From Phycisphaerae bacterium (GTDB lineage: Bacteria > Planctomycetota > Phycisphaerae > UBA1845 > PWPN01): a stretch of DNA of 64,000 nt. The position numbers and the translations under genes were made by a program. The DNA lies in contig JAGNEZ010000002.1 in assembly GCA_018003015.1 (NCBI GenBank), forward strand, positions 186,001 through 250,000. The letters are read 5' to 3'. Position 1 is the stretch's first letter, and each line of letters begins with the position of its first letter. The notes below the pieces were generated by a model. That model ran no database searches. It was not told where the DNA came from and worked only from the letters and a program-made list of their open reading frames with translations. Positions 1 to 64,000 of this stretch are shown piece after piece.

Positions 1-67
1 GCACGGCCGCACACGCGGGGCATTGTTCGTCGACCAGCTGGACGTATTCGCGGTCCTCGCCGGGCAC
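1..67 (-). CDS. possible 5' fragment of a CDS cut by the window edge
   Basis: Read on the minus strand from a GTG at 67, the sequence stays open to the window edge. It encodes about 22 residues with a natural-looking composition, including a CPAC motif that could be half of a zinc-binding site. An in-frame stop lies three codons upstream of the GTG, and no convincing Shine-Dalgarno is visible. The piece is too short to assign a family and may be chance. Confidence 0.2.
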   Translation of the reverse strand, partial: MPGEDREYVQLVDEQCPACAAV

Positions 68-410
68 GATCCGTCAGGTTCTTCATAGTTCTCAGATGGC
101 CATCGCCAGCCTCGCCCGTTGTCGCCGACCCCCCGGGGGAGTATCCACTCGATCGGATTGGCTGTCCAGTTCGTTGTTGGCTGGTGAGTCGTCTTGCCTG
201 CCGTCTGCCGTTCAAGCCGTGGCGGCGGGTTCTCCGTTGGGTGTTCCTGGCGGTGTTTTTGAGTTGTGTGAATGGCCGTTTCATGCTACACGTAGACACC
301 GGGGAGTTTGTGGCATTGACAGCCGCGAGCGACGATTCGCGGTGGGCCGCACCGAGCGCGGCTGTGGATGGGGGCGAGGATATCGGGATCAGGTGAGGAG
401 GCGTTGCACG
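68..410. other. intergenic region, no gene seen
   Basis: The reading frame of the next gene stays open back to about position 96. The translated extension is Arg/Gly/Ser-rich and looks non-natural, so I treat it as untranslated. A Shine-Dalgarno-like GGTGAGGAGG lies just before the ATG at 411. I see no clear promoter hexamers with proper spacing. Confidence 0.5.
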
Positions 411-1472
411 ATGGAGACCCAACAGCCGTTCGATCGGGGTGGCCTGAGCCGCCGGGCGTTCATTCAATCGGCCTCGGTGATTGCGGGCACGGCGGCCGTG
501 GCGGGCATGGCGGGCGGACCGGGTGCGGCCAAGGCCGCCGAGTTGGCGGAGCCGACCGCGAAGGGCCGGATGAAGGTTGGCTGTCTGAGCTGGTGTTTCC
601 ACAGTTTCGCGGGCGGGGTGGATCCGACCGAGGCCATCGACACGGTTGGTGGCCTGGGGTTTGACGGTATCGAACTGATCGTCAACGCCCGCGAGGACAT
701 GAAGACGGTCTGGGCGGGTGAGAGCCTGGACCGGATTCGCTCGCGGTTGGACAGGCACAAGCTGCAGGTGTCGCAATTCGTTCTCTTTCAGCCGGTTGTT
801 CCCGGGCTGGCCAGCCCGGAGAAGAGGGTCCGTGACGAGAACGTTGGCGCCTTTGAGGCCGGCTGTCGGATTGCCGCCAAGTTGAATGCTCCGATCATCG
901 ACATTGTGTCGCCCTGGCCTACGGGTTACGGCGCGGAGCATGGTTATCTGCCGCGTTTTTACGAGATGTCCAATCCGGGCCGTGACGACAAGTTCCACAT
1001 TGGGATTGCCGACGATTTCGAGTGGTCGAAGGTCTGGAGCGATTTCGTCGAGACGACGCGTGAGTGCGTTCGTCTGGCGGGATCGTTGGGCTTGAAGATG
1101 ACCATCGAGCATCACACGCATTGTCTGATTCACGACGCCACCTCGTTCATGTGGCTGTGCGAGGCCGTTGGCGACCGCAACCTGGGCTACAATCTCGATG
1201 CCGGCTGGACGCTGTCGCAGCGGGAGTATCCCCCGCTGGCGATCCACAAGGTTGGCCCGCGGCTCATGAACCTGCACATGCGGGACATTGACGGGCAGAT
1301 GCGCCGTTTTCCGCCGTTCGGCACCGGGGTCATGGATCACAAGGCGATCGTCGAGGCATGCCGGAAGATTCACTTCAACGGTTTCTTCTCCATTGAGCAG
1401 GACAAGGGTGGTTTCGACATGCTGGAGACCTGCAAGCGATATCTCCGCATTATGCGGGAGGACATTGGCTGA
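411..1472 (+). CDS. Tat-exported sugar phosphate isomerase/epimerase-like TIM-barrel protein
   Basis: A 353-residue protein of the xylose-isomerase-like / AP-endonuclease-2 TIM-barrel superfamily, which isomerises or epimerises sugars and polyols with a divalent metal. A twin-arginine signal (SRRAFIQ, residues 13-19) is followed by an Ala/Gly-rich hydrophobic stretch, so the enzyme is probably exported folded. Candidate metal ligands are E233 with H234, H235 and H237 in IEHHTH, D263 in NLDAGW and E329 in SIEQDKG. The ATG at 411 was chosen over upstream in-frame starts because it has a GGAGG-type ribosome site and places the Tat motif at the N-terminus. Planctomycetes carry many such paralogues, so the substrate cannot be named. 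The nitrilase-like and sulfatase genes downstream suggest a catabolic neighbourhood. Confidence 0.85.
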   Translation: METQQPFDRGGLSRRAFIQSASVIAGTAAVAGMAGGPGAAKAAELAEPTAKGRMKVGCLSWCFHSFAGGVDPTEAIDTVGGLGFDGIELIVNAREDMKTVWAGESLDRIRSRLDRHKLQVSQFVLFQPVVPGLASPEKRVRDENVGAFEAGCRIAAKLNAPIIDIVSPWPTGYGAEHGYLPRFYEMSNPGRDDKFHIGIADDFEWSKVWSDFVETTRECVRLAGSLGLKMTIEHHTHCLIHDATSFMWLCEAVGDRNLGYNLDAGWTLSQREYPPLAIHKVGPRLMNLHMRDIDGQMRRFPPFGTGVMDHKAIVEACRKIHFNGFFSIEQDKGGFDMLETCKRYLRIMREDIG

Positions 1473-1529
1473 TCCACGGGCGTGTTTGGCGCGTTTTGGC
1501 TGTCTATGGCGGGGACGAGGAGACGTCCC

Positions 1530-2378
1530 ATGCGAAGATCTGCGGCGGTCTTTGGCCTGTTGATCTTGGGATGTTCGGGTTGCCTGGATGAAGGGAGGCT
1601 TCCGGCCGTTCGTTCGTCTCCTGCCGGGGTTCGGGTTGGCGGCATCGTTCTCAAGTGGATCGCCGCCGACAAAGATCGGAATCTGGCTAGAGCCGAGCCG
1701 CTGATTCGTGAAGCCGCGGGTCAAGGCGCGAGGATTGTCGTCACGACCGAGTGTTTTCTTGACGGCTACGCCATCCGCGACAAGGGAATTCCGCAGGGTC
1801 GTTGGCTGGATCTCGCCGAACCGATCCCCGGAGGCGACTATTTCGAGCGTGTTCGCCGGCTGGCCGATGAACTCGACATTCATCTTGTGGCGGGTATGCT
1901 GGAGCGTGACGGCGAGCAGACCTGCAATACGGCTGTTCTGATCGGGCCTGATGGCCGGCTGATCGGCAAGTACCGCAAGCAGGATTTGGGGCATGAGCTT
2001 GCCCGCAACACGCCGGGCCACGACAGTCCGGTGTTTGAGACGCCTTACGGGCGAGTTGGCCTTATCATCTGCGCCGACCGGCGCAACGCCGCCCTGGTCA
2101 GGCGCATCGCCGAGCGGGGGGTCGACCTGATCATGTGTCCTTCCGGTGGCATGTGGGGGCCGGAGAAGAACGACTTTCACCTGCAGGACCGTTCGCGTGA
2201 GAACCGCGTGCCGATTGTGTTCGTTCATCCGATTGAGTTTCTGGTAACTGCCGCGGACGGCTCGATCCTGGATCGGCGATTTGTTGAGAAGGGCATGGAG
2301 GTGAAGGTGGAGCAGATCGGAACGGTGGCCGACGCCCACCTGGTGGCGATCTGCGACGTGCCGCTGGGCGTGAAGTGA
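1530..2378 (+). CDS. carbon-nitrogen hydrolase (nitrilase superfamily), probable lipoprotein
   Basis: A 282-residue member of the nitrilase/amidase superfamily, which hydrolyses non-peptide C-N bonds. The Glu-Lys-Cys triad is visible as E74 (TTECFLDGY), K150 (KYRKQDLG) and C181 (LIICADRR). The N-terminus (MRRSAAVF, then GLLILGC) looks like a lipoprotein signal with the lipid-bearing Cys near residue 15; a second Cys follows as CSGC. The ATG at 1530 has GAGGAG about 10 nt upstream and gives a clean signal, so I prefer it to the in-frame ATGs at 1482 and 1506. The substrate is unknown. An envelope-anchored nitrilase is less common than the cytosolic form. Confidence 0.85.
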   Translation: MRRSAAVFGLLILGCSGCLDEGRLPAVRSSPAGVRVGGIVLKWIAADKDRNLARAEPLIREAAGQGARIVVTTECFLDGYAIRDKGIPQGRWLDLAEPIPGGDYFERVRRLADELDIHLVAGMLERDGEQTCNTAVLIGPDGRLIGKYRKQDLGHELARNTPGHDSPVFETPYGRVGLIICADRRNAALVRRIAERGVDLIMCPSGGMWGPEKNDFHLQDRSRENRVPIVFVHPIEFLVTAADGSILDRRFVEKGMEVKVEQIGTVADAHLVAICDVPLGVK

Positions 2379-2513
2379 ACGGCGGACATTTTTTGCCGTG
2401 GCTTGGGTGGGGGGGTGGTTCCGGGCAGCTATGGGCATGGTACGTGCTGGCCGGGCAGGTTCCGGGTACACTGGCGGCTTGTGTTGCCCGGTTGGGTTGA
2501 GAGGAGGTTCTCC

Positions 2514-4073
2514 GTGGACTCCAAGCTTGCGAGGGCCTGGTTGTCGGTCACGTCTTTGCTGGCCATTCTTTCGGGGGCGGTCGGGGCGGCCGAGTCTGCC
2601 CAGCGGCCGAACATCCTGTACATCATGTCCGATGACCATGCCGCCCATGCGATCAGTTGTTATTCGGGAGTGGTCAATCAGACGCCGAACCTGGATCGTC
2701 TGGCGAAAGGCGGCATGCGCTTCGACCACTGCTTCGTCACCAACTCCATCTGCGCGCCGAGCCGGGCGGCGATCCTGACGGGCAAGTACAGTCACCTCAA
2801 CGGGGTGACGGTCTTCAATCGGTTTGACGGCTCGCAGCCCACGGTTGCGAAGCACCTGCAGGCGGCCGGCTATCACACCGGGATCGTCGGGAAGTGGCAT
2901 CTGGGCAGTGACCCGACCGGCTTTGACGAGTACGAGATCCATCCGGGTCAGGGCCGCTATTTTGACCCGGTGTACTACAGTGCCACCCGTGTGCGGACGA
3001 TCAAGGGATACGCCACCGATGTGACCACCGACCTGGCGATCGAGTTTCTCAAGAACCGCCCGAAGGACAAGCCGTTTTTTCTCATGTGTCATCATAAGGC
3101 TCCGCACCGGGCGTGGGAGCCGGATGCCAAGCACAAGGCGATGTTTGCCGAGAGGAAGATCCCCGAACCGCCGACGCTCCGTGACGACTATGCGGGTCGG
3201 ACGGACGCGATTCGGGAGAACCGTCAGCGGGTGTTTGACGACATGACCCGCCGAGACCTGAAGCTGGAGCCGCCCGCGGATCTCAAGGGTGCCAAGCTGA
3301 ACGAATGGCTTGGCGTTAAGCCGACGGAAGTGGAGATTGAAGTAGGCGGGGAGAAGAAGGTGCTCAAAGGCGAGGAGCTCAATGCCTGGAAGTATCAGCG
3401 GTACATGCGGGATTACCTGGCTTGCGTGCAGGCCATCGACGACAACGTGGGGCGGTTGCTGGACTGGTTGGACGCCAACGGGCTGGCCGGCAACACGATT
3501 GTCATCTACACCAGCGATCAGGGCTTCTTTCTTGGCGACCACGGGATGTACGACAAGCGTTTCATGTACGAAGAGTCGTTGAAGATGCCGTTCATCGTCC
3601 GCTGGCCGGGGGTGGTCAAGCCGGGTAGCGTTCAAACGGCGATGGCCCTGAACGTGGATTTCGCCCCGACCTTCATGCAGGCGGCGGGCCTGCCCGTGCC
3701 GGCTGACATGCAGGGTCGGAGCCTTGTTCCGCTGCTTCGTGGCGAGTTGCCGGCCGATTGGCGGACGAGCATGTACTACCGTTACTACCATGATCCCGGC
3801 CACCACAACACCCGGACCCACTACGGTGTGCGGACCGCGACGCACAAGCTGATTCACTTCTGGAAGAAGGACCAGTGGGAGTTGTACGATCTCGTCAAGG
3901 ACCCGGAGGAGCTGCGGAACATCTACCCTGAGCCGGCTGAACGCGAGACGATCGAGAAGCTCAAGGGGGAGCTTTATCGGTTGAAGAAGGAAGTCCGGGA
4001 TGAGGACCAATTCGCCGACGACCAGCCGCCGAGCGGGGTTGACGGTCCCGCCCCGCCTCGTCCGGCGAGCTGA
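2514..4073 (+). CDS. sulfatase (Cys-type arylsulfatase family)
   Basis: A 519-residue exported sulfatase of the alkaline phosphatase-like superfamily that removes sulfate esters, in planctomycetes usually from algal or host polysaccharides. The signature CAPSR lies at residues 80-84. C80 would be oxidised to formylglycine by a maturase not present in this window. D40 and D41 (SDDH) and the later GDHGMYDK segment fit the calcium site. The start is GTG 2514, preceded by GAGAGGAGG, followed by a short signal peptide ending near AVGAAES. An upstream frame extension is Trp/Gly-rich and lacks a ribosome site. A GC hairpin with a T run about 45 nt after the stop probably ends transcription. Confidence 0.92.
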   Translation: MDSKLARAWLSVTSLLAILSGAVGAAESAQRPNILYIMSDDHAAHAISCYSGVVNQTPNLDRLAKGGMRFDHCFVTNSICAPSRAAILTGKYSHLNGVTVFNRFDGSQPTVAKHLQAAGYHTGIVGKWHLGSDPTGFDEYEIHPGQGRYFDPVYYSATRVRTIKGYATDVTTDLAIEFLKNRPKDKPFFLMCHHKAPHRAWEPDAKHKAMFAERKIPEPPTLRDDYAGRTDAIRENRQRVFDDMTRRDLKLEPPADLKGAKLNEWLGVKPTEVEIEVGGEKKVLKGEELNAWKYQRYMRDYLACVQAIDDNVGRLLDWLDANGLAGNTIVIYTSDQGFFLGDHGMYDKRFMYEESLKMPFIVRWPGVVKPGSVQTAMALNVDFAPTFMQAAGLPVPADMQGRSLVPLLRGELPADWRTSMYYRYYHDPGHHNTRTHYGVRTATHKLIHFWKKDQWELYDLVKDPEELRNIYPEPAERETIEKLKGELYRLKKEVRDEDQFADDQPPSGVDGPAPPRPAS

Positions 4074-4118
4074 TCCGCTCTGATGTTGCTTTGCCGGGTC
4101 TTCGGACATGAGAACAGG

Positions 4119-4146
4119 GGCGGCGTTCCGCGCCGCCGGCCTTTTT
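4119..4146 (+). terminator. intrinsic terminator after the sulfatase gene
   Basis: A perfect 7-bp stem (GGCGGCG / CGCCGCC) with a 5-nt loop is followed after GG C by a run of five T. It lies 46 nt beyond the sulfatase stop, in the right orientation for a plus-strand terminator. Confidence 0.5.
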
Positions 4147-4636
4147 CGGGGCGCACCTGTGGGGGCGTTGGGGAGGCGGTTTTGCCGGGCCCGGTAGGGG
4201 TTTTCGGCTACATGAGGTCTTGTTTTCGCGAGCGCCAAACGAAGCCAATCACGTCGCGGGATGGGGGCGCAGCCGGGGTCCTGGGGAAACAACACCGCGG
4301 GTGTCCCGGCAAACCGGGGTCATGGGTTACGGCTCATCGGTTCTGGTCTGCTGGGCTCGCAGGTTGTTTCGCGGATCTACGGCCGCGTCTTTGATGGCGG
4401 CGCCGGTCGATCGTGCTCGGGACGAGGTGGAACGGGGCGAGCGAGCCTCGTTTGCCTCCTCAAGGACCATGGGGATGTGGGGAGAACGCCTAGACCGGGA
4501 GCGAAGGCAGAGCCGCTGCGCCTGGATCACTTGCCAGGCGTGGAGAGCGTAGAGGCGGACCGGCTTCACGCCCTCGCCGGCGAAGGCGGGCTATCATCTT
4601 GATGTCGGTTCGTGGTACCTTCCCGGGCAAGGAGCG
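4147..4636. other. intergenic region, no gene seen
   Basis: Open frames occur on both strands, but their translations are Arg/Ser/Gly-rich with no hydrophobic core, motif or ribosome site, as expected of chance frames in GC-rich DNA. No repeat or RNA gene was recognised. Confidence 0.5.
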
Positions 4637-4933
4637 TCAGGCCGACTTCCCCAGCTGCTGACGAACGAGCCCCACGATTGACATCAGCACGCCCCCGCCG
4701 ACGCCACCGCCGGCGATGCTTGATACGATGCTGCCGATGTCAAGCCCGCCGGCGGCCGCCTCGGCGCCGCCCACGCCGAGTGCTCCGAGGAGCTGGCCGC
4801 CGAGTCCGCCGCCGAGAATACCGGCGATCGAATTACCGATCGGGCCCAGGCTGAACTTCTTGAGCAGGGCTCCGGCGACATTGCCGCCCGCAGCGCCGCT
4901 GATCAGCTGAATCAACAACGGTACGATGTTCAT
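4637..4933 (-). CDS. small Gly/Ala-rich hydrophobic protein, function unknown
   Basis: A 98-residue protein with alternating hydrophobic and glycine-rich stretches ([15 protein letters not shown] and [18 protein letters not shown]) and a basic end (RQQLGKSA). The composition and periodicity suggest membrane insertion or a glycine-zipper oligomer. There is no cleavable signal peptide. The ATG at 4933 follows GGAAGGAG at good spacing. Similar Gly-rich hydrophobic proteins are annotated as hypothetical in many Gram-negatives. No functional partner is evident, as both flanks are non-coding. Confidence 0.65.
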
Positions 4934-5588
4934 GCCGTACGCTCCTTCCCGGAGTTAAGGATTGGTCAGATGTGCGAGGTCTTCTTTTCAGCGGGGTGGC
5001 CTCGCTCGGTGCTCAGTTGCGCCGTGTTTGCTCATTGTACCGCTGGTTGCTGGTAGGTCAATTCCCTCGCGAGGTTGGCGGTGCTGGCCGGGTGATGCAG
5101 GTGTGACTCTTGGTCGCGGTTTGGTGTAGTCGGTGAGAGGTGCATGCTGATTCGGTGTGGTATCAGCCAGTTAACGAGGCTTGTTTGTTCGCCGTTGTGG
5201 GGGAGAACCGGGTGGTGACGGATCGAGGCGGCGGCCGGATCACGTTTTGCCCGACGATGGAGGTTGGGGGTGTCTCATGGGTGTTGGCGGGCCGAGTTTG
5301 TCGGGCCAGCGCATCTCCTCCCGATTTCGCCCAAGTTGCCCATCTGCACGCTGCTGCCGTAGCTGACGCTTAGCCCACTCGGTCGTATGCCTCCACATTA
5401 ACCCTGCGTGTCACTGCACATGGTGTCTCAGGTTGACGGTCGAGCCGGGAAGCATTGGGATGTTGAATGTGTCATTGGTGACGCTCTGTCCGGGTTCTCC
5501 GGTTTGACCGGTGCTGTTTTGGTGGGCGAATAGTTTGGTATTCGGAGGTGTTTTGCGTGGTCGGGACATACGGTCTTTTGACCCCAGA
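4934..5588. other. intergenic region, no gene seen
   Basis: This long gap between divergently oriented genes holds only low-quality open frames. No RNA gene, repeat or hairpin plus T-tract stood out. The only regulatory signal I can support is the promoter at its right end, at 5589-5616. Confidence 0.45.
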
Positions 5589-5616
5589 TTGAACGCCTGG
5601 TCGGCGGAGATACAAT
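5589..5616 (+). promoter_or_regulatory. sigma70-like promoter for the DUF4332 gene
   Basis: TTGAAC at 5589-5594 and TACAAT at 5611-5616 are separated by 16 nt. Transcription would start near 5623, leaving a leader of about 60 nt that contains the AAGGAG ribosome site before the ATG at 5682. Confidence 0.55.
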
Positions 5617-5681
5617 GTTGTTCTGGTTCGGCCTTCTCTCGCGGAGGTCGCGAGGAGGGAATCCAACGTGAAGGAGATGCA

Positions 5682-6086
5682 ATGGCAAAAGTGACGGACA
5701 TTGAAGGTATCGGCCCGGCTTATCAAGCTTCGCTGGCCAAGGCGGGGCTTCAGACGGTGGAGGCGCTGCTCGAGAAGGGTGCGACTCGCAAGGGCCGCGC
5801 CGATCTGGCCAAAGCGAGCGGAATCAGCGAGACGTTGATTCTCAAGTGGGTCAATCATGCGGATCTTTTCCGGATCCATGGGGTTGCCGGCCAGTATGCC
5901 GAGTTGCTGGAAGCTGCGGGTGTGGACACGGTAGCGGAGCTAGCCCGCCGCAAAGCTGACAACCTCCACGCGGCCATGGTCAAGGTCAATGGCGAGAAGA
6001 AGCTGGTCCGGGCTTTGCCGGAGGCATCGCAAGTCACGAAGTGGATTCAGGAAGCCAAGGCCCTGCCAAGGGCTGTGGAATACTGA
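5682..6086 (+). CDS. DUF4332-type helix-hairpin-helix protein
   Basis: A 134-residue cytoplasmic protein made of two helix-hairpin-helix-like repeats: one around IEGIGPAYQASLAKAG (residues about 6-21) and one around IHGVAGQYAELLEAAGVDTVAEL. This is the pattern of the DUF4332 family, whose members resemble the HhH units of DNA-binding proteins and polymerases. The ATG at 5682 has AAGGAG 6 nt upstream. The role is unknown, and nonspecific DNA or nucleic-acid binding is the obvious guess. It stands alone with its own promoter. Confidence 0.75.
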   Translation: MAKVTDIEGIGPAYQASLAKAGLQTVEALLEKGATRKGRADLAKASGISETLILKWVNHADLFRIHGVAGQYAELLEAAGVDTVAELARRKADNLHAAMVKVNGEKKLVRALPEASQVTKWIQEAKALPRAVEY

Positions 6087-6280
6087 CACAGCAGTGTTGA
6101 GCGGTTTCTGGTGGATAGAGGGCCCGGGTCGGGTGCTTCGCTTGGGGCGTTTTTTCTTTGAGCGGGCTGCCGAGCCGAGCCGGGCCGGGGTGACGGGTTG
6201 ACTGCTGGTCGGGATTCAGGGTGGGGCGGGTCGTGGAGTCTCTGCTCGCGGTTGATCGCGGGGTTGACCTTGGGCCCGGG

Positions 6281-6850
6281 TCATGAGCGTCGGGCGAAGC
6301 GGGCCCTCTTGGGATGGTCGATGATTGGATCGATGAGCTTGGCCAGGGTTGCCCCGGCGTCCCTGCCGATGTCGGCGCAGTCTCCCGCGAGCTTGCCCGC
6401 CAGCTGGGCTTCCTTGATCTCACGGCATCGGAGTGGTCTTTTCTTGTTCCATTCTTCGGTGAAGGCCTTGCGGAGCGGGTGGGCCGCCGCCCTGCCATCC
6501 GGCCGGCCCGCGCAGGCCAGTCCGAGGGCCATGAGTCCACCGCAGAAATAGCCGCAGTGGTCGCCCATTCCCATTCCGCCTCCGAACAGGGAAGCCACGC
6601 TCACGAGTTCCCGTGGCTGGTCGAGGTATTGCAGGGTGGCGGCGAGCATGGCCTCGGCGCAGTTTTGGCCGCCCGCACCGAGGTTCTTTGCGGCGAGGTG
6701 GCCCAGGTCGGGGCGTGTTGTCGGTTGACTGGACGGCGTTGTGGTGCTGCTCCGGGAAGCCGCTGACTCACTGGCATGCGAAGCGGGCAGAGCGCCGAGG
6801 GCCGCGCCGGCCGCTCCCAGGAATGCTCGTCGATTGCAGTGCATGTTCAC
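6281..6850 (-). CDS. Tat-exported C_GCAxxG_C_C family redox protein
   Basis: A 189-residue protein related to the C_GCAxxG_C_C family, putative redox proteins with four conserved cysteines. The N-terminus carries a twin-arginine motif (NRRAFLG) and an Ala-rich h-region, followed by a Ser/Thr/Pro-rich linker to about residue 48. The core shows NCAEAML, then GGGMGMGDHCGYFCGG LMALGL, then RCREI and GDCADI, matching the family's Cys spacing with an extra Cys in YFC. AGGAGG precedes the GTG at 6850 by 5 nt. An ATG two codons later (6844) is an alternative start. The electron partner is unknown. Confidence 0.75.
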   Translation of the reverse strand: MNMHCNRRAFLGAAGAALGALPASHASESAASRSSTTTPSSQPTTRPDLGHLAAKNLGAGGQNCAEAMLAATLQYLDQPRELVSVASLFGGGMGMGDHCGYFCGGLMALGLACAGRPDGRAAAHPLRKAFTEEWNKKRPLRCREIKEAQLAGKLAGDCADIGRDAGATLAKLIDPIIDHPKRARFARRS

Positions 6851-7021
6851 GGTTGCCTCCTTTCGAGCTTGACCGCACCGTGGGTCATGATAGCGAGCGA
6901 CGAGCCGGAGTGAAGATCCGCGGGCCGGCAGATGGACCTTTGGGTGGTTCCATCCCGGGAGGCCTGGAGCGGGCCGGAGTTGTCCCGATCCGCAGCTGAT
7001 TGCCGCTGGGACGCCAGGACG

Positions 7022-7038
7022 TGGGCGGCCGCCGCCCA
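7022..7038 (-). repeat. perfect GC palindrome just downstream of the sialidase gene
   Basis: TGGGCGGC and GCCGCCCA flank a single C. It lies 18 nt past the sialidase stop on the minus strand. It could end or stabilise the transcript, but there is no T tract, so I do not call it an intrinsic terminator. Confidence 0.35.
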
Positions 7039-7055
7039 GTGCCGGGGGCTGGGGC

Positions 7056-9161
7056 TCAGTCGGCGCAGTTCGGGTCTGGGGATCTGGCGGCTCCGCTGTA
7101 GCACCGCTGGAGGATTCCGAAGTCGGATTGATCGACGTCGTCGTCGAGATCCAGATCGGCCTCGCGGCAATTCTCGTTCTGGAGGAGGACTTCCGGATCG
7201 GTCACGCAGGCCAGGAATCTGGTCAGGTCGTCGGCATCCACATCGCCATCCCGGTCGAAGTCCGGGGGCACGGGTTGCCGAGCGCCGGTTACCGAGGCCC
7301 AGTCGTTTCCCACGCGTAGTTCGTCCACCAGCCAGAGGGTGTTGGCTCCGGCCTGGATCAGGATTCGGTCCACCGGGGTGGTGGAGTTCTCGTTGGTTGC
7401 GCCCGCCAGTGTCCAGGTCAGGGCGTTGTCTGTGCCCGGGATGGCCTCATCCGCGGCGAACACCCTGATGAACAGCTGATCGAAGCTGCCGGTTGCCGTG
7501 TCGCCGTCGGCCACCAGCTTGGCGACGAGCAGGTAGGTTATTTGCGAGACGACCGCCCCGGCGGCGGTGCTGCGGGTATCGCCCAACTCGGTCACGAACC
7601 AGTGCCCGCCTGTGCCGGCCCCGAAGGCTGCGAGCCGGGCGCCAGCGGCGTCCAGCAGGAGGAAGTCCAGGGCCTGAAGGGTTGATCCGGTGGTGCTTTC
7701 CCGCCGAACCAGTGCGGAGAAGTAGTAGGTACCATCGGCGCCGAGGTTCAGCTGCGTGCCCAGGCCGCGGGACATGGACGAGCCCTGGAGGGATGCCGCC
7801 CCGCCCGCCGGCTGGTAATCCAGGCCGGCATGCAGCAGGCTCTGAGCGACGATGGTTGCGGTCGCGGCGTTGGCCAGGGTGGTGGTCTGGCTCCATGTGC
7901 TGTTCCATCCGTTGCCACCGATGCGGTACTTGAGCCGTCCGGTCGGATAGGCGAACGACTCGGAGGCCCACAGTCCCTGGGTGGTGGCCGGCTCGAGGAA
8001 CTCGCGGTTGAAGACGGTGTAGGTGATTGACTGGTTGCCGGGATCGCTCCACATTTCCGTGCCGGGGCCGCGTTCCCAGAACACGCCGACCTCATCTCCG
8101 TCGAGCCGGACCATGTCCGAGTAGGCCGCCGGTCCCTGGTACAGCAAACGCGGCTTGCCGAAGGTCTGCCCCTCGTCGAAGCTGGATTTGATGGTCAGCC
8201 GGGATCGAGCTCCCAGCGGCCCGCCTGTCGGCGCGGAGAAGAGGATACGGTTCTCGGTGGGGTCATCGACGCCCGCCTCGGTGTAGCGTTCCAGTCCTGA
8301 GGCTACCGCGGTCATCGCCAGGCCGTTCGCCAGCGGCGACCATGTCGCCCCGCCGTCGGAGCTGAGGGTATGGAACCGGTACGAGCCGGAGTTCTGTCGG
8401 ACGCTGGCGAACAGCCGTGTGTCGGTCAACTCCACAATCTGCTGCTCATTCGTTGCGAGGTTCATCAGCGCGCCGGCCTGCCAGGTGAGGCCGTGGTCGT
8501 CGCTGAACAGGGCGAATGACTGGGTAAACAGGCTGGTTGCCCGCACGGCCGTGGCGGGCACCACCAGCCGTCCGCTCCGGGTCTGGATCGAGCTGCCGAG
8601 GTTGGGGTAGAAGTCCTCGTACTGCGGGACGGTGATCCGCTGGGCTGCGGACCACGTCAATCCGTTGTCGTCGCTGTACCTGGCCCAGGTCTGCAGGTCG
8701 TCGACGTTTTTCTGGACGTTTGCGGTTCCGACGCCGTTCGGCATCCGCAGGTCGAAGACCCACAGCCGGTTGTTGCTGCGGTCAACCACTGCGACCGCGT
8801 TGGCGGCCGAAGTGCGGTCGTTGTCGGTTCGCTCGTCGGTCAGGTTGGCATCTGGATGGCGATCGAGGATTTGTTGGGTTGACCACGTCCGCCCGCCGTC
8901 CGTGCTGCGTTTGTAGACCAGGTCGATGTGGGTGCCGCCGGGGTCGGCGGTGCTGGTGAGCCGGCCCTCGGCGACGGCGTGGATGGTTCCGTCGCCGCTT
9001 CGGGCAATGGACGGGATGCGGTACATGTAGTACCCGTCCGCGCCGTTGGTGAAGACATCCCTGTGCTCCAGTCTGACGTCGGCCGCCACGGGGGAGGCCA
9101 TCGCGGCGGTGATCAGGCTGGCCAAGGCAAGGCCACATGGCTTGTTTTTTGAGACGAGCAT
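7056..9161 (-). CDS. secreted sialidase (BNR/Asp-box) with dockerin-like C-terminus
   Basis: A 701-residue exported exo-alpha-sialidase-like protein that would cleave terminal sialic acid from glycans. A signal peptide ends near VAADV (about residue 28). YRIP at residues 47-50 is the sialidase arginine motif, and Asp boxes appear as STDGGRTW, SDDHGLTW and SSDGGATW, with a looser FDEGQTF. A jelly-roll-like region follows. The last 70 residues hold two calcium-loop repeats (DRDGDVDADD and DLDDDVDQSD), each followed by a Cys pair, the planctomycete dockerin-like arrangement. The ATG at 9161 has a perfect AGGAGG. The same C-terminal type occurs in the 1319-residue protein upstream, so both may be held by one anchoring partner. 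Confidence 0.88.
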   Translation of the reverse strand: MLVSKNKPCGLALASLITAAMASPVAADVRLEHRDVFTNGADGYYMYRIPSIARSGDGTIHAVAEGRLTSTADPGGTHIDLVYKRSTDGGRTWSTQQILDRHPDANLTDERTDNDRTSAANAVAVVDRSNNRLWVFDLRMPNGVGTANVQKNVDDLQTWARYSDDNGLTWSAAQRITVPQYEDFYPNLGSSIQTRSGRLVVPATAVRATSLFTQSFALFSDDHGLTWQAGALMNLATNEQQIVELTDTRLFASVRQNSGSYRFHTLSSDGGATWSPLANGLAMTAVASGLERYTEAGVDDPTENRILFSAPTGGPLGARSRLTIKSSFDEGQTFGKPRLLYQGPAAYSDMVRLDGDEVGVFWERGPGTEMWSDPGNQSITYTVFNREFLEPATTQGLWASESFAYPTGRLKYRIGGNGWNSTWSQTTTLANAATATIVAQSLLHAGLDYQPAGGAASLQGSSMSRGLGTQLNLGADGTYYFSALVRRESTTGSTLQALDFLLLDAAGARLAAFGAGTGGHWFVTELGDTRSTAAGAVVSQITYLLVAKLVADGDTATGSFDQLFIRVFAADEAIPGTDNALTWTLAGATNENSTTPVDRILIQAGANTLWLVDELRVGNDWASVTGARQPVPPDFDRDGDVDADDLTRFLACVTDPEVLLQNENCREADLDLDDDVDQSDFGILQRCYSGAARSPDPNCAD

Positions 9162-9202
9162 AGGGTTCCTCCTGGGCGCCGGGAAGGACAGGGTCGACCG
9201 TC

Positions 9203-9216
9203 GCGCGACTTGCGCC
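9203..9216 (-). promoter_or_regulatory. degenerate copy of a shared upstream palindrome
   Basis: The plus-strand sequence GCGCGACTTGCGCC aligns to the element at 10213-10229 with two single-base deletions, and keeps outer GCGC arms. It lies 42 nt upstream of the sialidase start. Similar elements precede both neighbouring secreted-protein genes at 45-60 nt. Confidence 0.35.
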
Positions 9217-9403
9217 GTCGCTGGTTGGGCGAAGTCGTGGTCGGAGGGGGCGACTCGGCGACACACTCCTCGCCGCCCCGCACGCGTGCCTGCGTCTCAG
9301 GCCCTGTCGCCGGGCACATCGCAACAGCCACCCGCATGCCGGCCGATGTGGGCGGTTCGGTTCTCAGCGTCGCCGGCGTTGGACGGTGCGTTGGGCGTTT
9401 TTG

Positions 9404-10153
9404 TCAAGCCAACCGGCGCCGGCGGGGCCGTCGCAGGCTTGCGCTGGCGAGGGCCAGCATGACCAGGCTGATCGGCTCGGGAACAGCGGTGACGGCGGCG
9501 GTGAACTCGACGCCCCAGTCCTTGATGGCTCCGGGGTATTCCACCTGGGCAATATTGCCGACCAGGTATCCCGGTCCCGGGCCGGGGGTGCTGTCGTTTC
9601 CGGAGGTGTTGACGCGGCTGCGGAAACTGGACACCTCGCCCTCGATTCCGTCCTCGGAGAAGACCAGCCAGTAGGTAGCGTCCTTGTCCAGGGTGATGCC
9701 GGCGAAGCTGAAGGTGAAGGACTCGCCGGGTGCGATCGGGTCGACGCCGTCATTGAATATGACCGAGGTGGTTGACGAGCCGAGGTAGCCGGAGAAGGAC
9801 AGGATTCCGTCGCGGGTCGTGTAGACATCCACGAAGACGGGGGCGGCCACGGTGCTGAGTTGCCCGTTGCCGGTGCCGAGTATGGGCGTCTGGGTGGTGT
9901 CGTTTGCGGGGCGCGTGAAGGTCAGGGCGTCCAGGGTGAGGGACGGGAATGTGTCGAGGGCGCCGAGTGGACTGACGCTGTTCGGGAACTCACCCGCCGT
10001 CGCCCGGAACGCGAACGCGGAGTAGTTGGCCCGGTCTCCCGCCGTGCCGGACCATGGATTGGTGATGGTTGCGGCGTCCGCTGCGGCAGAGAGGCCGAGG
10101 GCCAACAGGCAACCGGCGACGGCCAGGGTCGCCACGCGTTTGTTTTTGACCAT
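9404..10153 (-). CDS. PEP-CTERM sorting-signal protein with unknown beta-rich ectodomain
   Basis: A 249-residue exported protein. It has a signal peptide ending near AADAA (residue 28), then a roughly 195-residue ectodomain starting TITNPWSGTAGD. The end is a classical PEP-CTERM signal: VPEP at 224-227, a hydrophobic segment and an Arg cluster. In known systems PEP-CTERM proteins are cut and anchored by an exosortase together with exopolysaccharide synthesis. No exosortase is in this window, but an XrtA-type deacetylase lies at 44.3 kb. The ectodomain is very similar to the N-terminal domain of the next gene upstream, a clear paralogue. The ATG at 10153 follows GGGAGGA. Confidence 0.85.
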   Translation of the reverse strand: MVKNKRVATLAVAGCLLALGLSAAADAATITNPWSGTAGDRANYSAFAFRATAGEFPNSVSPLGALDTFPSLTLDALTFTRPANDTTQTPILGTGNGQLSTVAAPVFVDVYTTRDGILSFSGYLGSSTTSVIFNDGVDPIAPGESFTFSFAGITLDKDATYWLVFSEDGIEGEVSSFRSRVNTSGNDSTPGPGPGYLVGNIAQVEYPGAIKDWGVEFTAAVTAVPEPISLVMLALASASLRRPRRRRLA

Positions 10154-10212
10154 GGTGTTTCCTCCCAACTCCTTTGGTTGAGGTATGACACGCGAGCCGG
10201 CGTGTGCGGGCT

Positions 10213-10229
10213 GGCGCGACGTTCGCGCC
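10213..10229 (-). promoter_or_regulatory. perfect palindrome upstream of the PEP-CTERM gene
   Basis: GGCGCGA and TCGCGCC flank CGT, a perfect 7-bp inverted repeat about 60 nt upstream of the start at 10153. A one-mismatch copy precedes the paralogous gene at 14290, and a shortened copy precedes the sialidase gene. It could be an operator or an mRNA leader hairpin. Confidence 0.5.
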
Positions 10230-10330
10230 ATGCATGGTCTGCTCACCGCCACGGGTTCCACGGTTTTGCCGGTACGCGAGCAGTCCGAGTCGCCGTGGCG
10301 TCCTGCTGAGATCCGTCGCCCGTCGAGCTG

Positions 10331-13300
10331 TCAGGGCAGCGACAGGCAGTCGGGATTGGCCTCCACGTAGGGTCCCGAGGCGCACCTGACGAAGTCCTCC
10401 ACATCCTGTGATGTGATGGCCAGGTCGCTGTCGGTGTCGAAGCAGGCGCACTCGGCTCGGGGCCATTGTCCGGAAACGGTCCCGAAGCACAACTGGAGCA
10501 TGCTGAAGTCCACCTGGTCGACGTCTCCGTCCTGGTCTCCGTCCACGATCGGGGTTCCGCATCGGGTGAAGGTGCCGATCATGGTCGCGTACTCGTTGGC
10601 GATCCAGTCCGCCGAACGCGCGACGTTGGCCAGGCGGATTTCGTCCATCAGTCCGTTGAACCAGTTGCCGGATGTATCCCACACCCCGCCTCCGCCGATC
10701 TTGACGGTGTAGCTGGAGGCGCCGTAGTAGCCGGGCTTATTGGCGATTTCGTCCACGGGGGCATCGCCGCCGGTGGCCACCAGGACGCCGTCGATGAACA
10801 GCTGGGGCCCAGGCACCGCCGGGTATGCTCCTGGGACTCCCGGATTGCCGACCAGGTGCAGGTAGTGCCACTCGTTGAGGGCGGGCGTGTAGGGGGCTAC
10901 CACGCTTCCGGCGGCCAGGGTGTAGCCGGTGAGGTCGAAGGGGGAGGCTGTCCCGGTGATGAAGCCGAACTCGATGGCGTCGTTTTGCCCGAACAATCCC
11001 ATCCGGGTTCCGAGGGTTTTCGGGTGGATCCACCCGCTGAGGGTGAACTCATGCAGGTTGCTGAGGAAGGGGCTGCCGAGGTCGATGAACGCGCTGGTGC
11101 CATCGAACCTGCGGCCCAAGCCGATCGCGCCGACCGGGTCGACCTCGTCGGGCACGCTGGTGGTGTTCGTATTCATGCCGTTGCGGCCATGGGCTGTCGA
11201 GTCGGTGATGGCGACCGGGTCGGCGAAATGATAGACGCCCAGGTAGGAGGACGACCACGTGCTGCGGGCCATCTGGGCAGCGGCGGCGTCCGGGTAATTC
11301 CAGTACATCCAGATGTAGTCGCCGACGGAGGAGACCTGGGGGGCTCGCACCCAGATGAGCGAGGTTCCGGTCGGATCCCACTTCTCGATCTCGAATGCCA
11401 GGGCGGTGGTCACGGCGGCATCGGAGAACCGGATATCTGCTCCGGTCGCGGCGAAGCCGGCGTAGTCATTCGTGGCGGATGCGGTGAGCGTGACCAGCAC
11501 GGGGAAATCCTGGAGGGGCGTGCTGCCCCGGAAGCCGCCGAAGCCGATCCTGCGCTTATTCTGCCAATTGCTGATGGCGTCCTCGGCCGCGTCGGCGATC
11601 GTGACGGTTGCGTCGGGTGTTCCGGCGATGGCGTAAGCCACGCGATCGGTGAGCGTCAGGACGACGGTCTCGGACCCCTCCAAGGGCAGCCAGTCATGGA
11701 TCACGTTCACCGCGAGTGTTGCCTCGCTCTGGCCGGCGGCCAGTGTCAGTGTGCCGGGCAGGGCGGTGTAATCACCGCCGGCGGTTGCTGTTCCGCTCAC
11801 CTTATACTCGATGGTCAGCGGCAGGTTCATGCTGCCTCCCGAGCGAGTGATCAGGAACTCGCCGTGGGTGGCGGGCTCGGCCGCGTTCGATTGGCTGGCC
11901 GCGATCTGGACCTGGGCCGCGCTGCCCCCGTAGAGAATGAAGTCGTCCACCATGGTGGCGTACTGGTTCGCGATCCAATCGGCGGACCGGGCGGCCGCCA
12001 GGATCTGCACCTCGTCCACGACACCGGTGAAGTACTGGGCGGCGGCGGCGTGGCGCCCGAACTTGAGCGAGCTGGTTTCGGCGATCGGCGGGCCGGACGG
12101 TCCCTCGTTGAGACTGACCAGCACACCGTCACGATAGCTCTTGAGGGTCTCGCCGTCGTAGGTTCCCACCAGGTAGTACCAGGTCTCAGCCTCAAGCGGT
12201 TCGAGACTGGAGGAGTACCAGGCGGCCCCTTGCACGCCGCCTTGGCAGTTGAGGGCGAAGGCGCCCTGGAACGCGGCCTGGGCGTGGTTCCAGTTGATCT
12301 GGTAGTTGCTTTCGCGATGCACGAGGCCGCTGGCCTGGAGGGAAATGGGTGCGGCCGGGCTGCGGGCCCAGGCGGTCACCGTAAAGCCCGTGCTGCTGAT
12401 GCCGTCGCCGAGGTTCTCTCTATTGCCCGTGTCCAGGTAGTTCTGCTGGCTGGCCGCGAAGCTCACCCCTTTTCCGATCCGGGCGAGTACGGGATCGGGC
12501 AAGTCGGGGGTGGCCAACGCGCTCATCGGGCTGGCGTCGTTGCCGCGCAGGGTGGAGTCCAGATAGCGGCCGTCGTTGCCGGGCCCGTTCAGGTGCCAGA
12601 CACCGATGTAGTCGCCGGACCACAAGAGGTTAAGGCATTGGGCGGCGATGGCTGTCGGGTTGTTCCAGACCAAGGTCATCGAATCGGAGCCGCTGGCGAT
12701 GAGCGGTACGCGCACCCAGATGAACGATGCCCCGGCCGGATCCCAGCTCTCGATCTCGAAGGGGAGGCTCAGATCCCCGAACTTGAAACGGATGTCCGCA
12801 CCGTTGGCCGCGAAGCCCGCGTAGTTGCCCACGCGATCGGGTGTCAGCACCACGAGGAGGGGGAAGTCGGTCAAGGCTTCGCTCCCGGTATAGCCCCCGA
12901 AGACCAGGGGGAGTGATTGCGTCCAGTGATTCCAGGAACCGTCGTCGGCGATGGTGACGGTGGCCGAGCTCTGCGGCCCGACCGCGTACTGGGCGATCGG
13001 GGCATTGCTGGGAGTGATGGTCAGGATGACGGTTTCTGTTCCCTCAGTGGTGCCGTCCTCGAAAGGGGTTACCGGGATGGTCACACTGGCTTCGCCGGCG
13101 GGAATGACCAAGATTCCGTTGAGGTAGGCGTAGTCGGCCGCGTTCGTGGCTCCGCCGGACATGGCGTAGGCGATGGTCAGCGCAAACAGCGTTGGGCCCG
13201 TGCGAGTCACGACGAAAGACCCGGGGTCACCTGCCACCTCGCCGGCCGCTGCGTCTGGCGCCTGCACGGTCACGGTGGCGGGTGTGTCGTCGCTGGTCAG

Positions 13301-14290
13301 TTCGATGGTGGCGGTGTCGGGCGTGCCGACCAGGTATGATCTTGGCGTCAGGGTCGCGGTGATTGTCTCCGTATCCTCGACCTCGCTGTCGTCGATCGGA
13401 GTGATGGTGAAGCTCGCCTGGGCCTGGTTTGCAGGGATGGTGACGGAGCCGGAGGGGTTCAGGTAATCGACGCCCGCGATGGCGGTGCCGCTGAGGAGAT
13501 AAGACACCTCCAGATCTCCGGAGGGCCCGCCGGTGCGGGTCACCGTGAAGGAGCCGGGGGTTGCCGGTTCGCCGGCGGGTGTGCCGGCCGTGATCGTGAC
13601 CGTGGCTGAGTCGCCCGGGTTGGGATTCACGACGGCGATGAATTCGACGCCCCAGTCCTGCAGGGCTCCCGGGTATTCCACTTGGGCAGTATTTCCAACC
13701 AGATATCCTCTTCCCGGTCCGGCCGCGCCGTCGCTGCCGGACGTGTTGACCCGGGTGCGGAAACTGGAGACCTCACCCTCCATCGCGTCCTCGGAGAAGA
13801 CCAGCCAGTATGTCGTGTCCTTATCGATGAGAAGGCCTGAGAAGTAGAAGGTGAACGACTCGCCTGGCGAGATCGGGTCGATACCGTCGTTGAAGATGAC
13901 TGAATTGGTGGAGGATCCGAGGTAGCCGGAGTAGGACAGGATCCCGTCGCGGCTTGTGTAGACGTCCAGGAAGACCGGTGCGGTCACGCTGCTCAGTTGT
14001 CCGTTGGCAATCCCCAGGATGGGGGTCTGGGTTGTATCGTTTGCGGGACGCGTGAAGGTCAGCGAATCGAGCCCAACCACCTGAACTTCGTTCAGCGCCC
14101 CGAGCGGATCGATGCTGTTCGGATAATTGCCTGCCGTGACGCGGAACGCGAACGCGGAGTAGTTGGCCCGGTCTCCGGCCGTACCGGACCATGGATTGGT
14201 GATGGTTGCGGCGTCTGCCGGAGCGGACGCCCCGACGGCCAGCAGGCAGCCCACGAGGGTTACGGCCGCCAAACGCATGCTCATGCTCAT
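10331..14290 (-). CDS. large secreted multidomain protein (Calx-beta, DUF2341, LamG, dockerin-like)
   Basis: A 1319-residue exported, adhesin-like protein. Order by eye: signal peptide (1-28), a domain shared with the PEP-CTERM neighbour (about 29-225), two Calx-beta domains (225-447), DUF2341 (448-557), LamG (558-780), a third Calx-beta (791-900), a second DUF2341 (906-1010), a second LamG (1015-1243), and two dockerin-like calcium repeats with paired Cys (1243-1319). LamG and DUF2341 folds usually bind glycans, and Calx-beta units act as calcium-stabilised spacers. The ATG at 14290 is preceded by a GAGGAGGCGGGAGA stretch; an in-frame ATG at 14284 is an alternative. It lies 75 nt downstream of a GntR gene on the same strand. 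No catalytic site was recognised. Confidence 0.85.
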   Translation of the reverse strand: MSMSMRLAAVTLVGCLLAVGASAPADAATITNPWSGTAGDRANYSAFAFRVTAGNYPNSIDPLGALNEVQVVGLDSLTFTRPANDTTQTPILGIANGQLSSVTAPVFLDVYTSRDGILSYSGYLGSSTNSVIFNDGIDPISPGESFTFYFSGLLIDKDTTYWLVFSEDAMEGEVSSFRTRVNTSGSDGAAGPGRGYLVGNTAQVEYPGALQDWGVEFIAVVNPNPGDSATVTITAGTPAGEPATPGSFTVTRTGGPSGDLEVSYLLSGTAIAGVDYLNPSGSVTIPANQAQASFTITPIDDSEVEDTETITATLTPRSYLVGTPDTATIELTSDDTPATVTVQAPDAAAGEVAGDPGSFVVTRTGPTLFALTIAYAMSGGATNAADYAYLNGILVIPAGEASVTIPVTPFEDGTTEGTETVILTITPSNAPIAQYAVGPQSSATVTIADDGSWNHWTQSLPLVFGGYTGSEALTDFPLLVVLTPDRVGNYAGFAANGADIRFKFGDLSLPFEIESWDPAGASFIWVRVPLIASGSDSMTLVWNNPTAIAAQCLNLLWSGDYIGVWHLNGPGNDGRYLDSTLRGNDASPMSALATPDLPDPVLARIGKGVSFAASQQNYLDTGNRENLGDGISSTGFTVTAWARSPAAPISLQASGLVHRESNYQINWNHAQAAFQGAFALNCQGGVQGAAWYSSSLEPLEAETWYYLVGTYDGETLKSYRDGVLVSLNEGPSGPPIAETSSLKFGRHAAAAQYFTGVVDEVQILAAARSADWIANQYATMVDDFILYGGSAAQVQIAASQSNAAEPATHGEFLITRSGGSMNLPLTIEYKVSGTATAGGDYTALPGTLTLAAGQSEATLAVNVIHDWLPLEGSETVVLTLTDRVAYAIAGTPDATVTIADAAEDAISNWQNKRRIGFGGFRGSTPLQDFPVLVTLTASATNDYAGFAATGADIRFSDAAVTTALAFEIEKWDPTGTSLIWVRAPQVSSVGDYIWMYWNYPDAAAAQMARSTWSSSYLGVYHFADPVAITDSTAHGRNGMNTNTTSVPDEVDPVGAIGLGRRFDGTSAFIDLGSPFLSNLHEFTLSGWIHPKTLGTRMGLFGQNDAIEFGFITGTASPFDLTGYTLAAGSVVAPYTPALNEWHYLHLVGNPGVPGAYPAVPGPQLFIDGVLVATGGDAPVDEIANKPGYYGASSYTVKIGGGGVWDTSGNWFNGLMDEIRLANVARSADWIANEYATMIGTFTRCGTPIVDGDQDGDVDQVDFSMLQLCFGTVSGQWPRAECACFDTDSDLAITSQDVEDFVRCASGPYVEANPDCLSLP

Positions 14291-14334
14291 GACACTTTCT
14301 CCCGCCTCCTCGGCCAAGACGAGACATGTGAGTT

Positions 14335-14351
14335 GGGGCGACGTTCGCGCC
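14335..14351 (-). promoter_or_regulatory. one-mismatch copy of the shared upstream palindrome
   Basis: GGGGCGA, CGT and TCGCGCC match the perfect palindrome at 10213-10229 with one substitution. It lies 45 nt upstream of the start at 14290, between that gene and the gntR stop codon. Confidence 0.45.
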
Positions 14352-14365
14352 GCCCATCATTTCGG

Positions 14366-15058
14366 TTAGGGCGTCTGCCCTTGCAGCGACTCCAGCACGA
14401 AGCTTCGTCCGAAGGCCACGTGTCGGCGCATCATCTGCTCCGCTTGTTCTTCGTCACCTGAACGCAGGGTACGGACGATGCGTGCGTGGTCGCGCCAGGT
14501 TATTGCCGCGGCCCGCAGGCTGAGCATCTGCGGGTTTTGGCGCTGCACCGCGAAGGCCATGGCGAGCAGGCGGAGGTTTCCGACGATGGCCGTCAGCCAC
14601 CGATTGCGTGATGCCAGCAGAAGCAGGGCGTGGAATCGCTCCTCATTGTCGTTCCATCGGAGCATCTCGTCGGGTGTGGCGCTCGTGCGTCCCTCGTCGC
14701 GGATGTGCCGGGCGATACGCCGCCAGTCCGCGCAAATGGCCTCCATCTCGAGGAGTTCCGCGTCGGTGATGTGGCGAGCTGCCCGGCGAGCCGCGAAGGG
14801 TTCGAGGTGCTCGCGCAGGTCGTAGAGTTGGAGCAGCTCCTGGAAGTCGATCTGGTGCACGTAGGCCCCGGCGCCCGGCACAAACTCGAAGACCCCTTCA
14901 CTCACTAGACGGTTGATCGCCTCTCGAAGCGGCGTCTGGCTGACACGCAGCTCCTTTGCGATGACCCGGTTGACGAGACGCTGGCCCGCCTGAAGCTCGC
15001 CGCGGACGAGCTTCTGCCTAAGGCCGTGGTATGCGCGATCTGCGAGGGTTGGTTCCAT
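14366..15058 (-). CDS. GntR-family transcriptional regulator (FadR/FCD subfamily)
   Basis: A 230-residue DNA-binding regulator. An N-terminal winged helix (residues about 8-70, with LRVSQTPLREAINRL as recognition region) joins an all-helical FCD ligand domain. FCD metal ligands are plausible at D/H positions such as WNDNEERFH and ITWRDHARI. FCD regulators usually bind organic acids or sugar acids and repress nearby catabolic genes. The ATG at 15058 sits only about 16 nt after a good -10 box, so the message is leaderless or nearly so. The start agrees with the family's usual spacing to the helix-turn-helix. Likely targets are itself and the genes just downstream. Confidence 0.88.
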   Translation of the reverse strand: MEPTLADRAYHGLRQKLVRGELQAGQRLVNRVIAKELRVSQTPLREAINRLVSEGVFEFVPGAGAYVHQIDFQELLQLYDLREHLEPFAARRAARHITDAELLEMEAICADWRRIARHIRDEGRTSATPDEMLRWNDNEERFHALLLLASRNRWLTAIVGNLRLLAMAFAVQRQNPQMLSLRAAAITWRDHARIVRTLRSGDEEQAEQMMRRHVAFGRSFVLESLQGQTP

Positions 15059-15082
15059 GATGTATCATGCTATATCATATCA
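15058..15082. promoter_or_regulatory. AT-rich imperfect palindrome, probable GntR operator
   Basis: This 25-bp imperfect inverted repeat has TGAT at one end and ATCA at the other, plus an inner perfect TGAT-GT-ATCA at 15058-15067. It covers the -10 box, the predicted transcription start and the first base of the gntR start codon. It stands out from the GC-rich surroundings. Its placement fits autorepression. Confidence 0.5.
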
Positions 15083-15101
15083 CTCACCCACCCCAGGTCA
15101 A
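15074..15101 (-). promoter_or_regulatory. sigma70-like promoter of gntR with extended -10
   Basis: On the minus strand TTGACC (15101-15096) and TATGAT (15079-15074) are 16 nt apart, and TG precedes the -10 box by one base, an extended -10. The expected transcription start is about 15067, only 8-10 nt before the start codon. Confidence 0.6.
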
Positions 15102-16094
15102 GGTCATCCGTTCGATTCCAGCGCTGTGTTTGCATCTTATGGGACCGATCGCATGTTATCGGACCCATCGGGTGTTCTTGGCCTGATCGCCGGTTCGCAG
15201 GCCCATTCTCCTGTTTCCCCTCGATGTCTGGTGATTCGCTGGAGGCCAGGTTCTTTTCTCGCGGTCGCCGGAGGGGCTTCCGGCGTGGCATGGGAGCGGG
15301 GGTGCTTTGGGGGGAGCCGTGGTCGAAGGCGTGGCCAGCCATATCGAAGATGAAGGTGTGGAATCTCTCGGCGAGTGGTTCGCATCCCGGGTTTGGGTGA
15401 CTTGGCGTGGCGTCCTCCAACACTTGCCGGCTGGTCGGATTTGGGGCCGGTGGGGGCCGCAAGGATTGCGGCGCGGGTCGATCCGTGAGATGTCATGGGT
15501 AGCGTTTGCGATGTCCTGGGGCCTGACGGCCAGACTGGGGTCGGGGTACATGCCCTCGGTGTTGCCACGTTGCCCGGTGTTGTCGCAGGGGCAGGGTGAT
15601 GGTCGGGGCAATCGCCGTGCCGGAGGTGTTCGTCCTGGTCGGCGTTGTTCACCCTTGTCTCGCCGGGGTGGTGGGGATCGCGGTCGATCGCCTCAGCTCC
15701 TGCGGCCGGGAGCGTGGTTCGACTGTGGTTTCGTGCCCGGGACGGCCGAGCTCGGGACGTGGGATTTCGCCGCTGTGATCGGGGCGGCTTGGGTGAGCTT
15801 GCTGCGTGTCGCAGTGCGCCGGTCCTGAACGCTTGACCGGTAGGTAGGCTGTGATAGGTTAGGGGCCCTGCTTACCTTCGATGAACTTGGATTCAGGAGA
15901 ATCGGCGGGGCAGGTGGTCGTTGCTCACGGAGGCCCGGCGGTCCGCGAGGGCTGGCCGAAGGCTGGTGGTTGGCGTTTTGTTTGGCGGATGAGGCGAGGG
16001 CGGTGCGCTACCGGGGCCATATCGGGTGGCTGTGGGTCGCGAGGGTGCGGTAGCGTGGCGTTTCCTGTCGAGGCGAGAACGAGGAGTGGCTTCT
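15102..16094. other. intergenic region, no gene seen
   Basis: Nearly 1 kb between the divergent gntR and tolC-like genes. The frames seen are Gly/Arg/Trp-rich and overlap each other, with no family resemblance or ribosome site. A weak TTGACC with a TAGGTT 16 nt on, near 15833-15860, could be a promoter for the downstream gene, but the -10 is poor. Confidence 0.45.
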
Positions 16095-17972
16095 ATGAAG
16101 CATGGTGTTGAGGAAGGTGGTTGTGGAGTCTTGATGCTCGCGGCGAAGTATCTCGGAGCAGCCTGCAGTGTGGCGATGGCAGTGTGCTGTTTTGGCTGTT
16201 CACAAGTGGACCCGAAACCTGATTATGCGCGGGCTCGCGATCTGATCAAGGCCAGTGCCGGCCAGGACGTGGTCTACTCGCCTGCGGAGCCTGGGCTGAC
16301 CGAGGACGAGATTCAGGCCTTCCTGGCGGAGGGGCTGGCGCAGGAGGAAGCGGTTCGCATTGCGTTGCTCAACAACCGGGAGCTGCAGGCGGCGTTCTAT
16401 GACATTGGAGTGGCGCGGGCCGATTGGGTTCAGTCGGGTCTGCTGGCGAACCCGACGATCAGCACGGCGCTGCGTTTTCCAAGTGGTGGCGGTTCGACGG
16501 ACATCCTGGGTGCTTTCTCTCAGAACATCGCTGACCTCTGGCAGATTCCGATCCGCAAGAAGGTGGCGGAGGGGCTGGTCGAGCAAGCCGTTTTGCGCGT
16601 GGCCGGAGTGGGCAGCAGCGTAGCCGGCAACGTCCGGCGGGCGTATCAGGATGCGGTGACGGCGGAGGACAGCGCCGACCTGGCGAGCCGGAACGCCCAG
16701 CAGGCGAGCGCATCGGTGGCCGTGGTCCGCGGGCGGCGAAGCCCGGCCGCGTCGCCCTTGGATGTGGACATGGTGCGTGGCGACGCGATGCAGGCGGAGC
16801 TGGCCGCCCAGGAAGCGAAGGCCGAGGTGGCGGTGAGGCGTCACCAGTTGGCTAAGTTGCTCAGTTTAGCGTCGTTGCCGGATCACGTGCGGCTGACGGA
16901 TCGGCTGCGTGATGCGGGTTCGGTGCCGCTTCCTGCCGACAAAGCCATCGCAGTGGCCCGTGTGAAACGGGTGGATCTCCAGGCGGCCTCGAAGGCCGAG
17001 GTGGCGACTCAGGCCCAGATCAAATCCGAGTATACCAAGATGATTCCGGCGTTTAATCTGGGCATGGACATGGAGCGTGAACCGCAGATCGAGGAGACCA
17101 GCAAGAGTCGGCTGGCGACGATTCGGGATGCGGTGAGGACCAATGTGCGTTCGCGGGCACTCAGCGGCATAACCGGGGGTGCGGGTGCCGCGTTGCCGCT
17201 GGGTGGTCTGACCGCGGCCGCCGAACCCGAGGAGGAGGCGGCCCTGGGGCCACTTCTGGCGGTCACGCTGCCGATTTTTGACCAGAACCTGGCCCAGGTT
17301 TCCAAGGCCAAGCTGCTTCATGAGCAGGCGGTGAAGCAGCGTGAGCTGCTCGAGACCAACGTGGGCCATGACATTGCGATGCAGCACGACCGGGCCGAGC
17401 TGGCCTCGCGGAATCTCACGTTTTACCGGGACAAGCTCGTTCCGCAGGCGGAGCTGAATCTCAAGGGTGCGGAAGCGGATTACCAGACGGGGAAGATCCC
17501 GGCGGTGACGTTGCTGGATGCTCAGCGGACCCTGTTCGATGTTCGTCATCAGCACCTGCAGGCCCGGGGCAATGCGACCACGGCGATTGCCGACCTGGAA
17601 CAGGCGGTCGGAGCTCCGCTGGCCGTGGCGGCGACCATGCCGGCGGCGGAACTGGCTGCCCCGACCGCTTCCGGCAAGACGACGCCTACGCTGAGTGTGC
17701 CGATTCCGAGCGCCCTGCCTGCGACCCCGGTCGGTCAGTCGTTGACTGGCGTGCCGGCCCTACCTGCGGGGCCGGTTTCTCCGGGCATGCCGGCCCTGAA
17801 GGCTCCCGCTTTGCCCGCGGTGCCGGCTCCTCCGGGCGGGTTGCCTGCCCTGAAGCCCCCGACCCTGCCCGTGGTGCCGGCCTCGCCGGGCCCGTCGCCC
17901 GTGCAAAAGGCCCAGGAACTAGAAGGCGCCGTTTTCAAGGTAATACCTCCTATAAATGCTCAGAAGAAGTAG
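16095..17972 (+). CDS. TolC-family outer membrane efflux lipoprotein with Pro/Ala-rich tail
   Basis: A 625-residue outer membrane factor of the TolC/OEP family, the channel partner of RND or ABC efflux pumps. After a lipoprotein-type signal (hydrophobic AACSVAMAVCCFGC), two long helical repeats follow: about 70-260 with NNRELQAAFYDIGVARADW, and about 380-530 with TGKIPAVTLLDAQRTLFD. The last 90 residues are a low-complexity Pro/Ala/Leu tail (repeated PALPAxP), unusual for the family. The ATG at 16095 has GAGGAG upstream; 16134 is an alternative that gives a shorter signal. No pump or adaptor gene is adjacent, so its partner is elsewhere. Confidence 0.85.
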   Translation: MKHGVEEGGCGVLMLAAKYLGAACSVAMAVCCFGCSQVDPKPDYARARDLIKASAGQDVVYSPAEPGLTEDEIQAFLAEGLAQEEAVRIALLNNRELQAAFYDIGVARADWVQSGLLANPTISTALRFPSGGGSTDILGAFSQNIADLWQIPIRKKVAEGLVEQAVLRVAGVGSSVAGNVRRAYQDAVTAEDSADLASRNAQQASASVAVVRGRRSPAASPLDVDMVRGDAMQAELAAQEAKAEVAVRRHQLAKLLSLASLPDHVRLTDRLRDAGSVPLPADKAIAVARVKRVDLQAASKAEVATQAQIKSEYTKMIPAFNLGMDMEREPQIEETSKSRLATIRDAVRTNVRSRALSGITGGAGAALPLGGLTAAAEPEEEAALGPLLAVTLPIFDQNLAQVSKAKLLHEQAVKQRELLETNVGHDIAMQHDRAELASRNLTFYRDKLVPQAELNLKGAEADYQTGKIPAVTLLDAQRTLFDVRHQHLQARGNATTAIADLEQAVGAPLAVAATMPAAELAAPTASGKTTPTLSVPIPSALPATPVGQSLTGVPALPAGPVSPGMPALKAPALPAVPAPPGGLPALKPPTLPVVPASPGPSPVQKAQELEGAVFKVIPPINAQKK

Positions 17973-18262
17973 GGTTTCACACCAGCCCGGCGGACAGGCG
18001 GTCGGATCGCTCCTGACGGAGGCTGAGGCGTCTGCCCGGTGGCTGCACCTTTCTTCAGCCCTGGCGGGCGAAAGGGAGATGGCAGGAGCCCTGGGTACTT
18101 CGTGGCGAGCGGGCCAGGGTGGCTTGGACCTTGCTTGTTCGACCCGGGCATGCAGCGTAAACTCCGGCCTAATCACTTGTTGGCCTTGCCGCGATGGCCG
18201 ATAGATGGGGAGGGGCTTGACCGGTGGGTTGAGCCCCGGGGTTTATCAGACGGAGTGAGAAC

Positions 18263-19141
18263 GTGAGGATGTCCGACGCCCACCGGCGAGGTGGGATTAC
18301 GATTTCGTTCGAGTTGTTTCCGCCGAAGGACAGCGACGGTGAGGCGAAGCTGTTTGGGCAGGCGTTGCCCGCTCTGATCAAGCTGGAGCCGGCTTTTGTG
18401 ACCTGCACGTACGGAGCGGGGGGGACGACCAAGGCCAAGACGCTTGAGACGATCACGCGTATCAGGCAGGCAACGGATCTGGAAGTCGCCAGTCATCTGA
18501 CATGTGTAGGGGCCACCACCGAGGAGATCGACACGTTCCTCGATCACATTCACGAACAGGGCATCACCAATGTTGTGGCCTTGAGGGGTGATCCGCCCAA
18601 GGACGACCCCGGTTTCGTGGCCAATCCGGCCGGTTTGAGGTATGCGGCGGACCTGGTGGCCTACCTGAGCAGGCGAGGCGGCTTGGATGTGGCCGTGGCC
18701 GGCTATCCGGAAGGGCACCCGGAGTGCCCGGACAAGGTGGCGGACTGGCAACGTTGCGCGGAGAAGGTCGAAGCCGGGGCGGGGCTGGTCATAACGCAGC
18801 TGTTTTATGACAACCGGGACTTTTTCGAGTTTGACCAGTACCTCAAGAACAAGATGGGTGTGCAGGTACCCGTTGTGCCCGGGATTCTGCCCATTCTGAG
18901 TGGTCCGCAGATCCGTCGTTTCTGCAGTCTGTGCGGGGCGAAGGTACCGGCCGAGGTTAGCAGGAAGCTGGACACGTTCGGTGACGATCACATCGCCTCG
19001 CGGGAATACGGTGTCGAGGTGGCGACGGAGATGTGCCAGGAGTTGATCGAGTACGGCGTGCCGGGCTTTCACTTCTACACGCTGAACCGGGTGCATTCGA
19101 CGCGCGAGGTGCTGCAGAATCTGGGCTTGGCCGCCAAGTGA
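18263..19141 (+). CDS. metF: 5,10-methylenetetrahydrofolate reductase
   Basis: A 292-residue flavoprotein that reduces methylene-THF to methyl-THF for methionine synthesis. Family hallmarks are ISFELFPPK (residues 12-20), VTCTYGAGGTTK, SHLTCVG, VALRGDPPKD, GYPEGHPE and VITQLFYDN. The length is normal for bacterial MetF. Start choice: the GTG at 18263 has GGAG 7 nt upstream; the ATG at 18269 (MSDAHRRG) is equally possible. The next gene starts 2 nt after the stop, so metF is probably cotranscribed with the front of the exopolysaccharide locus, an unexpected pairing. Confidence 0.95.
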   Translation: MRMSDAHRRGGITISFELFPPKDSDGEAKLFGQALPALIKLEPAFVTCTYGAGGTTKAKTLETITRIRQATDLEVASHLTCVGATTEEIDTFLDHIHEQGITNVVALRGDPPKDDPGFVANPAGLRYAADLVAYLSRRGGLDVAVAGYPEGHPECPDKVADWQRCAEKVEAGAGLVITQLFYDNRDFFEFDQYLKNKMGVQVPVVPGILPILSGPQIRRFCSLCGAKVPAEVSRKLDTFGDDHIASREYGVEVATEMCQELIEYGVPGFHFYTLNRVHSTREVLQNLGLAAK

Positions 19142-19143
19142 TC

Positions 19144-20739
19144 ATGTCCGAGGATTCTCCACCGACTGGCGAGGAATGGGTCGCGACCGGGAGATGGGCG
19201 CGGGATGTGGCCCTACTGGTTGTCGTCCAGCTTGGGTTGGGGCTGGTCTGCCTCAAGACGGTTCCCCGGGTGTACAACGATGACGCCTGGGAAGCCTCGC
19301 TCGGTTACTGCCTGGCCTATGACGGCTCGCTTCGGCACGGGATCATTGAAGGCTGGGGGGGGCTACATGTCCATTTCGTGCAGAACCAGGTGATTCAGCC
19401 GCTGCTGCTGGCGGGGATGTACCACGTTTTTGGCTTTAGTCTGTTTACCAGCCGAGTGGCATCCGTGTTGATGGGGATGCTGGCGGTGGCGGCCATCTAC
19501 GGAGTGATGCGAGTCTGGCTGGGGCGGCGGCTGGCGTTATGGGTGGCCTTGTTCACGCTGATGCATCCATGGTTTTTCGAGTTGAGCCGGCGGGTGCGGC
19601 CGGACATTTTCGTGATTGCCCTGGCGTGGTCGGCCTTATGGGTATGGGTTGGCAAGGTGGATCGGCGGCCGCGGTTTGCAGCAGTGGGCGCGGGGGTGAT
19701 GGCAGCCCTGGCCGCCCTGGCTCATCCGACGGGACTTGTGCTCGGGGTGGCGCTGATTGGTGGCGTGTTGTGCTGGATGAGGCCGACGCGGCTCCGCACC
19801 CTGGTGATCTGGGGTCTTCCTGCTTTTCTGGTCACGCTGTTGCCTTATATTGGGTATGTGCTTTGGGCGACTCAGGATCCTCAGGTTCGGTTTTTTGAGC
19901 AGATGCGCGGCGGGAAGCCGGTGGTTTCGACCGGGTGGTCGGTGATCGTGACGGGTGAGTTGCAGCGGTGGAGGCATTTTCTGCAGTGGCCGAAGGGTGC
20001 TCCGCTGGCGGCGGTGATTCTGGTCGGCTGGCTGGCGGGATGGGTCCGCTCAACGCGAGGGGACAAGGCCATGGCGACATGCATTCTGCTGTTTGCGGCG
20101 GCCATGCCATTCACGACGGTGAACAACACGTCGCGGTACCTGGTGGGTCTCATTCCGCTGATGGTGGCACTTGCGGTGCGGATGGGTGAACGCCTCCTGG
20201 TGGAGCGGCGGGTGGAGGGCCGTTCGGCCCGTTGGTGGCAGATGGGCGTCGTGGCAGGGGCTGTGGTCCTGTATGTCGGGATGAGCGCGGCCGGTATTGG
20301 GCTAATGATCTGGCGTGTTCGGAACGCGGATCTGGATCGCGTGGCGGCCAGGATATCGGCGATCACCGGCCCTGAAGCGAAGGTATATGGTGAGCAGCTA
20401 TTTTGGCTGGTACAGGAGGGTCGTTTTCGATATGGTCCATACCCGCTCGACTATCGCTGGCGAGCGACGGTAGAGGACGTGGCGCGTCACGGTTTTGGCT
20501 ACGCGGTCCGCACGGCCTGGAAGTTCGAGGCAAGTCGGGGGGTTGATGTGCCTCCGATGTCGATGCCGGCGTGGCGGCCCGACTACATCGTCGACCAGGT
20601 CTGCCGGCAGCGGGGGAGTCTGGTGAGTGCGTTTCGTGACCCGGACTTCGGGCCGATCGAGGTCTACAGGCTTCGGTGGGACGATCCGAACGGCAGTGGG
20701 TCTGCTCCAGCGAGCGGGGCGGTCGATGAGCGAGGCTGA
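19144..20739 (+). CDS. GT39-family membrane glycosyltransferase (ArnT/PMT-like)
   Basis: A 531-residue polytopic membrane protein with about 10-12 hydrophobic segments and a C-terminal soluble region. D46-D47 in NDDAWE, in the first periplasmic loop, match the acidic motif that PMT/ArnT enzymes use to transfer sugars from polyprenyl-phosphate donors. The start lies 2 nt after metF. Being first of a long glycan locus, it probably adds a sugar to a periplasmic acceptor. The specific donor is unknown. A 26-bp tandem repeat straddles its stop codon and the next gene's start. Confidence 0.8.
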   Translation: MSEDSPPTGEEWVATGRWARDVALLVVVQLGLGLVCLKTVPRVYNDDAWEASLGYCLAYDGSLRHGIIEGWGGLHVHFVQNQVIQPLLLAGMYHVFGFSLFTSRVASVLMGMLAVAAIYGVMRVWLGRRLALWVALFTLMHPWFFELSRRVRPDIFVIALAWSALWVWVGKVDRRPRFAAVGAGVMAALAALAHPTGLVLGVALIGGVLCWMRPTRLRTLVIWGLPAFLVTLLPYIGYVLWATQDPQVRFFEQMRGGKPVVSTGWSVIVTGELQRWRHFLQWPKGAPLAAVILVGWLAGWVRSTRGDKAMATCILLFAAAMPFTTVNNTSRYLVGLIPLMVALAVRMGERLLVERRVEGRSARWWQMGVVAGAVVLYVGMSAAGIGLMIWRVRNADLDRVAARISAITGPEAKVYGEQLFWLVQEGRFRYGPYPLDYRWRATVEDVARHGFGYAVRTAWKFEASRGVDVPPMSMPAWRPDYIVDQVCRQRGSLVSAFRDPDFGPIEVYRLRWDDPNGSGSAPASGAVDERG

Positions 20740-20773
20740 GGATCGAGGTCGATGAGCGTGGCTGAGGACCAAG
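20722..20773 (+). repeat. 26-bp tandem direct repeat across a gene boundary
   Basis: Two 26-bp units (20722-20747 and 20748-20773) match at 23 positions. Each contains GTCGATGAGCG and GGCTGAGGA. The first unit provides the GT39 gene's stop region and the second provides the start of the VanZ-like gene. The duplicated ATG in unit 1 is out of frame with the one used. Confidence 0.85.
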
Positions 20774-21240
20774 GTAAGGTTGTGGTCGGAGGGGAGGCGG
20801 CCCCGCGTGTGCTTGGGGGGACGCGACTGCTCCGGCGGCGTTTACCTTCGTTTCGGATCCTCCGGAGAACGCTGATTGGCTACTGGGTTCTGATGTTCTG
20901 TGCGACGCATTGGCCGGACGTAGACCGTTTCAGGCCGGAAAGCGGCTGGCCGTTTCCGGAGTTCGATCGGTTGGTGCACTTTGGTTTGTACGCCGTCTGG
21001 GGTTTGTTGTGGTGGATGATCTTCCTGGTGAGTCGGCGCGCGGTGAGCCGATGGGTGATAGGGTGGGTGCTGGCGGGCGGGGTTGTCTGGGCGGCGTTTG
21101 ACGAGTGCACGCAGGCGGTTGTGGGGCGGACGCCGGACGTTATCGACTTCGTGTGCGACGTGGGCGGGTTGCTGGCGAGTCTGGTGGTGTTCCGGCTCTA
21201 CTGGCGGTTCAGATCAGGTGAGGATCGGGTATCGGCCTGA
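20752..21240 (+). CDS. VanZ-like integral membrane protein
   Basis: A 162-residue protein with four hydrophobic segments and a VanZ-like pattern: YWVLMFCATHWPD, FPEFDRLVHFGLYAVWG, then VWAAFDECTQAVVGRTPDVIDFVCDVGG. The conserved Asp, His, Glu and Gln residues sit at membrane boundaries. VanZ gives low-level teicoplanin resistance in enterococci; in exopolysaccharide loci its relatives have no proven role. The ATG at 20752 lies 12 nt after the preceding stop, inside the tandem repeat. Confidence 0.82.
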   Translation: MSVAEDQGKVVVGGEAAPRVLGGTRLLRRRLPSFRILRRTLIGYWVLMFCATHWPDVDRFRPESGWPFPEFDRLVHFGLYAVWGLLWWMIFLVSRRAVSRWVIGWVLAGGVVWAAFDECTQAVVGRTPDVIDFVCDVGGLLASLVVFRLYWRFRSGEDRVSA

Positions 21241-21289
21241 CGGGAATGCGTCAGTTAAGGTTGTATTTGGTGAGTCAGGAGTAACGACG

Positions 21290-21901
21290 TTGGCAGATGG
21301 GCTTGGGTCGGACAGCGGTTTGATTGTGCCGGAATCCCGTCTTGTGGTGCCCGCGGAAGGCGAGGGTCGTTGGTATGTGGCCCACACTCGTTCGCGGAAT
21401 GAGAAGATCCTGGCCGAGGAGATGGGCCGGATACAGATCTTCAGCTACCTGCCGCTGACGGAGCGGGTGACCCGGAGTGCGGTGACGCGGCGTGTGTCCC
21501 GGAGCATGGTTCCGGTGTTTCCGGGGTATGTTTTTTTTCTGGCCAACGAGGAACAGCGTTACCTGGCGTTACGTACAAACCGCATTGCCCAGGTGTTGAA
21601 CGTTCCGGATCAAGGGCAGCTTGTGGCCGAACTGCGGCAGGTTCATCATTTGCTGGCGCACACGAATGATTTCAGTGTGTCCAGCCGATTGGAGGTTGGG
21701 GATTGGGTACGGATCGTCGCCGGACCGCTTCGGGGTCTGGAGGGGGTTGTCACGCGTCGTGCTGACCGCTGGCGTCTTCATCTGAACGTGACCACGCTGG
21801 GTCAGAGCGTTCATGTCGAGATCAGCGCTGAAGATGTGGAGAAGACGGACCCGCCCGTTGGGGCCGGGGCTGGTGGTCGCTCGGCGTCCCGTCCGGGATA
21901 G
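21290..21901 (+). CDS. NusG-paralogue transcription antiterminator (UpxY/LoaP/RfaH-type)
   Basis: A 203-residue protein with an N-terminal NGN domain (RWYVAHTRSRNEKIL near residues 25-39, VFPGYVFF) and a C-terminal KOW domain (GDWVRIVAGPLRGLEGVV). Specialised NusG paralogues at the head of polysaccharide loci bind RNA polymerase and allow read-through of the long downstream operon. The start is TTG 21290 with CAGGAG 8 nt upstream; longer in-frame extensions run through the VanZ gene and are not protein-like. A small hairpin directly follows the stop and could be part of its recruitment signal. Confidence 0.85.
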   Translation: MADGLGSDSGLIVPESRLVVPAEGEGRWYVAHTRSRNEKILAEEMGRIQIFSYLPLTERVTRSAVTRRVSRSMVPVFPGYVFFLANEEQRYLALRTNRIAQVLNVPDQGQLVAELRQVHHLLAHTNDFSVSSRLEVGDWVRIVAGPLRGLEGVVTRRADRWRLHLNVTTLGQSVHVEISAEDVEKTDPPVGAGAGGRSASRPG

Positions 21902-21918
21902 CGAAGGCTAGGCTTTCG
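21902..21918 (+). promoter_or_regulatory. hairpin directly after the NusG-paralogue gene
   Basis: CGAAGGC and GCTTTCG flank TAG. In RNA this is a 7-bp stem including one G-U pair with a 3-nt loop. No T run follows, so it is not an obvious terminator. It heads the 200-nt leader before the epimerase gene and could be a NusG-paralogue recruitment or pause hairpin. Confidence 0.35.
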
Positions 21919-22105
21919 GACAAGCTGGAAAACTCTGTTCAAAACCGATCCCCAACTCCTGTGCGGGGTTGTGGCGGACCGATATCATATTGTCATTGCC
22001 GTGTTTGCGGCAATTTGGCCCTCGATTGGGGTGGTCCGATAAGTTGGGCGCTACGGCGGCCGACGGGGACGGAGTCTAGGCAGGGCAGGGGGTCGGAAAC
22101 CGTTC

Positions 22106-23050
22106 ATGGGACACGTTGTCGTCACTGGTGCGGCGGGGTTTATTGGCTCGCATCTTTCTGAAGCCCTGCTGCGGGGCGGCTGGCGGGTGACGGGGCTGGA
22201 CTCGTTTGACAGCTTTTATGATCCGGTGGTGAAGTGGCGGAACGTGTCGGGCTGTCTTGGCCAAGAGGGTTTTAGGCTTGTTGAGGGGGACATTCGGGAC
22301 GGGGTGGTCGTTGATGCCGTCTTAGGCGGGGGGGTGGACGCGGTGGTGCACCTGGCCGCCCGGGCGGGGGTTCGGCCGTCCATTGAAGAGCCTCTGCTGT
22401 ACGAGGATGTAAACATCCATGGGACCGGTGTGTTGCTGGAGGCGGCGCGGAAGCACGCGGTCGGTCGGTTCATCTTTGCGAGCAGTTCGAGTGTTTACGG
22501 CAACAACAGGAAGGTCCCATTTAGCGAATTGGACAATGTGGATCATCCGATCTCGCCTTACGCTGCGACGAAGAAGGCCGGCGAATTGGTCTGCCACACG
22601 TATCATCACCTGTTTGGCATGGCGGTGACGTGTTTGCGTTTTTTCACCGTGTATGGGCCGCGGCAACGGCCGGATCTGGCGATCCACAAGTTTGCCCGGC
22701 TGATCGAGCAAGGCAAGCCGATCCCGGTGTTTGGGGATGGTACGATGATGAGGGACTACACCTTCATCTCGGACATTGTAGCTGGCATCGTAGCGGCGAT
22801 GGAGCGAGCGAGCGGGTATCACATCTACAACCTGGGTAATTCGAGTCCGGTATCGCTGTCCGATCTGATCGGCGCGTTGGAGGGGGCCTTGGGCAAGAGA
22901 GCGATGGTCGATCGGCTGCCCATTCAACCGGGTGATGTGGAGCGGACGTTTGCGGACGTGAGTCGGGCGCGGGCGGAATTGGGGTTCGAGCCGAAGACGG
23001 ATCTGACGGCGGGGCTGGCGGAGTTTGTTGGATGGTTGCGGGGATCATGA
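22106..23050 (+). CDS. NAD-dependent nucleotide-sugar epimerase (UDP-glucuronate 4-epimerase-like)
   Basis: A 314-residue extended short-chain dehydrogenase. The Rossmann motif GAAGFIG lies at residues 8-14, the catalytic YAATK has Y152 and K156, and SSSSVYG and FFTVYGPRQRPD match UDP-glucose/UDP-glucuronate 4-epimerases. It would supply galactose- or galacturonate-type donors to the glycosyltransferases downstream. A GGGGGTCGGAA stretch precedes the ATG. Substrate assignment rests on motif similarity only. Confidence 0.85.
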   Translation: MGHVVVTGAAGFIGSHLSEALLRGGWRVTGLDSFDSFYDPVVKWRNVSGCLGQEGFRLVEGDIRDGVVVDAVLGGGVDAVVHLAARAGVRPSIEEPLLYEDVNIHGTGVLLEAARKHAVGRFIFASSSSVYGNNRKVPFSELDNVDHPISPYAATKKAGELVCHTYHHLFGMAVTCLRFFTVYGPRQRPDLAIHKFARLIEQGKPIPVFGDGTMMRDYTFISDIVAGIVAAMERASGYHIYNLGNSSPVSLSDLIGALEGALGKRAMVDRLPIQPGDVERTFADVSRARAELGFEPKTDLTAGLAEFVGWLRGS

Positions 23051-23150
23051 GGTTGTTGGGGCAGGGCGTTGCGTTGGCGGTGGGTGGTTGGGGCGGCCAG
23101 CCCAGGCGAGGCCTCCGCGGTCCTGAGGGGCACGACCCTGCGGTGAATCG

Positions 23151-23720
23151 ATGAGCATCCTGGATCGAGTTGGAGGCTGGGTGTTTTCGCTGCGTGATCG
23201 TGTTCGCATTTGTAGTCTTCGGCGGCGGGGACTGGTTTTCGGCGAGGGGCTCATGCTGGAGCGCGGTGTCGAGATTACGCATCCTGAGCGGACGCGGTTT
23301 GGCGAGCAGGTTCACGTAGGGCGAGACTGTTACGTGAGCGTCTGGCCGGAGGGTGAGCTTCTCGTGGGCAGCCGGACGTATCTGGGGCGGGGATCGATCA
23401 TTCTGGCTCATCGATCGGTTTGCATCGGCGATGACTGTCTGATCGCGCCGGGCTGTCACATTACCGACGTCAATCATGGCATTGCGGCGGGGCGGCTCAT
23501 TCGTGATCAGGCTCTGGAGTCTGAGGCCGTGCGGATCGGCCGTGATGTGTGGATCGGAGCGGGGTGTTCGGTGCTGCCGGGGGTGACGATTGGCGACGGG
23601 GCGGTCATTGGAGCACGAGCGGTGGTGACCCGAGACGTTCCTGAGAACGCGATTGTGGCGGGTGTTCCGGCCCGGGTGATCGGCTGCCGCAAGGTGCCGG
23701 GCGACGGGGGGCAGGGGTGA
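23151..23720 (+). CDS. hexapeptide-repeat acyltransferase (WbbJ/LacA-like)
   Basis: A 189-residue left-handed beta-helix transferase, typically an O-acetyltransferase using acetyl-CoA. Imperfect hexapeptides run from about residue 40 (VHVGRD, TYLGRG, VCIGDD) to 175. CHITDVNHGI contains the likely catalytic His, followed by RIGRDVWIGAGCSVLPGVTIGDGAVIGARAVVT and the usual VAGVPARVIG end. It probably adds acetyl groups to a sugar of the exopolysaccharide. A second member of this family sits at 36909. Confidence 0.85.
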   Translation: MSILDRVGGWVFSLRDRVRICSLRRRGLVFGEGLMLERGVEITHPERTRFGEQVHVGRDCYVSVWPEGELLVGSRTYLGRGSIILAHRSVCIGDDCLIAPGCHITDVNHGIAAGRLIRDQALESEAVRIGRDVWIGAGCSVLPGVTIGDGAVIGARAVVTRDVPENAIVAGVPARVIGCRKVPGDGGQG

Positions 23721-23772
23721 CGGAGGGCGGCCCTGCAGTGGCGGGTTCTCCGGTCTCGAACTGACCATTCGC

Positions 23773-25113
23773 ATGTTGAAGCGTGACATCAGTGCGACGT
23801 TCGTGGGCAATCTGGCCCTGATCGTGATCATGCTGGGGACGGCGACGGTCACGTCGCGGACGCTCGGTCCGGCTGGCCGGGGCCTGCTGGCCATGGCCTT
23901 CCTGATTCCGACGATCACGAGCACGTTCGCCTTGTTGGGGCAGGAGGTGGTTAACAACACGTTTGCCGGCTTGTACAGAGAGGCCAGAACGGTCCTTTTC
24001 TTTCACTCTCTGGTCTTCACGGCTGTCGGTGCCGTCGTCAGTTCGCTGGTCATAGGAGCCTATTTCTGGTGGCTGCCCGTTCCCCGCGGGAAGTTCGCCC
24101 TGCTGGATCAGCCGATCATCTGGGCCATGTGCTTCATCGCCCCGATCACCATGTTCAATACGCTCATGTTCGGCCTGCTTCGCGGTTCGGGAAGGGTGGT
24201 GACCGCGGCGATGTTGCGGATCGTCAACGGACTGGTGCTGCTGGTGCTCCTCTTCCTGTTCCTGGTGATTCTGCGGTACGGTGTTCTGGCGGCGGTCTGG
24301 GTGAACGTGGCGGCGTCGCTCATGGGTGGTGGCCTGACGGTGTTTTGCCTGCGGAAGGACATTGACTGGCGGAGCCGGTGGTGGGACCGCGAGATGCTGG
24401 TGAAGAGCCTCCGTTTCGGCTGGCCCATCTGTCTGGCCACGTTTGCCGGCTTTCTCGTTTACCGGATCGACCAGGGCATTCAGGGATACATGGTTGATGA
24501 GTTTCAACTGGGGCTCTACACCCAGGCTGTCGGCGTAGCCGAGCATCTGAAGGTGCTGCCGAGTTCGATCTCGACGGCGTTCTTGCCTCGGCTGGCCAAC
24601 GAGTTGGAGACGCGCCGCGAACAGGTTCCCGCGGTGTTTCGGATGACGGTGATTGCCTCGGCTGCGGCGATGGTCGGGACCGCGCTCGTGGGCGCTCCAG
24701 GAATCGTTTTGCTGTTCGGCTGGGAGTTCCTGGGATCGATACCTCCGTTTCTACTTCTTCTGCCAGGCGTAGCCATTTTGGGTGGGGCATCGATACTCGC
24801 GAGCGATCTGCTCACGCGGCAGAAGCCCGGGTACAACATGACCGTTGCCTGGGTGACGCTGGCGGTGAGCGTGGCGCTCAATCTCTCGCTGATACCGGTT
24901 TTAGGAATCTGCGGATCGGCGATCGCCGCGAGTCTCAGTTATCTCGTTGCTCTGGTGTTGTGGATCAAGTTTTACGTTCGGGAGTCGGGCCGGGCGATGC
25001 ATGAACTGCGGCCCAGGCGAGCGGATCTGGTGCTGGTGTGGCGGACGGGGTGGGAAGTCCTGGGCAAGTTGGCGAGTCGCATTAGGCGGCGTTCCGCGAC
25101 CGCTGAAGCGTGA
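23773..25113 (+). CDS. polysaccharide flippase (Wzx/MATE-like)
   Basis: A 446-residue integral membrane protein with about 12-14 hydrophobic helices. It resembles the polysaccharide transporter / MVF superfamily that flips lipid-linked repeat units across the inner membrane (TSRTLGPAGRGLLAMAFLIPT at the start, PVLGICGSAIAASLSYLV near the end). With the O-antigen-ligase-type protein at 27457 it implies a Wzx/Wzy-type pathway. The ATG at 23773 leaves about 50 nt after the acyltransferase. Confidence 0.85.
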   Translation: MLKRDISATFVGNLALIVIMLGTATVTSRTLGPAGRGLLAMAFLIPTITSTFALLGQEVVNNTFAGLYREARTVLFFHSLVFTAVGAVVSSLVIGAYFWWLPVPRGKFALLDQPIIWAMCFIAPITMFNTLMFGLLRGSGRVVTAAMLRIVNGLVLLVLLFLFLVILRYGVLAAVWVNVAASLMGGGLTVFCLRKDIDWRSRWWDREMLVKSLRFGWPICLATFAGFLVYRIDQGIQGYMVDEFQLGLYTQAVGVAEHLKVLPSSISTAFLPRLANELETRREQVPAVFRMTVIASAAAMVGTALVGAPGIVLLFGWEFLGSIPPFLLLLPGVAILGGASILASDLLTRQKPGYNMTVAWVTLAVSVALNLSLIPVLGICGSAIAASLSYLVALVLWIKFYVRESGRAMHELRPRRADLVLVWRTGWEVLGKLASRIRRRSATAEA

Positions 25114-25151
25114 TGGTGGACGGAGCGGTGTTTGTGGAAGCATGAACGCAA

Positions 25152-26060
25152 GTGGAAGTCGCACGAATTGGTGTCATGGGGTTCCCGTACTGGCGACGCG
25201 TGGCGACGGAGTTGCTGCGCCGGGCGGGGTTCACACCCGAGGAGGTGGTTCCGGCCGGTCGGGGTGGTCTGGTGAGGTGGCTGGGCGGCCGCACCTGGCG
25301 CCGGTTGGGGGCGATACACCATGTTGGTGGTCCGACGGTCTGGCGGACGGCGGCGGCGCTGCGGGCGACCGGTCGCCCGGTGGTCTGGCATTGGATTGGG
25401 AGCGACCTGCTTGCGTTCAAACGAAGTCGGGCGATCAGTCTGGATCGGGTGTTGGGCCGCCGGGCGGTGGGCCGGTGGGCTGCGGCCCATTGTGCGGACT
25501 CGCCGCAGCTGGCGGAGGAGCTGACCGCGGTAGGTGTTGCGGCTGCGGTTGTCCGGTTGCTGCCTGCGAAAACTGAGGCGACGGTAGCGGATCTGCCTGG
25601 TGAACCGGCGGTGCTGAGCTACTGGAGCGACGAGAAGTTCGCCTTCTACCAGGGACCACTGGTATTGGACCTGGCTCGGGCCTTCCCTGGGGTGAAGTTC
25701 CGGATTGTCGGAGCCGGCGGTCGCGGCGTGGATGCTCCGCCGAACGTCGAGTTTCTCGGTTTCCTGGGAGACATGGAAGAGGCTTACCGGGCCTCGACGG
25801 TTTTGATTCGCATGCCTCTTCACGACAGTCTGTCGGCCATGGTTCTCGAGATGCTGGCGCGCGGTCGGTACGTGATCTACAACCAGCCGCTGGAGTGCTG
25901 CCATCGGGCCGGCTCTGCCGAGGAAGCGAAGGCGTCGCTGGGCGAGATCCTGGAGCGGCGAGAGCCCAACCTGGCCGGTGCGGCCATGGTGCGGGAGTGT
26001 TTCTCGCTCGACGTTGAAGCGGCCAAGCTCAGGTCGCTCTACGCGAAGATCCTGAGGTGA
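25152..26060 (+). CDS. divergent glycosyltransferase (GT-B-like)
   Basis: A 302-residue cytosolic protein with the outline of a short GT-B glycosyltransferase: an N-terminal half ending in WHWIGSDLLAFKRS, and a C-terminal half with KFRIVGAGG, VEFLGFLGDMEEAYRAS and LSAMVLEMLARGRYVI. The last pattern corresponds to the donor-binding E-x7-E region of GT4 enzymes. The start is GTG 25152; an internal ATG near MGFPYW is possible. Sugar and linkage are unknown. Confidence 0.7.
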   Translation: MEVARIGVMGFPYWRRVATELLRRAGFTPEEVVPAGRGGLVRWLGGRTWRRLGAIHHVGGPTVWRTAAALRATGRPVVWHWIGSDLLAFKRSRAISLDRVLGRRAVGRWAAAHCADSPQLAEELTAVGVAAAVVRLLPAKTEATVADLPGEPAVLSYWSDEKFAFYQGPLVLDLARAFPGVKFRIVGAGGRGVDAPPNVEFLGFLGDMEEAYRASTVLIRMPLHDSLSAMVLEMLARGRYVIYNQPLECCHRAGSAEEAKASLGEILERREPNLAGAAMVRECFSLDVEAAKLRSLYAKILR

Positions 26061-26136
26061 GATTGGGTGGACGTGATCCGGGAGTCGGGTTCGTGATTCA
26101 CAGCCGGGGGCGGCGGGAGACGAGAGGCGGGCACGG

Positions 26137-27444
26137 ATGGTGAGTTCTGCGACTGCCGAGGAGACTCGGGCTGTGCTCATGTTGTCCCAGGCGTTCCCTC
26201 CCCGGCAGGCGGCGGGCACGTTTCGGGTGATTCGGTTCACCCGTTTTCTCCCCGAGCTGGGATGGAAGTGCGTGGTGGTGACGCCCCGGGTCCAGTGCCA
26301 TCCGGGACTCGATGAGACGCTTGTCGAGCAGATCGATCCGGCCACGGAGGTGGTGCGATTTGGCTGTGGTGATCCGGCCGAGCACCTTCGTCGATGGGTC
26401 ACGCTGCGCCGAGACCTGGTGGGCCGGCTGACGCGTAAGCCGGCGAGAGTCCTGTCGCGCCTGATGGACAAGGTCCTGTTGCCGGACACCCGGGTCCTGG
26501 GTACGAGGAGGCTGTTTCGAGCGTGTACTCGGGTGTTTGCACGCCGGCGGGTCGACGTGGTCTGGATCACCGGTCCGCCGTTCAGCTATTTCCGGATCGT
26601 GCCGAGGCTGAAGAAGGCCTTTGGCGTTCCGGTTGTTCTCGATCTTCGTGATCCGTGGACGACTGGTGATCTGCGGTATCAGGGGCGTGACCGGTGGCGG
26701 CTCAAGCATGAGAGGCGGATGGAGGGCGAGGCTTTTGCGTTGGCCGACCGCGTCGTGCTCAACTCCGAGCTCTGTCATCGGGCGTATTGTCGTCTCTATC
26801 CCGACTTGCCGGCGGACCGTTGGGCGGTGTTGACCAACGGGTATGATCCGGAGGAGTTCGTGGACGTGCTGCCGGAGCCGTTTGACCGGATGGTTCTGGT
26901 TCACGGTGGCCTGAGCGGCGGGAACCGGACGGCCCGATGGCTCATTCAGGCGATGGGTATTCTGTGCAAGGCTGGGGTGCTTTCTCCGGCGAGTTTCCGG
27001 TACGTCAGTTACGGTTCGGGCGGCCCGGAGGAGCACGAGGCCGCGGTGGCGGGGGGGGTCGCGGACATGGTTGAGTTTCGGGGTTCGCGGAGCCACAAGG
27101 AAGTGCTTTCCGCGGTCAAGGGGGCCGGGGCGTTGCTGCTGATCGTGGGGTCGGGGCACGAGACGAGCATTCCGGGTAAACTCTATGAGTACTTGGGTGC
27201 AGGGCGGCCGGTCATCATGGCCGGGGCGCCTGATTGCGCTGCGGCCGATGTGATCCGTGAGACCGGCGTAGGGCGCGTTGTGGCCTTGAATGATGTCGAG
27301 GGTCTGGCCGACTGTCTTCGTGATCTGGTCTTGGGTCGTCTGGCGTCCCACCGTGACGAGGGGCGGGTCCGGGCGTACGAATCCCGCTCGATCAGCCGCA
27401 GGTTGGCCGACCTGCTCAGGTCGGTGATGGATGGTCCCGCCTAG
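26137..27444 (+). CDS. glycosyltransferase family 4-like
   Basis: A 435-residue GT-B enzyme. The acceptor half shows MLSQAFPPRQAAGTFRVIRF and VWITGPPFSYF; the donor half shows LTNGYDPEEF, MVLVHGGLSGGN, VEFRGSRSHKEV and IPGKLYEYLGAGRPVI (donor-ribose and phosphate contacts). It is similar to WcaI/WbuB-type transferases that modify lipid-linked sugars. It begins 77 nt after the preceding gene and ends 12 nt before the polymerase gene. Confidence 0.85.
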   Translation: MVSSATAEETRAVLMLSQAFPPRQAAGTFRVIRFTRFLPELGWKCVVVTPRVQCHPGLDETLVEQIDPATEVVRFGCGDPAEHLRRWVTLRRDLVGRLTRKPARVLSRLMDKVLLPDTRVLGTRRLFRACTRVFARRRVDVVWITGPPFSYFRIVPRLKKAFGVPVVLDLRDPWTTGDLRYQGRDRWRLKHERRMEGEAFALADRVVLNSELCHRAYCRLYPDLPADRWAVLTNGYDPEEFVDVLPEPFDRMVLVHGGLSGGNRTARWLIQAMGILCKAGVLSPASFRYVSYGSGGPEEHEAAVAGGVADMVEFRGSRSHKEVLSAVKGAGALLLIVGSGHETSIPGKLYEYLGAGRPVIMAGAPDCAAADVIRETGVGRVVALNDVEGLADCLRDLVLGRLASHRDEGRVRAYESRSISRRLADLLRSVMDGPA

Positions 27445-27456
27445 TGAAGGAGTCGC

Positions 27457-28827
27457 ATGGTGTCTCAGATAACCGCTGATCCGAGTCTTCTCCAGGGGGG
27501 ATACCCGCAGGAGGTGCAGGAGGGTGCAAGCGCCCATAGCCCACCGGCGGGCGTTCGGGGTCCGATGCTCGCGATTATCTTCTTCTGCACCGGCCTGATC
27601 AGTTACTGGGGCAACGCGTCGATTGCGACCCAGCTGGGGTATCTTTCGCAGGGCATTGTCGGCCTGCTGGGGGTGATGATCGTGATCTCGATCTTCGCCA
27701 GCCGCGTTCCGGTGGTATTCACCCGGGAGATGCTGATGGCCAGCGGTTTCTGCGCGTGGGCCCTGCTGGGCTATCCCGGTGCCTCACAGCATCAGGTTGC
27801 CTCGGACGGCCTGAAGACGCTGCTCAAATTGCTGCCGATGGCCTTCGTGGTGGCCAACGCGGTGAACGGGCGGCGGGCGTTTCTGTGGCTGGTGGCCGCA
27901 GTCGTAGTGACCACCATTGCAGCCTCGCTGGGTGGAGCTTCAGGTCTGGCTCGAGGGGTGGAGGTGGCCACGGATGCGGGTGGAAGGGAACAGCGTATTC
28001 AGGGGCTCTTTGGCAACCCGAACGGTCTTGGGAAGCTGTGTTGCCTGGCCCTGTGGGCGGGTGCTTCTCTCCTCCTGATCAGTCGGGGCAAGCTGGCCAA
28101 AGCTGCACTCATCGGGGGCCTGGGCTTCATCGTGGTGACCATCGGCCTGACCGGCTCAAGGCAGGCCATGATCGGCCTTTTCCTCCTCATTGTGGCCCTG
28201 TACTGGTACGTTCTCCGCAGGACCAGCACGCGGGCGGGCGGCAAGGTCGTCTGGGCGATCGTGATTGGCGGCGTGCTGGCCGCGGCGATTCTGTACATGT
28301 CGACGACGCCGTTCTGGAAGCGGATGGAGACCATGTTGGGTACTGCGTCCAGCAGCCGGATGGAATCCAGCGCCGGTGCCCGTGCGGCGTTCATGCGGAA
28401 GTCGCTCGAAGTGGCCCTGCATAATCCGATGCTGGGCGTGGGGTATGATTGTGTGTCTTACGAACTTGGTCGTCTGGGCGGCTCGAGCCTGAGAAGCCCG
28501 CACAACACCTTTCTTGGGCTTGCGGCCAACACGGGCTTCATCGGCTGGGGTCTGTTCTATGGAGGGTGGGCGTTCCTGCTGCTGCGGATTCGATCGGTGA
28601 GCAGGCTGCCGCTGCCAAGAACGGACTTTGTCCTGGTGAGGTGTCTGTGTCTTCTCCAGGTGTTGCTGCTCTTCTGGGGAGTGGCGGCCACGCTGGTGAA
28701 CTACAAGCTTTTCTGGGTCGTGAGTGCCGCGTCTCTGGGATACCTTGTTTGGCTTGAGCGGACTTATCGTCCATGGGTTCAGGAGACATACGAAGCGCCG
28801 GTTTACACACCGGTTCCGGCGTACTGA
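27457..28827 (+). CDS. O-antigen ligase/polymerase-type membrane protein (Wzy/WaaL-like)
   Basis: A 456-residue polytopic protein with about 11 hydrophobic segments and one large periplasmic loop (roughly residues 285-350) carrying RMESSAGARAAFMRKSLEVALHNPMLGVGYD and RSPHNTFLGLAANTGFIG. This is the Wzy_C pattern of O-antigen ligases and polymerases, which join lipid-linked repeat units. The ATG at 27457 has GAAGGAG upstream. Family membership does not separate polymerase from ligase, but the locus context favours polymerase. Confidence 0.85.
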   Translation: MVSQITADPSLLQGGYPQEVQEGASAHSPPAGVRGPMLAIIFFCTGLISYWGNASIATQLGYLSQGIVGLLGVMIVISIFASRVPVVFTREMLMASGFCAWALLGYPGASQHQVASDGLKTLLKLLPMAFVVANAVNGRRAFLWLVAAVVVTTIAASLGGASGLARGVEVATDAGGREQRIQGLFGNPNGLGKLCCLALWAGASLLLISRGKLAKAALIGGLGFIVVTIGLTGSRQAMIGLFLLIVALYWYVLRRTSTRAGGKVVWAIVIGGVLAAAILYMSTTPFWKRMETMLGTASSSRMESSAGARAAFMRKSLEVALHNPMLGVGYDCVSYELGRLGGSSLRSPHNTFLGLAANTGFIGWGLFYGGWAFLLLRIRSVSRLPLPRTDFVLVRCLCLLQVLLLFWGVAATLVNYKLFWVVSAASLGYLVWLERTYRPWVQETYEAPVYTPVPAY

Positions 28828-28884
28828 CCTGTGGGAGCCTCGTCTAGAGATGGCGATCGGCCCAGCCGCAAGGAGCTTTCGCTA

Positions 28885-30171
28885 ATGGCGGACCCTCCGC
28901 ATGACTCTGCCAGCGTTCTGCCTGAGGCGGCCTTCGGCGGCACCTGCTGCGTGATCTCGCACAAGCAGTTTTACCGGGTCGACGGGCAGTACTGTACGAC
29001 GGGCGGTTTTGGCCGGTACATCGAGGTGCTGGCTCAGCTGTTCGACCGGGTGATCGTGGCTGTTCCCGTTCGTCACCAGATGCCCGCGGACGGCGTAACG
29101 CCCTTGAGGGTGGCGCGAGCCCAGGTGGCTGAACTGCCCACCTACAGGCAACGATACACTTTTCAGTCGCTGCTACACCCCATCGGTTACTCGATGCCGC
29201 TTCTGGCGGTGATCCGAAGGGCGGACATTGTTCACCTCATGTTCCCCGGTTACCTCCAGGTTTTCGGTTTCTTTCTTGCCCGGCTGCTGAGGAAGCCGGT
29301 CTTCTGCTCAATGGTGGGCGACTGGGAGGCTCTGTTTGGGGTCACTCGAGTGGCCGAGCGTCATCCCCGGCTGGTTCGCGGTTTTGTGATGGCTCACCGC
29401 CCGTTGCTCCGCTGGATTCTCAGCAGCGATCTGGTGTTTGCCTATGGCCGCAAGCTGGCCGAATCCTACCAGGGACGTGGCAGGAATGTCGTGTTGGGCG
29501 AGGACAGTACTTTCCGCGAGGATGATATCCGCCCGGAGGAGACGCTGGGCCCGTTGCCGGCATCCCCTCGACTGCTGTTTGTGGGTCGGCTGGACTATCT
29601 GAAGGGCATCGCGGTCTTGTTGCGTGCCCTGGCCTTGCTGCGAGGCGAGGGTTTGACGCCGGTATTGACCCTGGTCGGGGAGGGGCCGAACCGCGCCGAG
29701 TTCGAGGTGTTGGGCCAGGAGTTAGGCGTGGCGAATGCCGTCACCTTCCGCGGGTATGTGCCGATGGGCGAGCAGCTCTGGCGCGTGTATCGCGAGCATG
29801 ATCTTTTCGTGCTCCCCAGTTTCACGGAGGGGATACCGAAGGTCGTCATTGAGGCCCTGGCCAACGGATTGCCGATCGTTGCCACGCGGGTTGGCGGGAT
29901 TCCGGACCTTGTCCCGCCGGAGACCGGCATCCTGGTGCCACCGAAGCAGGTGGAGCCGCTGGCCGACGCCATCCGACGGATCTTGACTGATGATGCGTTC
30001 CGACAGGGCCTGGCCAGGTCCGGTCTGCGCTGGGCTCGCGGGAAGACGATGGAGGCTCAGGCTCGCTATCTGGAAGGTCATCTCCGCCGGAGTTTCCCGG
30101 GTCTCACCAGGGCCTTGAAGTCGCGGCGGGCGGTGAGGGGGGAGTCGGTGGTCGAGTCGAGAGGGGCTTGA
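28885..30171 (+). CDS. glycosyltransferase family 4
   Basis: A 428-residue GT-B retaining glycosyltransferase. The GT1_4 donor domain is well conserved: LLFVGRLDYLKGI, LTLVGEGPNR, VTFRGYVPMGEQLW and FVLPSFTEGIPKVVIEALANGLPIVATRVGGIPDLV, with the E-x7-E motif. AAGGAG lies 9 nt before the ATG at 28885, so I use it rather than the GTG at 28831, which lacks a ribosome site. Confidence 0.9.
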   Translation: MADPPHDSASVLPEAAFGGTCCVISHKQFYRVDGQYCTTGGFGRYIEVLAQLFDRVIVAVPVRHQMPADGVTPLRVARAQVAELPTYRQRYTFQSLLHPIGYSMPLLAVIRRADIVHLMFPGYLQVFGFFLARLLRKPVFCSMVGDWEALFGVTRVAERHPRLVRGFVMAHRPLLRWILSSDLVFAYGRKLAESYQGRGRNVVLGEDSTFREDDIRPEETLGPLPASPRLLFVGRLDYLKGIAVLLRALALLRGEGLTPVLTLVGEGPNRAEFEVLGQELGVANAVTFRGYVPMGEQLWRVYREHDLFVLPSFTEGIPKVVIEALANGLPIVATRVGGIPDLVPPETGILVPPKQVEPLADAIRRILTDDAFRQGLARSGLRWARGKTMEAQARYLEGHLRRSFPGLTRALKSRRAVRGESVVESRGA

Positions 30172-30219
30172 GCCTTCTTGGCGTCATCGCCAGGCGAGTC
30201 ATGGGGAATGGGTCTGCCC

Positions 30220-31344
30220 ATGAGCAGGATCCGGGTTCTTCACATCATCGGCCAGATTCGACGCGGCGGTTGCGAATCGCAGCTGCTGGGTCTGTGCGAA
30301 CGTCTTGACAAGGCTCGCTTCGATCTCTCGGTATGCTGGTTTGTCCGGATGGACGAGGAGCTCGACGAGGAGTTTGCGCGAGCGGGAGTGCAGCCCATCT
30401 TCCTTGATAAGAGGGCCGGGTCTTTGTGGCAGTTTTTCCGGCGGCTCAGGCGCGTGATCAAGGAGACCTCACCGGACATCGTGCACACCTGGTTGTTCTC
30501 CGCCAACTTCTGGGGACGGTTTGCGGCGATGAGCTGCCGTGTTCCGCGCATCGTGGCGAGTGACCGGTGCGAGGTCGCGATGGACAATACGGTTGTGCGC
30601 ATCGCCGAGCGCTTGCTGGCGTCTCGAACCACGCGACTGGCCAACAGCCTGGCGGTGGCGCGGTCGCTGGAGGAGCATTTTGGCCTGCCCGTCGTTTGCA
30701 CGCGGGTCATCTACAATGCCGTTCAGGTACCGTTGCCGGAGCGAGAGCAGGCTCGGCGGGAGATACGGGACGAACTCGGTCTCCCCCCGGACAGCCAGCT
30801 TGTGCTGATGGTGGGGCGTTGTACCTGGCCGAAGAACTACCTGATGTTCATCCGGGTTGGCCAGCTGGTGTGCGGCCGGTTCGAGCGGGCGTACTTTTTG
30901 GCTGCGGGGGGCGGGCCCGAGGAGGCGTCGCTCCGCGGGCAGGTTCAGCGCGAGGGCTGGGAGCGCCGGATCCGTTTTCTCGGAGAGCGGCCGGACATCG
31001 CGAGGCTCCTTGCGGCGGCGGATGTGTTTGCCTTCACTTCCGACTCCGAAGGGCTGCCTAATGCGGTGCTGGAGGCGATGGCGGCCGGTTTGCCGGTGGT
31101 CTGCACGGAGTTCGCGTCGGCGGGCGAGGTGATTCTGGGCCCGGAACACGCCGTGCTCGTTCCCTGCGGCGACGTGGACAAGATGGTGGATGCGGTCGGC
31201 AGGCTGCTTGCCGCTCCGGAGCATTGTCGGGATCTGGGGGCCGCCGCCCGGGACCACGTGGCGGCACGCTTCAGCTGGGAAAGAGTGGTTGGGGAGACCG
31301 CATCCGTCTATGAGGAGTTGATGAGCTCTTCCTTGGGTCGATGA
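30220..31344 (+). CDS. glycosyltransferase family 4 (paralogue of the 33345 gene)
   Basis: A 374-residue GT4 enzyme with VLHIIGQIRRGGCESQLL at the start (the glycine-rich acceptor loop), LMVGRCTWPKNYLMF, IRFLGERPDIARLL and FTSDSEGLPNAVLEAMAAGLPVV. It is closely related along its whole length to the gene at 33345, on the other side of the asparagine synthase. The ATGs at 30208 and 30220 are both possible; 30220 aligns with the paralogue's start. Confidence 0.9.
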   Translation: MSRIRVLHIIGQIRRGGCESQLLGLCERLDKARFDLSVCWFVRMDEELDEEFARAGVQPIFLDKRAGSLWQFFRRLRRVIKETSPDIVHTWLFSANFWGRFAAMSCRVPRIVASDRCEVAMDNTVVRIAERLLASRTTRLANSLAVARSLEEHFGLPVVCTRVIYNAVQVPLPEREQARREIRDELGLPPDSQLVLMVGRCTWPKNYLMFIRVGQLVCGRFERAYFLAAGGGPEEASLRGQVQREGWERRIRFLGERPDIARLLAAADVFAFTSDSEGLPNAVLEAMAAGLPVVCTEFASAGEVILGPEHAVLVPCGDVDKMVDAVGRLLAAPEHCRDLGAAARDHVAARFSWERVVGETASVYEELMSSSLGR

Positions 31345-31359
31345 GGCGAGAGGATTGGC

Positions 31360-33279
31360 ATGTGTGGAATCTGCGGCATCGTGGACTTCAGTGATCGGCC
31401 GATCAGCGGCGAGCTCGTTGACCGGATGCGCGACATGATGCTGCCTCGCGGGCCGGACGACGCCGGGACGGTCGTTCTGCCGCACGCAGGGTTGGGGCAT
31501 CGCCGCCTGAGCATCATCGACCTGTCGCCTCGCGGTCATCAACCGATGGCCAACGAAGATCAGACTCTCTGGATGGTTTTCAACGGAGAGGTCTACAACT
31601 TCCAGGAGCTGCGACCGGAGTTGGAGTCGGCCGGCCACCGGTTCGCATCGGACACGGATTCGGAAGTGCTCATTCACGGCTATGAGCAGTGGGGGATTGA
31701 GCGCCTGCTGACGCGGGTCAACGGGATGTTCGGTCTGGCGTTGTGGGATGGGCGGCGCGAGGAGCTCCACCTGGCCCGGGACCGGTTGGGGAAGAAGCCG
31801 GTGTACTACGGCTGGCATGAAGGCCGATTCCTTTTTGGCTCGGACATCAAGTCGATCTGGAGCGTTGCCCCTTCCGGTTGGCAACCGCGCATGGAGGCCA
31901 TCGCGCGGTATCTCTACTGGCGGTTCGTGCCCGGCCGCGAGGCGGCGTTCAAGGACGTGTACCAGCTGCTTCCCGCGCACTATCTCACCTTGACGCGTGC
32001 CGGGTGGGTGGAGCGGCGGTACTGGCATCTGTCCTTCGCCGACAAGGTACGGGACTCGTTCTCGGACATCATGGAGCGGACCTCGGAACTGGTTTTCGGC
32101 GCGGTCCGGCGCCGCCTGGTCAGCGATGTGCCGCTGGGTGCCTTCCTGAGCGGCGGCGTGGACAGCAGTTACATCGTAAGTCTGATGGCCGAGGCCAGTC
32201 CGGGTCGGGTGCGCACGTTCGCCATCGGCACCGAGGATCCCGATCACGATGAGCGAGCGTTTGCCCGGATCGTAGCCGGTCGGTGGAATACGGATCATAC
32301 CGAGTTCCAGGTCTCTCCGGACGCCTGGTCGCTGCTGCCCCGGCTGGTGTGGTCGTTTGGGCAGCCATTCGGAGACGCGTCAGCCATTCCGACCTACTAC
32401 GTGGCTCATTGTGCCCGGCAGCACGTGAGCGTGGCGCTGACCGGTGACGGAGGGGACGAGTCCTTCGCAGGTTACAGCCAGCACCACGGGTACTACCTGG
32501 CCCATCTGGTCGGGTGGTGTCTCCCCGACGCGCTGCTCAATCGGGTCTACTCTCTGGTCAGGGGGTACATGTACTCGGAATCGCGTGCTCCGGCGGCCAT
32601 GGCGGCCCGTTTTCTGCGTTACGCTCATTCCGACCCGCTCGTGGCCTGGGGTGGGGTGAGCAGCTGGGCCCTGCACCATCTTGACCGGATCTGGGCGGGG
32701 GCTGCGAGACCGCTTGCCACTCGTGAGAACCTTCTGGCTTACACGCAGGAGGTCATGAAAGGCTATGATGGGGACAGTGCCCTGGATCGGGCCCTCTTCG
32801 ACGACCTGCACGTGCTCCTTCCCTTCTGCTACAACGTCAAAGTTGACGTCGCCACGATGATGAGTTCGCTTGAAGCCCGATCGCCTTTCCAGGATCAGCT
32901 GGTGGTGGAGTGGGCGGCCCGCCTCAAGCCGGGGGTCAAGCTGCGGCCGTGGGAGAGGAAGTACCTGTTGAAGCGACTGGCGGCCAGACGGGTACCGAAG
33001 GAAGTCGTCTTCCGCCGCAAGCACGGCTTCTCGATTCCGATCGACGGGTGGTTTGAAGGGGCCTGGGCCAGGCGGGCCCACGAGATCATCCTCGGCAAGA
33101 CCGCCCGTGAGCGGGGTTTGTTCGACTATGGCTATGTCGCCCGGCTGTGGGAGGAGCATCAATCGCACGTGGCGTGCCACGGCACTCGTTTCTGGCTGCT
33201 GCTGTGGCTGGAGTTATGGTTCCGGATGTTCGTCGATCGAACGATGGGGCCCGACGACTCGCTGGATTCGTTGGTGTGA
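31360..33279 (+). CDS. asnB: glutamine-dependent asparagine synthase family amidotransferase
   Basis: A 639-residue AsnB-type enzyme. Cys2 (MCGICGIV) is the N-terminal glutaminase nucleophile, with GLGHRRLSIIDLS and FNGEVYNF completing that domain. The C-terminal synthetase domain has the PP-loop SGGVDSS at residues 264-270 and ALTGDGGDESFAGY. True asparagine synthases and glycan-locus amidotransferases look alike. Within an exopolysaccharide operon it may amidate a uronic acid or amino-acid substituent rather than make asparagine. It starts 15 nt after the preceding gene, and a paralogous glycosyltransferase lies on each side. Confidence 0.9.
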   Translation: MCGICGIVDFSDRPISGELVDRMRDMMLPRGPDDAGTVVLPHAGLGHRRLSIIDLSPRGHQPMANEDQTLWMVFNGEVYNFQELRPELESAGHRFASDTDSEVLIHGYEQWGIERLLTRVNGMFGLALWDGRREELHLARDRLGKKPVYYGWHEGRFLFGSDIKSIWSVAPSGWQPRMEAIARYLYWRFVPGREAAFKDVYQLLPAHYLTLTRAGWVERRYWHLSFADKVRDSFSDIMERTSELVFGAVRRRLVSDVPLGAFLSGGVDSSYIVSLMAEASPGRVRTFAIGTEDPDHDERAFARIVAGRWNTDHTEFQVSPDAWSLLPRLVWSFGQPFGDASAIPTYYVAHCARQHVSVALTGDGGDESFAGYSQHHGYYLAHLVGWCLPDALLNRVYSLVRGYMYSESRAPAAMAARFLRYAHSDPLVAWGGVSSWALHHLDRIWAGAARPLATRENLLAYTQEVMKGYDGDSALDRALFDDLHVLLPFCYNVKVDVATMMSSLEARSPFQDQLVVEWAARLKPGVKLRPWERKYLLKRLAARRVPKEVVFRRKHGFSIPIDGWFEGAWARRAHEIILGKTARERGLFDYGYVARLWEEHQSHVACHGTRFWLLLWLELWFRMFVDRTMGPDDSLDSLV

Positions 33280-33344
33280 GCGCCGGTGCGGCCTCGATCC
33301 AACCGGTCGATCGGGCAATCGATGGTCGTGGCCGTTTTGATCTC

Positions 33345-34514
33345 ATGCGGAAGATTCGCATCCTCCACGTCATCGGTCAGCTTCGGCGGGGGGGCTGTGA
33401 GCTTCAGCTTTTGGGGCTCTGTCGGCGGCTGGATCGGGCACGTTTCGACTCGGCGATCTGCTGGTATGTTCGGCAGGCCGATGAGCTGGAGGAGGACTTT
33501 CGCCGCGCGGGTGTGTGGACGCATTTTTTCAGCAAGCCGTCCATGTCCGTGTGGCGTTTCTTTGAGCGGCTTCGCGGCGTGGTCAAGGAGGTTGAGCCGG
33601 ACATCATCCATACCTGGATGTACTCGGCCAACTTCTGGGGGCGCCTGGCCGCTGTGACCTGCGGCGTGTCCGGCATCATCGCGAGCGAGCGGGGCGAAGT
33701 GCGTATGACCGGTCTCATCGATCGCGCTTCGGAGTGGTTCTTCAGGAGGCGCACGCTGCGGCTGGCCAACAGCCGGTTCATCGCCTCCTCGCTGGAGCGG
33801 CACTTCGGGTTGCCTGCGGAGCAGACGCGGATTGTCCACAACGCCGTGGGTTTCGAGCTTCCTAACCGTGAAGAGGCCAGATCATCGCTTCGTCGGGAAC
33901 TGGGTCTCGCCGCCGACACCCCGGTCGTGTTGACCGTGGGGCGTCTCGGTTTTCCGAAGAACTACCCGATGCTGGTTCGCGTAGTCGGGCGGCTGGAGCG
34001 GAGCGAGTCAGACGCGGTTGTCGCGGTGGTGGGTACCGGTCCGGACGAGGACGTGCTCAAGCGGCGGGTGCGTGACGCGGGACTGGATTCACGGATGCGT
34101 TTCCTCGGGTTTCGCGGCGATGTCCCCTCGCTCCTGGCCGGGGCTGATATCTTCTGCTTCACGTCGGACTCGGAAGGCTTTCCGAATGCGGTGCTCGAGG
34201 CGATGCTGGCCGGGTTGCCGGTGGTCTGCACGGATTTTCCCTCGGCCCGGGAGATGATCTTCGACCCGCGGGCTGGCATCCTGGTATCGTGCGACGACGA
34301 CGCGGGCATGGCCGAGGCGATCGGCGATCTCCTGGCTCGGCCGGAGCGCCGCCGAGACATTGGGATGGCCGCCCGGGTGCATGTTCAGCGGCATTTCTCA
34401 TGGGACCGTCTGGTGGAGACGATGTCCGAGATCTATGAGGAGCTAGCTGGGCGGAAGGGCTTGGAGGATCGTGTTCCGGTCGAGGAGGGCTCAGGCCATC
34501 GATTGCCCCGCTGA
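33345..34514 (+). CDS. glycosyltransferase family 4 (paralogue of the 30220 gene)
   Basis: A 389-residue GT4 enzyme with ILHVIGQLRRGGCELQLLGL, LTVGRLGFPKNYPML, MRFLGFRGDVPSLL and FTSDSEGFPNAVLEAMLAGLPVV. By eye about half of the residues match the gene at 30220, including the conserved PDI(V/I)HTW and SANFWGR block, so a duplication is clear. The ATG at 33345 is in register with the paralogue's start. The tail overlaps the next gene by 44 nt if that gene uses its GTG at 34471. Confidence 0.9.
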   Translation: MRKIRILHVIGQLRRGGCELQLLGLCRRLDRARFDSAICWYVRQADELEEDFRRAGVWTHFFSKPSMSVWRFFERLRGVVKEVEPDIIHTWMYSANFWGRLAAVTCGVSGIIASERGEVRMTGLIDRASEWFFRRRTLRLANSRFIASSLERHFGLPAEQTRIVHNAVGFELPNREEARSSLRRELGLAADTPVVLTVGRLGFPKNYPMLVRVVGRLERSESDAVVAVVGTGPDEDVLKRRVRDAGLDSRMRFLGFRGDVPSLLAGADIFCFTSDSEGFPNAVLEAMLAGLPVVCTDFPSAREMIFDPRAGILVSCDDDAGMAEAIGDLLARPERRRDIGMAARVHVQRHFSWDRLVETMSEIYEELAGRKGLEDRVPVEEGSGHRLPR

Positions 34515-35754
34515 CCGGAAACGGGTGTGGATCGTCAACCCGTTTGACCCGCTGCCTGGTGATCCCGAGCCGCCTGGCCGGTATGCGTCGCTGGCTCGTG
34601 TGCTGCGTGATGCCGGGTACGTGGTGACCTGGTGGACGGCGTCGTTCTCACATCGGTACAAGCGTCGGCTCGATCAGGAGCCGCTGCTGGACGCCTGCCG
34701 TCGCGAGGGGATCGAGGTTTGTTTCGTTGAAACGCCGCCGTATGAGCGGAACGTGAGCCTGAGCCGTTTTCGGTCGCACCGGGCCTTCGCGGATGGTTTT
34801 GCCCGGGCGTCCTTGGCGTTTGCGGCTCCGGTGGTCATCGTAGCCAGCAACCCGCCGATGGAGTCGGCCGCGGCGGCGGGGCGAGTGGCCCGTGATCTTG
34901 GTGCCCGGCTGATCGTGGATGTTCAGGACATTTGGATTGAGACCAGCCGGCGTTTCCTTCCGTTCCTCATCCGGTGGGCCTGGCCGCTGCTATTCCGGCC
35001 GTGGATTCGGGCCAATCGGGAGGCTTTTGCCGCCGCGGATGCGGTGGTGGGCGTAGCCCGGGACTACGCGGACCAGGCCATTCGGTACGGCAGCGGGGCT
35101 TGTCGGCGGGAGGTCATCCCGCTGGGCATTGATCTGGCCGCCTTTGATGTGGCGGCCGCATCCGGCCGGTCTTTGCTGCCTGCCCGGTCGGAAGGCCAGG
35201 TTCGGGTCATTTACAGTGGTAGTCTCTCGCGGAACTACGACGTATTGACCGCAGCGCGGGCGGCTCGGAGGGTAGTCGCCGCCCATCCCCATCTGGAGGT
35301 CATCTTCAACGGGCGTGGCGAGTTGGTTCCCGAGCTGCGGCAGATGATCGCGGGCGTGCCGGGCATTCGACTTTTCGACTTTGTCGGTGCGGCGGACTGG
35401 GCGGCGACGGTGAAGGAGTGCGACATCGGCTGGAATGCCGTCCGGCCGGAATCCAGGATTCTCTTTCCCAACAAAGTGTTCGGCTACTGGGCGGCCGGGT
35501 TGGCCATCCTGAACACGATTCCGGGCGAGTGTGCCGAGTGGATTGCCAGGACCGAAACCGGCGTGACCTACGCGGCGGGTGACGAGGAGGGGGCGTGTCG
35601 GGCGCTGACCGAGCTGGCCGCGGACCCGGCGAGGCTGGCTTCGATGCGTGCGGCGGCACGGGCGTCGGCTGTCGACCTCTGGGATCGGAAGTATCTCTAC
35701 CGGGCGTATCTGAGCCTGGTGGAGAGTCTGGCAGATCCGGAGCGGCCATGTTGA
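34471..35754 (+). CDS. glycosyltransferase family 4-like
   Basis: A 427-residue GT-B enzyme with VWIVNPFDPLPGDPEPPGR at the start, RLIVDVQDIWIE, VIPLGIDLAAFD, VIYSGSLSRNYDV and SRILFPNKVFGYWAAGLAIL. It resembles transferases that act on the first lipid-linked sugars (WbuB/WcaI type). The GTG at 34471 has GGAGG only 3 nt away and overlaps the previous gene; the GTG at 34525 removes 18 residues and the overlap, but has a weak ribosome site. I keep the longer form with reservation. Confidence 0.85.
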   Translation: MFRSRRAQAIDCPADRKRVWIVNPFDPLPGDPEPPGRYASLARVLRDAGYVVTWWTASFSHRYKRRLDQEPLLDACRREGIEVCFVETPPYERNVSLSRFRSHRAFADGFARASLAFAAPVVIVASNPPMESAAAAGRVARDLGARLIVDVQDIWIETSRRFLPFLIRWAWPLLFRPWIRANREAFAAADAVVGVARDYADQAIRYGSGACRREVIPLGIDLAAFDVAAASGRSLLPARSEGQVRVIYSGSLSRNYDVLTAARAARRVVAAHPHLEVIFNGRGELVPELRQMIAGVPGIRLFDFVGAADWAATVKECDIGWNAVRPESRILFPNKVFGYWAAGLAILNTIPGECAEWIARTETGVTYAAGDEEGACRALTELAADPARLASMRAAARASAVDLWDRKYLYRAYLSLVESLADPERPC

Positions 35755-35814
35755 GATATGGGTTGGGGGACGGCGGGCTCGAGACTTGGTTTTCGGATCT
35801 GGAAGGCGGATCGC

Positions 35815-36912
35815 GTGCGTCTTCTGATCGTATCCCATAGCGTCAACCCGTGGACGCCTCACTACGCGCGGTACTTCGCTGCCCGGGGAGACAAGACCCT
35901 GGTGGTCAGCTTCAGTCCGGAGCCGATCGAGGGTATCGACATGGAGTTCATTGGCGTGGACCCCTGGGACAAGCACGCCAACAAGCATCTCTATGTCACG
36001 CGCGTGCCGAGGCTGCGGCGGATCATCAGGCGTTTCAGGCCGGATCTGGTCTACGCCCCGTTCATCGCCTCGAACGGTCTGACTGCCGTGCTGGCCTGGA
36101 AAGGTCCGACGGTGACCTCCGGGCGGGGTGGCGACGTGCTCGAACAGGAGCGTCGTGTCGGTTGGCGGCGGGGCATGCGGGAGAAACTGATCCGGTTTGT
36201 CTGTGACCGCTGCGTGATGATTCACACGGTCTCGCAGGAGATCGAAAACGAGCTACTCCGGTTGGGTGTACATGCCAGCAAGATATTCCAGATACCAGTT
36301 GGCATCGATTCGCAGCGATTCATGCCGGCGGCGGAGATGCCGCGTCATCCGGCCACCCGGCTGATTTGTGTACGCAAACACGAGGGGATCTACGACAACA
36401 TCACGGTCATCGAAGCCCTGGGCCGTCTGAGGGCGGCCGGCCGGGAGTTCACCGGGGTGATGGCGAGCACGGGCACGCTGTGGGCGGCGCACAAGAGGCG
36501 TGCGGAGGAGCTTGGCCTTCTCGATCGGGTGAGGTTCACCGGCGAAGTCCCGCACGAGCAGGTTCCCGAGCTTCTTCGCCAGGCGGACATCTATGTTTCC
36601 GCGACGCTGAGCGACGGCACGAGTTCGGCGCTGCTGGAGGCGATGTCGGTCGGGCTGCTTCCCGTTGTTTCGCGTATTCCGGCGAACACGCCGTGGGTGG
36701 AGCACGGCGTCACCGGACTGCTGTTCGACACTCAGCGGCCGGACATGCTGGCGGAGCTTCTCGATCGGGCGATCGAGGATCAGGAGCTGCAGCGCAGGGC
36801 GTTCGAGGAGAATCGCAGGCTGGTCTGCGAGCGAGCCGACCAGCAAGTCAACATGAAGCGGCTGGCGGACAAGCTGGAGAGCGCGGCCATGGGCGAAGGA
36901 GGGGGAGGGTGA
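35815..36912 (+). CDS. glycosyltransferase family 4 (paralogue of the 37483 gene)
   Basis: A 365-residue GT4 enzyme. It starts VRLLIVSHSVNPWTPHYARYF from a GTG with GGAAGGCGG upstream, matching exactly where the paralogue at 37483 begins (MRLLMVAHS). Conserved blocks are FRPDLVYAPFIASNGLTAVL, GRGGDV, IHTVSQEIENELLRLGV, VGIDSQRF, RLICVRKHEGIYDN and SATLSDGTSSALLEAMSVG. The SDGTSS-LLEAM form of the donor site is shared by the two paralogues. Its stop overlaps the next start as GTGA. Confidence 0.88.
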   Translation: MRLLIVSHSVNPWTPHYARYFAARGDKTLVVSFSPEPIEGIDMEFIGVDPWDKHANKHLYVTRVPRLRRIIRRFRPDLVYAPFIASNGLTAVLAWKGPTVTSGRGGDVLEQERRVGWRRGMREKLIRFVCDRCVMIHTVSQEIENELLRLGVHASKIFQIPVGIDSQRFMPAAEMPRHPATRLICVRKHEGIYDNITVIEALGRLRAAGREFTGVMASTGTLWAAHKRRAEELGLLDRVRFTGEVPHEQVPELLRQADIYVSATLSDGTSSALLEAMSVGLLPVVSRIPANTPWVEHGVTGLLFDTQRPDMLAELLDRAIEDQELQRRAFEENRRLVCERADQQVNMKRLADKLESAAMGEGGGG

Positions 36913-37466
36913 AGATCTCGCGCGCGGTCAGGCTTGCCGCCTACTACTGTTTTGCCCGGTTTCTTCCTTCCTCCAATCACTTTGGTGGTCGAGGGATCCG
37001 TGTTCTCCGCCGGTGGATCTGCCGGGGTCTCTTCAAGCGGGCGGGGCTAGAGATCAATGTGGAGCAGGGGGCCTATTTCGGCGACGGAAGCCAGCTCGAG
37101 ATCGGCGACTACTCGGGCATCGGGGTCAATGCCCTGGTGATTGGCCCAGTGGCCATCGGGAAGGGTGTGATGATGGCTTCCGACGTAGTGATTCTGACCT
37201 CGAATCACAGGTTTGACCGCACCGACGTTCCCATGTGGCAGCAGGGCGACTATCCGGCGAAACCGGTGGTCATTGAGGATGACGTGTGGATTGGCATACG
37301 GGCCATTATCCTGCCCGGGGTGAAAATAGGCCGCGGGGCGATCATTGCGGCCGGTGCCGTGGTTACCAAGGATGTCCCCGAGTATGCGATCGTCGGCGGG
37401 TCGCCCGCCAGGGTGATTCGCCGTCGCACTCCCTGCTCGGATCCGTCGAGCGCGCCGGGGCGGTGA
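36909..37466 (+). CDS. hexapeptide-repeat O-acetyltransferase (colanic-acid type)
   Basis: A 185-residue left-handed beta-helix acyltransferase. After a basic, amphipathic N-terminus come AYFGDGSQLEIGDYSGIGVNALVIG, then SNHRFDRTDVPM with the catalytic His, DVWIGIRAIILPGVKIGRGAIIAAGAVVTKDVPEYAIVGGSPARVI. The start is GTG 36909, within the GTGA overlap of the previous stop and behind a strong AAGGAGGGGGA, so translation is coupled. It likely acetylates the polysaccharide. Confidence 0.88.
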   Translation: MKISRAVRLAAYYCFARFLPSSNHFGGRGIRVLRRWICRGLFKRAGLEINVEQGAYFGDGSQLEIGDYSGIGVNALVIGPVAIGKGVMMASDVVILTSNHRFDRTDVPMWQQGDYPAKPVVIEDDVWIGIRAIILPGVKIGRGAIIAAGAVVTKDVPEYAIVGGSPARVIRRRTPCSDPSSAPGR

Positions 37467-37482
37467 CGCGGGTGGAGCTGTC

Positions 37483-38583
37483 ATGCGTTTACTGATGGTG
37501 GCCCACAGCGATGCCCCCTGGACGCCGCACTACGCGCGCTATTTCAAGGCGCGTGGGGACGAGGTCCTGGTGGTGACGTTTGCGCCCAATGGGATTGAGG
37601 GGATCGAGACGGTCTTCATGGGTGTCGAGCCGTTTGACTTCCGGAAGAACAAGCGGCTGTTTTTGACCCGCGTGCCGCGGGTGCGAAGGATCATCCGGGC
37701 GTTCAGGCCGGACCTGGTTTACGGGCCTTACCTGACCTCAAACGGGATGACGGCGGTGCTGTCCTCGCGGTATCCGGTCATTGTGGCCGCCCGTGGAGGT
37801 GACGTGTTTGAGCACGCCGGAAGTTCGGGGCCGAGGCAGTGGTTTCGTGAGGCGGTGGTGCGATTCGTCTGCTGGCGGGCGGCCATGGTCCACACCGTGT
37901 CCCAGGGATTGGACAACGAGCTGATGCGGCTGGGCGTGCCGGCCCGGAAGCTGTTCCGGATTCCGGTGGGGGTGAACGTTGAGCGGTTTCATCCCCGGGA
38001 GGAGGGGCCTCGGGCGGACGCCACCCGACTGGTTTGCGTTCGCCGGCACCAGCGGGTCTATGACATCCCGACGATCCTGCACGCCCTGGCCCGGTTGAGG
38101 TCGTCCGGCCGGTTGTTCACTTGCACGATGGCCGGCGGCGGCACCCGCCTCGAGATGCACAAGGCGCTGGCGGCGGAGCTGGGGTTGAGCGACGTGGTCA
38201 CTTTTCTCGGTCACCAGCCGCATGATCGGTTGCCCGCGCTGTTTCGGGACTCCGACATTTACATCTCCGCGTCGCTGAGCGACGGCACGGCCTCGTCCCT
38301 GCTCGAAGCCATGGCGAGTGGCATACTTCCGGTCGTGTCGCGCATTCGGGCCAATGGGCCCTGGATCGAGCACGGGGTCAACGGTCTGCTTTTCGAGACC
38401 GGCCGGCCGGAGAGCCTGGCTGAGGTTCTAGCCACGGCGATGGCGGACGGCGATCTTCGTCGGCGGGCTTTCCTTGAGAACCCCCGCCGGGTGGACCGGG
38501 ACGGCAACATGGCCAAGAACATGGATCGGCTGGCGGCCGTCTTCGAGGAGGTCGCGTTCCAGTCCCCGTGTCAGAGGAGATAG
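37483..38583 (+). CDS. glycosyltransferase family 4 (paralogue of the 35815 gene)
   Basis: A 366-residue GT4 enzyme, clearly paralogous to 35815 along its full length (WTPHYARYF, FRPDLVYGPYLTSNG, HTVSQGLDNELMRLGV, SASLSDGTASSLLEAM, PVVSRIRANGPWIEHGVNGLLF). The pair brackets the acetyltransferase just as the pair at 30220 and 33345 brackets asnB. It likely adds a related sugar to a different acceptor. Confidence 0.9.
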   Translation: MRLLMVAHSDAPWTPHYARYFKARGDEVLVVTFAPNGIEGIETVFMGVEPFDFRKNKRLFLTRVPRVRRIIRAFRPDLVYGPYLTSNGMTAVLSSRYPVIVAARGGDVFEHAGSSGPRQWFREAVVRFVCWRAAMVHTVSQGLDNELMRLGVPARKLFRIPVGVNVERFHPREEGPRADATRLVCVRRHQRVYDIPTILHALARLRSSGRLFTCTMAGGGTRLEMHKALAAELGLSDVVTFLGHQPHDRLPALFRDSDIYISASLSDGTASSLLEAMASGILPVVSRIRANGPWIEHGVNGLLFETGRPESLAEVLATAMADGDLRRRAFLENPRRVDRDGNMAKNMDRLAAVFEEVAFQSPCQRR

Positions 38584-38586
38584 CCC

Positions 38587-39729
38587 TTGCGGATTCTCGA
38601 GGTCATTCTGTGGGTGCTGATCCTGTGTCCCATTTACACCATGGTCGTCTATCCCCTGCTGATGTACGTGCTCAGCAAGGTTTTCCCCCGCCGGTTTGTC
38701 CGGGAGCCGGTCACCCCCACCGTGACCCAGATCATCGCCGCGTTCAACGAGGAGAAGTCGATCGCCAGCAAGCTGGAGAATTCCCTCACCCTTGACTACC
38801 CGCGTGACAAGCTGGAGATTGTGGTGGTCTCGGACGCGTCCACCGACCGCACCGACGATATCGTTCGGGGTTTTGCGGAGCGCGGGGTCAAGCTTCTCCG
38901 GGTCGAGGGCAATCTTGGGAAGTCCGCGGCGCTCAACGTGGCCGCCGAGCGGGCTGGCGGTGATATCCTGGCGTTCTCGGATGCCACCGGGCACTGGAAC
39001 GCGAAGTCCATTCGTAAGATGGCGGAGCACTATGCCGACCCGCGGGTTGGGTGTGTGGCCGGCTGGGTGGCGTACCGTTACGACCAGAGCCTGACCGCCC
39101 AGGGATTCAGCGTGTACCAGCGTTTCGTGACCAGTCTGCGCCGCGCGGAGGCCTCGTTCGGCTGCGGGATTGTTGCCCCTGGATCGATTCACTCGATCCG
39201 CAAGACCGTCTTCCGCCCGCTGCCGACGACCACGTCCGGTGACATGGCGGACCCGTTTCACGCCGCGCAGCAGGGGTTGAGGACCACGTTCGAGCCCGAA
39301 GCCGTGACCTGGGAGGAATCCCGCACCCAGGTGAAGGATGAATGGGAAGCCCGTGTGCGGATCTGCATGCGGGCGTTGGATTTCATGTTTTACGCTTTTC
39401 GTCGTTTTCCCGTTCTGCGTTCGCCTCTCTATTGTTTCCAGGTGATGTCGCACAAGTTCCTGAGGTGGCTGGTGGGGCCCTTGATGATTCCGATCCTGAT
39501 CATCAACGCGATCCTGATCCCCTGTCACTGGGTGTACGCGATTCTGTTCTGCTTTCAGCTTGCCTATTACGGATTGACTCTGTTCGGGTACGTGTCCTCC
39601 AACCTGGGGATCCGGGTACCTGGTCTCGCAGGGCTCGTCTTCTACAACTCGGTGAACCTGGCCTACATTGTGGCGATGGTGAAGTATCTTCGAGGCGAGC
39701 GCGTCGCCCGATGGAAACCCTCGCGCTGA
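38587..39729 (+). CDS. glycosyltransferase family 2 with membrane segments
   Basis: A 380-residue processive-type GT2 enzyme. An N-terminal membrane helix (residues 4-28) precedes the GT-A domain (IIAAFNEEKSI, VVSDASTDRTDDI, GKSAALN, FSDATGHW). GDMADPF stands where the family's acidic catalytic motif lies, and TQVKDEWEAR replaces the usual QxxRW. Three C-terminal hydrophobic segments follow. The start is a TTG 3 nt after the preceding stop. The altered QxxRW makes a processive polymerase role less sure. Confidence 0.85.
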   Translation: MRILEVILWVLILCPIYTMVVYPLLMYVLSKVFPRRFVREPVTPTVTQIIAAFNEEKSIASKLENSLTLDYPRDKLEIVVVSDASTDRTDDIVRGFAERGVKLLRVEGNLGKSAALNVAAERAGGDILAFSDATGHWNAKSIRKMAEHYADPRVGCVAGWVAYRYDQSLTAQGFSVYQRFVTSLRRAEASFGCGIVAPGSIHSIRKTVFRPLPTTTSGDMADPFHAAQQGLRTTFEPEAVTWEESRTQVKDEWEARVRICMRALDFMFYAFRRFPVLRSPLYCFQVMSHKFLRWLVGPLMIPILIINAILIPCHWVYAILFCFQLAYYGLTLFGYVSSNLGIRVPGLAGLVFYNSVNLAYIVAMVKYLRGERVARWKPSR

Positions 39730-39742
39730 CAAGGACCAGCCG

Positions 39743-40954
39743 ATGCTCAGCAAGACACGCATTCTGGTCAAACATCTGCTTGTGCCGAATCCTGGCGGGG
39801 GGCAGGAGACGATCGAGGCCTACGAAAGGGCTTTTGCCGAACGGGTCGGCTCTGCTTGCTGCGCCGGCTTCTGGAAAGGGCGGGTGGCGTTCTTCGCCGT
39901 CCTCAAGGCCTTGGGCATCGGGCCGGGTGATGAAGTGGTCATGCCCGGCTACACCTGCGTGGCGGTGCCGGCCGCGGTGAGGTTTCTTGGCGCCGTGCCC
40001 GTCTTCGTGGACATCGAGCCCGGCTACTGCACGCTCGATCCGGATCTACTTGCCGCCGCGATCACGCCGCGCACCCGAGCCGTCCTGGTCCAGCACACGT
40101 ACGGCTACCCGAGTGCGGGTCTGGATCGGGTCATGGGACTCTGTCGTTCCAGGAGTCTGCCGGTCATCGAGGATTGTTGCCATGCCCTGGGCACGCGTCT
40201 GGGCGGCCGTCACATGGGTACCTTTGGCGCAGCGGGTTTCTTCTCCACCCAGTGGAGCAAGCCGTACACCACCGGGCTGGGCGGTTTGCTGGTCTGTGGC
40301 GATCTAGACCTCTATGAGCGCGTGTGCCGGCTGCGTGACGCCGAGGCCGTTTCCCCGAGTCGGAGATCCGCCGCTCAGCTGGCCTTGCAGAACATCCTTC
40401 ACGCTCTGCTGGTTTACCCGTGGACCACCGCCATCGCCCGTGAGGCGTATCGCTGGCTGACTCGCCGGGGCATCATCGCCGGTTCTACCGGGAAGGTCGA
40501 GAACCTGCACTGGAGTCCGGAGTACTTCAGACGGATGTGTGCCGTTCAGGCCGCTGCCGGGCTTCACGAGCTGGGCCGGATTGCGGAGACGCTTGAGCAT
40601 CGCCGGAGGGTGACCGAATACTACCTGAACGCTCTGGCTGACGCGTGCTGGCAGATACCGCTTCCAGCTCACGACGCGGAAGTTGCCCTGCTGCGCGTGC
40701 CGGTGAGGGTGAGCAACAAGGACGAGATTCTGCGTATCGCCGACGCTCGCCGGGTGGAGATTGGTGACTGGTTCATACGCCCGCTCCACTCGCGACTGAC
40801 CGCGCAGGAGGTGTTCGGCTACGTTCCCGGCCAGTGCCCGCAGGCCGAGAAAGCCGCCCGCGAAGTCATCAACCTGCCCAACCATTCGCGAGTCAGTCTG
40901 AGGTGCGCGAAACGCATCGTCGCATTCCTGCGTGAGACCTGTCGTCCCGCGTAG
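39743..40954 (+). CDS. DegT/DnrJ/EryC1/StrS-family aminotransferase
   Basis: A 403-residue PLP-dependent fold-type I enzyme that makes amino sugars from keto sugars. GDEVVMPGYTCVAVPAAVRFLGAVPVFVDIEP, IEDCCHALGTRLGGRHMGTFG and FSTQWSKPYTTGLGGLL are the family hallmarks. K173 is the predicted PLP-binding lysine. It may supply an amino sugar for the polysaccharide, which would also give the deacetylases and the ATP-grasp enzyme an amine to act on. The sugar substrate is unknown. Confidence 0.9.
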   Translation: MLSKTRILVKHLLVPNPGGGQETIEAYERAFAERVGSACCAGFWKGRVAFFAVLKALGIGPGDEVVMPGYTCVAVPAAVRFLGAVPVFVDIEPGYCTLDPDLLAAAITPRTRAVLVQHTYGYPSAGLDRVMGLCRSRSLPVIEDCCHALGTRLGGRHMGTFGAAGFFSTQWSKPYTTGLGGLLVCGDLDLYERVCRLRDAEAVSPSRRSAAQLALQNILHALLVYPWTTAIAREAYRWLTRRGIIAGSTGKVENLHWSPEYFRRMCAVQAAAGLHELGRIAETLEHRRRVTEYYLNALADACWQIPLPAHDAEVALLRVPVRVSNKDEILRIADARRVEIGDWFIRPLHSRLTAQEVFGYVPGQCPQAEKAAREVINLPNHSRVSLRCAKRIVAFLRETCRPA

Positions 40955-41011
40955 CCAACCACGGTGGAGGCGGTCCGGGCGGCTCCACTCGATCAGCTCC
41001 GGAGTTCACGA

Positions 41012-42091
41012 ATGAGTCCCAGCTCGATCCTCGACTTGGCCGCGCCGGCACGCTGTGTGCCCCTGGCGGACATCGATCCATGGACCGCCGCCGGTGTTGT
41101 CGTCTTCATGGTGGTGCCGCTCCTGGCGGTGCTGGAAGTCCTGCGCTACGTCTATCTCGAGTACCGACGGGACCGGGTTCCCGTCCTGCTGTATCATCGC
41201 CTCATCTCCCACGCGGCGGCGGAGCAGGGGCTGGTGCCGGACAAGGAGATGATCTGGGTCAGTTACGACACCCGGTTCGCCGAGCAGATGCAGTACCTGC
41301 GTGACGCCGGCTACGTGACGCTCGATTTCGACGACTACCTGCGCGTTCGTGCCGGCGAGATGCCGCTGCCGGCGAAGCCGGTCATCGTGACGTTTGACGA
41401 CGGCTATCTCAGCACTTACACGATGGGTTTCCCGGTGCTCAAGCGTCTCGGGCAGAAGGGTGTGGTTTTCGTATCCTTGGAGCCGGACGAGCACACTCGC
41501 AACCTGGTCAAGGGGGTGGACGGTTTTCTCAGCCCGGACCAGATGCGCGAGATGGCCGGCAGCGGAATGTCCATCCAGTCGCACACGGTGACGCACTGCA
41601 TCCTCGCCGATCTTGCCGACGAGGTCGCGTTGCGCGAACTGGAGGAGTCTCGCCGGCGCATTGCGGAGATCACCGGCAGACCGGTCGAACACATTGCCAT
41701 CCCGCGCGCCGGATACAGTCGGCGGATCAAGCGGCTGACCCGCATGGCCGGGTACCGAACCGCCTGCTGCAACAACAAGGGAAGCGTCAACGGCTGGTCG
41801 GATCTTCTGGCCCTGCCGCGGATCGTGGTCGAGCGCGACATGAGCGTGGCGGACTTTGCCCGCTGCCTCAGTCCGCGCGGCGCTCTCATGCTCCGCATCA
41901 CCGGTAACATGAAACGCATTCCCGAGCGGCTGGGCGGTGGTCGATTTGCCGCCCGGGTGCGGAAGATCCTGTACCGGGGCCCTCTGCTTCCGTTGTTCGA
42001 GACGCGCAATCTGAAACGGGCGATTGCGGCCGGAGGGCTTCTCTACCTTCTGGGCAGCGTCTTGTTCTTCTGGAGCCTTCTGGTTCGCTGA
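41012..42091 (+). CDS. membrane-anchored polysaccharide deacetylase (CE4)
   Basis: A 359-residue NodB-homology enzyme. An N-terminal membrane helix (about residues 26-44) and a C-terminal one (LLYLLGSVLFFWSLLV) flank the catalytic domain. TFDDGY gives the catalytic and metal Asp pair, and HTVTH the two metal His. It probably N-deacetylates the glycan at or outside the inner membrane. The ATG at 41012 was preferred; a GTG at 40964 is in frame but without a clear ribosome site. The next gene is a diverged copy with the same two-helix layout. Confidence 0.85.
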   Translation: MSPSSILDLAAPARCVPLADIDPWTAAGVVVFMVVPLLAVLEVLRYVYLEYRRDRVPVLLYHRLISHAAAEQGLVPDKEMIWVSYDTRFAEQMQYLRDAGYVTLDFDDYLRVRAGEMPLPAKPVIVTFDDGYLSTYTMGFPVLKRLGQKGVVFVSLEPDEHTRNLVKGVDGFLSPDQMREMAGSGMSIQSHTVTHCILADLADEVALRELEESRRRIAEITGRPVEHIAIPRAGYSRRIKRLTRMAGYRTACCNNKGSVNGWSDLLALPRIVVERDMSVADFARCLSPRGALMLRITGNMKRIPERLGGGRFAARVRKILYRGPLLPLFETRNLKRAIAAGGLLYLLGSVLFFWSLLVR

Positions 42092-42132
42092 GGGGACGTG
42101 CACGCCGGGATGCCGTGCTGATCTGAGCCCGC

Positions 42133-43125
42133 ATGCTTCACGGTTTGGTCATCATCCTCGCATCGATCCTGGCCCTGTCGGTTGTCGGGCTGGTCGGGCT
42201 GTGCCTGTGGGAGACTCGCAGTCCCCGGCTCGTATGTCTCATGTATCACCGCCTGAGTCCTCGTGAGGCCTATCGCTCGGTTCGGGGTACGGAGCGCGTC
42301 TTCGCTCTGCCTGTGGATGCCTTTGACGCGCAGCTGGAGTACCTGAAGTCCGCCGGGTATGAATGTGTCTCTGCCGGCCAGGTGCGGGCGTTTGCCGCCG
42401 GAGAACTGCCCATGCCGCGGCGGGCGGTGCTGATCACCTTTGATGACGGTTGCCGGAGTGTCGCTTCGCTGGCCGTTCCCTCGCTCGCGCGTTTCGGAGC
42501 CAAGGCCACGGTGTTCGTGACCACCGATCCATCCGCCTACGTGTTCGACATCGGTGCGGGATACGAACCCCGGCTGACGGAGGAGGAGATGAAGGCCCTG
42601 GATGGGGGCGTCGTCGAGTTCGAATCTCACAGCGTGACTCACCGGCCGCTCCGCGGTCTGGCAGAGGATGAGATTCGCAACGAACTCGCTGGGTCCAAGC
42701 GGCAGCTCGAGCAGCTTCTTTCTCGTCCGGTCGAGTATCTCGCCATTCCCGGCAACTGGTGGAACGCGAAGGTCATGCAGGTTGCCCGGGAAGTGGGTTA
42801 CCGGGCCGTGTGGGTCTCCAACCCGGGTTTCGTCCGTCCGGGCTCGAACCGCTACGGGCTGCACCGAGTCAATGTCGAGGGTGAGTTCACGCTTGGCCAG
42901 TTTATCACCGCGATGAGCCCCTGGGGGATCGCCCAGCGCCGACCGCTTTCGTTCATCAAGCGGCTGCCGGGGCGGATTCTGGGGCCGGCCTGGTGGCTGC
43001 CGCTTCGGAAGGTCATTCTGCGGTTCATTCCGGGTGGGCACCTGTCCATGCGGCGCATGGTCCTGATTACCGGGGTGCTGGCGGCGAGTATGGTGGCCAT
43101 CCTGCTTCTCTGGTTTCTCGGGTGA
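42133..43125 (+). CDS. membrane-anchored polysaccharide deacetylase (CE4), second copy
   Basis: A 330-residue NodB-homology enzyme with an N-terminal helix (LHGLVIILASILALSVVGLV), then LMYHRLSP, TFDDGC and HSVTH (metal Asp pair and His pair), IAIPGNWWN, and a C-terminal hydrophobic helix. It shares the architecture of the gene 41 nt upstream, so a tandem duplication is likely. TFDDGC instead of TFDDGY changes the residue next to the catalytic Asp pair. Confidence 0.85.
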   Translation: MLHGLVIILASILALSVVGLVGLCLWETRSPRLVCLMYHRLSPREAYRSVRGTERVFALPVDAFDAQLEYLKSAGYECVSAGQVRAFAAGELPMPRRAVLITFDDGCRSVASLAVPSLARFGAKATVFVTTDPSAYVFDIGAGYEPRLTEEEMKALDGGVVEFESHSVTHRPLRGLAEDEIRNELAGSKRQLEQLLSRPVEYLAIPGNWWNAKVMQVAREVGYRAVWVSNPGFVRPGSNRYGLHRVNVEGEFTLGQFITAMSPWGIAQRRPLSFIKRLPGRILGPAWWLPLRKVILRFIPGGHLSMRRMVLITGVLAASMVAILLLWFLG

Positions 43126-43140
43126 AGGTTCGTTTCCGGC

Positions 43141-44331
43141 GTGTCCAAGCGTCCTGAAATTCTGGTTTTCGAGGCTGAGGCCAAGAGCTCGCTGCCCGTG
43201 GCCGAGTCGTTTCATCGCCGCGGTTTCCGCGTGGTGGCGGCGTCCAGCAGGCGCTGCTGCGCGTCGTTCTACTCGCGGTCGGTTCGTGAGCGGATTGCCA
43301 TGCCCAGCGAGGTGCACGAACCGGATGCCTGCCTGGCCTTCCTGCTCCGTCTCGTTCGGCGCCGGCGGTTCGAGATGATCGTGCCGCTTGGTGATATCGT
43401 GACCGGCCTTGTTTCACAGCATCGGGATGACTTTGCGCGGTATTCGAGGTTGGTGGTCGTGCCCTACGACACGTTTCGGCTCGGCCGTGACAAGATTGAG
43501 ACCATGAAGGCGGCGGCCCGCTGTGGCGTGCCTCTGCCCAACACCTGGTATCCCGAGGAGCGGAGTCTGGATCAGATCGCCCGCGAGGTCGAGTACCCGG
43601 TTCTGGTCAAGCCAGCCGTCGCGAACGGCGCCCGGGGCATCCACTGTGTCCACGACCGGGGTGATCTGGTTCGGACGTATGACGAGGTGTTCCGGGCATT
43701 CGGGCGGACGTTTGTGCAGGAGTTCATTCCGCACACCGGCATGCAGTACAAGGCGGACATCATTCTCGACCGGGACGGCACGCTGCTGGCGGGAGTGGCC
43801 TACAACAAGATTCGATACTATCCGCCCGCCGGCGGCTCCAGCGTGTTGAACAAGAGTGTCCGCTACCCGGAGCTGCTGGATCACGCGGCCCGGCTGGCCC
43901 GCGGCATTGGCTGGTTCGGGATGTGTGATTTCGACTTCATCCATGACGTGCGCGACAACGCGCCGAAGATCATGGAGATTAACCCTCGGTTCCCGGAGAG
44001 CTTCCGGATGTGCGCCATCGCCGGCGTCGATTTTCCGGAGATTCTCCACCGCATGGCCTGCGGCAAGAAGGTCCGGCCGGTGCTCGGGTACAAGACCGAC
44101 CGCTATCTTCGTTTTCTGGCCGGGGATGCGTTGTGGTTTTTGACCGCGAGGGGGCAGCGGTTCAGGACCAGGCCGAGCTTCTTTGACTTCTTTGATCCCA
44201 GCACCACGGACAACCTCTGGTCGCTTCGCGATCCCGGCCCTATGATCGGCTATCTTCTGGAGAACGCCCTGATTATCCTTAACGCCCGGGAGCGTGCGTT
44301 CCGTTATCGTCTGGGGCAGGCTCGTCAGTGA
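43141..44331 (+). CDS. ATP-grasp ligase (carbamoyl-phosphate-synthase-like)
   Basis: A 396-residue ATP-grasp enzyme of the PylC/carbamoyl-phosphate-synthase-L type. It has a pre-ATP-grasp Rossmann-like region (ILVFEAEAKSSLPVAESF), a central segment YPVLVKPAVANGARGIH and VQEFIPHTGMQYKADII, and the metal-binding end MEINPRFPES. Such ligases join a carboxylate to an amine using ATP. In a sugar locus it could attach an amino acid to an amino sugar. The start is GTG 43141, 15 nt after the preceding stop. The substrate is unknown. Confidence 0.8.
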   Translation: MSKRPEILVFEAEAKSSLPVAESFHRRGFRVVAASSRRCCASFYSRSVRERIAMPSEVHEPDACLAFLLRLVRRRRFEMIVPLGDIVTGLVSQHRDDFARYSRLVVVPYDTFRLGRDKIETMKAAARCGVPLPNTWYPEERSLDQIAREVEYPVLVKPAVANGARGIHCVHDRGDLVRTYDEVFRAFGRTFVQEFIPHTGMQYKADIILDRDGTLLAGVAYNKIRYYPPAGGSSVLNKSVRYPELLDHAARLARGIGWFGMCDFDFIHDVRDNAPKIMEINPRFPESFRMCAIAGVDFPEILHRMACGKKVRPVLGYKTDRYLRFLAGDALWFLTARGQRFRTRPSFFDFFDPSTTDNLWSLRDPGPMIGYLLENALIILNARERAFRYRLGQARQ

Positions 44332-45224
44332 TGATGAAACCGGACACGATCGTGAACGTCATGTCGGTCGACGTGGAGGATTACCACGATCAGCTTGCCC
44401 TGGATTTTCAGGATCGCATTGTTCCGCCCGCGGAGGAGGCCGTTCGGGCCACGGATCGCGTTCTGGATCTGCTGGCGGAATGCCGGGTCCAGGCGACGTT
44501 CTTCATTCTGGGCGAGATCGCCGAGCATTTTCCCGATCTGGTTCGCCGGATCGCTGCCCAGGGTCATCACCTGGGCATCCACGGCTACTATCATTTGCAC
44601 ATCTACCGGCAGAGCCCGCAACAGTTTCGGCAGTCGATCGAGCGAGCCAAGAAGCTGGTCGAGGATATCGCCGGCCGGACGGCCGACGCTCACCGCGCAG
44701 TGGCTTTCTCGATCGTCGAGTCCACGCTTTGGGCGCTCGACATTCTCGTTGATCTGGGCTTCAAATACGACTCTTCGATCTATCCCTTCCAGGGCCGGCG
44801 CTACGGCATTCCGGCGGGGTCTCGGGGCTTGTACCAGTATCGTGCTGCCGACGGCCGGACGCTGTGGGAGCTGCCGATGAGCACGGTGACCTGGCTGGGG
44901 CGGCGCTGGCCGGTTTGCGGCGGGGGCTACCTGCGGCACTTTCCCCTGTGGCTTACCGATTCGGCCTTTCGGCGGTTGCACGCCGAGGGGCTACCGGCCG
45001 TCGTGTACCTGCATCCCTACGAGGTCATCACCGACCCCGTGATCGAGCCGCTACCGGGCATGGGTCTCCAGCAGCGGCTCAGTTACGTGTTCTTCAACTA
45101 CCATCAACGCCTCTGGCGGAAGCACACTCTCTCCAAACTCCGCCGTCTCTTTTCCCGCTACCAGTTCTCCACCATCGAGCAGGTTGTTGCCGATCTGACC
45201 TCCGACCCCGCCGCCCGATCCTGA
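44331..45224 (+). CDS. XrtA-system polysaccharide deacetylase (DUF3473)
   Basis: A 297-residue cytosolic-type deacetylase of the subgroup found in exosortase A / PEP-CTERM exopolysaccharide loci. MSVDVEDY carries the Asp pair, GIHGYYH the metal His, and the C-terminal DUF3473 region is recognised by YPFQGRRYGIPAGS, WELPMSTVTWLGRRWPVCGGGYLR and PAVVYLHPYE. The ATG at 44331 overlaps the preceding stop by 1 nt (TGATG); GTG 44328 and ATG 44334 are alternatives. It closes the exopolysaccharide operon and links it to the PEP-CTERM sorting system. Confidence 0.9.
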   Translation: MMKPDTIVNVMSVDVEDYHDQLALDFQDRIVPPAEEAVRATDRVLDLLAECRVQATFFILGEIAEHFPDLVRRIAAQGHHLGIHGYYHLHIYRQSPQQFRQSIERAKKLVEDIAGRTADAHRAVAFSIVESTLWALDILVDLGFKYDSSIYPFQGRRYGIPAGSRGLYQYRAADGRTLWELPMSTVTWLGRRWPVCGGGYLRHFPLWLTDSAFRRLHAEGLPAVVYLHPYEVITDPVIEPLPGMGLQQRLSYVFFNYHQRLWRKHTLSKLRRLFSRYQFSTIEQVVADLTSDPAARS

Positions 45225-45291
45225 GGGACGGTGGCTTTGGGTCGAACGGTGGATCTGCGCGCCGGCCGCGGTTCCGATCGAGCCAACTCGG

Positions 45292-48066
45292 TTATTCCTC
45301 GCCGGCGAGGTAGTTGAGATACTCCTCGATATTGGTGTACCCGTCGCTGTCCGGGTCGGTCTTGGCGTCCGCCGCGCTGTTGGGATTCAGTCCTTGGGCG
45401 ATCTCCCAGTCGTCGGACATCCCATCGCGGTCCGTGTCGGCCGGTGGCGTGCCTGAACTCAGCGTGGGCAGAGGATCGCAGCCGCTGCGGATCAGGTTGC
45501 CATTCACATCCCAGGCAGGTGGCTGCTGGTTGCCGCCAATGCCCTGGGCCCCGGTTCTGGTGCGCCACTCGTTGATCAGGCGGTTGTCGACCGAATCACG
45601 GTGAGGCAGGGTGGCGCCCACTGCCGGGGCGAGCCTCGATTCGAGCGTGCTCGCCGTGTGAACGGTGACCGGGATAGCTGCCCCAGCGAACGGGCTGGTG
45701 GCTCGGTAGAGTTCGGGCAGCGGGTTGTAGAAGTAGCTGCTCACGTACGGGGGTGTGGGCGGGGCATTGTAGCCCGGCCAATGGACCCAGGCCGCCACCG
45801 CCCACTCGGGCTCGGACGTCCTGGTGCGGAAGTAGTCGTCGAGATTGTCTTGCACGTAGAAGCAGTGGCTGGTCGGGGTGTCATTCGCATTATGTTCCAC
45901 ATCGTTGTACTCGGTGAGTGCCAGCGGGCGTTGGCGCCACTTCTCGGGGCGGCTGGGGCCGCTGAGATAGGAGTTGCCGATGAAGTTGACCCGGGTGGTT
46001 TCCTTGATGCCCTTGACCTGGCAGGCAAAGGTGCCGACGTTGTGGTTGTACACGAAGTTGTTGATGAACTCGACCACGCACCCGTTCGAGCCCATGCCCA
46101 TGTTTCGGTGGCTGTTGTGGATGAACAGTGAATGGTGGACGGTCAGGAAGTCGTCGTATCGGGTCTGCGAGTCAACGGTCATTCCCTGGCTGGGGGTCCC
46201 GGGGCGAGCGAGGGCAGGATTTCCGGCGTAGACGCCGGTCGGGAGAGCGTCGCCGTACGCGGAGCCCTCCCCGATGATGCACCATTGCATGGTCACCCTT
46301 CTCGCGTCTCGGATGCCCACGGAGGAGTCGAGTCCCCACTCGAACGAGCAATGGTCGAGGATAATGTCATGGCTGTCTCCCACGTTGGCCTTTCCGTAGA
46401 TCTGCAGGGCTTTCTTCTGGAAGCCCACGTAGTAGGGATCGTTGATGATGGTCGACGGTATGGTTGGGCGGACGCGCAAGTGGCGGATGATGATATCGTG
46501 AGCGCCGCTCTTGATCAGGATTCCCCACCCGCCGAGCTGGATGCCGTCTCCGGGGGCGGTCTGGCCGGCGATGGTCACGTAGCTGCCGGCTTCACCTACC
46601 AGGTCCAGAGTGCCCTTCAGCGAGATGGTGCCGCCGACGGTAAACACGATGATTCGTGGTCCCGTCTGGGCCTGCAGTGCCCAGCGGAGGCTACCCGGAA
46701 TGACCGCCTCGGGCGGGTTAGCGCCGGGATCGTAGTCGGCGAGTGTCGTGACCTGCAGGATCCGGCCCCCGCGGCCGCCTTGGGTCTGGGCGCCGAAGCC
46801 TTCCGCGCTTGGGAATGCCCGGTAGGGGGCGGGACTGGCGCAGTTGACGTAACACGCTTCGTCGTCGGTCGTTGTGTTGGTGTTCGGCTCGTCGCCGGGG
46901 ATCGCTGGGGCTTCCGGGGTGGTCGCGCACTTGAGGGTTGTGGAAGTGGTCGTACCGTTGCCGTTGAAGGCGGCGATCCGATAGCAGTAGCTGGTCTGGG
47001 CCTGCAGACTCTGATCCGTGTATTGCGTGGCTCCGGCGGCGGTCTCGGCCAGCTCGACCCAACCGTCGTTGGCGGTGTATCGCGTGATCTTGAAGCCATC
47101 CTCGTTCGAGGAGTTGTCCTGCCACTGGATCTGGATCTGATCGGGTCCCACGGCGGTCACGACGACGTTGCTGGGAATGCCGTCGGGCAGTAGGGACGGA
47201 GTTGTGCCGGGCTCGGGTTCCGTACCGGCAGCGACCGGCGAGGCGCAGGCAACGCCCGTCGCCCCCGTCTGGACCGTTCCTTTGAACGCCAGAACGCGAT
47301 AGCAGTAGCTCGTTCCCGCGACGACGTTGGTGTCGACGTAGCTGGTGCTGTTCGCCGCGACTGTCGCATAATCCGCCCAGCTACCGCCGGCGACAAATCG
47401 ACGAATCCTGAACCCCTCCTCGTCCGAGCAGTTGTCCTGCCAGTTGAGTAAGACTTCGTTGGCCTCGGAGAGGGTCGTGGTCAGAGCGGTGGGGGCTCCT
47501 TGCGGAACGTTGCCGGTCGTCGCGGGATTGATGGTGTTGCCGCTGCCATCGAACTGGGAGGTCTTGGTGCAGGCCAAGGGGGAGGGGGCGGTTCGCTCGG
47601 CGCCCTTGAAGGCCAGCACCCTGTAGCAGTAGTTCGTCTCGACGGCAATATCGGTGTCCGAGTAAGTGACCGTGTCCGCTGCCAGCGTGGCTCGATCGGT
47701 CCATCCCGAGTCGGCGGAGTATCTCTGGAGTAGGAAACCCTCTTCGTCGGCGGAGTTGTCTTTCCAGGTCAGGTCGATCTGATGGGCGGCGACAGCGGTG
47801 GCGGTCATGCCAGTCGGCTGGGCGCGGACCTGGCCGATGGGCAGGCTCGGCGTCGATCCGGCGACCTGATTATCGGTCGGGTTGTCATCGACGTTGCTGT
47901 CGGTGCTGTCGGTGCTGGCCGGATCGATCGCGTCGTTACCGGTCGACGAGGGGACCGGAAGAGCCGGGCCCTCGCAAGTGCCGCCGAGATTGGCGATGAT
48001 CAGGAAGCCGCAGAGCTGAGCCACTCCAACACGACGAACGGTCCATGCACACGAAAAGGCGCCCAT
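45292..48066 (-). CDS. secreted pectate-lyase-like protein with three Fn3 domains
   Basis: A 924-residue exported protein. The signal peptide ends near residue 35, followed by a Ser/Asp/Thr linker. Three fibronectin type III domains lie at about 82-160, 192-265 and 297-370, each with SYCYRV- or NYCYRV-like cores. A right-handed beta-helix of the polysaccharide lyase 1 type follows at about 415-860 (FPSAEGFGAQTQGGRGG, SLRWALQ, IIIRHLRVRP, ILDHCSFEWGLD). A calcium-binding tail DTDRDGMSDDWEIAQGLNP and DSDGYTNIEEYLNYL lies at 872-924. It likely cleaves pectin-like polysaccharide. The ATG at 48066 follows AGGAGG; the long upstream frame extension is not signal-like. Confidence 0.88.
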   Translation of the reverse strand: MGAFSCAWTVRRVGVAQLCGFLIIANLGGTCEGPALPVPSSTGNDAIDPASTDSTDSNVDDNPTDNQVAGSTPSLPIGQVRAQPTGMTATAVAAHQIDLTWKDNSADEEGFLLQRYSADSGWTDRATLAADTVTYSDTDIAVETNYCYRVLAFKGAERTAPSPLACTKTSQFDGSGNTINPATTGNVPQGAPTALTTTLSEANEVLLNWQDNCSDEEGFRIRRFVAGGSWADYATVAANSTSYVDTNVVAGTSYCYRVLAFKGTVQTGATGVACASPVAAGTEPEPGTTPSLLPDGIPSNVVVTAVGPDQIQIQWQDNSSNEDGFKITRYTANDGWVELAETAAGATQYTDQSLQAQTSYCYRIAAFNGNGTTTSTTLKCATTPEAPAIPGDEPNTNTTTDDEACYVNCASPAPYRAFPSAEGFGAQTQGGRGGRILQVTTLADYDPGANPPEAVIPGSLRWALQAQTGPRIIVFTVGGTISLKGTLDLVGEAGSYVTIAGQTAPGDGIQLGGWGILIKSGAHDIIIRHLRVRPTIPSTIINDPYYVGFQKKALQIYGKANVGDSHDIILDHCSFEWGLDSSVGIRDARRVTMQWCIIGEGSAYGDALPTGVYAGNPALARPGTPSQGMTVDSQTRYDDFLTVHHSLFIHNSHRNMGMGSNGCVVEFINNFVYNHNVGTFACQVKGIKETTRVNFIGNSYLSGPSRPEKWRQRPLALTEYNDVEHNANDTPTSHCFYVQDNLDDYFRTRTSEPEWAVAAWVHWPGYNAPPTPPYVSSYFYNPLPELYRATSPFAGAAIPVTVHTASTLESRLAPAVGATLPHRDSVDNRLINEWRTRTGAQGIGGNQQPPAWDVNGNLIRSGCDPLPTLSSGTPPADTDRDGMSDDWEIAQGLNPNSAADAKTDPDSDGYTNIEEYLNYLAGEE

Positions 48067-48447
48067 ATCGCCCCTCCTGGTTCTGTTGACGCAGCCCGTC
48101 AGGCGGCCGCTTGGCGTCACTGTTCCGGACGTCTCTGAAAAGGCGTGGGGTTGCTTCCACCCGCTTTCAGAGCCTCCGAGTGTAAACTTGGGATATCTGT
48201 GGTTGAATGTCAAACGCAACCGGGAGCCGCCGAGAGAATTGGGGCATTCTCGAGCGTTGGTGTGGATTGTGCAGGTTATGAGGGCTCGCGGAACCCTGTC
48301 GTCGGGATGATCGTGGGGGGTCCGGCCAGCCGATAATGAGGACACGGCGCGTCGGGATCGGGCGGGTGCGGGGGGGGGGCTGATATGCGGACCGGAGTCG
48401 CTCGAGGCTCGGGTTTCCATCGGCCCGGCGACGCAGGTCACGAACCG
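48067..48447. other. intergenic region, no gene seen
   Basis: The frame of the pectate-lyase-like gene stays open upstream, but the extension is Arg/Ser/Pro-rich and has no ribosome site. A TTGACA occurs on the minus strand at 48213-48208, but no good -10 lies 16-18 nt on. No RNA gene or repeat was seen. Confidence 0.4.
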
Positions 48448-51400
48448 TCATCGGGCGGGAGGCTGTGCTCCGATAGGCCGCCCGTTCTCTCCCGCCGTTC
48501 TGAGCCGGCTTCTGGCTGGCAACTGGAACATCTCAATCGTCGGGATCAGTTCGCCTGACCTGATCCGGTTTCCGAATGCATTGAGCAGGGCGGGGTTCAT
48601 GTATTCGGTGGGTACCGGGCCCGACAATTGGACGTCTTGGGTGGTTGCCTCCAGGCTGTGTTGCTCAAGGCCCAGTTCCTGTTGGATGCGCCTCACGCCG
48701 CCCATGTCGCGTTCACGACGGCGGTTCAGTCCATAGCCGATGTATCGTGCCTCGTTGCCGGGGCCGAAGTAGAACGTATTGTAGTCGGATTCGGTTGGGC
48801 GCTTGGTGCAGACCATGGGGATGAAGTTGACCACCTTCTGTGGTTCCTGGCCGAAGAACAGGTTGTTCTTGACGACGACTCGCCCATCGAGGTTGAAGCA
48901 GTCGATCAGCGGCACATACCAGGTGTTGCCCGTCAGGGTGAATGCTCGGGTTTGCCGGGCGTTGGCGGCGTGGGCGAATCCGGTGATGACGCAGTTCTGG
49001 ATGGTGATGTGGTCACCGCCGCGAGCCACGATACCGTGGCCGTATCCGATGCCCCAGCCTGCCAGGACGCAGTTCTGGATCGTGACCTCGCCGCACCGGG
49101 CGAGGAACACCTGGCTGGAGCAGAGTCCCGCCCGGTCGCCGTAGGCCTTGTCCGCGAAACGTCGGATGACGAGTCCGTCGATGACGATCTGGTCCTTCCA
49201 GAAGAGGGCGATGGCGGCCGGCCGCAGGAATGTGCTTCCGTCCAGGCAGGCGCGTCCGGGTGATCGGGCCTTGAGTGTGATGGGGGCGTCCTGGGTTCCG
49301 GTGGCCGCCGGGGCGAACATCTCGTGGTAGATGCCGTCGAGCAGGACTGCCGTGTCGCCGGCTCGCACGCGATCGCTGACCGCGGTGAGGGTAGTAGGGG
49401 CCCGTTCGTCCAGGCCGGGATTGGCTTCGCTGCCCGTCGGGGCGACGTAGAACGTTCGGCGTGTCGGCTTCCACTCGGCGACCGTGGGTGTTTTGAAGGC
49501 CAGGGTCTGGCTTTCCGCTCCGCGCCAGCCGGTTCGGGGGGCGGCTGCCGCGTACGGTTGTCGGATGCTGTCCCGCCATGGGCGGTCGGGGATCACGATC
49601 TTGAACTGATACAACGTACCGGGTCTGAGATCATGCAGCGTGACCTGATGGTACAGGTCCCCGAACGAGTACTGTCGACCGTTGGCGGTCGAATTCGTTC
49701 CGTAGTGGATCTCGCTGTGTACGGGATGATCGGCGCTCCAATCCAGTGGTGTTCGCCAAGTGGCGTTCGACGTGTAAGGCGTCCACCAGGTGAGGCTGGC
49801 GGTCGTTGGCGTCACGTCGCGAAGTTGGATCTCGGCAATTTGAGGTTCGATCGGTTTGCTCGCGGTCTGGCCTGCTCCGATGTTGTAGCACAATTCGCCG
49901 GCCGCCACGCACGGCGAATCCGGCTCGATCGAGGCGAGGCTATCCGGATCCGACCATCGCGGTTCGGCCGCGAGGCTGTATCGATCCCCACCGGTCAACC
50001 TCTGCAAAGCCGTCAGGTCCTGGGCGGGTCGGCCGTTGACGATCGCCAGCGGGGGAGGGCAGGAGTAGTCGTTGTATTCGCAGAACAGGCCGCGGGTGTG
50101 ATCGATGCTGGTGTCCAGCGAGCGCCCGGCCGCGGCGTGCAGGATTGAGCTGGTGATTCTGACGTCTTTGGAGACGCCTCTCAGCCGGATTGCGGATCCG
50201 GTGGTGCTGGACACGCTGAGTCGACGGAGCCAGATGTCGGCTCCGTTCTCGACGGTGAGGGCATCGCCGGCTGCTGTGAGCAGGCGGCAGCGGTCCAGCC
50301 GGATATTCGTTGTGTCGCGGAGGACTGCGCCTTCCTTGATCCCGAGGTTGTCGACCCACACATGCTGCAGTCCGCTCAGATCGAGACGGTTGACGGAGAC
50401 GTTCGGTCCAAGGGTCCGCCCCCGGATCATCACCGGCCTCTCGGCTGTGCCGGATGTCTCCGGGCGCACCGGCTCACGGTACTCGCCCTCGAGCAGGTAG
50501 ACGGTTACGCCGGGACGGCATTCGCGCATCGCCCGGCCGGCGGTCTTGAAGGCCTGGTTGACGCTCAGTCCGCTGTTGCTGTCGTTGCCCGTCGGACCGA
50601 CGAAGAACACACTCGGCTCGAAGGGATGGGCGCCAAGATCGGCTCCGTCCGGTCCTCTGCCGCGGAACGGGCTGTCGGCCTGCAGGCGGTAGTCGAGGTG
50701 ATCCGGGGCCGCGAATCGCGGATCGCCCTGGTCAGGTCCGAAGAACAGGGTGTGCTTGCCCATCCATGGTTGGGGGCCTTGGGCCCAGAAACCCGGCGCC
50801 TGCAGGGTGTTGTGGTCTTCCCGGAGATCGTTTCCGAACGCGCCGGAATACCAACTGAAGTGGCTGCAGCCCACGGAGACGTTACGTACTGCAGATCTTT
50901 TTCCCTTGCTGGCCTTGAAGTCGATCCCGATCGCATGGTCCTTGACGATGTTGCCCGCGACCTCGCCATCCGAGGGCTGACCGTAGTTGCGGATGCCATA
51001 CATCTGGGCATTCAGGAGCGTGTTGTTGAGTATTCGCACGCCCTCGCTCTGCCCCGTGCAGTAGATCTGGGCGAGTTCGCCGTAACCCGGATTGAGATTC
51101 CCGATCAAGAGGTTGTCGCGAATCACGCATTTCCTGGCGTTGATGGTGATTCCGCCGCCGTTGAACAGGAATCCGCATCGTCGGATCTCATGCTGCTGGC
51201 CTGTGACCGACATGCCGAAGCCTCGACCCGAGTCCCGCATCTGCGTGGGAAAGAAGCCCTCGATCACCAGGCCGTCGACGTGGACGTACTCTCCGGTAAT
51301 CTCCACGCCATAGGCTGGGATGACGGTGGCGGCGATGACGTGCTGGTCGGGGGGCTGGCCGTCGCTGGTGTGGATGTACAGGATCTTCGCACGGGGGTCA

Positions 51401-51897
51401 TACAGGTGAGACCGCCTGAACTGGTCCATGTCGACCAGCGCAGGAGCCTCCAGATAGGCGGTTTGCGTGTCCCGCTCCAGGACTCGGTAGACGGGGCGAC
51501 TGCGGGGGATCGACCAGATGAAGCGCATGCCCTCGACCTTCCGGAAGCCCCTGACGATCTCATTTCCTCGGATGACAGAGAACTGAGGGATGGCTGCCCG
51601 GATGGTGATGGGCTTCTCGGCCGTGCCGGATCGTCGCATGGTGAACCGCTGGAGGTACTCTCCCGGGGCGAGGGTCAAGGTATCGCCGGGGGCCAGGCGG
51701 TCTGCTCCCTTCTGGATGGTGCGCAGGGCGGAATCGGGGCTTGTACCGCCGGTCTCGTCGTGTCCATCCGGCTTGACGAAGTACTCGGCTGCCGAGGCGA
51801 GGGGGGCCAGCAGGAGAAAGATAGTCAAGGCGGCCAACGGTAGACGGGCGGTCAGCTGTCCGGACCGGCCTGCCGCAATCGTGGTTCCTGGGGTCAT
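48448..51897 (-). CDS. secreted protein with three right-handed beta-helix modules
   Basis: A 1149-residue exported protein. After a signal peptide (cleavage near ASAAE, about residue 37) it has three homologous parallel-beta-helix modules, each opening with a DUF1565-like segment: YFVKPDGHDETGG (38-425), FFVGPTGNDSNSG (426-685) and FYVAPTGSEANPG (812-1149). An Fn3-like domain (686-785) sits between modules 2 and 3. Such proteins bind or cleave polysaccharides as lyases, epimerases or glycanases. No catalytic set was identified. The ATG at 51897 overlaps the upstream gene's stop as ATGA. Confidence 0.85.
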   Translation of the reverse strand: MTPGTTIAAGRSGQLTARLPLAALTIFLLLAPLASAAEYFVKPDGHDETGGTSPDSALRTIQKGADRLAPGDTLTLAPGEYLQRFTMRRSGTAEKPITIRAAIPQFSVIRGNEIVRGFRKVEGMRFIWSIPRSRPVYRVLERDTQTAYLEAPALVDMDQFRRSHLYDPRAKILYIHTSDGQPPDQHVIAATVIPAYGVEITGEYVHVDGLVIEGFFPTQMRDSGRGFGMSVTGQQHEIRRCGFLFNGGGITINARKCVIRDNLLIGNLNPGYGELAQIYCTGQSEGVRILNNTLLNAQMYGIRNYGQPSDGEVAGNIVKDHAIGIDFKASKGKRSAVRNVSVGCSHFSWYSGAFGNDLREDHNTLQAPGFWAQGPQPWMGKHTLFFGPDQGDPRFAAPDHLDYRLQADSPFRGRGPDGADLGAHPFEPSVFFVGPTGNDSNSGLSVNQAFKTAGRAMRECRPGVTVYLLEGEYREPVRPETSGTAERPVMIRGRTLGPNVSVNRLDLSGLQHVWVDNLGIKEGAVLRDTTNIRLDRCRLLTAAGDALTVENGADIWLRRLSVSSTTGSAIRLRGVSKDVRITSSILHAAAGRSLDTSIDHTRGLFCEYNDYSCPPPLAIVNGRPAQDLTALQRLTGGDRYSLAAEPRWSDPDSLASIEPDSPCVAAGELCYNIGAGQTASKPIEPQIAEIQLRDVTPTTASLTWWTPYTSNATWRTPLDWSADHPVHSEIHYGTNSTANGRQYSFGDLYHQVTLHDLRPGTLYQFKIVIPDRPWRDSIRQPYAAAAPRTGWRGAESQTLAFKTPTVAEWKPTRRTFYVAPTGSEANPGLDERAPTTLTAVSDRVRAGDTAVLLDGIYHEMFAPAATGTQDAPITLKARSPGRACLDGSTFLRPAAIALFWKDQIVIDGLVIRRFADKAYGDRAGLCSSQVFLARCGEVTIQNCVLAGWGIGYGHGIVARGGDHITIQNCVITGFAHAANARQTRAFTLTGNTWYVPLIDCFNLDGRVVVKNNLFFGQEPQKVVNFIPMVCTKRPTESDYNTFYFGPGNEARYIGYGLNRRRERDMGGVRRIQQELGLEQHSLEATTQDVQLSGPVPTEYMNPALLNAFGNRIRSGELIPTIEMFQLPARSRLRTAGENGRPIGAQPPAR

Positions 51898-52841
51898 AGC
51901 TTCTTCTCGAAGATGACGAACCGCCGGGTGGCCTCGAGGCCGAATCGCCGGTAGAACCTGGCCGCCTTCTCTTCAGCCCAGTTGAACCAGACGGTGCGGC
52001 CGTCGGCTTCGCGGATTCGTTGGACGGCCTCGATGAAGAGCTTGGCTCCAACGCGCCGGCCTCGCAGGTTCTCTCTCACGCCGAACGGGCCGAAGTGTTC
52101 ACCTTCCCACTGGCAGTACCCGACGACCTGTCGGTCAATGATTGCGACCAGGACCTCGTGGAGCAGTCCGGCGCGGATCTTCGCCCGGGCAGCGGTGTTC
52201 CAGTCCCCGGGGAACGACTCGGCGAGAAACTCGACGAAATCCTGCACCAACTCGGGCACGAGCGACACGACCTTGACATCATCGCCGGTTGCCCAGGCCT
52301 CGGCACGGAACCTGTCCACCTCGAAGTCGACGATCTCTCGGGCCATGGACTCTGATTCGCGGTTGGTGCTGAAGCCAGTTTTCCTGAAGAGAGCGAGTCC
52401 GCCGGGGTACAGGTCCTTGTCCACGCCTGGGAAGATGTAGCCTGGCGCGGAGCCGCTGCCGCCGCAGACCCAGATGCGTTTGCGGCCGTGACGGCGGAAG
52501 TAGGCCAGGGCGGCCTCCATGAGGTCGGTGCCGATTCCCGCCCGCTGATGGTCAGGGTCGACGGCCACGATCGGGATCCAGCCCACCTCGGGCTCGAGGC
52601 CGATGCGATCGTTGGGCAGTCGCCGGATGATCGCCCGGAGGAAGCCTACCGGCCGGTCGTGGCTGGTGGCCAAGAAGAAGCCGGAATCATCGCCTGCCCA
52701 GTAGTCGGGATCGGCCAGAATCCCGGCCACGAAACGCCCTTCCGTCATCGGGTCGCGTCTCAGGGCTCGATTCCAGATTGCCAGGACGTTGCCGACATCG
52801 GAGCCGATGAGTGTGCGGATCTTCGTCTGACTCGTCGCCAT
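51894..52841 (-). CDS. tandem GNAT-domain acetyltransferase
   Basis: A 315-residue cytosolic protein with two GNAT folds. The first (residues about 8-150) shows IVAVDPDHQRAGIGTDLMEAAL, the acetyl-CoA motif; the second (about 170-315) shows FGVRENLRGRRVGAKLFIEAV and FYRRFGLEATRRFVIFEK. Two-domain GNATs often acetylate amines of small molecules or antibiotics. Its 4-nt overlap with a secreted beta-helix protein is odd, since the two act in different compartments. It faces the PspA-type operon across 200 nt. Confidence 0.85.
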   Translation of the reverse strand: MATSQTKIRTLIGSDVGNVLAIWNRALRRDPMTEGRFVAGILADPDYWAGDDSGFFLATSHDRPVGFLRAIIRRLPNDRIGLEPEVGWIPIVAVDPDHQRAGIGTDLMEAALAYFRRHGRKRIWVCGGSGSAPGYIFPGVDKDLYPGGLALFRKTGFSTNRESESMAREIVDFEVDRFRAEAWATGDDVKVVSLVPELVQDFVEFLAESFPGDWNTAARAKIRAGLLHEVLVAIIDRQVVGYCQWEGEHFGPFGVRENLRGRRVGAKLFIEAVQRIREADGRTVWFNWAEEKAARFYRRFGLEATRRFVIFEKKL

Positions 52842-52920
52842 CGTGGTGTTTCCCCGTGAATATGCGGAATCGCCGGTCCAAAGCTACCCGTGATCGGGGG
52901 CAAATGCCAGACGGTTCTCG

Positions 52921-52949
52921 TTGACGTTCGCCCAGGGGTCGATTATACA
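52921..52949 (+). promoter_or_regulatory. sigma70-like promoter of the PspA/AAA/ABC locus
   Basis: TTGACG at 52921-52926 and TATACA at 52944-52949 are 17 nt apart, one of the best promoter matches in the window. The predicted start near 52956 leaves a leader of about 100 nt before the ATG at 53056. There is no sign of a sigma54 box as used by enterobacterial psp. Confidence 0.65.
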
Positions 52950-53055
52950 GGAAAGGGTAGCGCAGTTCGTTACCTGTGGACGCGGGGGCGGCTCGCCGCT
53001 GCTGCGTCGCCCCCGGTGTGCTGGACCTGTTTGGATGGAAAGGCCAGGTGTCGAG

Positions 53056-53811
53056 ATGATCGCAGGCAAGCTGTGGCACGCTATCAAGGCTCAGATCAAC
53101 AAGATCGCGAACTTTTTCTGGACAGCCGACCCCATTGCCCAGATGCAGTACGAGTACGACTTGGCCGTCAATCAGCTGAAGGAAGGCCGGGAAGGCCTGG
53201 AGCAGTACCGGGGCCTGGTCGAGCGTGTCGGCCGGCAGGTTGCCGCGAACAAGGCCCACGTTGCCAACCTGGAGGCCAAGGTGAAGGCCTATCTTCAGGC
53301 GGGCGACCGGGAGTCGGCTGGCAAGTACGCCCTCGAACTGCAGAAGGCCAAGAAGGAGCTGTCTGAGAACGAGGCTCAGCTCAATCTTCATGAGGAGGCG
53401 TACAACAACAACCTGCTCAAGATCAAGCATGCCAGCGGCAAACTGGCTCAGGTGCGCGACAAGATTTCCAAGTATGACGCTGAACTGAAGATGAGCCGGG
53501 CCGAGGCGGAGATGGCCAAGCTCGCCACGGACTTCAACTTTGACGTGACCACGGATTTCGGCCAGATCGAGCAGGTGATCCAGGACAAGATCGGATTGAA
53601 TCGAGCGAAGGCCCGCGTGGCTGCCGATCTGTCCGGTGACGGGATTGCTGACATCAAGCAGGAGCAGGCCATGGAGAAGGTCATGGCCGACCAGGCTCTG
53701 CGCGACTTCGAAATCCAGGCTGGCCTGGTGACCCCGGAGACGGCCAAGGTGACGGACACGGCGAAGGAACTCGGCCCGGCGAAGGAGAAGCAGGTGATGA
53801 CCGATGAGTGA
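53056..53811 (+). CDS. PspA/IM30-like coiled-coil membrane-remodelling protein
   Basis: A 251-residue, almost wholly helical protein. An amphipathic N-terminus (residues 1-25, LWHAIKAQINKIANFFWTA) is followed by long coiled coils to about 170 (YRGLVERVGRQVAANKAHV, LELQKAKKELSENEAQL) and a shorter helical end. This is the PspA/IM30/Vipp1 (ESCRT-III-like) outline, in which the amphipathic helix binds stressed inner membrane. It is divergent, so the call is by architecture more than by motif. The ATG at 53056 was preferred to 53035. First gene of the locus, next to an AAA+ ATPase that could remodel it. Confidence 0.75.
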   Translation: MIAGKLWHAIKAQINKIANFFWTADPIAQMQYEYDLAVNQLKEGREGLEQYRGLVERVGRQVAANKAHVANLEAKVKAYLQAGDRESAGKYALELQKAKKELSENEAQLNLHEEAYNNNLLKIKHASGKLAQVRDKISKYDAELKMSRAEAEMAKLATDFNFDVTTDFGQIEQVIQDKIGLNRAKARVAADLSGDGIADIKQEQAMEKVMADQALRDFEIQAGLVTPETAKVTDTAKELGPAKEKQVMTDE

Positions 53812-53892
53812 GGGTCGGAGGAAGCGGCTGGACTGAGGATGTCGTTGCCTGCGGGAGGGACTTCGGCTTTCTGCCGAGCGGAGTGATGTTCC

Positions 53893-55740
53893 ATGACGCA
53901 GAATGCGCCCGTATCCCATTGCGACTCATCACTTGTGGCCCGTCCTTTCGATCTTCCTTCGTTCTTCCCTGCCTGGGCAAGGTCCCTGGCCGAGGCTTAC
54001 TTCTCCGGAACGACCTGTCTGTTCGTTCTGCACGGGAATGTTCATGATCTGATCCCGTTGTCGAACGACGAGAATGGCGGCTATTGCGGTCTGCCCGAGT
54101 TCCTGGCGGCGCAGGTGTTTGGATCATGGCATTTGGTCCTGCACTATGATCTGGGGCAGGGATTGCGGCCGATGAGTGGGGGCGATCCCGACCGTCTCAA
54201 GGAGATGGTTCAGTATTTGACTGCACGCATGGGCGAGCCGGCATCTTGGCCGCGCGACCCCGACAAAGTGCTCCTTTTGCTGGACGCGCTGATCGAGCGG
54301 AACCTGCTGGAGGATGATCCCGGTCGGCGCAAGAAGATCGCCGTGGTTCTGGATTATGCCCAGTACCTGGCGCCGGCTGGCGACCTGGGGGCGCTGGCCC
54401 GCGGGCAGGGCACGAATCTTGTCCGGATGCTGTCCTGGGCCCAGAATCCGTACATCAAGCGCATCAACGTCGCGTTCATCCTGGTGGCGGACAAGCTCTC
54501 CGAGGTGAACGACCGGCTGGTCCAGAGCCCTCATGTGGCCGCGATTGAGATTCCACTGCCCGACATCACGACGCGGGAGGCCTTTGCCCGGTGGGCGGCC
54601 GGCCAGGTCGATGCCGGCAAGTCCGGTTCGTCTCCGGTGATGGAGGCGCAGGGCTCGACGAGTGGTCCGCCGACGGGCCAAAACATGTCCCCGGCCGAGT
54701 TGGCCGTCATGTCCAATGGCCTGAGTCTGGTGAATCTCAACGTGGTCCTGTCCCAAGCCCGGCATGCGAAGCGGGGTGTGGATCCTGGGCGTTTCAAACA
54801 GCTCAAGAAGACCATGATCGAGCGGCAGTGCCAGGGGCTGGTCGAGTTCGTGGAGCCGCCGCACACGCTCGACTTGGTCACCGGCCAGGCCGCCGCCAAG
54901 CAGCGGCTGCGCGACGATGCCGATCTCATTCTGCACAACCGGCTGGAGGCGGCCCCGATGGGCTACCTGTTAAGCGGGCCGGTCGGCACGGGCAAGACAT
55001 TCCTGGCCGAGTGCTACGCCGGCTCGGTCGGCATTCCCTGTCTGAAACTCCGCAATTTCCGATCGAAGTACGTGGGCGAGACGGAGGGTAATCTGGAGAA
55101 CGTGCTGACCGTCCTTCGTTCGCTCGGACCGGTGGTGGTCATCATTGACGAGGCTGACGCGGCTTTGGGTAATCGCTCGGCGGAAGGTGACTCGGGCACA
55201 TCAAGCCGCGTATTCTCCATGATTGCCAGCCAGATGGGCGACACCCGCTATCGCGGCAAGATTGTCTGGATGCTGCTGACTTGCCGGCCCGACCTGCTTC
55301 CGATCGACCTGAAACGGCAGGGGCGGGCCGAGGTGCACATTCCGATGTTCTATCCGCAGGACGAGGCCGAGGTTCGGGAGATGTTCCTGGCCATGGCCCG
55401 GAAGAACAAGGTGGTCCTCAGACCTGAGACGCTGCCGCCGATCACCGCGCAGGGGCAGCTCAGTGGTGCGGACATCGAGAGCATCGTCCTGACCGCCAGG
55501 CGGAAGGCTCTCGGGGCCGGTCGAACGGAACTGGCCCAGACGGACGTCCAGGAGGCCTTCACCGAGTTCATCCCGTCAGCTCACGGTCTGGAGAAGGAGC
55601 TGCAGGAACTGGCGGCGGTGCTGGAATGTACCCAGCTGACGTTCCTGCCGCCCAAGTGGCGCGCGAGGGTTGCAGAGCCCGGTGGCCGGGCCCAGCTCCA
55701 GGAGCGGATGATGGCCATTCGAAGCCTGTTGAAGGACTGA
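53893..55740 (+). CDS. AAA+ ATPase with a degenerate first ATPase domain
   Basis: A 615-residue protein resembling the Ycf46-like AAA group. The C-terminal AAA+ core has Walker A GPVGTGKT (from about residue 361), Walker B VVVIIDEADAA (about 414-424), TCRPDLLPIDLKRQGR as sensor-1/Arg-finger region, and SGADIESIV as sensor 2. Residues 30-230 form an ATPase-like fold without a P-loop: LFVLHGNVHDLI stands where Walker A would be, and IAVVLDYAQYL resembles Walker B. It probably works as a hexameric motor. Directly behind the PspA-like gene, it may disassemble PspA polymers or act on the VWA protein. Confidence 0.85.
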   Translation: MTQNAPVSHCDSSLVARPFDLPSFFPAWARSLAEAYFSGTTCLFVLHGNVHDLIPLSNDENGGYCGLPEFLAAQVFGSWHLVLHYDLGQGLRPMSGGDPDRLKEMVQYLTARMGEPASWPRDPDKVLLLLDALIERNLLEDDPGRRKKIAVVLDYAQYLAPAGDLGALARGQGTNLVRMLSWAQNPYIKRINVAFILVADKLSEVNDRLVQSPHVAAIEIPLPDITTREAFARWAAGQVDAGKSGSSPVMEAQGSTSGPPTGQNMSPAELAVMSNGLSLVNLNVVLSQARHAKRGVDPGRFKQLKKTMIERQCQGLVEFVEPPHTLDLVTGQAAAKQRLRDDADLILHNRLEAAPMGYLLSGPVGTGKTFLAECYAGSVGIPCLKLRNFRSKYVGETEGNLENVLTVLRSLGPVVVIIDEADAALGNRSAEGDSGTSSRVFSMIASQMGDTRYRGKIVWMLLTCRPDLLPIDLKRQGRAEVHIPMFYPQDEAEVREMFLAMARKNKVVLRPETLPPITAQGQLSGADIESIVLTARRKALGAGRTELAQTDVQEAFTEFIPSAHGLEKELQELAAVLECTQLTFLPPKWRARVAEPGGRAQLQERMMAIRSLLKD

Positions 55741-55817
55741 GGGCCGTCGGACGCCGGTCCGACCCCGGTTCGGTCTCCTTGGAATCGTTCTGGGTTCGAT
55801 GAAATGAGGGCGATGAA

Positions 55818-56282
55818 ATGGCGACTACGAAGAAAGTGAAAAGGGCAGCCTCGAGGAAAGCCGTCGCCGCCAGGTCGGCAGGCAAGAAGGGGCCGGCGAA
55901 GGGCAAGGTCACCGCCAGGGGGAAGTCCAAGCCCGGCCCGAGGGCCAAGAAGACGGCCGGGAGGGCGGCCAAGGCTGCTCCGGCCAAGAGGGGATCCCGC
56001 CTGAGTTGGCTGGACGGTGCCTCCCACAGACCGCTGATCGACCGCTACGCCAGGCAGCTCCGCAGTTTCCTGGAAGCCGTGGCCGACGGCGTGATCGAGG
56101 AGCGCGAACTGGCTGCCCAGGAAGAGCGGCTGGTGAAGCTCATGAAAGAGGTGGAGCCCAGGCTCAATGACGCGCTGCACGCGAAAGTCACCGAGCTCCT
56201 GTGTGAGCTCACCGCGTACGACATCATGCAGATGATGCATGCAATGTGCGAGAACCGGCCCAAGAGCGTGTTCCAGGGTTGA
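55818..56282 (+). CDS. small protein with Lys/Ala-rich tail and helical C-terminal domain, function unknown
   Basis: A 154-residue protein. Residues 1-58 are a Lys/Ala/Gly/Arg/Pro tail (SRKAVAARSAGKKGPAKGK, RAAKAAPAKR) resembling histone H1 or AlgP tails. Residues 60-154 form a compact helical region (WLDGASHRPLIDRYARQL, EERELAAQEERLVKLMKEV, LCELTAYDIMQMMHAM). The basic tail could bind DNA, RNA or acidic phospholipids. It lies between the AAA+ and VWA genes and may be an adaptor. No family was recognised. Confidence 0.75.
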   Translation: MATTKKVKRAASRKAVAARSAGKKGPAKGKVTARGKSKPGPRAKKTAGRAAKAAPAKRGSRLSWLDGASHRPLIDRYARQLRSFLEAVADGVIEERELAAQEERLVKLMKEVEPRLNDALHAKVTELLCELTAYDIMQMMHAMCENRPKSVFQG

Positions 56283-56334
56283 CTCTGGATCCTCCCATGG
56301 GCCATGGATTGCGCGAAGGCGAGGAGGATGGGCC

Positions 56335-57195
56335 ATGAGACATGGCGGCTTGGGGCGCAGGTTTTTCCCGCGACGGCGGTGGACTGCGGGGTCGGACGTC
56401 AGCCGGGTTCATGTGGCGGGCATACGGGCCGTCATGTTCGTGGTGATCGTTGCCTTCATGGCCAAGTGGGTGCTCGGCGGCTGCGACGGCCGCCAGGTGT
56501 CACCGCCCCCGAGCAAGTCGGGAGTGGTATCGACCCAGGCACCTCCAGCCGGTGGTTCGACCATTCCCCTGCCGGAAGCCGAGCAGCGGGTGTGCACGGC
56601 CGTGGCGATCCTGATCGATACCTCGGGCAGCATGGAGCAGTCGGTCCGAGGCTCAACCGGCGGTTGGCAGCAGAAGTACGTCCTGGCTCAGGAGGCCCTG
56701 AAGCGGATTGTGGCTTACACGGCCCAATGGCAGAAGAACCACACTGACCGGCTTCTGAACGTGGGGATCTACCGTTTCTCCAGTTCACCGGTGCAGATCT
56801 TGCCGATGGGCGAATTCAGGGCCGATCAGGCCGACGCGGCGGTCAGCTCCATTGGTCGTCCGGGCGGCGGGACTGCCATTGGCGAGGCGCTGACTGCCGG
56901 ATTCAAGGCTCTCTACCAGTCCGGCTGCACGCGCAAGCATCTGGTGTGCATCACCGACGGCGAGAACACGGTGGGGCCGCGGCCGGATCGGATCGCTCAG
57001 CAGTTGTATGCCCAGACCAAGGGCGAGGTCGAGCTTCATTTTGTTGCGTTCGACACCTCGGCCAAGTACTTTGGTTTCCTGAACAGGGTAAACGGGCATG
57101 TGGTTGAAGCGGCCGACGGGGCCCAACTGCAGGCCAAGCTGTCTGAGATCTACGAGAAGCGGATCCTGGCGGAGCAGATGCCCGTCGAGAAGTAG
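56335..57195 (+). CDS. membrane-anchored von Willebrand factor A-domain protein
   Basis: A 286-residue protein with an N-terminal anchor (VMFVVIVAFMAKWVLGGC, about residues 33-50). The LGGC could be a lipobox, making it a lipoprotein. A Pro/Ser linker follows, then a VWA domain with the full MIDAS: D95-T-S-G-S99, the GGGTAIGEAL threonine, and CITDGEN. VWA domains bind protein ligands via Mg2+, and AAA+/VWA pairs (MoxR, CbbQ/O, BchD/I) act together, so partnership with the AAA+ at 53893 is plausible even though this VWA domain faces the periplasm. The ATG at 56335 has GAGGAGG upstream. Confidence 0.85.
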   Translation: MRHGGLGRRFFPRRRWTAGSDVSRVHVAGIRAVMFVVIVAFMAKWVLGGCDGRQVSPPPSKSGVVSTQAPPAGGSTIPLPEAEQRVCTAVAILIDTSGSMEQSVRGSTGGWQQKYVLAQEALKRIVAYTAQWQKNHTDRLLNVGIYRFSSSPVQILPMGEFRADQADAAVSSIGRPGGGTAIGEALTAGFKALYQSGCTRKHLVCITDGENTVGPRPDRIAQQLYAQTKGEVELHFVAFDTSAKYFGFLNRVNGHVVEAADGAQLQAKLSEIYEKRILAEQMPVEK

Positions 57196-57268
57196 CGGGT
57201 GTGGAGACGAAGGCGAGTGGAACGGCGGGCGTTCGGCCCGCAAGGTCCAGCAACATGGAGGTCAAGTC

Positions 57269-59002
57269 ATGGCAGGACAACCCAAGGCACCGTTCTTTGT
57301 GGCGCTGGCCCTGGTGGTCGCCGCGCTGGTGGGCTTCGCGATCTACCGGAGCGATCTCATCGCCCCGCGGGAGAGGAAGGCCGACACGGGCGGCCCCATG
57401 CAGTTGCCTCCGGCCCAGCAGGTCGAGAACGCCAGTGACGCCAGCGGCGTGACCACGGTCAAGGAATACACCTTCAAGGCCTCGGAGCGTCTGCCGGAGG
57501 TCAAGGGTACCAGCGCGTACAAGCCACTGGTGGACAACACCGTCCGCTTCGCCCTGAATGTTTGGGCTGGCTGGGCTCCGATCATTCTGGCCAATGAAGG
57601 CTTCAAGCCCAACCAGGTCTGGAAGACGGCCGACGGGCAGGAGTTCAAGGTCGAACTTGTGCTCATCGACAACCCGGTGGCCATGCGCGATGCTTATGCT
57701 TCCGGCGACGTGCATATAGGCTGGGCCACGCTGGACATGGTTCCGCTGTTCGTCGAGGGCTTCGTCGATTCCACCGGCAAGCCTCGTGACAGCCGGGTCA
57801 TGCCCCGCATCTACCAGCAGGTGGACTGGTCCAACGGCGGCGACGGCATCGTGGTCCGCGACGCCATCAAGACGGTGGCCGATCTTCGCGGCAAGCAGCT
57901 GGTGCTGGCTCAGAACTCGCCGTCGCATTACTTTGCCCTGAACATGCTGGTGGCGGGCGGTCTCCAGCCCTCCGAAGTCAACATGGTTTTCACCGAGGAT
58001 GCGTTCCAGGCCGCTGCGGCATTCAACACCCAGAAGGATATCGCCGGTGCCGTCTCCTGGGCGCCGGACATCTACAATCTCGAGAAGGTTGCGGGCAACC
58101 GGCTGCTGGTGACCACGGCCACGGCCAACAAGCTCATCGCCGACGTCTGGTTTGCCCGAGCCGACTTCGCCAAGGATCATCCGGGCATCTGCGAGGGGAT
58201 TGTCCGGGGCATCTTTGACGCCATGGTCACGCTCAAGGATGAGGCGGCCAGAAAGCACGTCGCGGAGCTGATGGCCCAGGGGTACAACATTCCTGCGTCC
58301 GACGCCCTGAACATGCTCGGCGACGCCCACAGCACGAACTGGGCCGAGAACTACCAGTTTTTCCGCAATCAGAACAATCCGGCCAACTTCGAGCGGATCT
58401 GGAATCAATCCTACTACCTGTATCGCAAGATCGGGGCGGTCAGGAATCCGCAGGTGCCGTTCGATCAGGTGATGGACTCCTCGGTCATCGAGAAGCTCGG
58501 CCAGGAAGAGAAGTACTCCTCCCAAAAAGACGAGTACAAGGTCCAGTTCACTCCGACCACGCCGGGCAGCATCAAGGCCGAGGACGAAATCCTGACCAAC
58601 ACCGTCTTCATTCACTTCTTCCCCAACAGCTGGGAACTTCGGAAGAAGGTGGCCAAGAAGCGGGAAGGCAAGGACGTCGAGGAGCTGTACGACCCCAACG
58701 TGGATTTCATTCTCGAGGACATCGCCAAGCTGGCCGCCCAGTTCGGTGCCGCCCGGATCATCATTCAGGGACACACCGACGGCTCGATGCGGAATCAAAT
58801 TCCCGCCACAATGGTCAAAGAGCTCTCGCTGCAGCGGGCCAACGCGGTCAAGGAAGAACTGGTCAACAAGTTCAAGATGGATCCCAACCAGTTCGCCGTC
58901 GAAGGAGTGGGCTGGGACAAGCCGGCCGACGCCAATGACCCCGACAACCACGCCAAGAACCGCCGGGTCGAGGTCAAGGTCTACCCGGCGGAGAAAGGAT
59001 GA
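57269..59002 (+). CDS. NitT/TauT-type substrate-binding protein fused to an OmpA peptidoglycan-binding domain
   Basis: A 577-residue fusion. A hydrophobic N-terminal helix (residues 8-25) without a clear cleavage site is likely a membrane anchor. Residues about 85-440 form a type II periplasmic binding fold of the NMT1/TauA kind (WAGWAPIILANEGF, GDVHIGWATLDMVPLF, VLAQNSPSHYFALNMLV, AVSWAPDIYNL). The C-terminal 110 residues are an OmpA_C domain with HTDG at 502-505, LSLQRANAV and NRRVEV near 564-569, the residues that contact diaminopimelate in peptidoglycan. The permease and ATPase genes follow. Such a fusion would tie an ABC transporter to the cell wall. ATG at 57269, GGAGG upstream. Confidence 0.88.
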   Translation: MAGQPKAPFFVALALVVAALVGFAIYRSDLIAPRERKADTGGPMQLPPAQQVENASDASGVTTVKEYTFKASERLPEVKGTSAYKPLVDNTVRFALNVWAGWAPIILANEGFKPNQVWKTADGQEFKVELVLIDNPVAMRDAYASGDVHIGWATLDMVPLFVEGFVDSTGKPRDSRVMPRIYQQVDWSNGGDGIVVRDAIKTVADLRGKQLVLAQNSPSHYFALNMLVAGGLQPSEVNMVFTEDAFQAAAAFNTQKDIAGAVSWAPDIYNLEKVAGNRLLVTTATANKLIADVWFARADFAKDHPGICEGIVRGIFDAMVTLKDEAARKHVAELMAQGYNIPASDALNMLGDAHSTNWAENYQFFRNQNNPANFERIWNQSYYLYRKIGAVRNPQVPFDQVMDSSVIEKLGQEEKYSSQKDEYKVQFTPTTPGSIKAEDEILTNTVFIHFFPNSWELRKKVAKKREGKDVEELYDPNVDFILEDIAKLAAQFGAARIIIQGHTDGSMRNQIPATMVKELSLQRANAVKEELVNKFKMDPNQFAVEGVGWDKPADANDPDNHAKNRRVEVKVYPAEKG

Positions 59003-59065
59003 TCGAGCCACCAGGACAGGGGTGAGGGAGGATCTGGGTGACGACACGAAAGAGCGGGTCGGGCG

Positions 59066-60103
59066 ATGAGTGAACAGCCTTCTTCCGCGGCCTCGTCGGC
59101 AGCGGCGGAGCCTGGGCCGGCGGCAGTTGCCCCGGGGGCCGCCGGCGTCGGGGTCTTGCGCCCGATCGGGTGGCTTTTTCGTGTGCGCGGTGAGCCGACA
59201 CTTTGGCAATCGGTCCTTTTCGGGGCCCTCTGCCTAGGCATCTGCCTGGGCGTCTGGTGGCTGGTGACCCGCGGCGAGGCGGAAAGCCGAACCGTGGGGC
59301 CGGCGGTCCTGCCGAGCCCGGGGGAGACTTTCGCCACCTTCGACACGCTATGGTTCGACCGGGCCCTGACGCGCAACACGTTGGCCAGTCTGCGGCGCGT
59401 GGCTCTGGGTTTCGGCCTGGCCACGCTGATCGGCGTTCCGTTGGGGGTGTTGTGTGGATGTTTCTCCTGGTGCCAGGCCTTCTTCGCCCCGCTTTCGATC
59501 TTCGGTCGGAACATACCCGTCGCGGCCCTGATCCCGCTGACTTTCTCGCTCTTCGGGATCGGCGAGCAGCAGAAGATCATGTTCATCTTCATTGCCTGTG
59601 TCGCCTTCATCATCTCGGATTCCGCCCAGGCGGTCCGCGACGTGGACATGCGCTACGTGGATACCGCCCACACGCTCGGCGCGCGAAGGCGGCAGATCAT
59701 CATGAAGGTCCTGGTGCCGTTGGCCTTGCCGGACATCTTCAATTCTCTGCGCCTGCTGTTCGGGCTGGCGTTCGGGTACATCATGCTGGCTGAACTGGTG
59801 AAGTTCGGCGGTGAGAGCGGCGGATTGGGCGACATCATCATCACATCGCAGCGGCGCGGACCGAAGGAGCACATCCTCTTGGTGCTGATGATCATTCCGG
59901 TCGTGGCCCTGGCGATCGACCGGATCCTGTATTGGGCCCAGCGAGAGCTGTTCCCGCATCGATACGGGGGTTTCGGCTTCTTGCACGCGGGGGTGCGCTT
60001 CGTCGTGCATCTGTGGGAGGACCTGAAGGGCTTGTTCTGGCGCTCCCACCGGCGGGTTGAGCTTCCTGTCACCTCGGTTTCGGCCCCGGAGAAGAAACCA
60101 TGA
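59066..60103 (+). CDS. ABC transporter permease, NitT/TauT family
   Basis: A 345-residue inner-membrane permease of the BPD_transp_1 type. After an Ala/Pro-rich cytosolic extension (1-45) there are about six hydrophobic segments. DTAHTLGARRRQIIMKVLVPLALPDIF (about residues 200-226) is the coupling-helix EAA motif that docks on the ATPase. The pattern resembles SsuC/TauC/NrtB, transporters of sulfonates or nitrate, but here the binding protein carries an OmpA domain. The stop overlaps the next start as ATGA. Confidence 0.9.
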   Translation: MSEQPSSAASSAAAEPGPAAVAPGAAGVGVLRPIGWLFRVRGEPTLWQSVLFGALCLGICLGVWWLVTRGEAESRTVGPAVLPSPGETFATFDTLWFDRALTRNTLASLRRVALGFGLATLIGVPLGVLCGCFSWCQAFFAPLSIFGRNIPVAALIPLTFSLFGIGEQQKIMFIFIACVAFIISDSAQAVRDVDMRYVDTAHTLGARRRQIIMKVLVPLALPDIFNSLRLLFGLAFGYIMLAELVKFGGESGGLGDIIITSQRRGPKEHILLVLMIIPVVALAIDRILYWAQRELFPHRYGGFGFLHAGVRFVVHLWEDLKGLFWRSHRRVELPVTSVSAPEKKP

Positions 60104-61041
60104 GTGATCCTCTGCTCGCCCCGGTCACCGCCGCACCCGCCGCGGCCGCGCTTGGCACTGCGTTGAGAGGGTTCTCGGCCCAGCCGGTCGGTGTGGGCCA
60201 GGTACTACCCGCCGTCCGCAAGCCGGAGGAACTGACCCGTCCCCACGTGGTTCAGTTCAACCGGGTGACGAAAACCTACAACCCCGGCCAAGCCAACGAG
60301 TACACGGCCATCACAGAGGTGACCTTCGTGGTCGAGGATCTGGCAAACAAGGGCGAGTTCATCTGCGTTCTTGGGCCCAGCGGTTGTGGCAAGAGCACGA
60401 TTCTTAGGCTCATTGCCGGCTTGGAGCCGCAGCATCCCGCGACATCGGGCGAAGTCTTGGTGTTGGGCCGGCCGGTGACGGAGCCCGGGGCGGACCGCGG
60501 GATGGTCTTCCAGGACTACACGAGCTTTGACCATCGCACCGTTCTGGAAAACGTGACCTTCGGCCTGGAGTGCCAGGGCATGCCCCGGAGGGAGCGCCAG
60601 GGGCTGGGCCGGGAATGGGTCAAACGCGTCGGGCTGGACGTGGACAAGGATGCCAACAAGTACCCCCATGAGCTCTCCGGTGGCATGCGTCAGCGCGTGG
60701 CCATCGCCCGCACGCTGATCCTGGAGCCCCGGATTATCCTCATGGACGAGCCTTTTGGGGCCCTTGACCCGATGACGCGGATGAACATGCAAGACCTCCT
60801 CCTCGGCCTCTGGCGATCGGTGGAAGCCACCGTCTTCTTCGTGACCCACTCCATCGAGGAAGCGGTTTTTCTGGGTGACCGGGTCTACGTGATGAGCAAC
60901 TCACCGGGTACAATCCTCAAGGAGTTGACCATCGAGCCGTCGGACCGGCCGTCCCGGGAGATGCAGCGCGAGCCGCGTTTCCAGGAGACGGTGTTTTTCA
61001 TTCGGGATCTGATCAGCAAGCTCGAGGAAGGTCGCGACTAG
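60100..61041 (+). CDS. ABC transporter ATP-binding protein, NitT/TauT family
   Basis: A 313-residue ABC ATPase with Walker A GPSGCGKS (residues 92-99), Q-loop MVFQDYTS, signature LSGGMRQR, Walker B IILMDEPFGALD and the H-loop His in FFVTHS. A roughly 45-residue Ala/Pro-rich N-terminal extension precedes the core and parallels the extension of the permease. It powers the transporter whose permease overlaps it by 4 nt. Confidence 0.93.
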   Translation: MSDPLLAPVTAAPAAAALGTALRGFSAQPVGVGQVLPAVRKPEELTRPHVVQFNRVTKTYNPGQANEYTAITEVTFVVEDLANKGEFICVLGPSGCGKSTILRLIAGLEPQHPATSGEVLVLGRPVTEPGADRGMVFQDYTSFDHRTVLENVTFGLECQGMPRRERQGLGREWVKRVGLDVDKDANKYPHELSGGMRQRVAIARTLILEPRIILMDEPFGALDPMTRMNMQDLLLGLWRSVEATVFFVTHSIEEAVFLGDRVYVMSNSPGTILKELTIEPSDRPSREMQREPRFQETVFFIRDLISKLEEGRD

Positions 61042-61051
61042 GACGGCTAGC

Positions 61052-61918
61052 ATGCGCTTTGCCAAGTATCTCAAGGTCGCCTTCCTGAACCGCTGGAACC
61101 TGCTGGTGACCGCGGGAGCCATAGGTTTCGCGATGTTGAGCGGCCAGGCCGACATCTGGGTGCCGCTGGTCCTGGCCGGCGAAGTGACCTACCTCGGACT
61201 GCTGGCCTCCCATTCGCGTTTCCAGGCCTACGTGGACGCCCATGAAGCCAAGGTGTTCCGGCAGCAGGGGACGGACACGGCTCAGCAGACCTACCGGACG
61301 ATCATCCAGTCCCTGCCGCCCAAGTCGGTCGAGCGATTTCGTCTTCTTCGTTCGCAGTGCCTCGAGCTCCGCCAGATCGCCCAGCAGCTCAAAGGGCCGG
61401 AGGCGGTCGAGCCCGCGGCCATCCTCGAGGAGTCCCAGGGGGCCGGCCTGGATCGACTTCTGTGGATCTACCTGCGGATGCTCTACACCCAGTATTCCAT
61501 CGAGCGCTTTCTGCAGAAGACCAGCGAGGCCCAGATCCAGAGGGATATCGCCAGCCTCGAGGAGCGGCTCAAGGCCGTAACCGGGGTTAGCGACGAAGTC
61601 CAACGGCAACGATTCGCCAAGGCCCTGGAGGACAACCTTCAGACCTCCCGGGATCGGCTGGCCAATTACCAGAAAGCAAAGGCCAATTGCGAACTGGTTC
61701 AACTGGAACTGGAACGGCTCGAGAACAAGATCCGCTCGCTCAGCGAGTTGGCGGTGAATCGCCAAGAGCCCGACTTCATTTCGGCTCAGGTGGACCAGGT
61801 GGCGTCCAGCATGGTTCAGACCGAGCGGACGATGAATGAGCTGCAATTCGCCACGGATCTCGGGATTCCTGATGAGACCGTTCCCGAGCTTCTGCGGACC
61901 GAGAAACTGCTCCAGTAG
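61052..61918 (+). CDS. two-TM coiled-coil membrane protein, function unknown
   Basis: A 288-residue protein with two closely spaced N-terminal hydrophobic segments (LLVTAGAIGFAMLSG, WVPLVLAGEVTYLGLLA; residues about 16-55), then a long helical, coiled-coil cytoplasmic part (IQRDIASLEERLKAV, LVQLELERLENKIRSLSEL). The layout is like XpaC-type (5-bromo-4-chloroindolyl phosphate hydrolysis) membrane proteins, but I see no sequence motif that proves it. It starts 10 nt after the ABC ATPase and closes the locus. It may link the transporter to the PspA/AAA+ proteins inside the cell. Confidence 0.8.
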   Translation: MRFAKYLKVAFLNRWNLLVTAGAIGFAMLSGQADIWVPLVLAGEVTYLGLLASHSRFQAYVDAHEAKVFRQQGTDTAQQTYRTIIQSLPPKSVERFRLLRSQCLELRQIAQQLKGPEAVEPAAILEESQGAGLDRLLWIYLRMLYTQYSIERFLQKTSEAQIQRDIASLEERLKAVTGVSDEVQRQRFAKALEDNLQTSRDRLANYQKAKANCELVQLELERLENKIRSLSELAVNRQEPDFISAQVDQVASSMVQTERTMNELQFATDLGIPDETVPELLRTEKLLQ

Positions 61919-61954
61919 TGGCTTCGAGCGGGGCAGCGATACCCGGAAAGATCC

Positions 61955-61960
61955 TACAAT
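61955..61960 (+). promoter_or_regulatory. -10-like box before the subtilase gene
   Basis: TACAAT matches a sigma70 -10 box and stands in an otherwise GC-rich gap, but the -35 region at the right distance is poor. A start near 61967 would leave a leader of about 14 nt before the ATG at 61981. Confidence 0.3.
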
Positions 61961-61980
61961 AGAGTATGCGGCAGTGTGGG

Positions 61981-64000
61981 ATGAAGCAGGCGGCCCTTGT
62001 GCCCCTTTTCTTGGCGGTCTTATCGGTCGTCAGTTCGACGGCTGCCCTGCAGGCGGGGGGCGGAGATGCGGGGGGCCGGTCTCTGGGGGTGCCTGCCGTC
62101 CGAGCCGCGCGGTCCAGGCGTATGGCGGCCGCCGCCCAATCGGCCAAGTCCGTCGCCTGGCAGCGAGCCAAACAGCGGGGCCTGCCGGTGCGATGGCATG
62201 CTGGTGGCAGAACGTATGAACTCATGGCTGCCCCGGACGGCCGCCCCATGCTGGTCGTCGCCACCAGCAACGTGAACGCGGCCATCTCCACGGCAGCCGT
62301 CGAAATCCGCAACATCAGTCCGTACAACCTCAATGGCGAGGGCCTGTCGATCGGCGTCTGGGACGGTGCGGCCGTTCGGGCCACGCACCAGGAGTTCGGG
62401 ACACGGGTGACCGTCCGGGATGTGGTTGCCGCTGCCGATCACGCCACGCACGTCAGCGGTACGATCGGGGGAGCGGGCGTGACTGCGGCGGCGCTGGGGA
62501 TGGCCTCCGGCGTGGCCATCGATTCCTACGACTGGACGAACGACGTCGCGGAGATGACCTTGCGGGCGATGGCCGAACCGGGGGAGGCGGGAACGCTCCA
62601 GGTCTCCAGTCATTCCTATGGGTACCTGGCCGGTTGGTCACACAGCACGACGCCGCCTCGCTGGTACGGGACCTGGGGTCATCGCGAGTCGGACAGCTTT
62701 GGGCAGTATGACAGCCTCGCCCACGACTGGGACATGCTCTGTCACGATGCCCCGTACTTCCTGCCGTTTGTCGCTGCGGGCAATGATCGGAATGAGAAAG
62801 CTCCTTCGTCGGGCAGCTCGTTCCAGTACGAGAACGGCGGTGACTGGGTGACCAAGACCTACGATTCGGCCACCGATCCGTACAACGACGGGTGGGACAA
62901 CGGAGGATACGACACCATCTCCCTCGTCGGCAACGCCAAGAACATTGTGACCGTCGGTGCGGTGAACGACGCGGTGGCGAGTGGTGCACGTTCGCTGGCC
63001 GCTGCGACCATGACCACATTCAGTTGCTGGGGACCGACCGACGACGGTCGGGTCAAGCCGGATGTCGTGGCTAACGGCGCGAGCCTGTATTCCTGCACCG
63101 CAGCATCGAACGAAAGCTACGCCAGCATGAATGGAACGAGCATGGCCACCCCCAACGCCAGTGGGTCGGCCATACTCCTCGTCCAGGACTACGGCCTACT
63201 CTTTCCTGGGCAATACATGCGGTCCAGCACGCTGAAAGGTCTGCTGATCCACACGGCCGACGATCTCGGCGATGCGGGGCCCGACTACCGAACCGGCTGG
63301 GGATTGGTGAACGTCAAGACTGCTGCGGATTACCTCAGGAGTTGTCGTGATATCCCTGTCGCCCGTGGTCTGGTCGAGGGCCTTCTGACCGGTACCCATG
63401 CTGTGGATACTTACCGCGTCACCTGGGATGGTGTGCACAGCCTGAAGGCCACGCTCTGCTGGACGGATCCGCCGGCGGCAGTCGTGACCGGACTGGACAA
63501 CGCTGCGGTTCGCCTGGTGAACGACCTCGATCTCCGAATTGTGGTCCCGGCTGAGGCGGTCGTTCACCTGCCCTGGATTCTCGATCCGACCAGCCCCTCG
63601 GCCGCTGCCACCACGGGCGACAACACCCGCGACAACGTCGAGCAGGTGGTTGTTGCCAAGCCGACATCAGGCTACTACACGGTCAACGTGAGCTACAAGG
63701 GGGCGTTGACCGGCGGGCAGCAGTACTACTCGCTGCTGATCAGCGGTTCAGGTCCCGGGCCGACCGCGGCGGTGACAGTGGACCGCAAGAGCTATCGGTG
63801 TGCGGACACCGTCGGCGTCACGCTGCTTGACTCCGGCCTGCGTGGCCAGGGCGCGCAGGTCGTCACCCTGGTCGTGGGTGAGGACGCAGAGGAGGTGATG
63901 GTTCAGGAGACGCCACCCGACAGCGGCGTGTTCGCCGGCTCAATCTCGACTGTGCAGGGTGCACCCAGCGGCGGAAGCGGTATCCTCGAGGTGAGTGATG
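61981..64000 (+). CDS. secreted subtilisin-like serine protease (S8), 3' end outside window
   Basis: At least 673 residues, open to the window edge. A signal peptide (MKQAALVPLFLAVLSVV, cleavage near ALQAG) is followed by a short pro-region and an S8 catalytic domain. The triad is D128 in IGVWDGA, H154 in HATHVSGTIGG and S387 in NGTSMATPNASG, with the oxyanion Asn in VAAGND. The domain order (catalytic unit, then jelly-roll-like segment TLCWTDPP, then Ig-like repeats) resembles KP-43-type subtilases. HATHVSGT replaces the usual HGTHVAGT. An in-frame ATG at 61966 is an alternative start. No strong ribosome site is visible for either. Confidence 0.85.
   Translation, partial: MKQAALVPLFLAVLSVVSSTAALQAGGGDAGGRSLGVPAVRAARSRRMAAAAQSAKSVAWQRAKQRGLPVRWHAGGRTYELMAAPDGRPMLVVATSNVNAAISTAAVEIRNISPYNLNGEGLSIGVWDGAAVRATHQEFGTRVTVRDVVAAADHATHVSGTIGGAGVTAAALGMASGVAIDSYDWTNDVAEMTLRAMAEPGEAGTLQVSSHSYGYLAGWSHSTTPPRWYGTWGHRESDSFGQYDSLAHDWDMLCHDAPYFLPFVAAGNDRNEKAPSSGSSFQYENGGDWVTKTYDSATDPYNDGWDNGGYDTISLVGNAKNIVTVGAVNDAVASGARSLAAATMTTFSCWGPTDDGRVKPDVVANGASLYSCTAASNESYASMNGTSMATPNASGSAILLVQDYGLLFPGQYMRSSTLKGLLIHTADDLGDAGPDYRTGWGLVNVKTAADYLRSCRDIPVARGLVEGLLTGTHAVDTYRVTWDGVHSLKATLCWTDPPAAVVTGLDNAAVRLVNDLDLRIVVPAEAVVHLPWILDPTSPSAAATTGDNTRDNVEQVVVAKPTSGYYTVNVSYKGALTGGQQYYSLLISGSGPGPTAAVTVDRKSYRCADTVGVTLLDSGLRGQGAQVVTLVVGEDAEEVMVQETPPDSGVFAGSISTVQGAPSGGSGILEVSD

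Follow-up and report, generated by a model that had tools for sequence, protein, structure and literature searches.

Eight consecutive genes on the + strand of the window (the whole stretch of 64,000 nucleotides that was analysed) place a PspA-family protein and an AAA+ ATPase in one row with the parts of an ABC transporter, and raise the question whether such a combination is one system and, if so, what it does. The genes occupy positions 53056-61918, with small gaps or overlaps between them, in the order PspA, AAA+ ATPase, small helical protein, exported VWA protein, substrate-binding protein fused to an OmpA domain (SBP-OmpA), permease, ABC ATPase and coiled-coil protein (TMCC). The original prediction of eight consecutive same-strand genes agrees with the open reading frames present; six of the eight products have Pfam matches, and the third (small) and eighth (coiled-coil) proteins match no family in the Pfam and family searches. 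The host genome measures 6.86 Mb in 144 contigs, and the nearest relatives of the window in genome_contigs are planctomycete (Phycisphaerae) MAGs.

Organization of the locus

A promoter-like site (TTGACG-N17-TATACA, 52921-52949, + strand) precedes the first gene, and among 65 homologous loci the pattern TTGACN-N16-18-TATANN recurs ahead of pspA in 10, as against 0.02 in shuffles and none of 75 in an internal-gene control. A generic promoter scan did not flag the site upstream of pspA, as the scan requires a T in the final position of the -10 element. Given the recurrence of the pattern in front of other pspA genes, well above the controls, a sigma-70-type promoter at this position is credible, and the one strong promoter of the original prediction is retained at that strength. 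The predicted start of the locus, position 52921, is the -35 element of this promoter-like site; the operon itself is present, and comparison with 67 homologues indicates that pspA most likely starts at the ATG at 53056. Across the eight-gene run, the count of terminator-like sites is not above chance.

The operon is preceded by two very large genes on the - strand (45292-51897), encoding a protein of 1049 aa with an fn3 domain and one of 1149 aa, and is followed by a subtilase gene (61966-63999, + strand), a neighbour conserved only within the same genus. The window also includes a large cell-surface polysaccharide cluster (22106-43125) encoding an epimerase, an O-antigen ligase (Wzy_C), several GT4 glycosyltransferases, an asparagine synthase, a hexapeptide transferase and a polysaccharide deacetylase.

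Conservation of the gene set within and between genomes

A scan of genome_contigs with an SBP-OmpA profile identified 169 relatives, and the 80 best of these were retained. Among these best 80 of 169, Planctomycetota share the order PspA-AAA-small protein-(VWA)-SBP-OmpA-permease-ATPase-TMCC, in 43 loci as a seven-gene set without VWA and in 6 loci as an eight-gene set with it. The set is rearranged and complete in Acidobacteria: (VWA)-PspA-SBP-OmpA-permease-ATPase-TMCC-AAA-small protein. Because the order has changed and the content is the same, the linkage appears to be functional rather than merely positional. In more divergent loci, SBP-OmpA is still accompanied by PspA, permease, ATPase and TMCC, and often by AAA+. 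Thus, the gene set recurs in Planctomycetota and, reordered, in Acidobacteriota, and is not the property of one lineage alone. No relative was found among viral contigs. One contig titled Deltaproteobacteria (L051, JABFSC010000394.1) encodes an SBP-OmpA 75% identical to that of the window, in the planctomycete gene order; it is either from a misbinned MAG or the product of a transfer.

A single gene served to pick the 80 loci, and neighbouring positions can be passed on by descent; counts over whole genomes test the link independently of position. Among 31 relatives, a strong SBP-OmpA match is found in exactly the ten genomes that have a strong AAA+ match. In 392 sampled planctomycete genomes, SBP-OmpA by a strict threshold is present in 32, of which 30 also have AAA+ (Fisher p = 8e-28; p = 4e-32 by a broad threshold), and TMCC is accompanied by AAA+ in 39 of 41 genomes (p = 7e-39), in tests that treat genomes as independent, although relatives are not independent samples, many of the genomes are incomplete MAGs, and the thresholds define strict and broad. 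Counted by genus, strict SBP-OmpA occurs with AAA+ in 23 of 25. The association is asymmetric: 24 of the 54 genomes with AAA+ have no strict SBP-OmpA and 16 have no broad one, and 8 of the 46 genomes with broad SBP-OmpA, mostly divergent ones, have no AAA+. The parts may also be far apart. On the single contig of genome G337, SBP-OmpA-permease (8.5 Mb) is remote from both PspA-AAA-small protein (0.57 Mb) and TMCC (0.34 Mb); PspA-AAA-small protein and VWA-SBP-OmpA are about 230 kb apart in G015; and in G407 and G160 PspA-AAA-small protein has no neighbouring transporter. This last arrangement, with the asymmetry of co-occurrence, suggests that PspA/AAA is the core and that the ABC/SBP-OmpA part is an add-on dependent upon it.

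Pairwise divergences of seven parts are correlated in 56 loci (r = 0.64-0.96; 0.957 for AAA-TMCC), and shared descent adds to this correlation, which is therefore supportive only. The gene content, the domain motifs, their conservation and the genome-wide co-occurrence are observed directly. An order conserved and rearranged in two phyla, co-occurrence even of unlinked genes, and correlated divergence indicate, at the level of sequence comparison, that the eight genes form one conserved system, as the original prediction had it. Alternatively, a stress PspA and an ordinary importer of small molecules might share an operon for expression only, co-regulated and uncoupled, as the credible single promoter and the separability of the genes in some genomes would allow; this is very improbable given that co-occurrence holds for unlinked genes, that the same content is found in different orders, and that this PspA belongs to a special, tailed type.

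PspA and its C-terminal motif

The first gene (53056-53811, + strand) encodes a PspA/IM30 protein of 251 aa belonging to the ESCRT-III superfamily (PF04012, PspA_IM30, 5e-10, above cut-off). It is the only PF04012 protein found in the host genome of the window, and the operon-encoded PspA is likewise the sole one found in five system-bearing relatives; among 32 genomes from the same order or class with neither AAA+ nor SBP-OmpA, 31 yielded no PF04012 protein. PspA in this order or class occurs almost only alongside this system. In G172, the one tested genome of the class in which PspA occurs without the AAA+ system, a stretch of about 10 kb contains three canonical PspA_IM30 genes (contig C89; L213, L221 and L225).

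PspA of the window ends in a short extension with the motif P227...K237-E-L-G-P (53734-53778, + strand), in which P227, K237, L239 and G240 are invariant among 44 aligned PspAs. Across the 80 loci the extension follows a pattern like P-[ED]-T...K-[ED]-L-G-[PS]; in PspAs too divergent for good alignment, K-[ETQ]-[LIM]-G is mostly kept, usually with P after it. Of 67 PspA tails from these loci (the best 80 of 169 SBP-OmpA relatives), 66 contain the form [KR]x[LIMV]G, versus 1 of 457 background windows. The motif is missing from the PspAs of two related VWA-bearing loci (L143 and L198) and from canonical PspAs (L132, L133 and the three of G172, a genome with no AAA+), and in the PspA of L212 the loose pattern is matched inside the coiled coil, with the proline missing. 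The polymer subunits of ESCRT-III have short conserved tail motifs (MIM), to which the PspA tail may be likened; by this analogy, the tail is a candidate site of recognition by the AAA+ ATPase or its small partner.

The AAA+ ATPase, its small neighbour and the VWA protein

The AAA+ ATPase (53893-55740, + strand, 615 aa; Pfam AAA, PF00004, 1e-22) has AFG2 and Cdc48 as its best relatives in the PDB. Its C-terminal half is an intact classical AAA domain with conserved Walker A, Walker B and arginines, and a pore loop (KYVGE) with Tyr or Phe at the aromatic position. The P-loop of the N-terminal half is unusable, its lysine missing (VLHGNVHDL); this half is an inactive AAA copy according to the text of Ravi et al. 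2024 (PMC11237479), and a profile comparison of the two halves, at low alignment diversity, found no similarity. No MIT domain was matched by Pfam in the AAA+ protein.

Next to the AAA+ gene in nearly all loci is that of the small helical protein (BAS; 55818-56282, + strand), for which no PDB relative was found by sequence or by fold. A conserved domain of about 92 residues (56004-56279) lies behind a basic tail. The original description of a basic-tailed protein applies to the window and its close relatives, where the tail is long, but in most other loci the protein has about 96-100 aa and little or no tail.

The exported VWA protein (56335-57195, + strand; Pfam VWA 1e-11) has an intact MIDAS (DTSGSM), one N-terminal hydrophobic segment, on account of which it is probably periplasmic, and a possible lipobox (LGGC). 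Its gene is absent from most homologous loci, intact ones included, and is therefore dispensable, an accessory. The pairing of AAA+ and VWA in the original argument was considered as a MoxR-like chaperone pair and rejected: the ATPase is a classical Cdc48/AFG2-like protein of type PF00004 and not AAA_3, and the VWA protein is exported across the membrane, away from the ATPase, and usually missing.

The ABC transporter and its OmpA-fused binding protein

SBP-OmpA (57269-59002, + strand; Pfam NMT1/phosphonate-binding, and OmpA 3e-13) consists of an N-terminal membrane anchor (hydrophobic segment, residues 7-25), an NMT1/SsuA-type substrate-binding domain and a C-terminal OmpA domain (58694-58960). 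D504 and R523 of the OmpA domain are invariant down to 26% identity and align with D271 and R286 of AbOmpA, the Asp and Arg that bind diaminopimelate; with these predicted binding residues kept, the OmpA domain continues to be regarded as a peptidoglycan binder. S188, G190, D192, W264 and D292 of the binding domain, which would lie in the binding pocket, are invariant over the same range, and selection therefore appears to act on the ligand domain as well as on the peptidoglycan grip. A literature search for NMT1-OmpA binding proteins returned nothing relevant.

The permease (59066-60103, + strand; Pfam BPD_transp_1 1e-19) is of the taurine/nitrate/sulfonate type, resembling SaoP, TauC and NtrB of NCBIfam below their cut-offs. 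The ABC ATPase gene (60100-61041, + strand; Pfam ABC_tran 5e-28) overlaps it by 4 bases and encodes intact Walker A, signature (LSGGMRQR), Walker B and H-loop motifs. The closest of the curated models, those for urea, taurine and sulfonate, give scores far below cut-off, and the complex is, as originally proposed, unlikely to be only a plain importer.

Motifs of the binding domain and the ABC ATPase kept as in a working importer, and the rarity of SBP-OmpA without AAA+, could be read in the reverse direction: PspA and AAA+ would only service a specialised importer, by assembly, repair or spatial organisation of the membrane, with no input from ligand or wall. However, PspA-AAA-small protein occurs without an SBP-OmpA match in several genomes and therefore has work without the transporter, and a role restricted to servicing is unlikely.

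Genome G145 has two tandem SBP-OmpA genes inside one PspA/AAA locus (contig C281; L145, 8463-12005) and a third, more divergent one elsewhere without PspA. A further group of SBP-OmpAs scoring about 110-155 bits to the profile (L144, L146, L147, L148, L149 and L150) has no recognisable PspA or AAA+ nearby and may put the SBP-OmpA fusion to a separate use.

The coiled-coil protein

An AF2 model of moderate confidence (pLDDT 72.6) gives TMCC (61052-61918, + strand) an N-terminal hydrophobic helical hairpin and, after it, long helices. The long helices and the hairpin are in keeping with the two-TM coiled-coil protein first proposed, but the hairpin (residues 14-53) is below the usual hydropathy threshold and the TM call is uncertain. 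That TMCC is an ESCRT-III/PspA paralog was considered and rejected: a profile comparison with PspA was negative and Foldseek gave nothing below E 0.001. Fold matches at a second look were to BAR/F-BAR proteins and designed bundles with Z up to 10, the range of any helical bundle. The longer operons in the text of Ravi et al. 2024 (PMC11237479) include a Snf7-like protein with a TM segment, and TMCC could be this protein. Its C-terminus (61880-61918) has a weak P-x-x-L-L-like end common to homologues (PELL, PAIL, PPxLLREEA), possibly a second recognition tail.

TMCC is proposed to couple the transporter to PspA/AAA, because it is genetically the closest companion of AAA+ and because, in Acidobacteria, its gene lies between those of the ABC part and of AAA+, overlapping the latter by 4 bases. 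The same coupling, the strongest in the set (r = 0.957; 39 of 41 genomes; the overlap), could mean instead that AAA+ acts on TMCC or the permease as a quality-control or activation chaperone, PspA being merely a co-expressed membrane protectant. TMCC-AAA-small protein without an adjacent pspA in genome G091, and the conserved C-terminal end of TMCC, would fit such a chaperone, whereas PspA-AAA without a neighbouring TMCC in G407, G160 and G337, and a PspA tail motif better conserved than the TMCC tail, would not; this alternative is quite improbable.

A model for the function of the locus

The best explanation, with about an even chance of being right, is an ESCRT-III/Vps4-like membrane-remodelling machine coupled to a cell-wall-anchored ABC transporter. 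In this model, whose every physical contact, role for the tail motif and direction of coupling we infer, PspA would polymerise on the inner leaflet, and the AAA+ ATPase, with the small protein encoded by the adjacent gene, would recognise the tail K-[E/D/T]-[L/I/M]-G, thread PspA subunits through its aromatic pore loop and thus recycle the polymer in the manner of Vps4. SBP-OmpA, anchored in the inner membrane, would grip peptidoglycan by its OmpA domain and hand the ligand to its ABC partner, while TMCC would tie the ABC complex to PspA/AAA. The transporter would then serve as input, the ligand or the state of wall and membrane setting where and when PspA is assembled and removed. The intrinsic NTPase activity of PspA in other bacteria (PMC11746142), by which a motor is not obligatory, counts against the model, as do the lack of an MIT match in AAA+ and of a demonstrable AAA fold in its N-terminal half, the eight genomes with broad SBP-OmpA but no AAA+, and the relatedness and incompleteness of the sampled genomes. 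A related reading, in which PspA and AAA+ are a dedicated ESCRT-III/Vps4-like pair, the ATPase removing PspA subunits via the C-terminal motif under the control of an ABC complex that is anchored to peptidoglycan and senses ligand or the distance between wall and membrane, is tentative and somewhat on the unlikely side.

Comparison with known systems

The text of Ravi et al. 2024 (PMC11237479) describes a gene neighbourhood of PspA with a two-domain AAA+ (e.g., OGG56892.1), to which longer operons add an ABC ATPase, a permease and an SBP-OmpA protein, and suggests ATP-dependent remodelling linked to solute transport. Genes for PspA, AAA+, ABC ATPase, permease and SBP-OmpA occur together here as well, and in outline the finding is therefore not new. 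VWA is not in the main text of that paper; the small partner, the tail motif, co-occurrence counts and modularity were not found in its text, though its supplements may list some of the parts. Relative to that text, the extra parts, the co-occurrence statistics, the PspA tail motif and the near confinement of PspA to the system are new.

MoxR-VWA systems combine a MoxR-type AAA_3 ATPase with a VWA protein in the same compartment, an arrangement not found here. The classical Psp response (PspF-PspABC, LiaIH) has a PspA homologue in common with the locus; PspB, PspC and a PspF-type sigma-54 activator are absent from the eight genes and two flanking genes, and in contrast to the classical response the PspA is divergent with a motif-bearing tail and the AAA protein is of the PF00004 type. 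TauABC and SsuABC, importers of taurine, aliphatic sulfonates or nitrate, have binding proteins, permeases and ATPases of the same families, with the ABC motifs intact here as well, but the binding protein of the locus is membrane-anchored, fused to OmpA and far below all curated cut-offs.

PspA is homologous to ESCRT-III, according to the literature (PMC8281802). The locus resembles the ESCRT-III/Vps4 machinery (Cdv; archaea and eukaryotes) in that the gene for an ESCRT-III superfamily polymer protein stands beside that of a classical AAA protein with an aromatic pore loop, and differs in that no MIT domain was matched, the motor is Cdc48/AFG2-like and a transporter is attached. A PspA clade that nearly always accompanies a specific AAA+ and has a constant tail motif offers a direct test for a bacterial Vps4-like partner and links that question to cell-wall attachment and transport, making the eight genes a testable candidate for the bacterial counterpart of the ESCRT-III/Vps4 machine.

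Follow-up and report, generated by a model that had tools for sequence, protein, structure and literature searches.

The operon and its genes

The window (the whole stretch of DNA that we analysed, 64,000 nucleotides long) carries an operon with, in order, genes for a PspA-like protein, an AAA ATPase, a small protein, a VWA-domain protein, a fusion of a solute-binding protein (SBP) to an OmpA_C domain, a permease, an ABC ATPase and a membrane protein with a coiled coil (Table 1). The first-pass annotation of this DNA concentrated on the fusion protein and its reading is supported in part, but it did not place the protein in this PspA/AAA/ABC operon, which we see as its main context.

Table 1. 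Features of the operon and of its fusion protein, with the related Vibrio plasmid operon. Positions are those of the window unless a locus is named; counts are for 46 homologous loci with enough flanking sequence.
Feature	Position	Strand	Basis
PspA/IM30-like protein	53056..53811	+	PF04012, 39.1 bits against a cut-off of 33.9; 42/46 loci
AAA+ ATPase	53893..55740	+	PF00004; 38/46 loci
Small conserved protein, unknown family	55818..56282	+	30/46 loci; no Pfam match above cut-off
VWA-domain protein	56239..57195, real start probably 56335	+	PF00092; membrane anchor/lipobox-like start, intact MIDAS
SBP-OmpA fusion protein	57269..59002	+	577 aa, ATG to stop; Pfam, AlphaFold2 model, homologs
N-terminal hydrophobic helix, residues 7-26, probable uncleaved inner-membrane anchor	57287..57346	+	Hydropathy, AlphaFold2 helix 7-27
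NitT/TauT-type solute-binding domain, residues 90-407	57536..58489	+	Pfam, TauA fold match
Pocket acids D192 and D292	57842-57844 and 58142-58144	+	Aligned with TauA Glu106 and Asp205
OmpA_C peptidoglycan-binding domain, residues 446-576	58604..58996	+	Pfam, fold, D/R conservation
Diaminopimelate-contacting pair D504 and R523	58778-58780 and 58835-58837	+	Alignment to Acinetobacter OmpA 3td3
ABC importer permease, TauC/NrtB-like	59066..60103	+	PF00528; 43/46 loci
ABC importer ATPase, TauB/NrtD-like	60100..61041	+	PF00005; 44/46 loci
Coiled-coil membrane protein, no known family	61052..61918	+	AlphaFold2 model, pLDDT 77; 42/46 loci
Vibrio plasmid operon	L182 7387-17486 (NZ_AP019851.1); L183 6152-16274 (NZ_AP025146.1)

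The AAA protein has one active site, with Walker A at residues 362-369 and Walker B at 417-422, and a long N-terminal region without a P-loop. A single Walker A is present in 79 of 80 homologs, and hhalign gave no alignment of the N-terminal half with the C-terminal half. For the importer subunits the best NCBIfam matches are TauC/NtrB/SaoP models for the permease and TauB/SaoA/NtrCD models for the ATPase, and in homologs of the ATPase the signature and Walker B are intact in 79/79 and Walker A in 75/79. The protein encoded by the last gene is modelled by AlphaFold2 as an N-terminal helical hairpin, with two likely TM helices, followed by a long coiled coil. It has no Pfam match, a fold search returned no more than unspecific helical hits (best E 0.1) and profile comparison with the PspA family gave no detectable relation. 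Its residues W15, E44, Y47 and W138 are invariant.

The VWA proteins of the various loci start with a TM segment, a lipobox or a signal-like sequence, and those that are complete have the DxSxS MIDAS motif. The small protein has a basic N-terminus rich in lysine and alanine and a conserved C-terminal part, and in the core planctomycete loci its gene is usually directly 5' of the fusion or VWA gene. Scans for promoters and terminators did no better than shuffles.

On the minus strand the operon is adjoined by a gene (48448-51897) for a secreted-looking protein of 1149 aa, with repeats resembling a parallel beta-helix, and a gene divergent from the operon (51894-52841) encodes two tandem GNAT acetyltransferase domains. 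A role in anti-phage defence is unsupported, since PADLOC gave only generic ATPase matches and a match to ZorB by way of its OmpA domain alone.

The fusion protein

The start of the fusion gene is backed by a GGAGG at 57257-57261, 7 nt before the ATG, and the gene is present in a single copy in the source genome. A minus-strand ORF of 752 aa (56951-59209) spans the whole gene, but as the plus-strand protein is the conserved one we judge the antisense ORF to be probably a high-GC mirror artefact.

The Pfam matches are all above cut-off, with NMT1, NMT1_2 and Phosphonate-bd (PF09084, PF13379 and PF12974) over residues 91-344 and OmpA (PF00691) at 476-564 with an E value of 2.7e-13. NCBIfam yields weak matches far below the cut-offs, some to proteins that bind urea or taurine and many to OmpA_C proteins. 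An AlphaFold2 model of the full chain, built from 38 homologs (mean pLDDT 77), has a helix at 7-27, disorder at 33-69, a TauA-like SBP fold and an OmpA_C fold; as the pTM is only 0.61 we do not interpret the relative placing of the two domains. Together with the motifs GHTDGS, LSLQRA and NRRVEV, these results confirm the earlier proposal that an SBP is fused to a complete OmpA_C domain. Homologs with 59-99% identity are found in about 80 contigs of Planctomycetota and Verrucomicrobiota, and the fusion is thus no artefact. The nearest named relatives are in Planctomycetota MAGs. For residue conservation we also used a wider set of 126 homologs in three tiers: core (88), mid (22) and far (16).

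The solute-binding domain

The closest structural matches of the SBP domain are TauA, SsuA, NrtA and CmpA, and by VIA-align it superposes on TauA (6ssy) with a Z of 26.2 and an rmsd of 3.3 over 289 residues. It falls well short of the TauA equivalog level in NCBIfam, with 52.7 bits against 490 for PRK11480 and 43.4 against 304 for TIGR01729. TauA binds the sulfonate through Gln30 and main-chain amides and uses Glu106, Thr132 and Asp205 for the amine; at the Asp205 position SsuA has glycine (PMC6906117). In our alignment N97 corresponds to Gln30, D192 to Glu106, P218/S219 to Thr132/133, W264 to Trp176 and D292 to Asp205. The two acids are kept in all 88 core and all 22 mid-tier homologs, and in 15 of the 16 far ones.

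The retention of acids at both amine positions of TauA indicates a pocket of the amine-accepting kind, and the ligand is probably a small, amine-bearing solute. The pair would fit any small amine, and the wall fragment suggested as ligand in the first-pass annotation is neither favoured nor disfavoured by it. A distantly related SBP with the annotation 'putative urea' binding (v3 of the Vibrio plasmid L182) has the pair too, so it cannot name one ligand. The operon has no catabolic gene that would reveal the ligand.

The OmpA_C domain

The C-terminal part has its VIA-align matches in the peptidoglycan-binding domain of Klebsiella OmpA (7rjj, Z 15.4 over 117 residues) and in TagL (5m38, Z 15.4). 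In Acinetobacter OmpA the residues that bind diaminopimelate are D271 and R286 (PMC6572160). In alignment with structure 3td3 these residues correspond to the Asp of GHTD, which is D504, and the Arg of LSxxRA, which is R523. The comparison with OmpA proposed in the first-pass annotation thus finds both contacts in place, and they are invariant in 47/47 aligned homologs. In the wider set D504 is kept in 85/88, 21/22 and 14/16 of the core, mid and far tiers, and R523 in 85/88, 20/22 and 16/16, with most of the remaining core cases being gaps. The source genome encodes a MurE with the DNPR motif, which we take to be the mark of a MurE that adds meso-diaminopimelate. The domain may well bind peptidoglycan in vivo, as these residues would lead one to expect.

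Conservation and distribution of the gene set

The VWA gene was found in at least 7 of the 46 homologous loci, and this is a lower bound because only three sequences went into the VWA model. VWA proteins are encoded by near relatives, by divergent planctomycetes and also by genomes from the Verrucomicrobiota sample, and recur in the divergent operons L114, L117, L118, L163 and L165-L167 and in the Vibrio plasmid version. Gene order varies by lineage, examples being PspA-AAA-Hyp-SBPO-Perm-ATPase-Cterm, VWA-PspA-SBPO-Perm-ATPase-Cterm-AAA and SBPO-Perm-ATPase-Cterm-PspA-AAA. The recurrence of the gene set in differing orders favours a shared function over the mere inheritance of gene order.

The distribution of strong full-length relatives of the fusion protein (E < 1e-100) is patchy, with 26 of 294 sampled Planctomycetota and 5 of 288 genomes in the phylum of L093, a Verrucomicrobiaceae MAG. 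More distant fusions occur in both of these groups and on Vibrio plasmids. Very divergent fusions (26-30% identity) at L011 (1498-3045), L134 and L136 have signal peptides that look cleavable. Around the very divergent fusions of L168 and L172, most partner genes of the operon were not found. A contig labelled Deltaproteobacteria (L034) has a 75%-identical copy in the same operon, and is probably a mislabelled or misbinned planctomycete contig.

Proposed function and alternatives

On balance, and with modest confidence, we favour the view that the fusion protein is a wall- and membrane-tethered receptor for a NitT/TauT-type ABC importer, within a PspA/AAA operon for membrane maintenance. The receptor would lie in the periplasm, held by its inner-membrane helix and by non-covalent binding of OmpA_C to diaminopimelate of the wall, and the tether would concentrate it on that side of the inner membrane which faces the wall. 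The SBP domain would capture a small, probably amine-bearing solute and deliver it to the permease and ATPase of the next two genes, which we take to work in the direction of uptake. The PspA-like and AAA proteins would act on the inner face of the same membrane, and the links between them and the importer may be the coiled-coil membrane protein and the VWA protein of the periplasm. In this way solute uptake may be coupled to membrane maintenance under envelope stress, a physical coupling that is suggested by the gene neighbourhood.

We consider it somewhat unlikely that the SBP domain is instead a sensor of envelope state, its conformation being shifted by ligand or by wall tension and the signal passing through the ABC subunits, the VWA protein and the coiled-coil protein so that PspA/AAA are brought in to repair the membrane. 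The constant presence of PspA/AAA with the ABC subunits, an SBP domain that is highly conserved (mean identity of 76% in the homolog alignment), a linker between SBP and OmpA domains that is constant at 37-40 residues, and a periplasmic, MIDAS-bearing VWA protein that could act as a protein-binding partner are all in keeping with such a sensor, but the retention of a full importer with intact motifs is not. Nor is the N-terminal part of the protein, as a mechanical ruler would need a conserved linker length and anchor type. The linker between the TM helix and the SBP domain ranges from 33 to 65 residues among homologs with a mean identity of 24%, and divergent relatives keep the OmpA domain but have a lipobox or an apparently cleavable signal in place of the TM segment. 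With one linker variable in length and sequence and the other fixed, the arrangement looks like a flexible tether rather than a ruler, and the earlier suggestion that the protein senses the distance between wall and membrane is weakened.

It is also unlikely that the N-terminus is a cleaved signal peptide, which would leave a periplasmic receptor tethered to the wall only; this would be compatible with the role in import but not with a double tether. The relevant segment is a run of 20 uncharged residues bracketed by K6 and R27, with runs of 19-20 residues in the 46 aligned homologs measured. We calibrated its best 19-mer hydropathy against E. coli K-12 proteins, of which six signal anchors gave 1.92-2.68 and seven cleaved or lipoprotein signals 1.45-2.06. 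The fusion protein has 2.63, above all seven of the latter, and sampled homologs 2.05-2.77. The helix also has 58% identity, in contrast to the low identity of the linker that follows. However most homologs have a G/A-x-A triplet at residues 22-24 (the canonical AxA in 14/47), which makes cleavage after A24 possible, and distant relatives have apparently cleavable signals. On balance the helix is likely to be uncleaved, as first proposed. As read by eye, most mid-tier members of the family have a TM anchor, and an apparently cleavable signal is present in L127, L134, L136, L011 and other divergent relatives. At L158 there is a tandem pair of fusions (7463-9097 and 9176-10945), one with a TM anchor and one with a lipobox; the lipobox, LMTGC, is in the second copy (7463-9097), and was read 5' of the called start.

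The double tether of the receptor, by an inner-membrane helix and a peptidoglycan-binding domain, is accordingly supported at the level of sequence, by the presence of D504 and R523 and of the DNPR motif in MurE of the same genome. A more far-reaching proposal, which we think quite unlikely, is a trans-envelope device in which the wall-bound receptor, via the ABC transporter and the periplasmic VWA protein, would control an ESCRT-III-like PspA/AAA remodelling machine across the membrane, with ligand or wall detachment as the trigger for repair. Very unlikely is recovery of peptidoglycan turnover products, with the OmpA domain holding at the wall a receptor for a wall-derived amine (diaminopimelate, D-alanine or a small peptide): a wall-binding domain is indeed fused to a receptor with acids at both amine-binding positions, but characterised TauA-type pockets accept very small ligands and the operon has no peptidoglycan-recycling enzyme.

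ABC importers are usually seen as pumps for nutrients, and PspA is seen as a protein of the stress response. Here an importer and PspA share one operon that is widely conserved, with a receptor that would be fixed to the wall. This is a testable candidate for a link between uptake, wall and membrane repair, and is of relevance for Planctomycetota, since the biology of their envelope is poorly understood. Experiments could start from the recurrence of the VWA partner, the retained acids of the amine site and the exchangeable anchor.

Comparison with known systems

The operon type was described from genome comparison by Ravi et al. (2024, mSystems, PMC11237479), with the same gene set of PspA, AAA, ABC ATPase, permease and SBP-OmpA fusion, the last as a "PBPB and OmpA" protein (example OGG56892.1). 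In that paper the role proposed for the OmpA domain is the same as ours and the overall interpretation is similar, so our finding belongs to a kind already described, apparently at the level of genomic prediction only. The AAA protein is described there as having an inactive-looking N-terminal half, with a second, inactive AAA domain. The published operon type also includes a Snf7/ESCRT-III homolog with a TM segment, which is possibly our coiled-coil protein, but as the latter has neither a significant fold match nor a PspA-family profile match the Snf7 label is not reproduced here. VWA or von Willebrand domains are not mentioned in the main text of PMC11237479, whereas they recur in our near and divergent loci. 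Relative to that main text the VWA partner is new; the retained amine-site acids, the variability of the anchor and the TelA-containing version on Vibrio plasmids are also new. In our literature search, which did not extend to SBP-OmpA fusions under other names, a description of the operon was found in PMC11237479 alone. There was no mention of OmpA or Planctomycetes in PMC9239133, and no relevant paper turned up for TelA, VWA and OmpA together.

The likeness to TauABC is in the SBP fold, the families of the ATPase and permease, and the amine-binding acids. However TauA is a free periplasmic protein whose signal is cleaved off and which lacks an OmpA domain, and our operon has no taurine dioxygenase.

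The same OmpA_C wall-binding domain, with D and R, is present in the anchors MotB, Pal, TagL/TssL and ZorB, and MotB resembles the fusion protein also in its single N-terminal TM helix. None of these is known to have a solute-binding domain, and the machines to which they belong are otherwise of another kind (motor, envelope linker or secretion system).

The Vibrio plasmid operon has the order ABC ATPase, SBP/OmpA, VWA, second SBP/OmpA, TelA, 'putative urea' SBP and permease. It has in common with the planctomycete operon an SBP-OmpA fusion, VWA protein, ABC ATPase and permease, but differs in the low identity (24%), in having two fusions and TelA, and in that no PspA or AAA gene was seen. The first of the fusions has an apparently cleavable N-terminus and the VWA protein is lipoprotein-like. 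We see it as a TelA-containing counterpart of the PspA operon.
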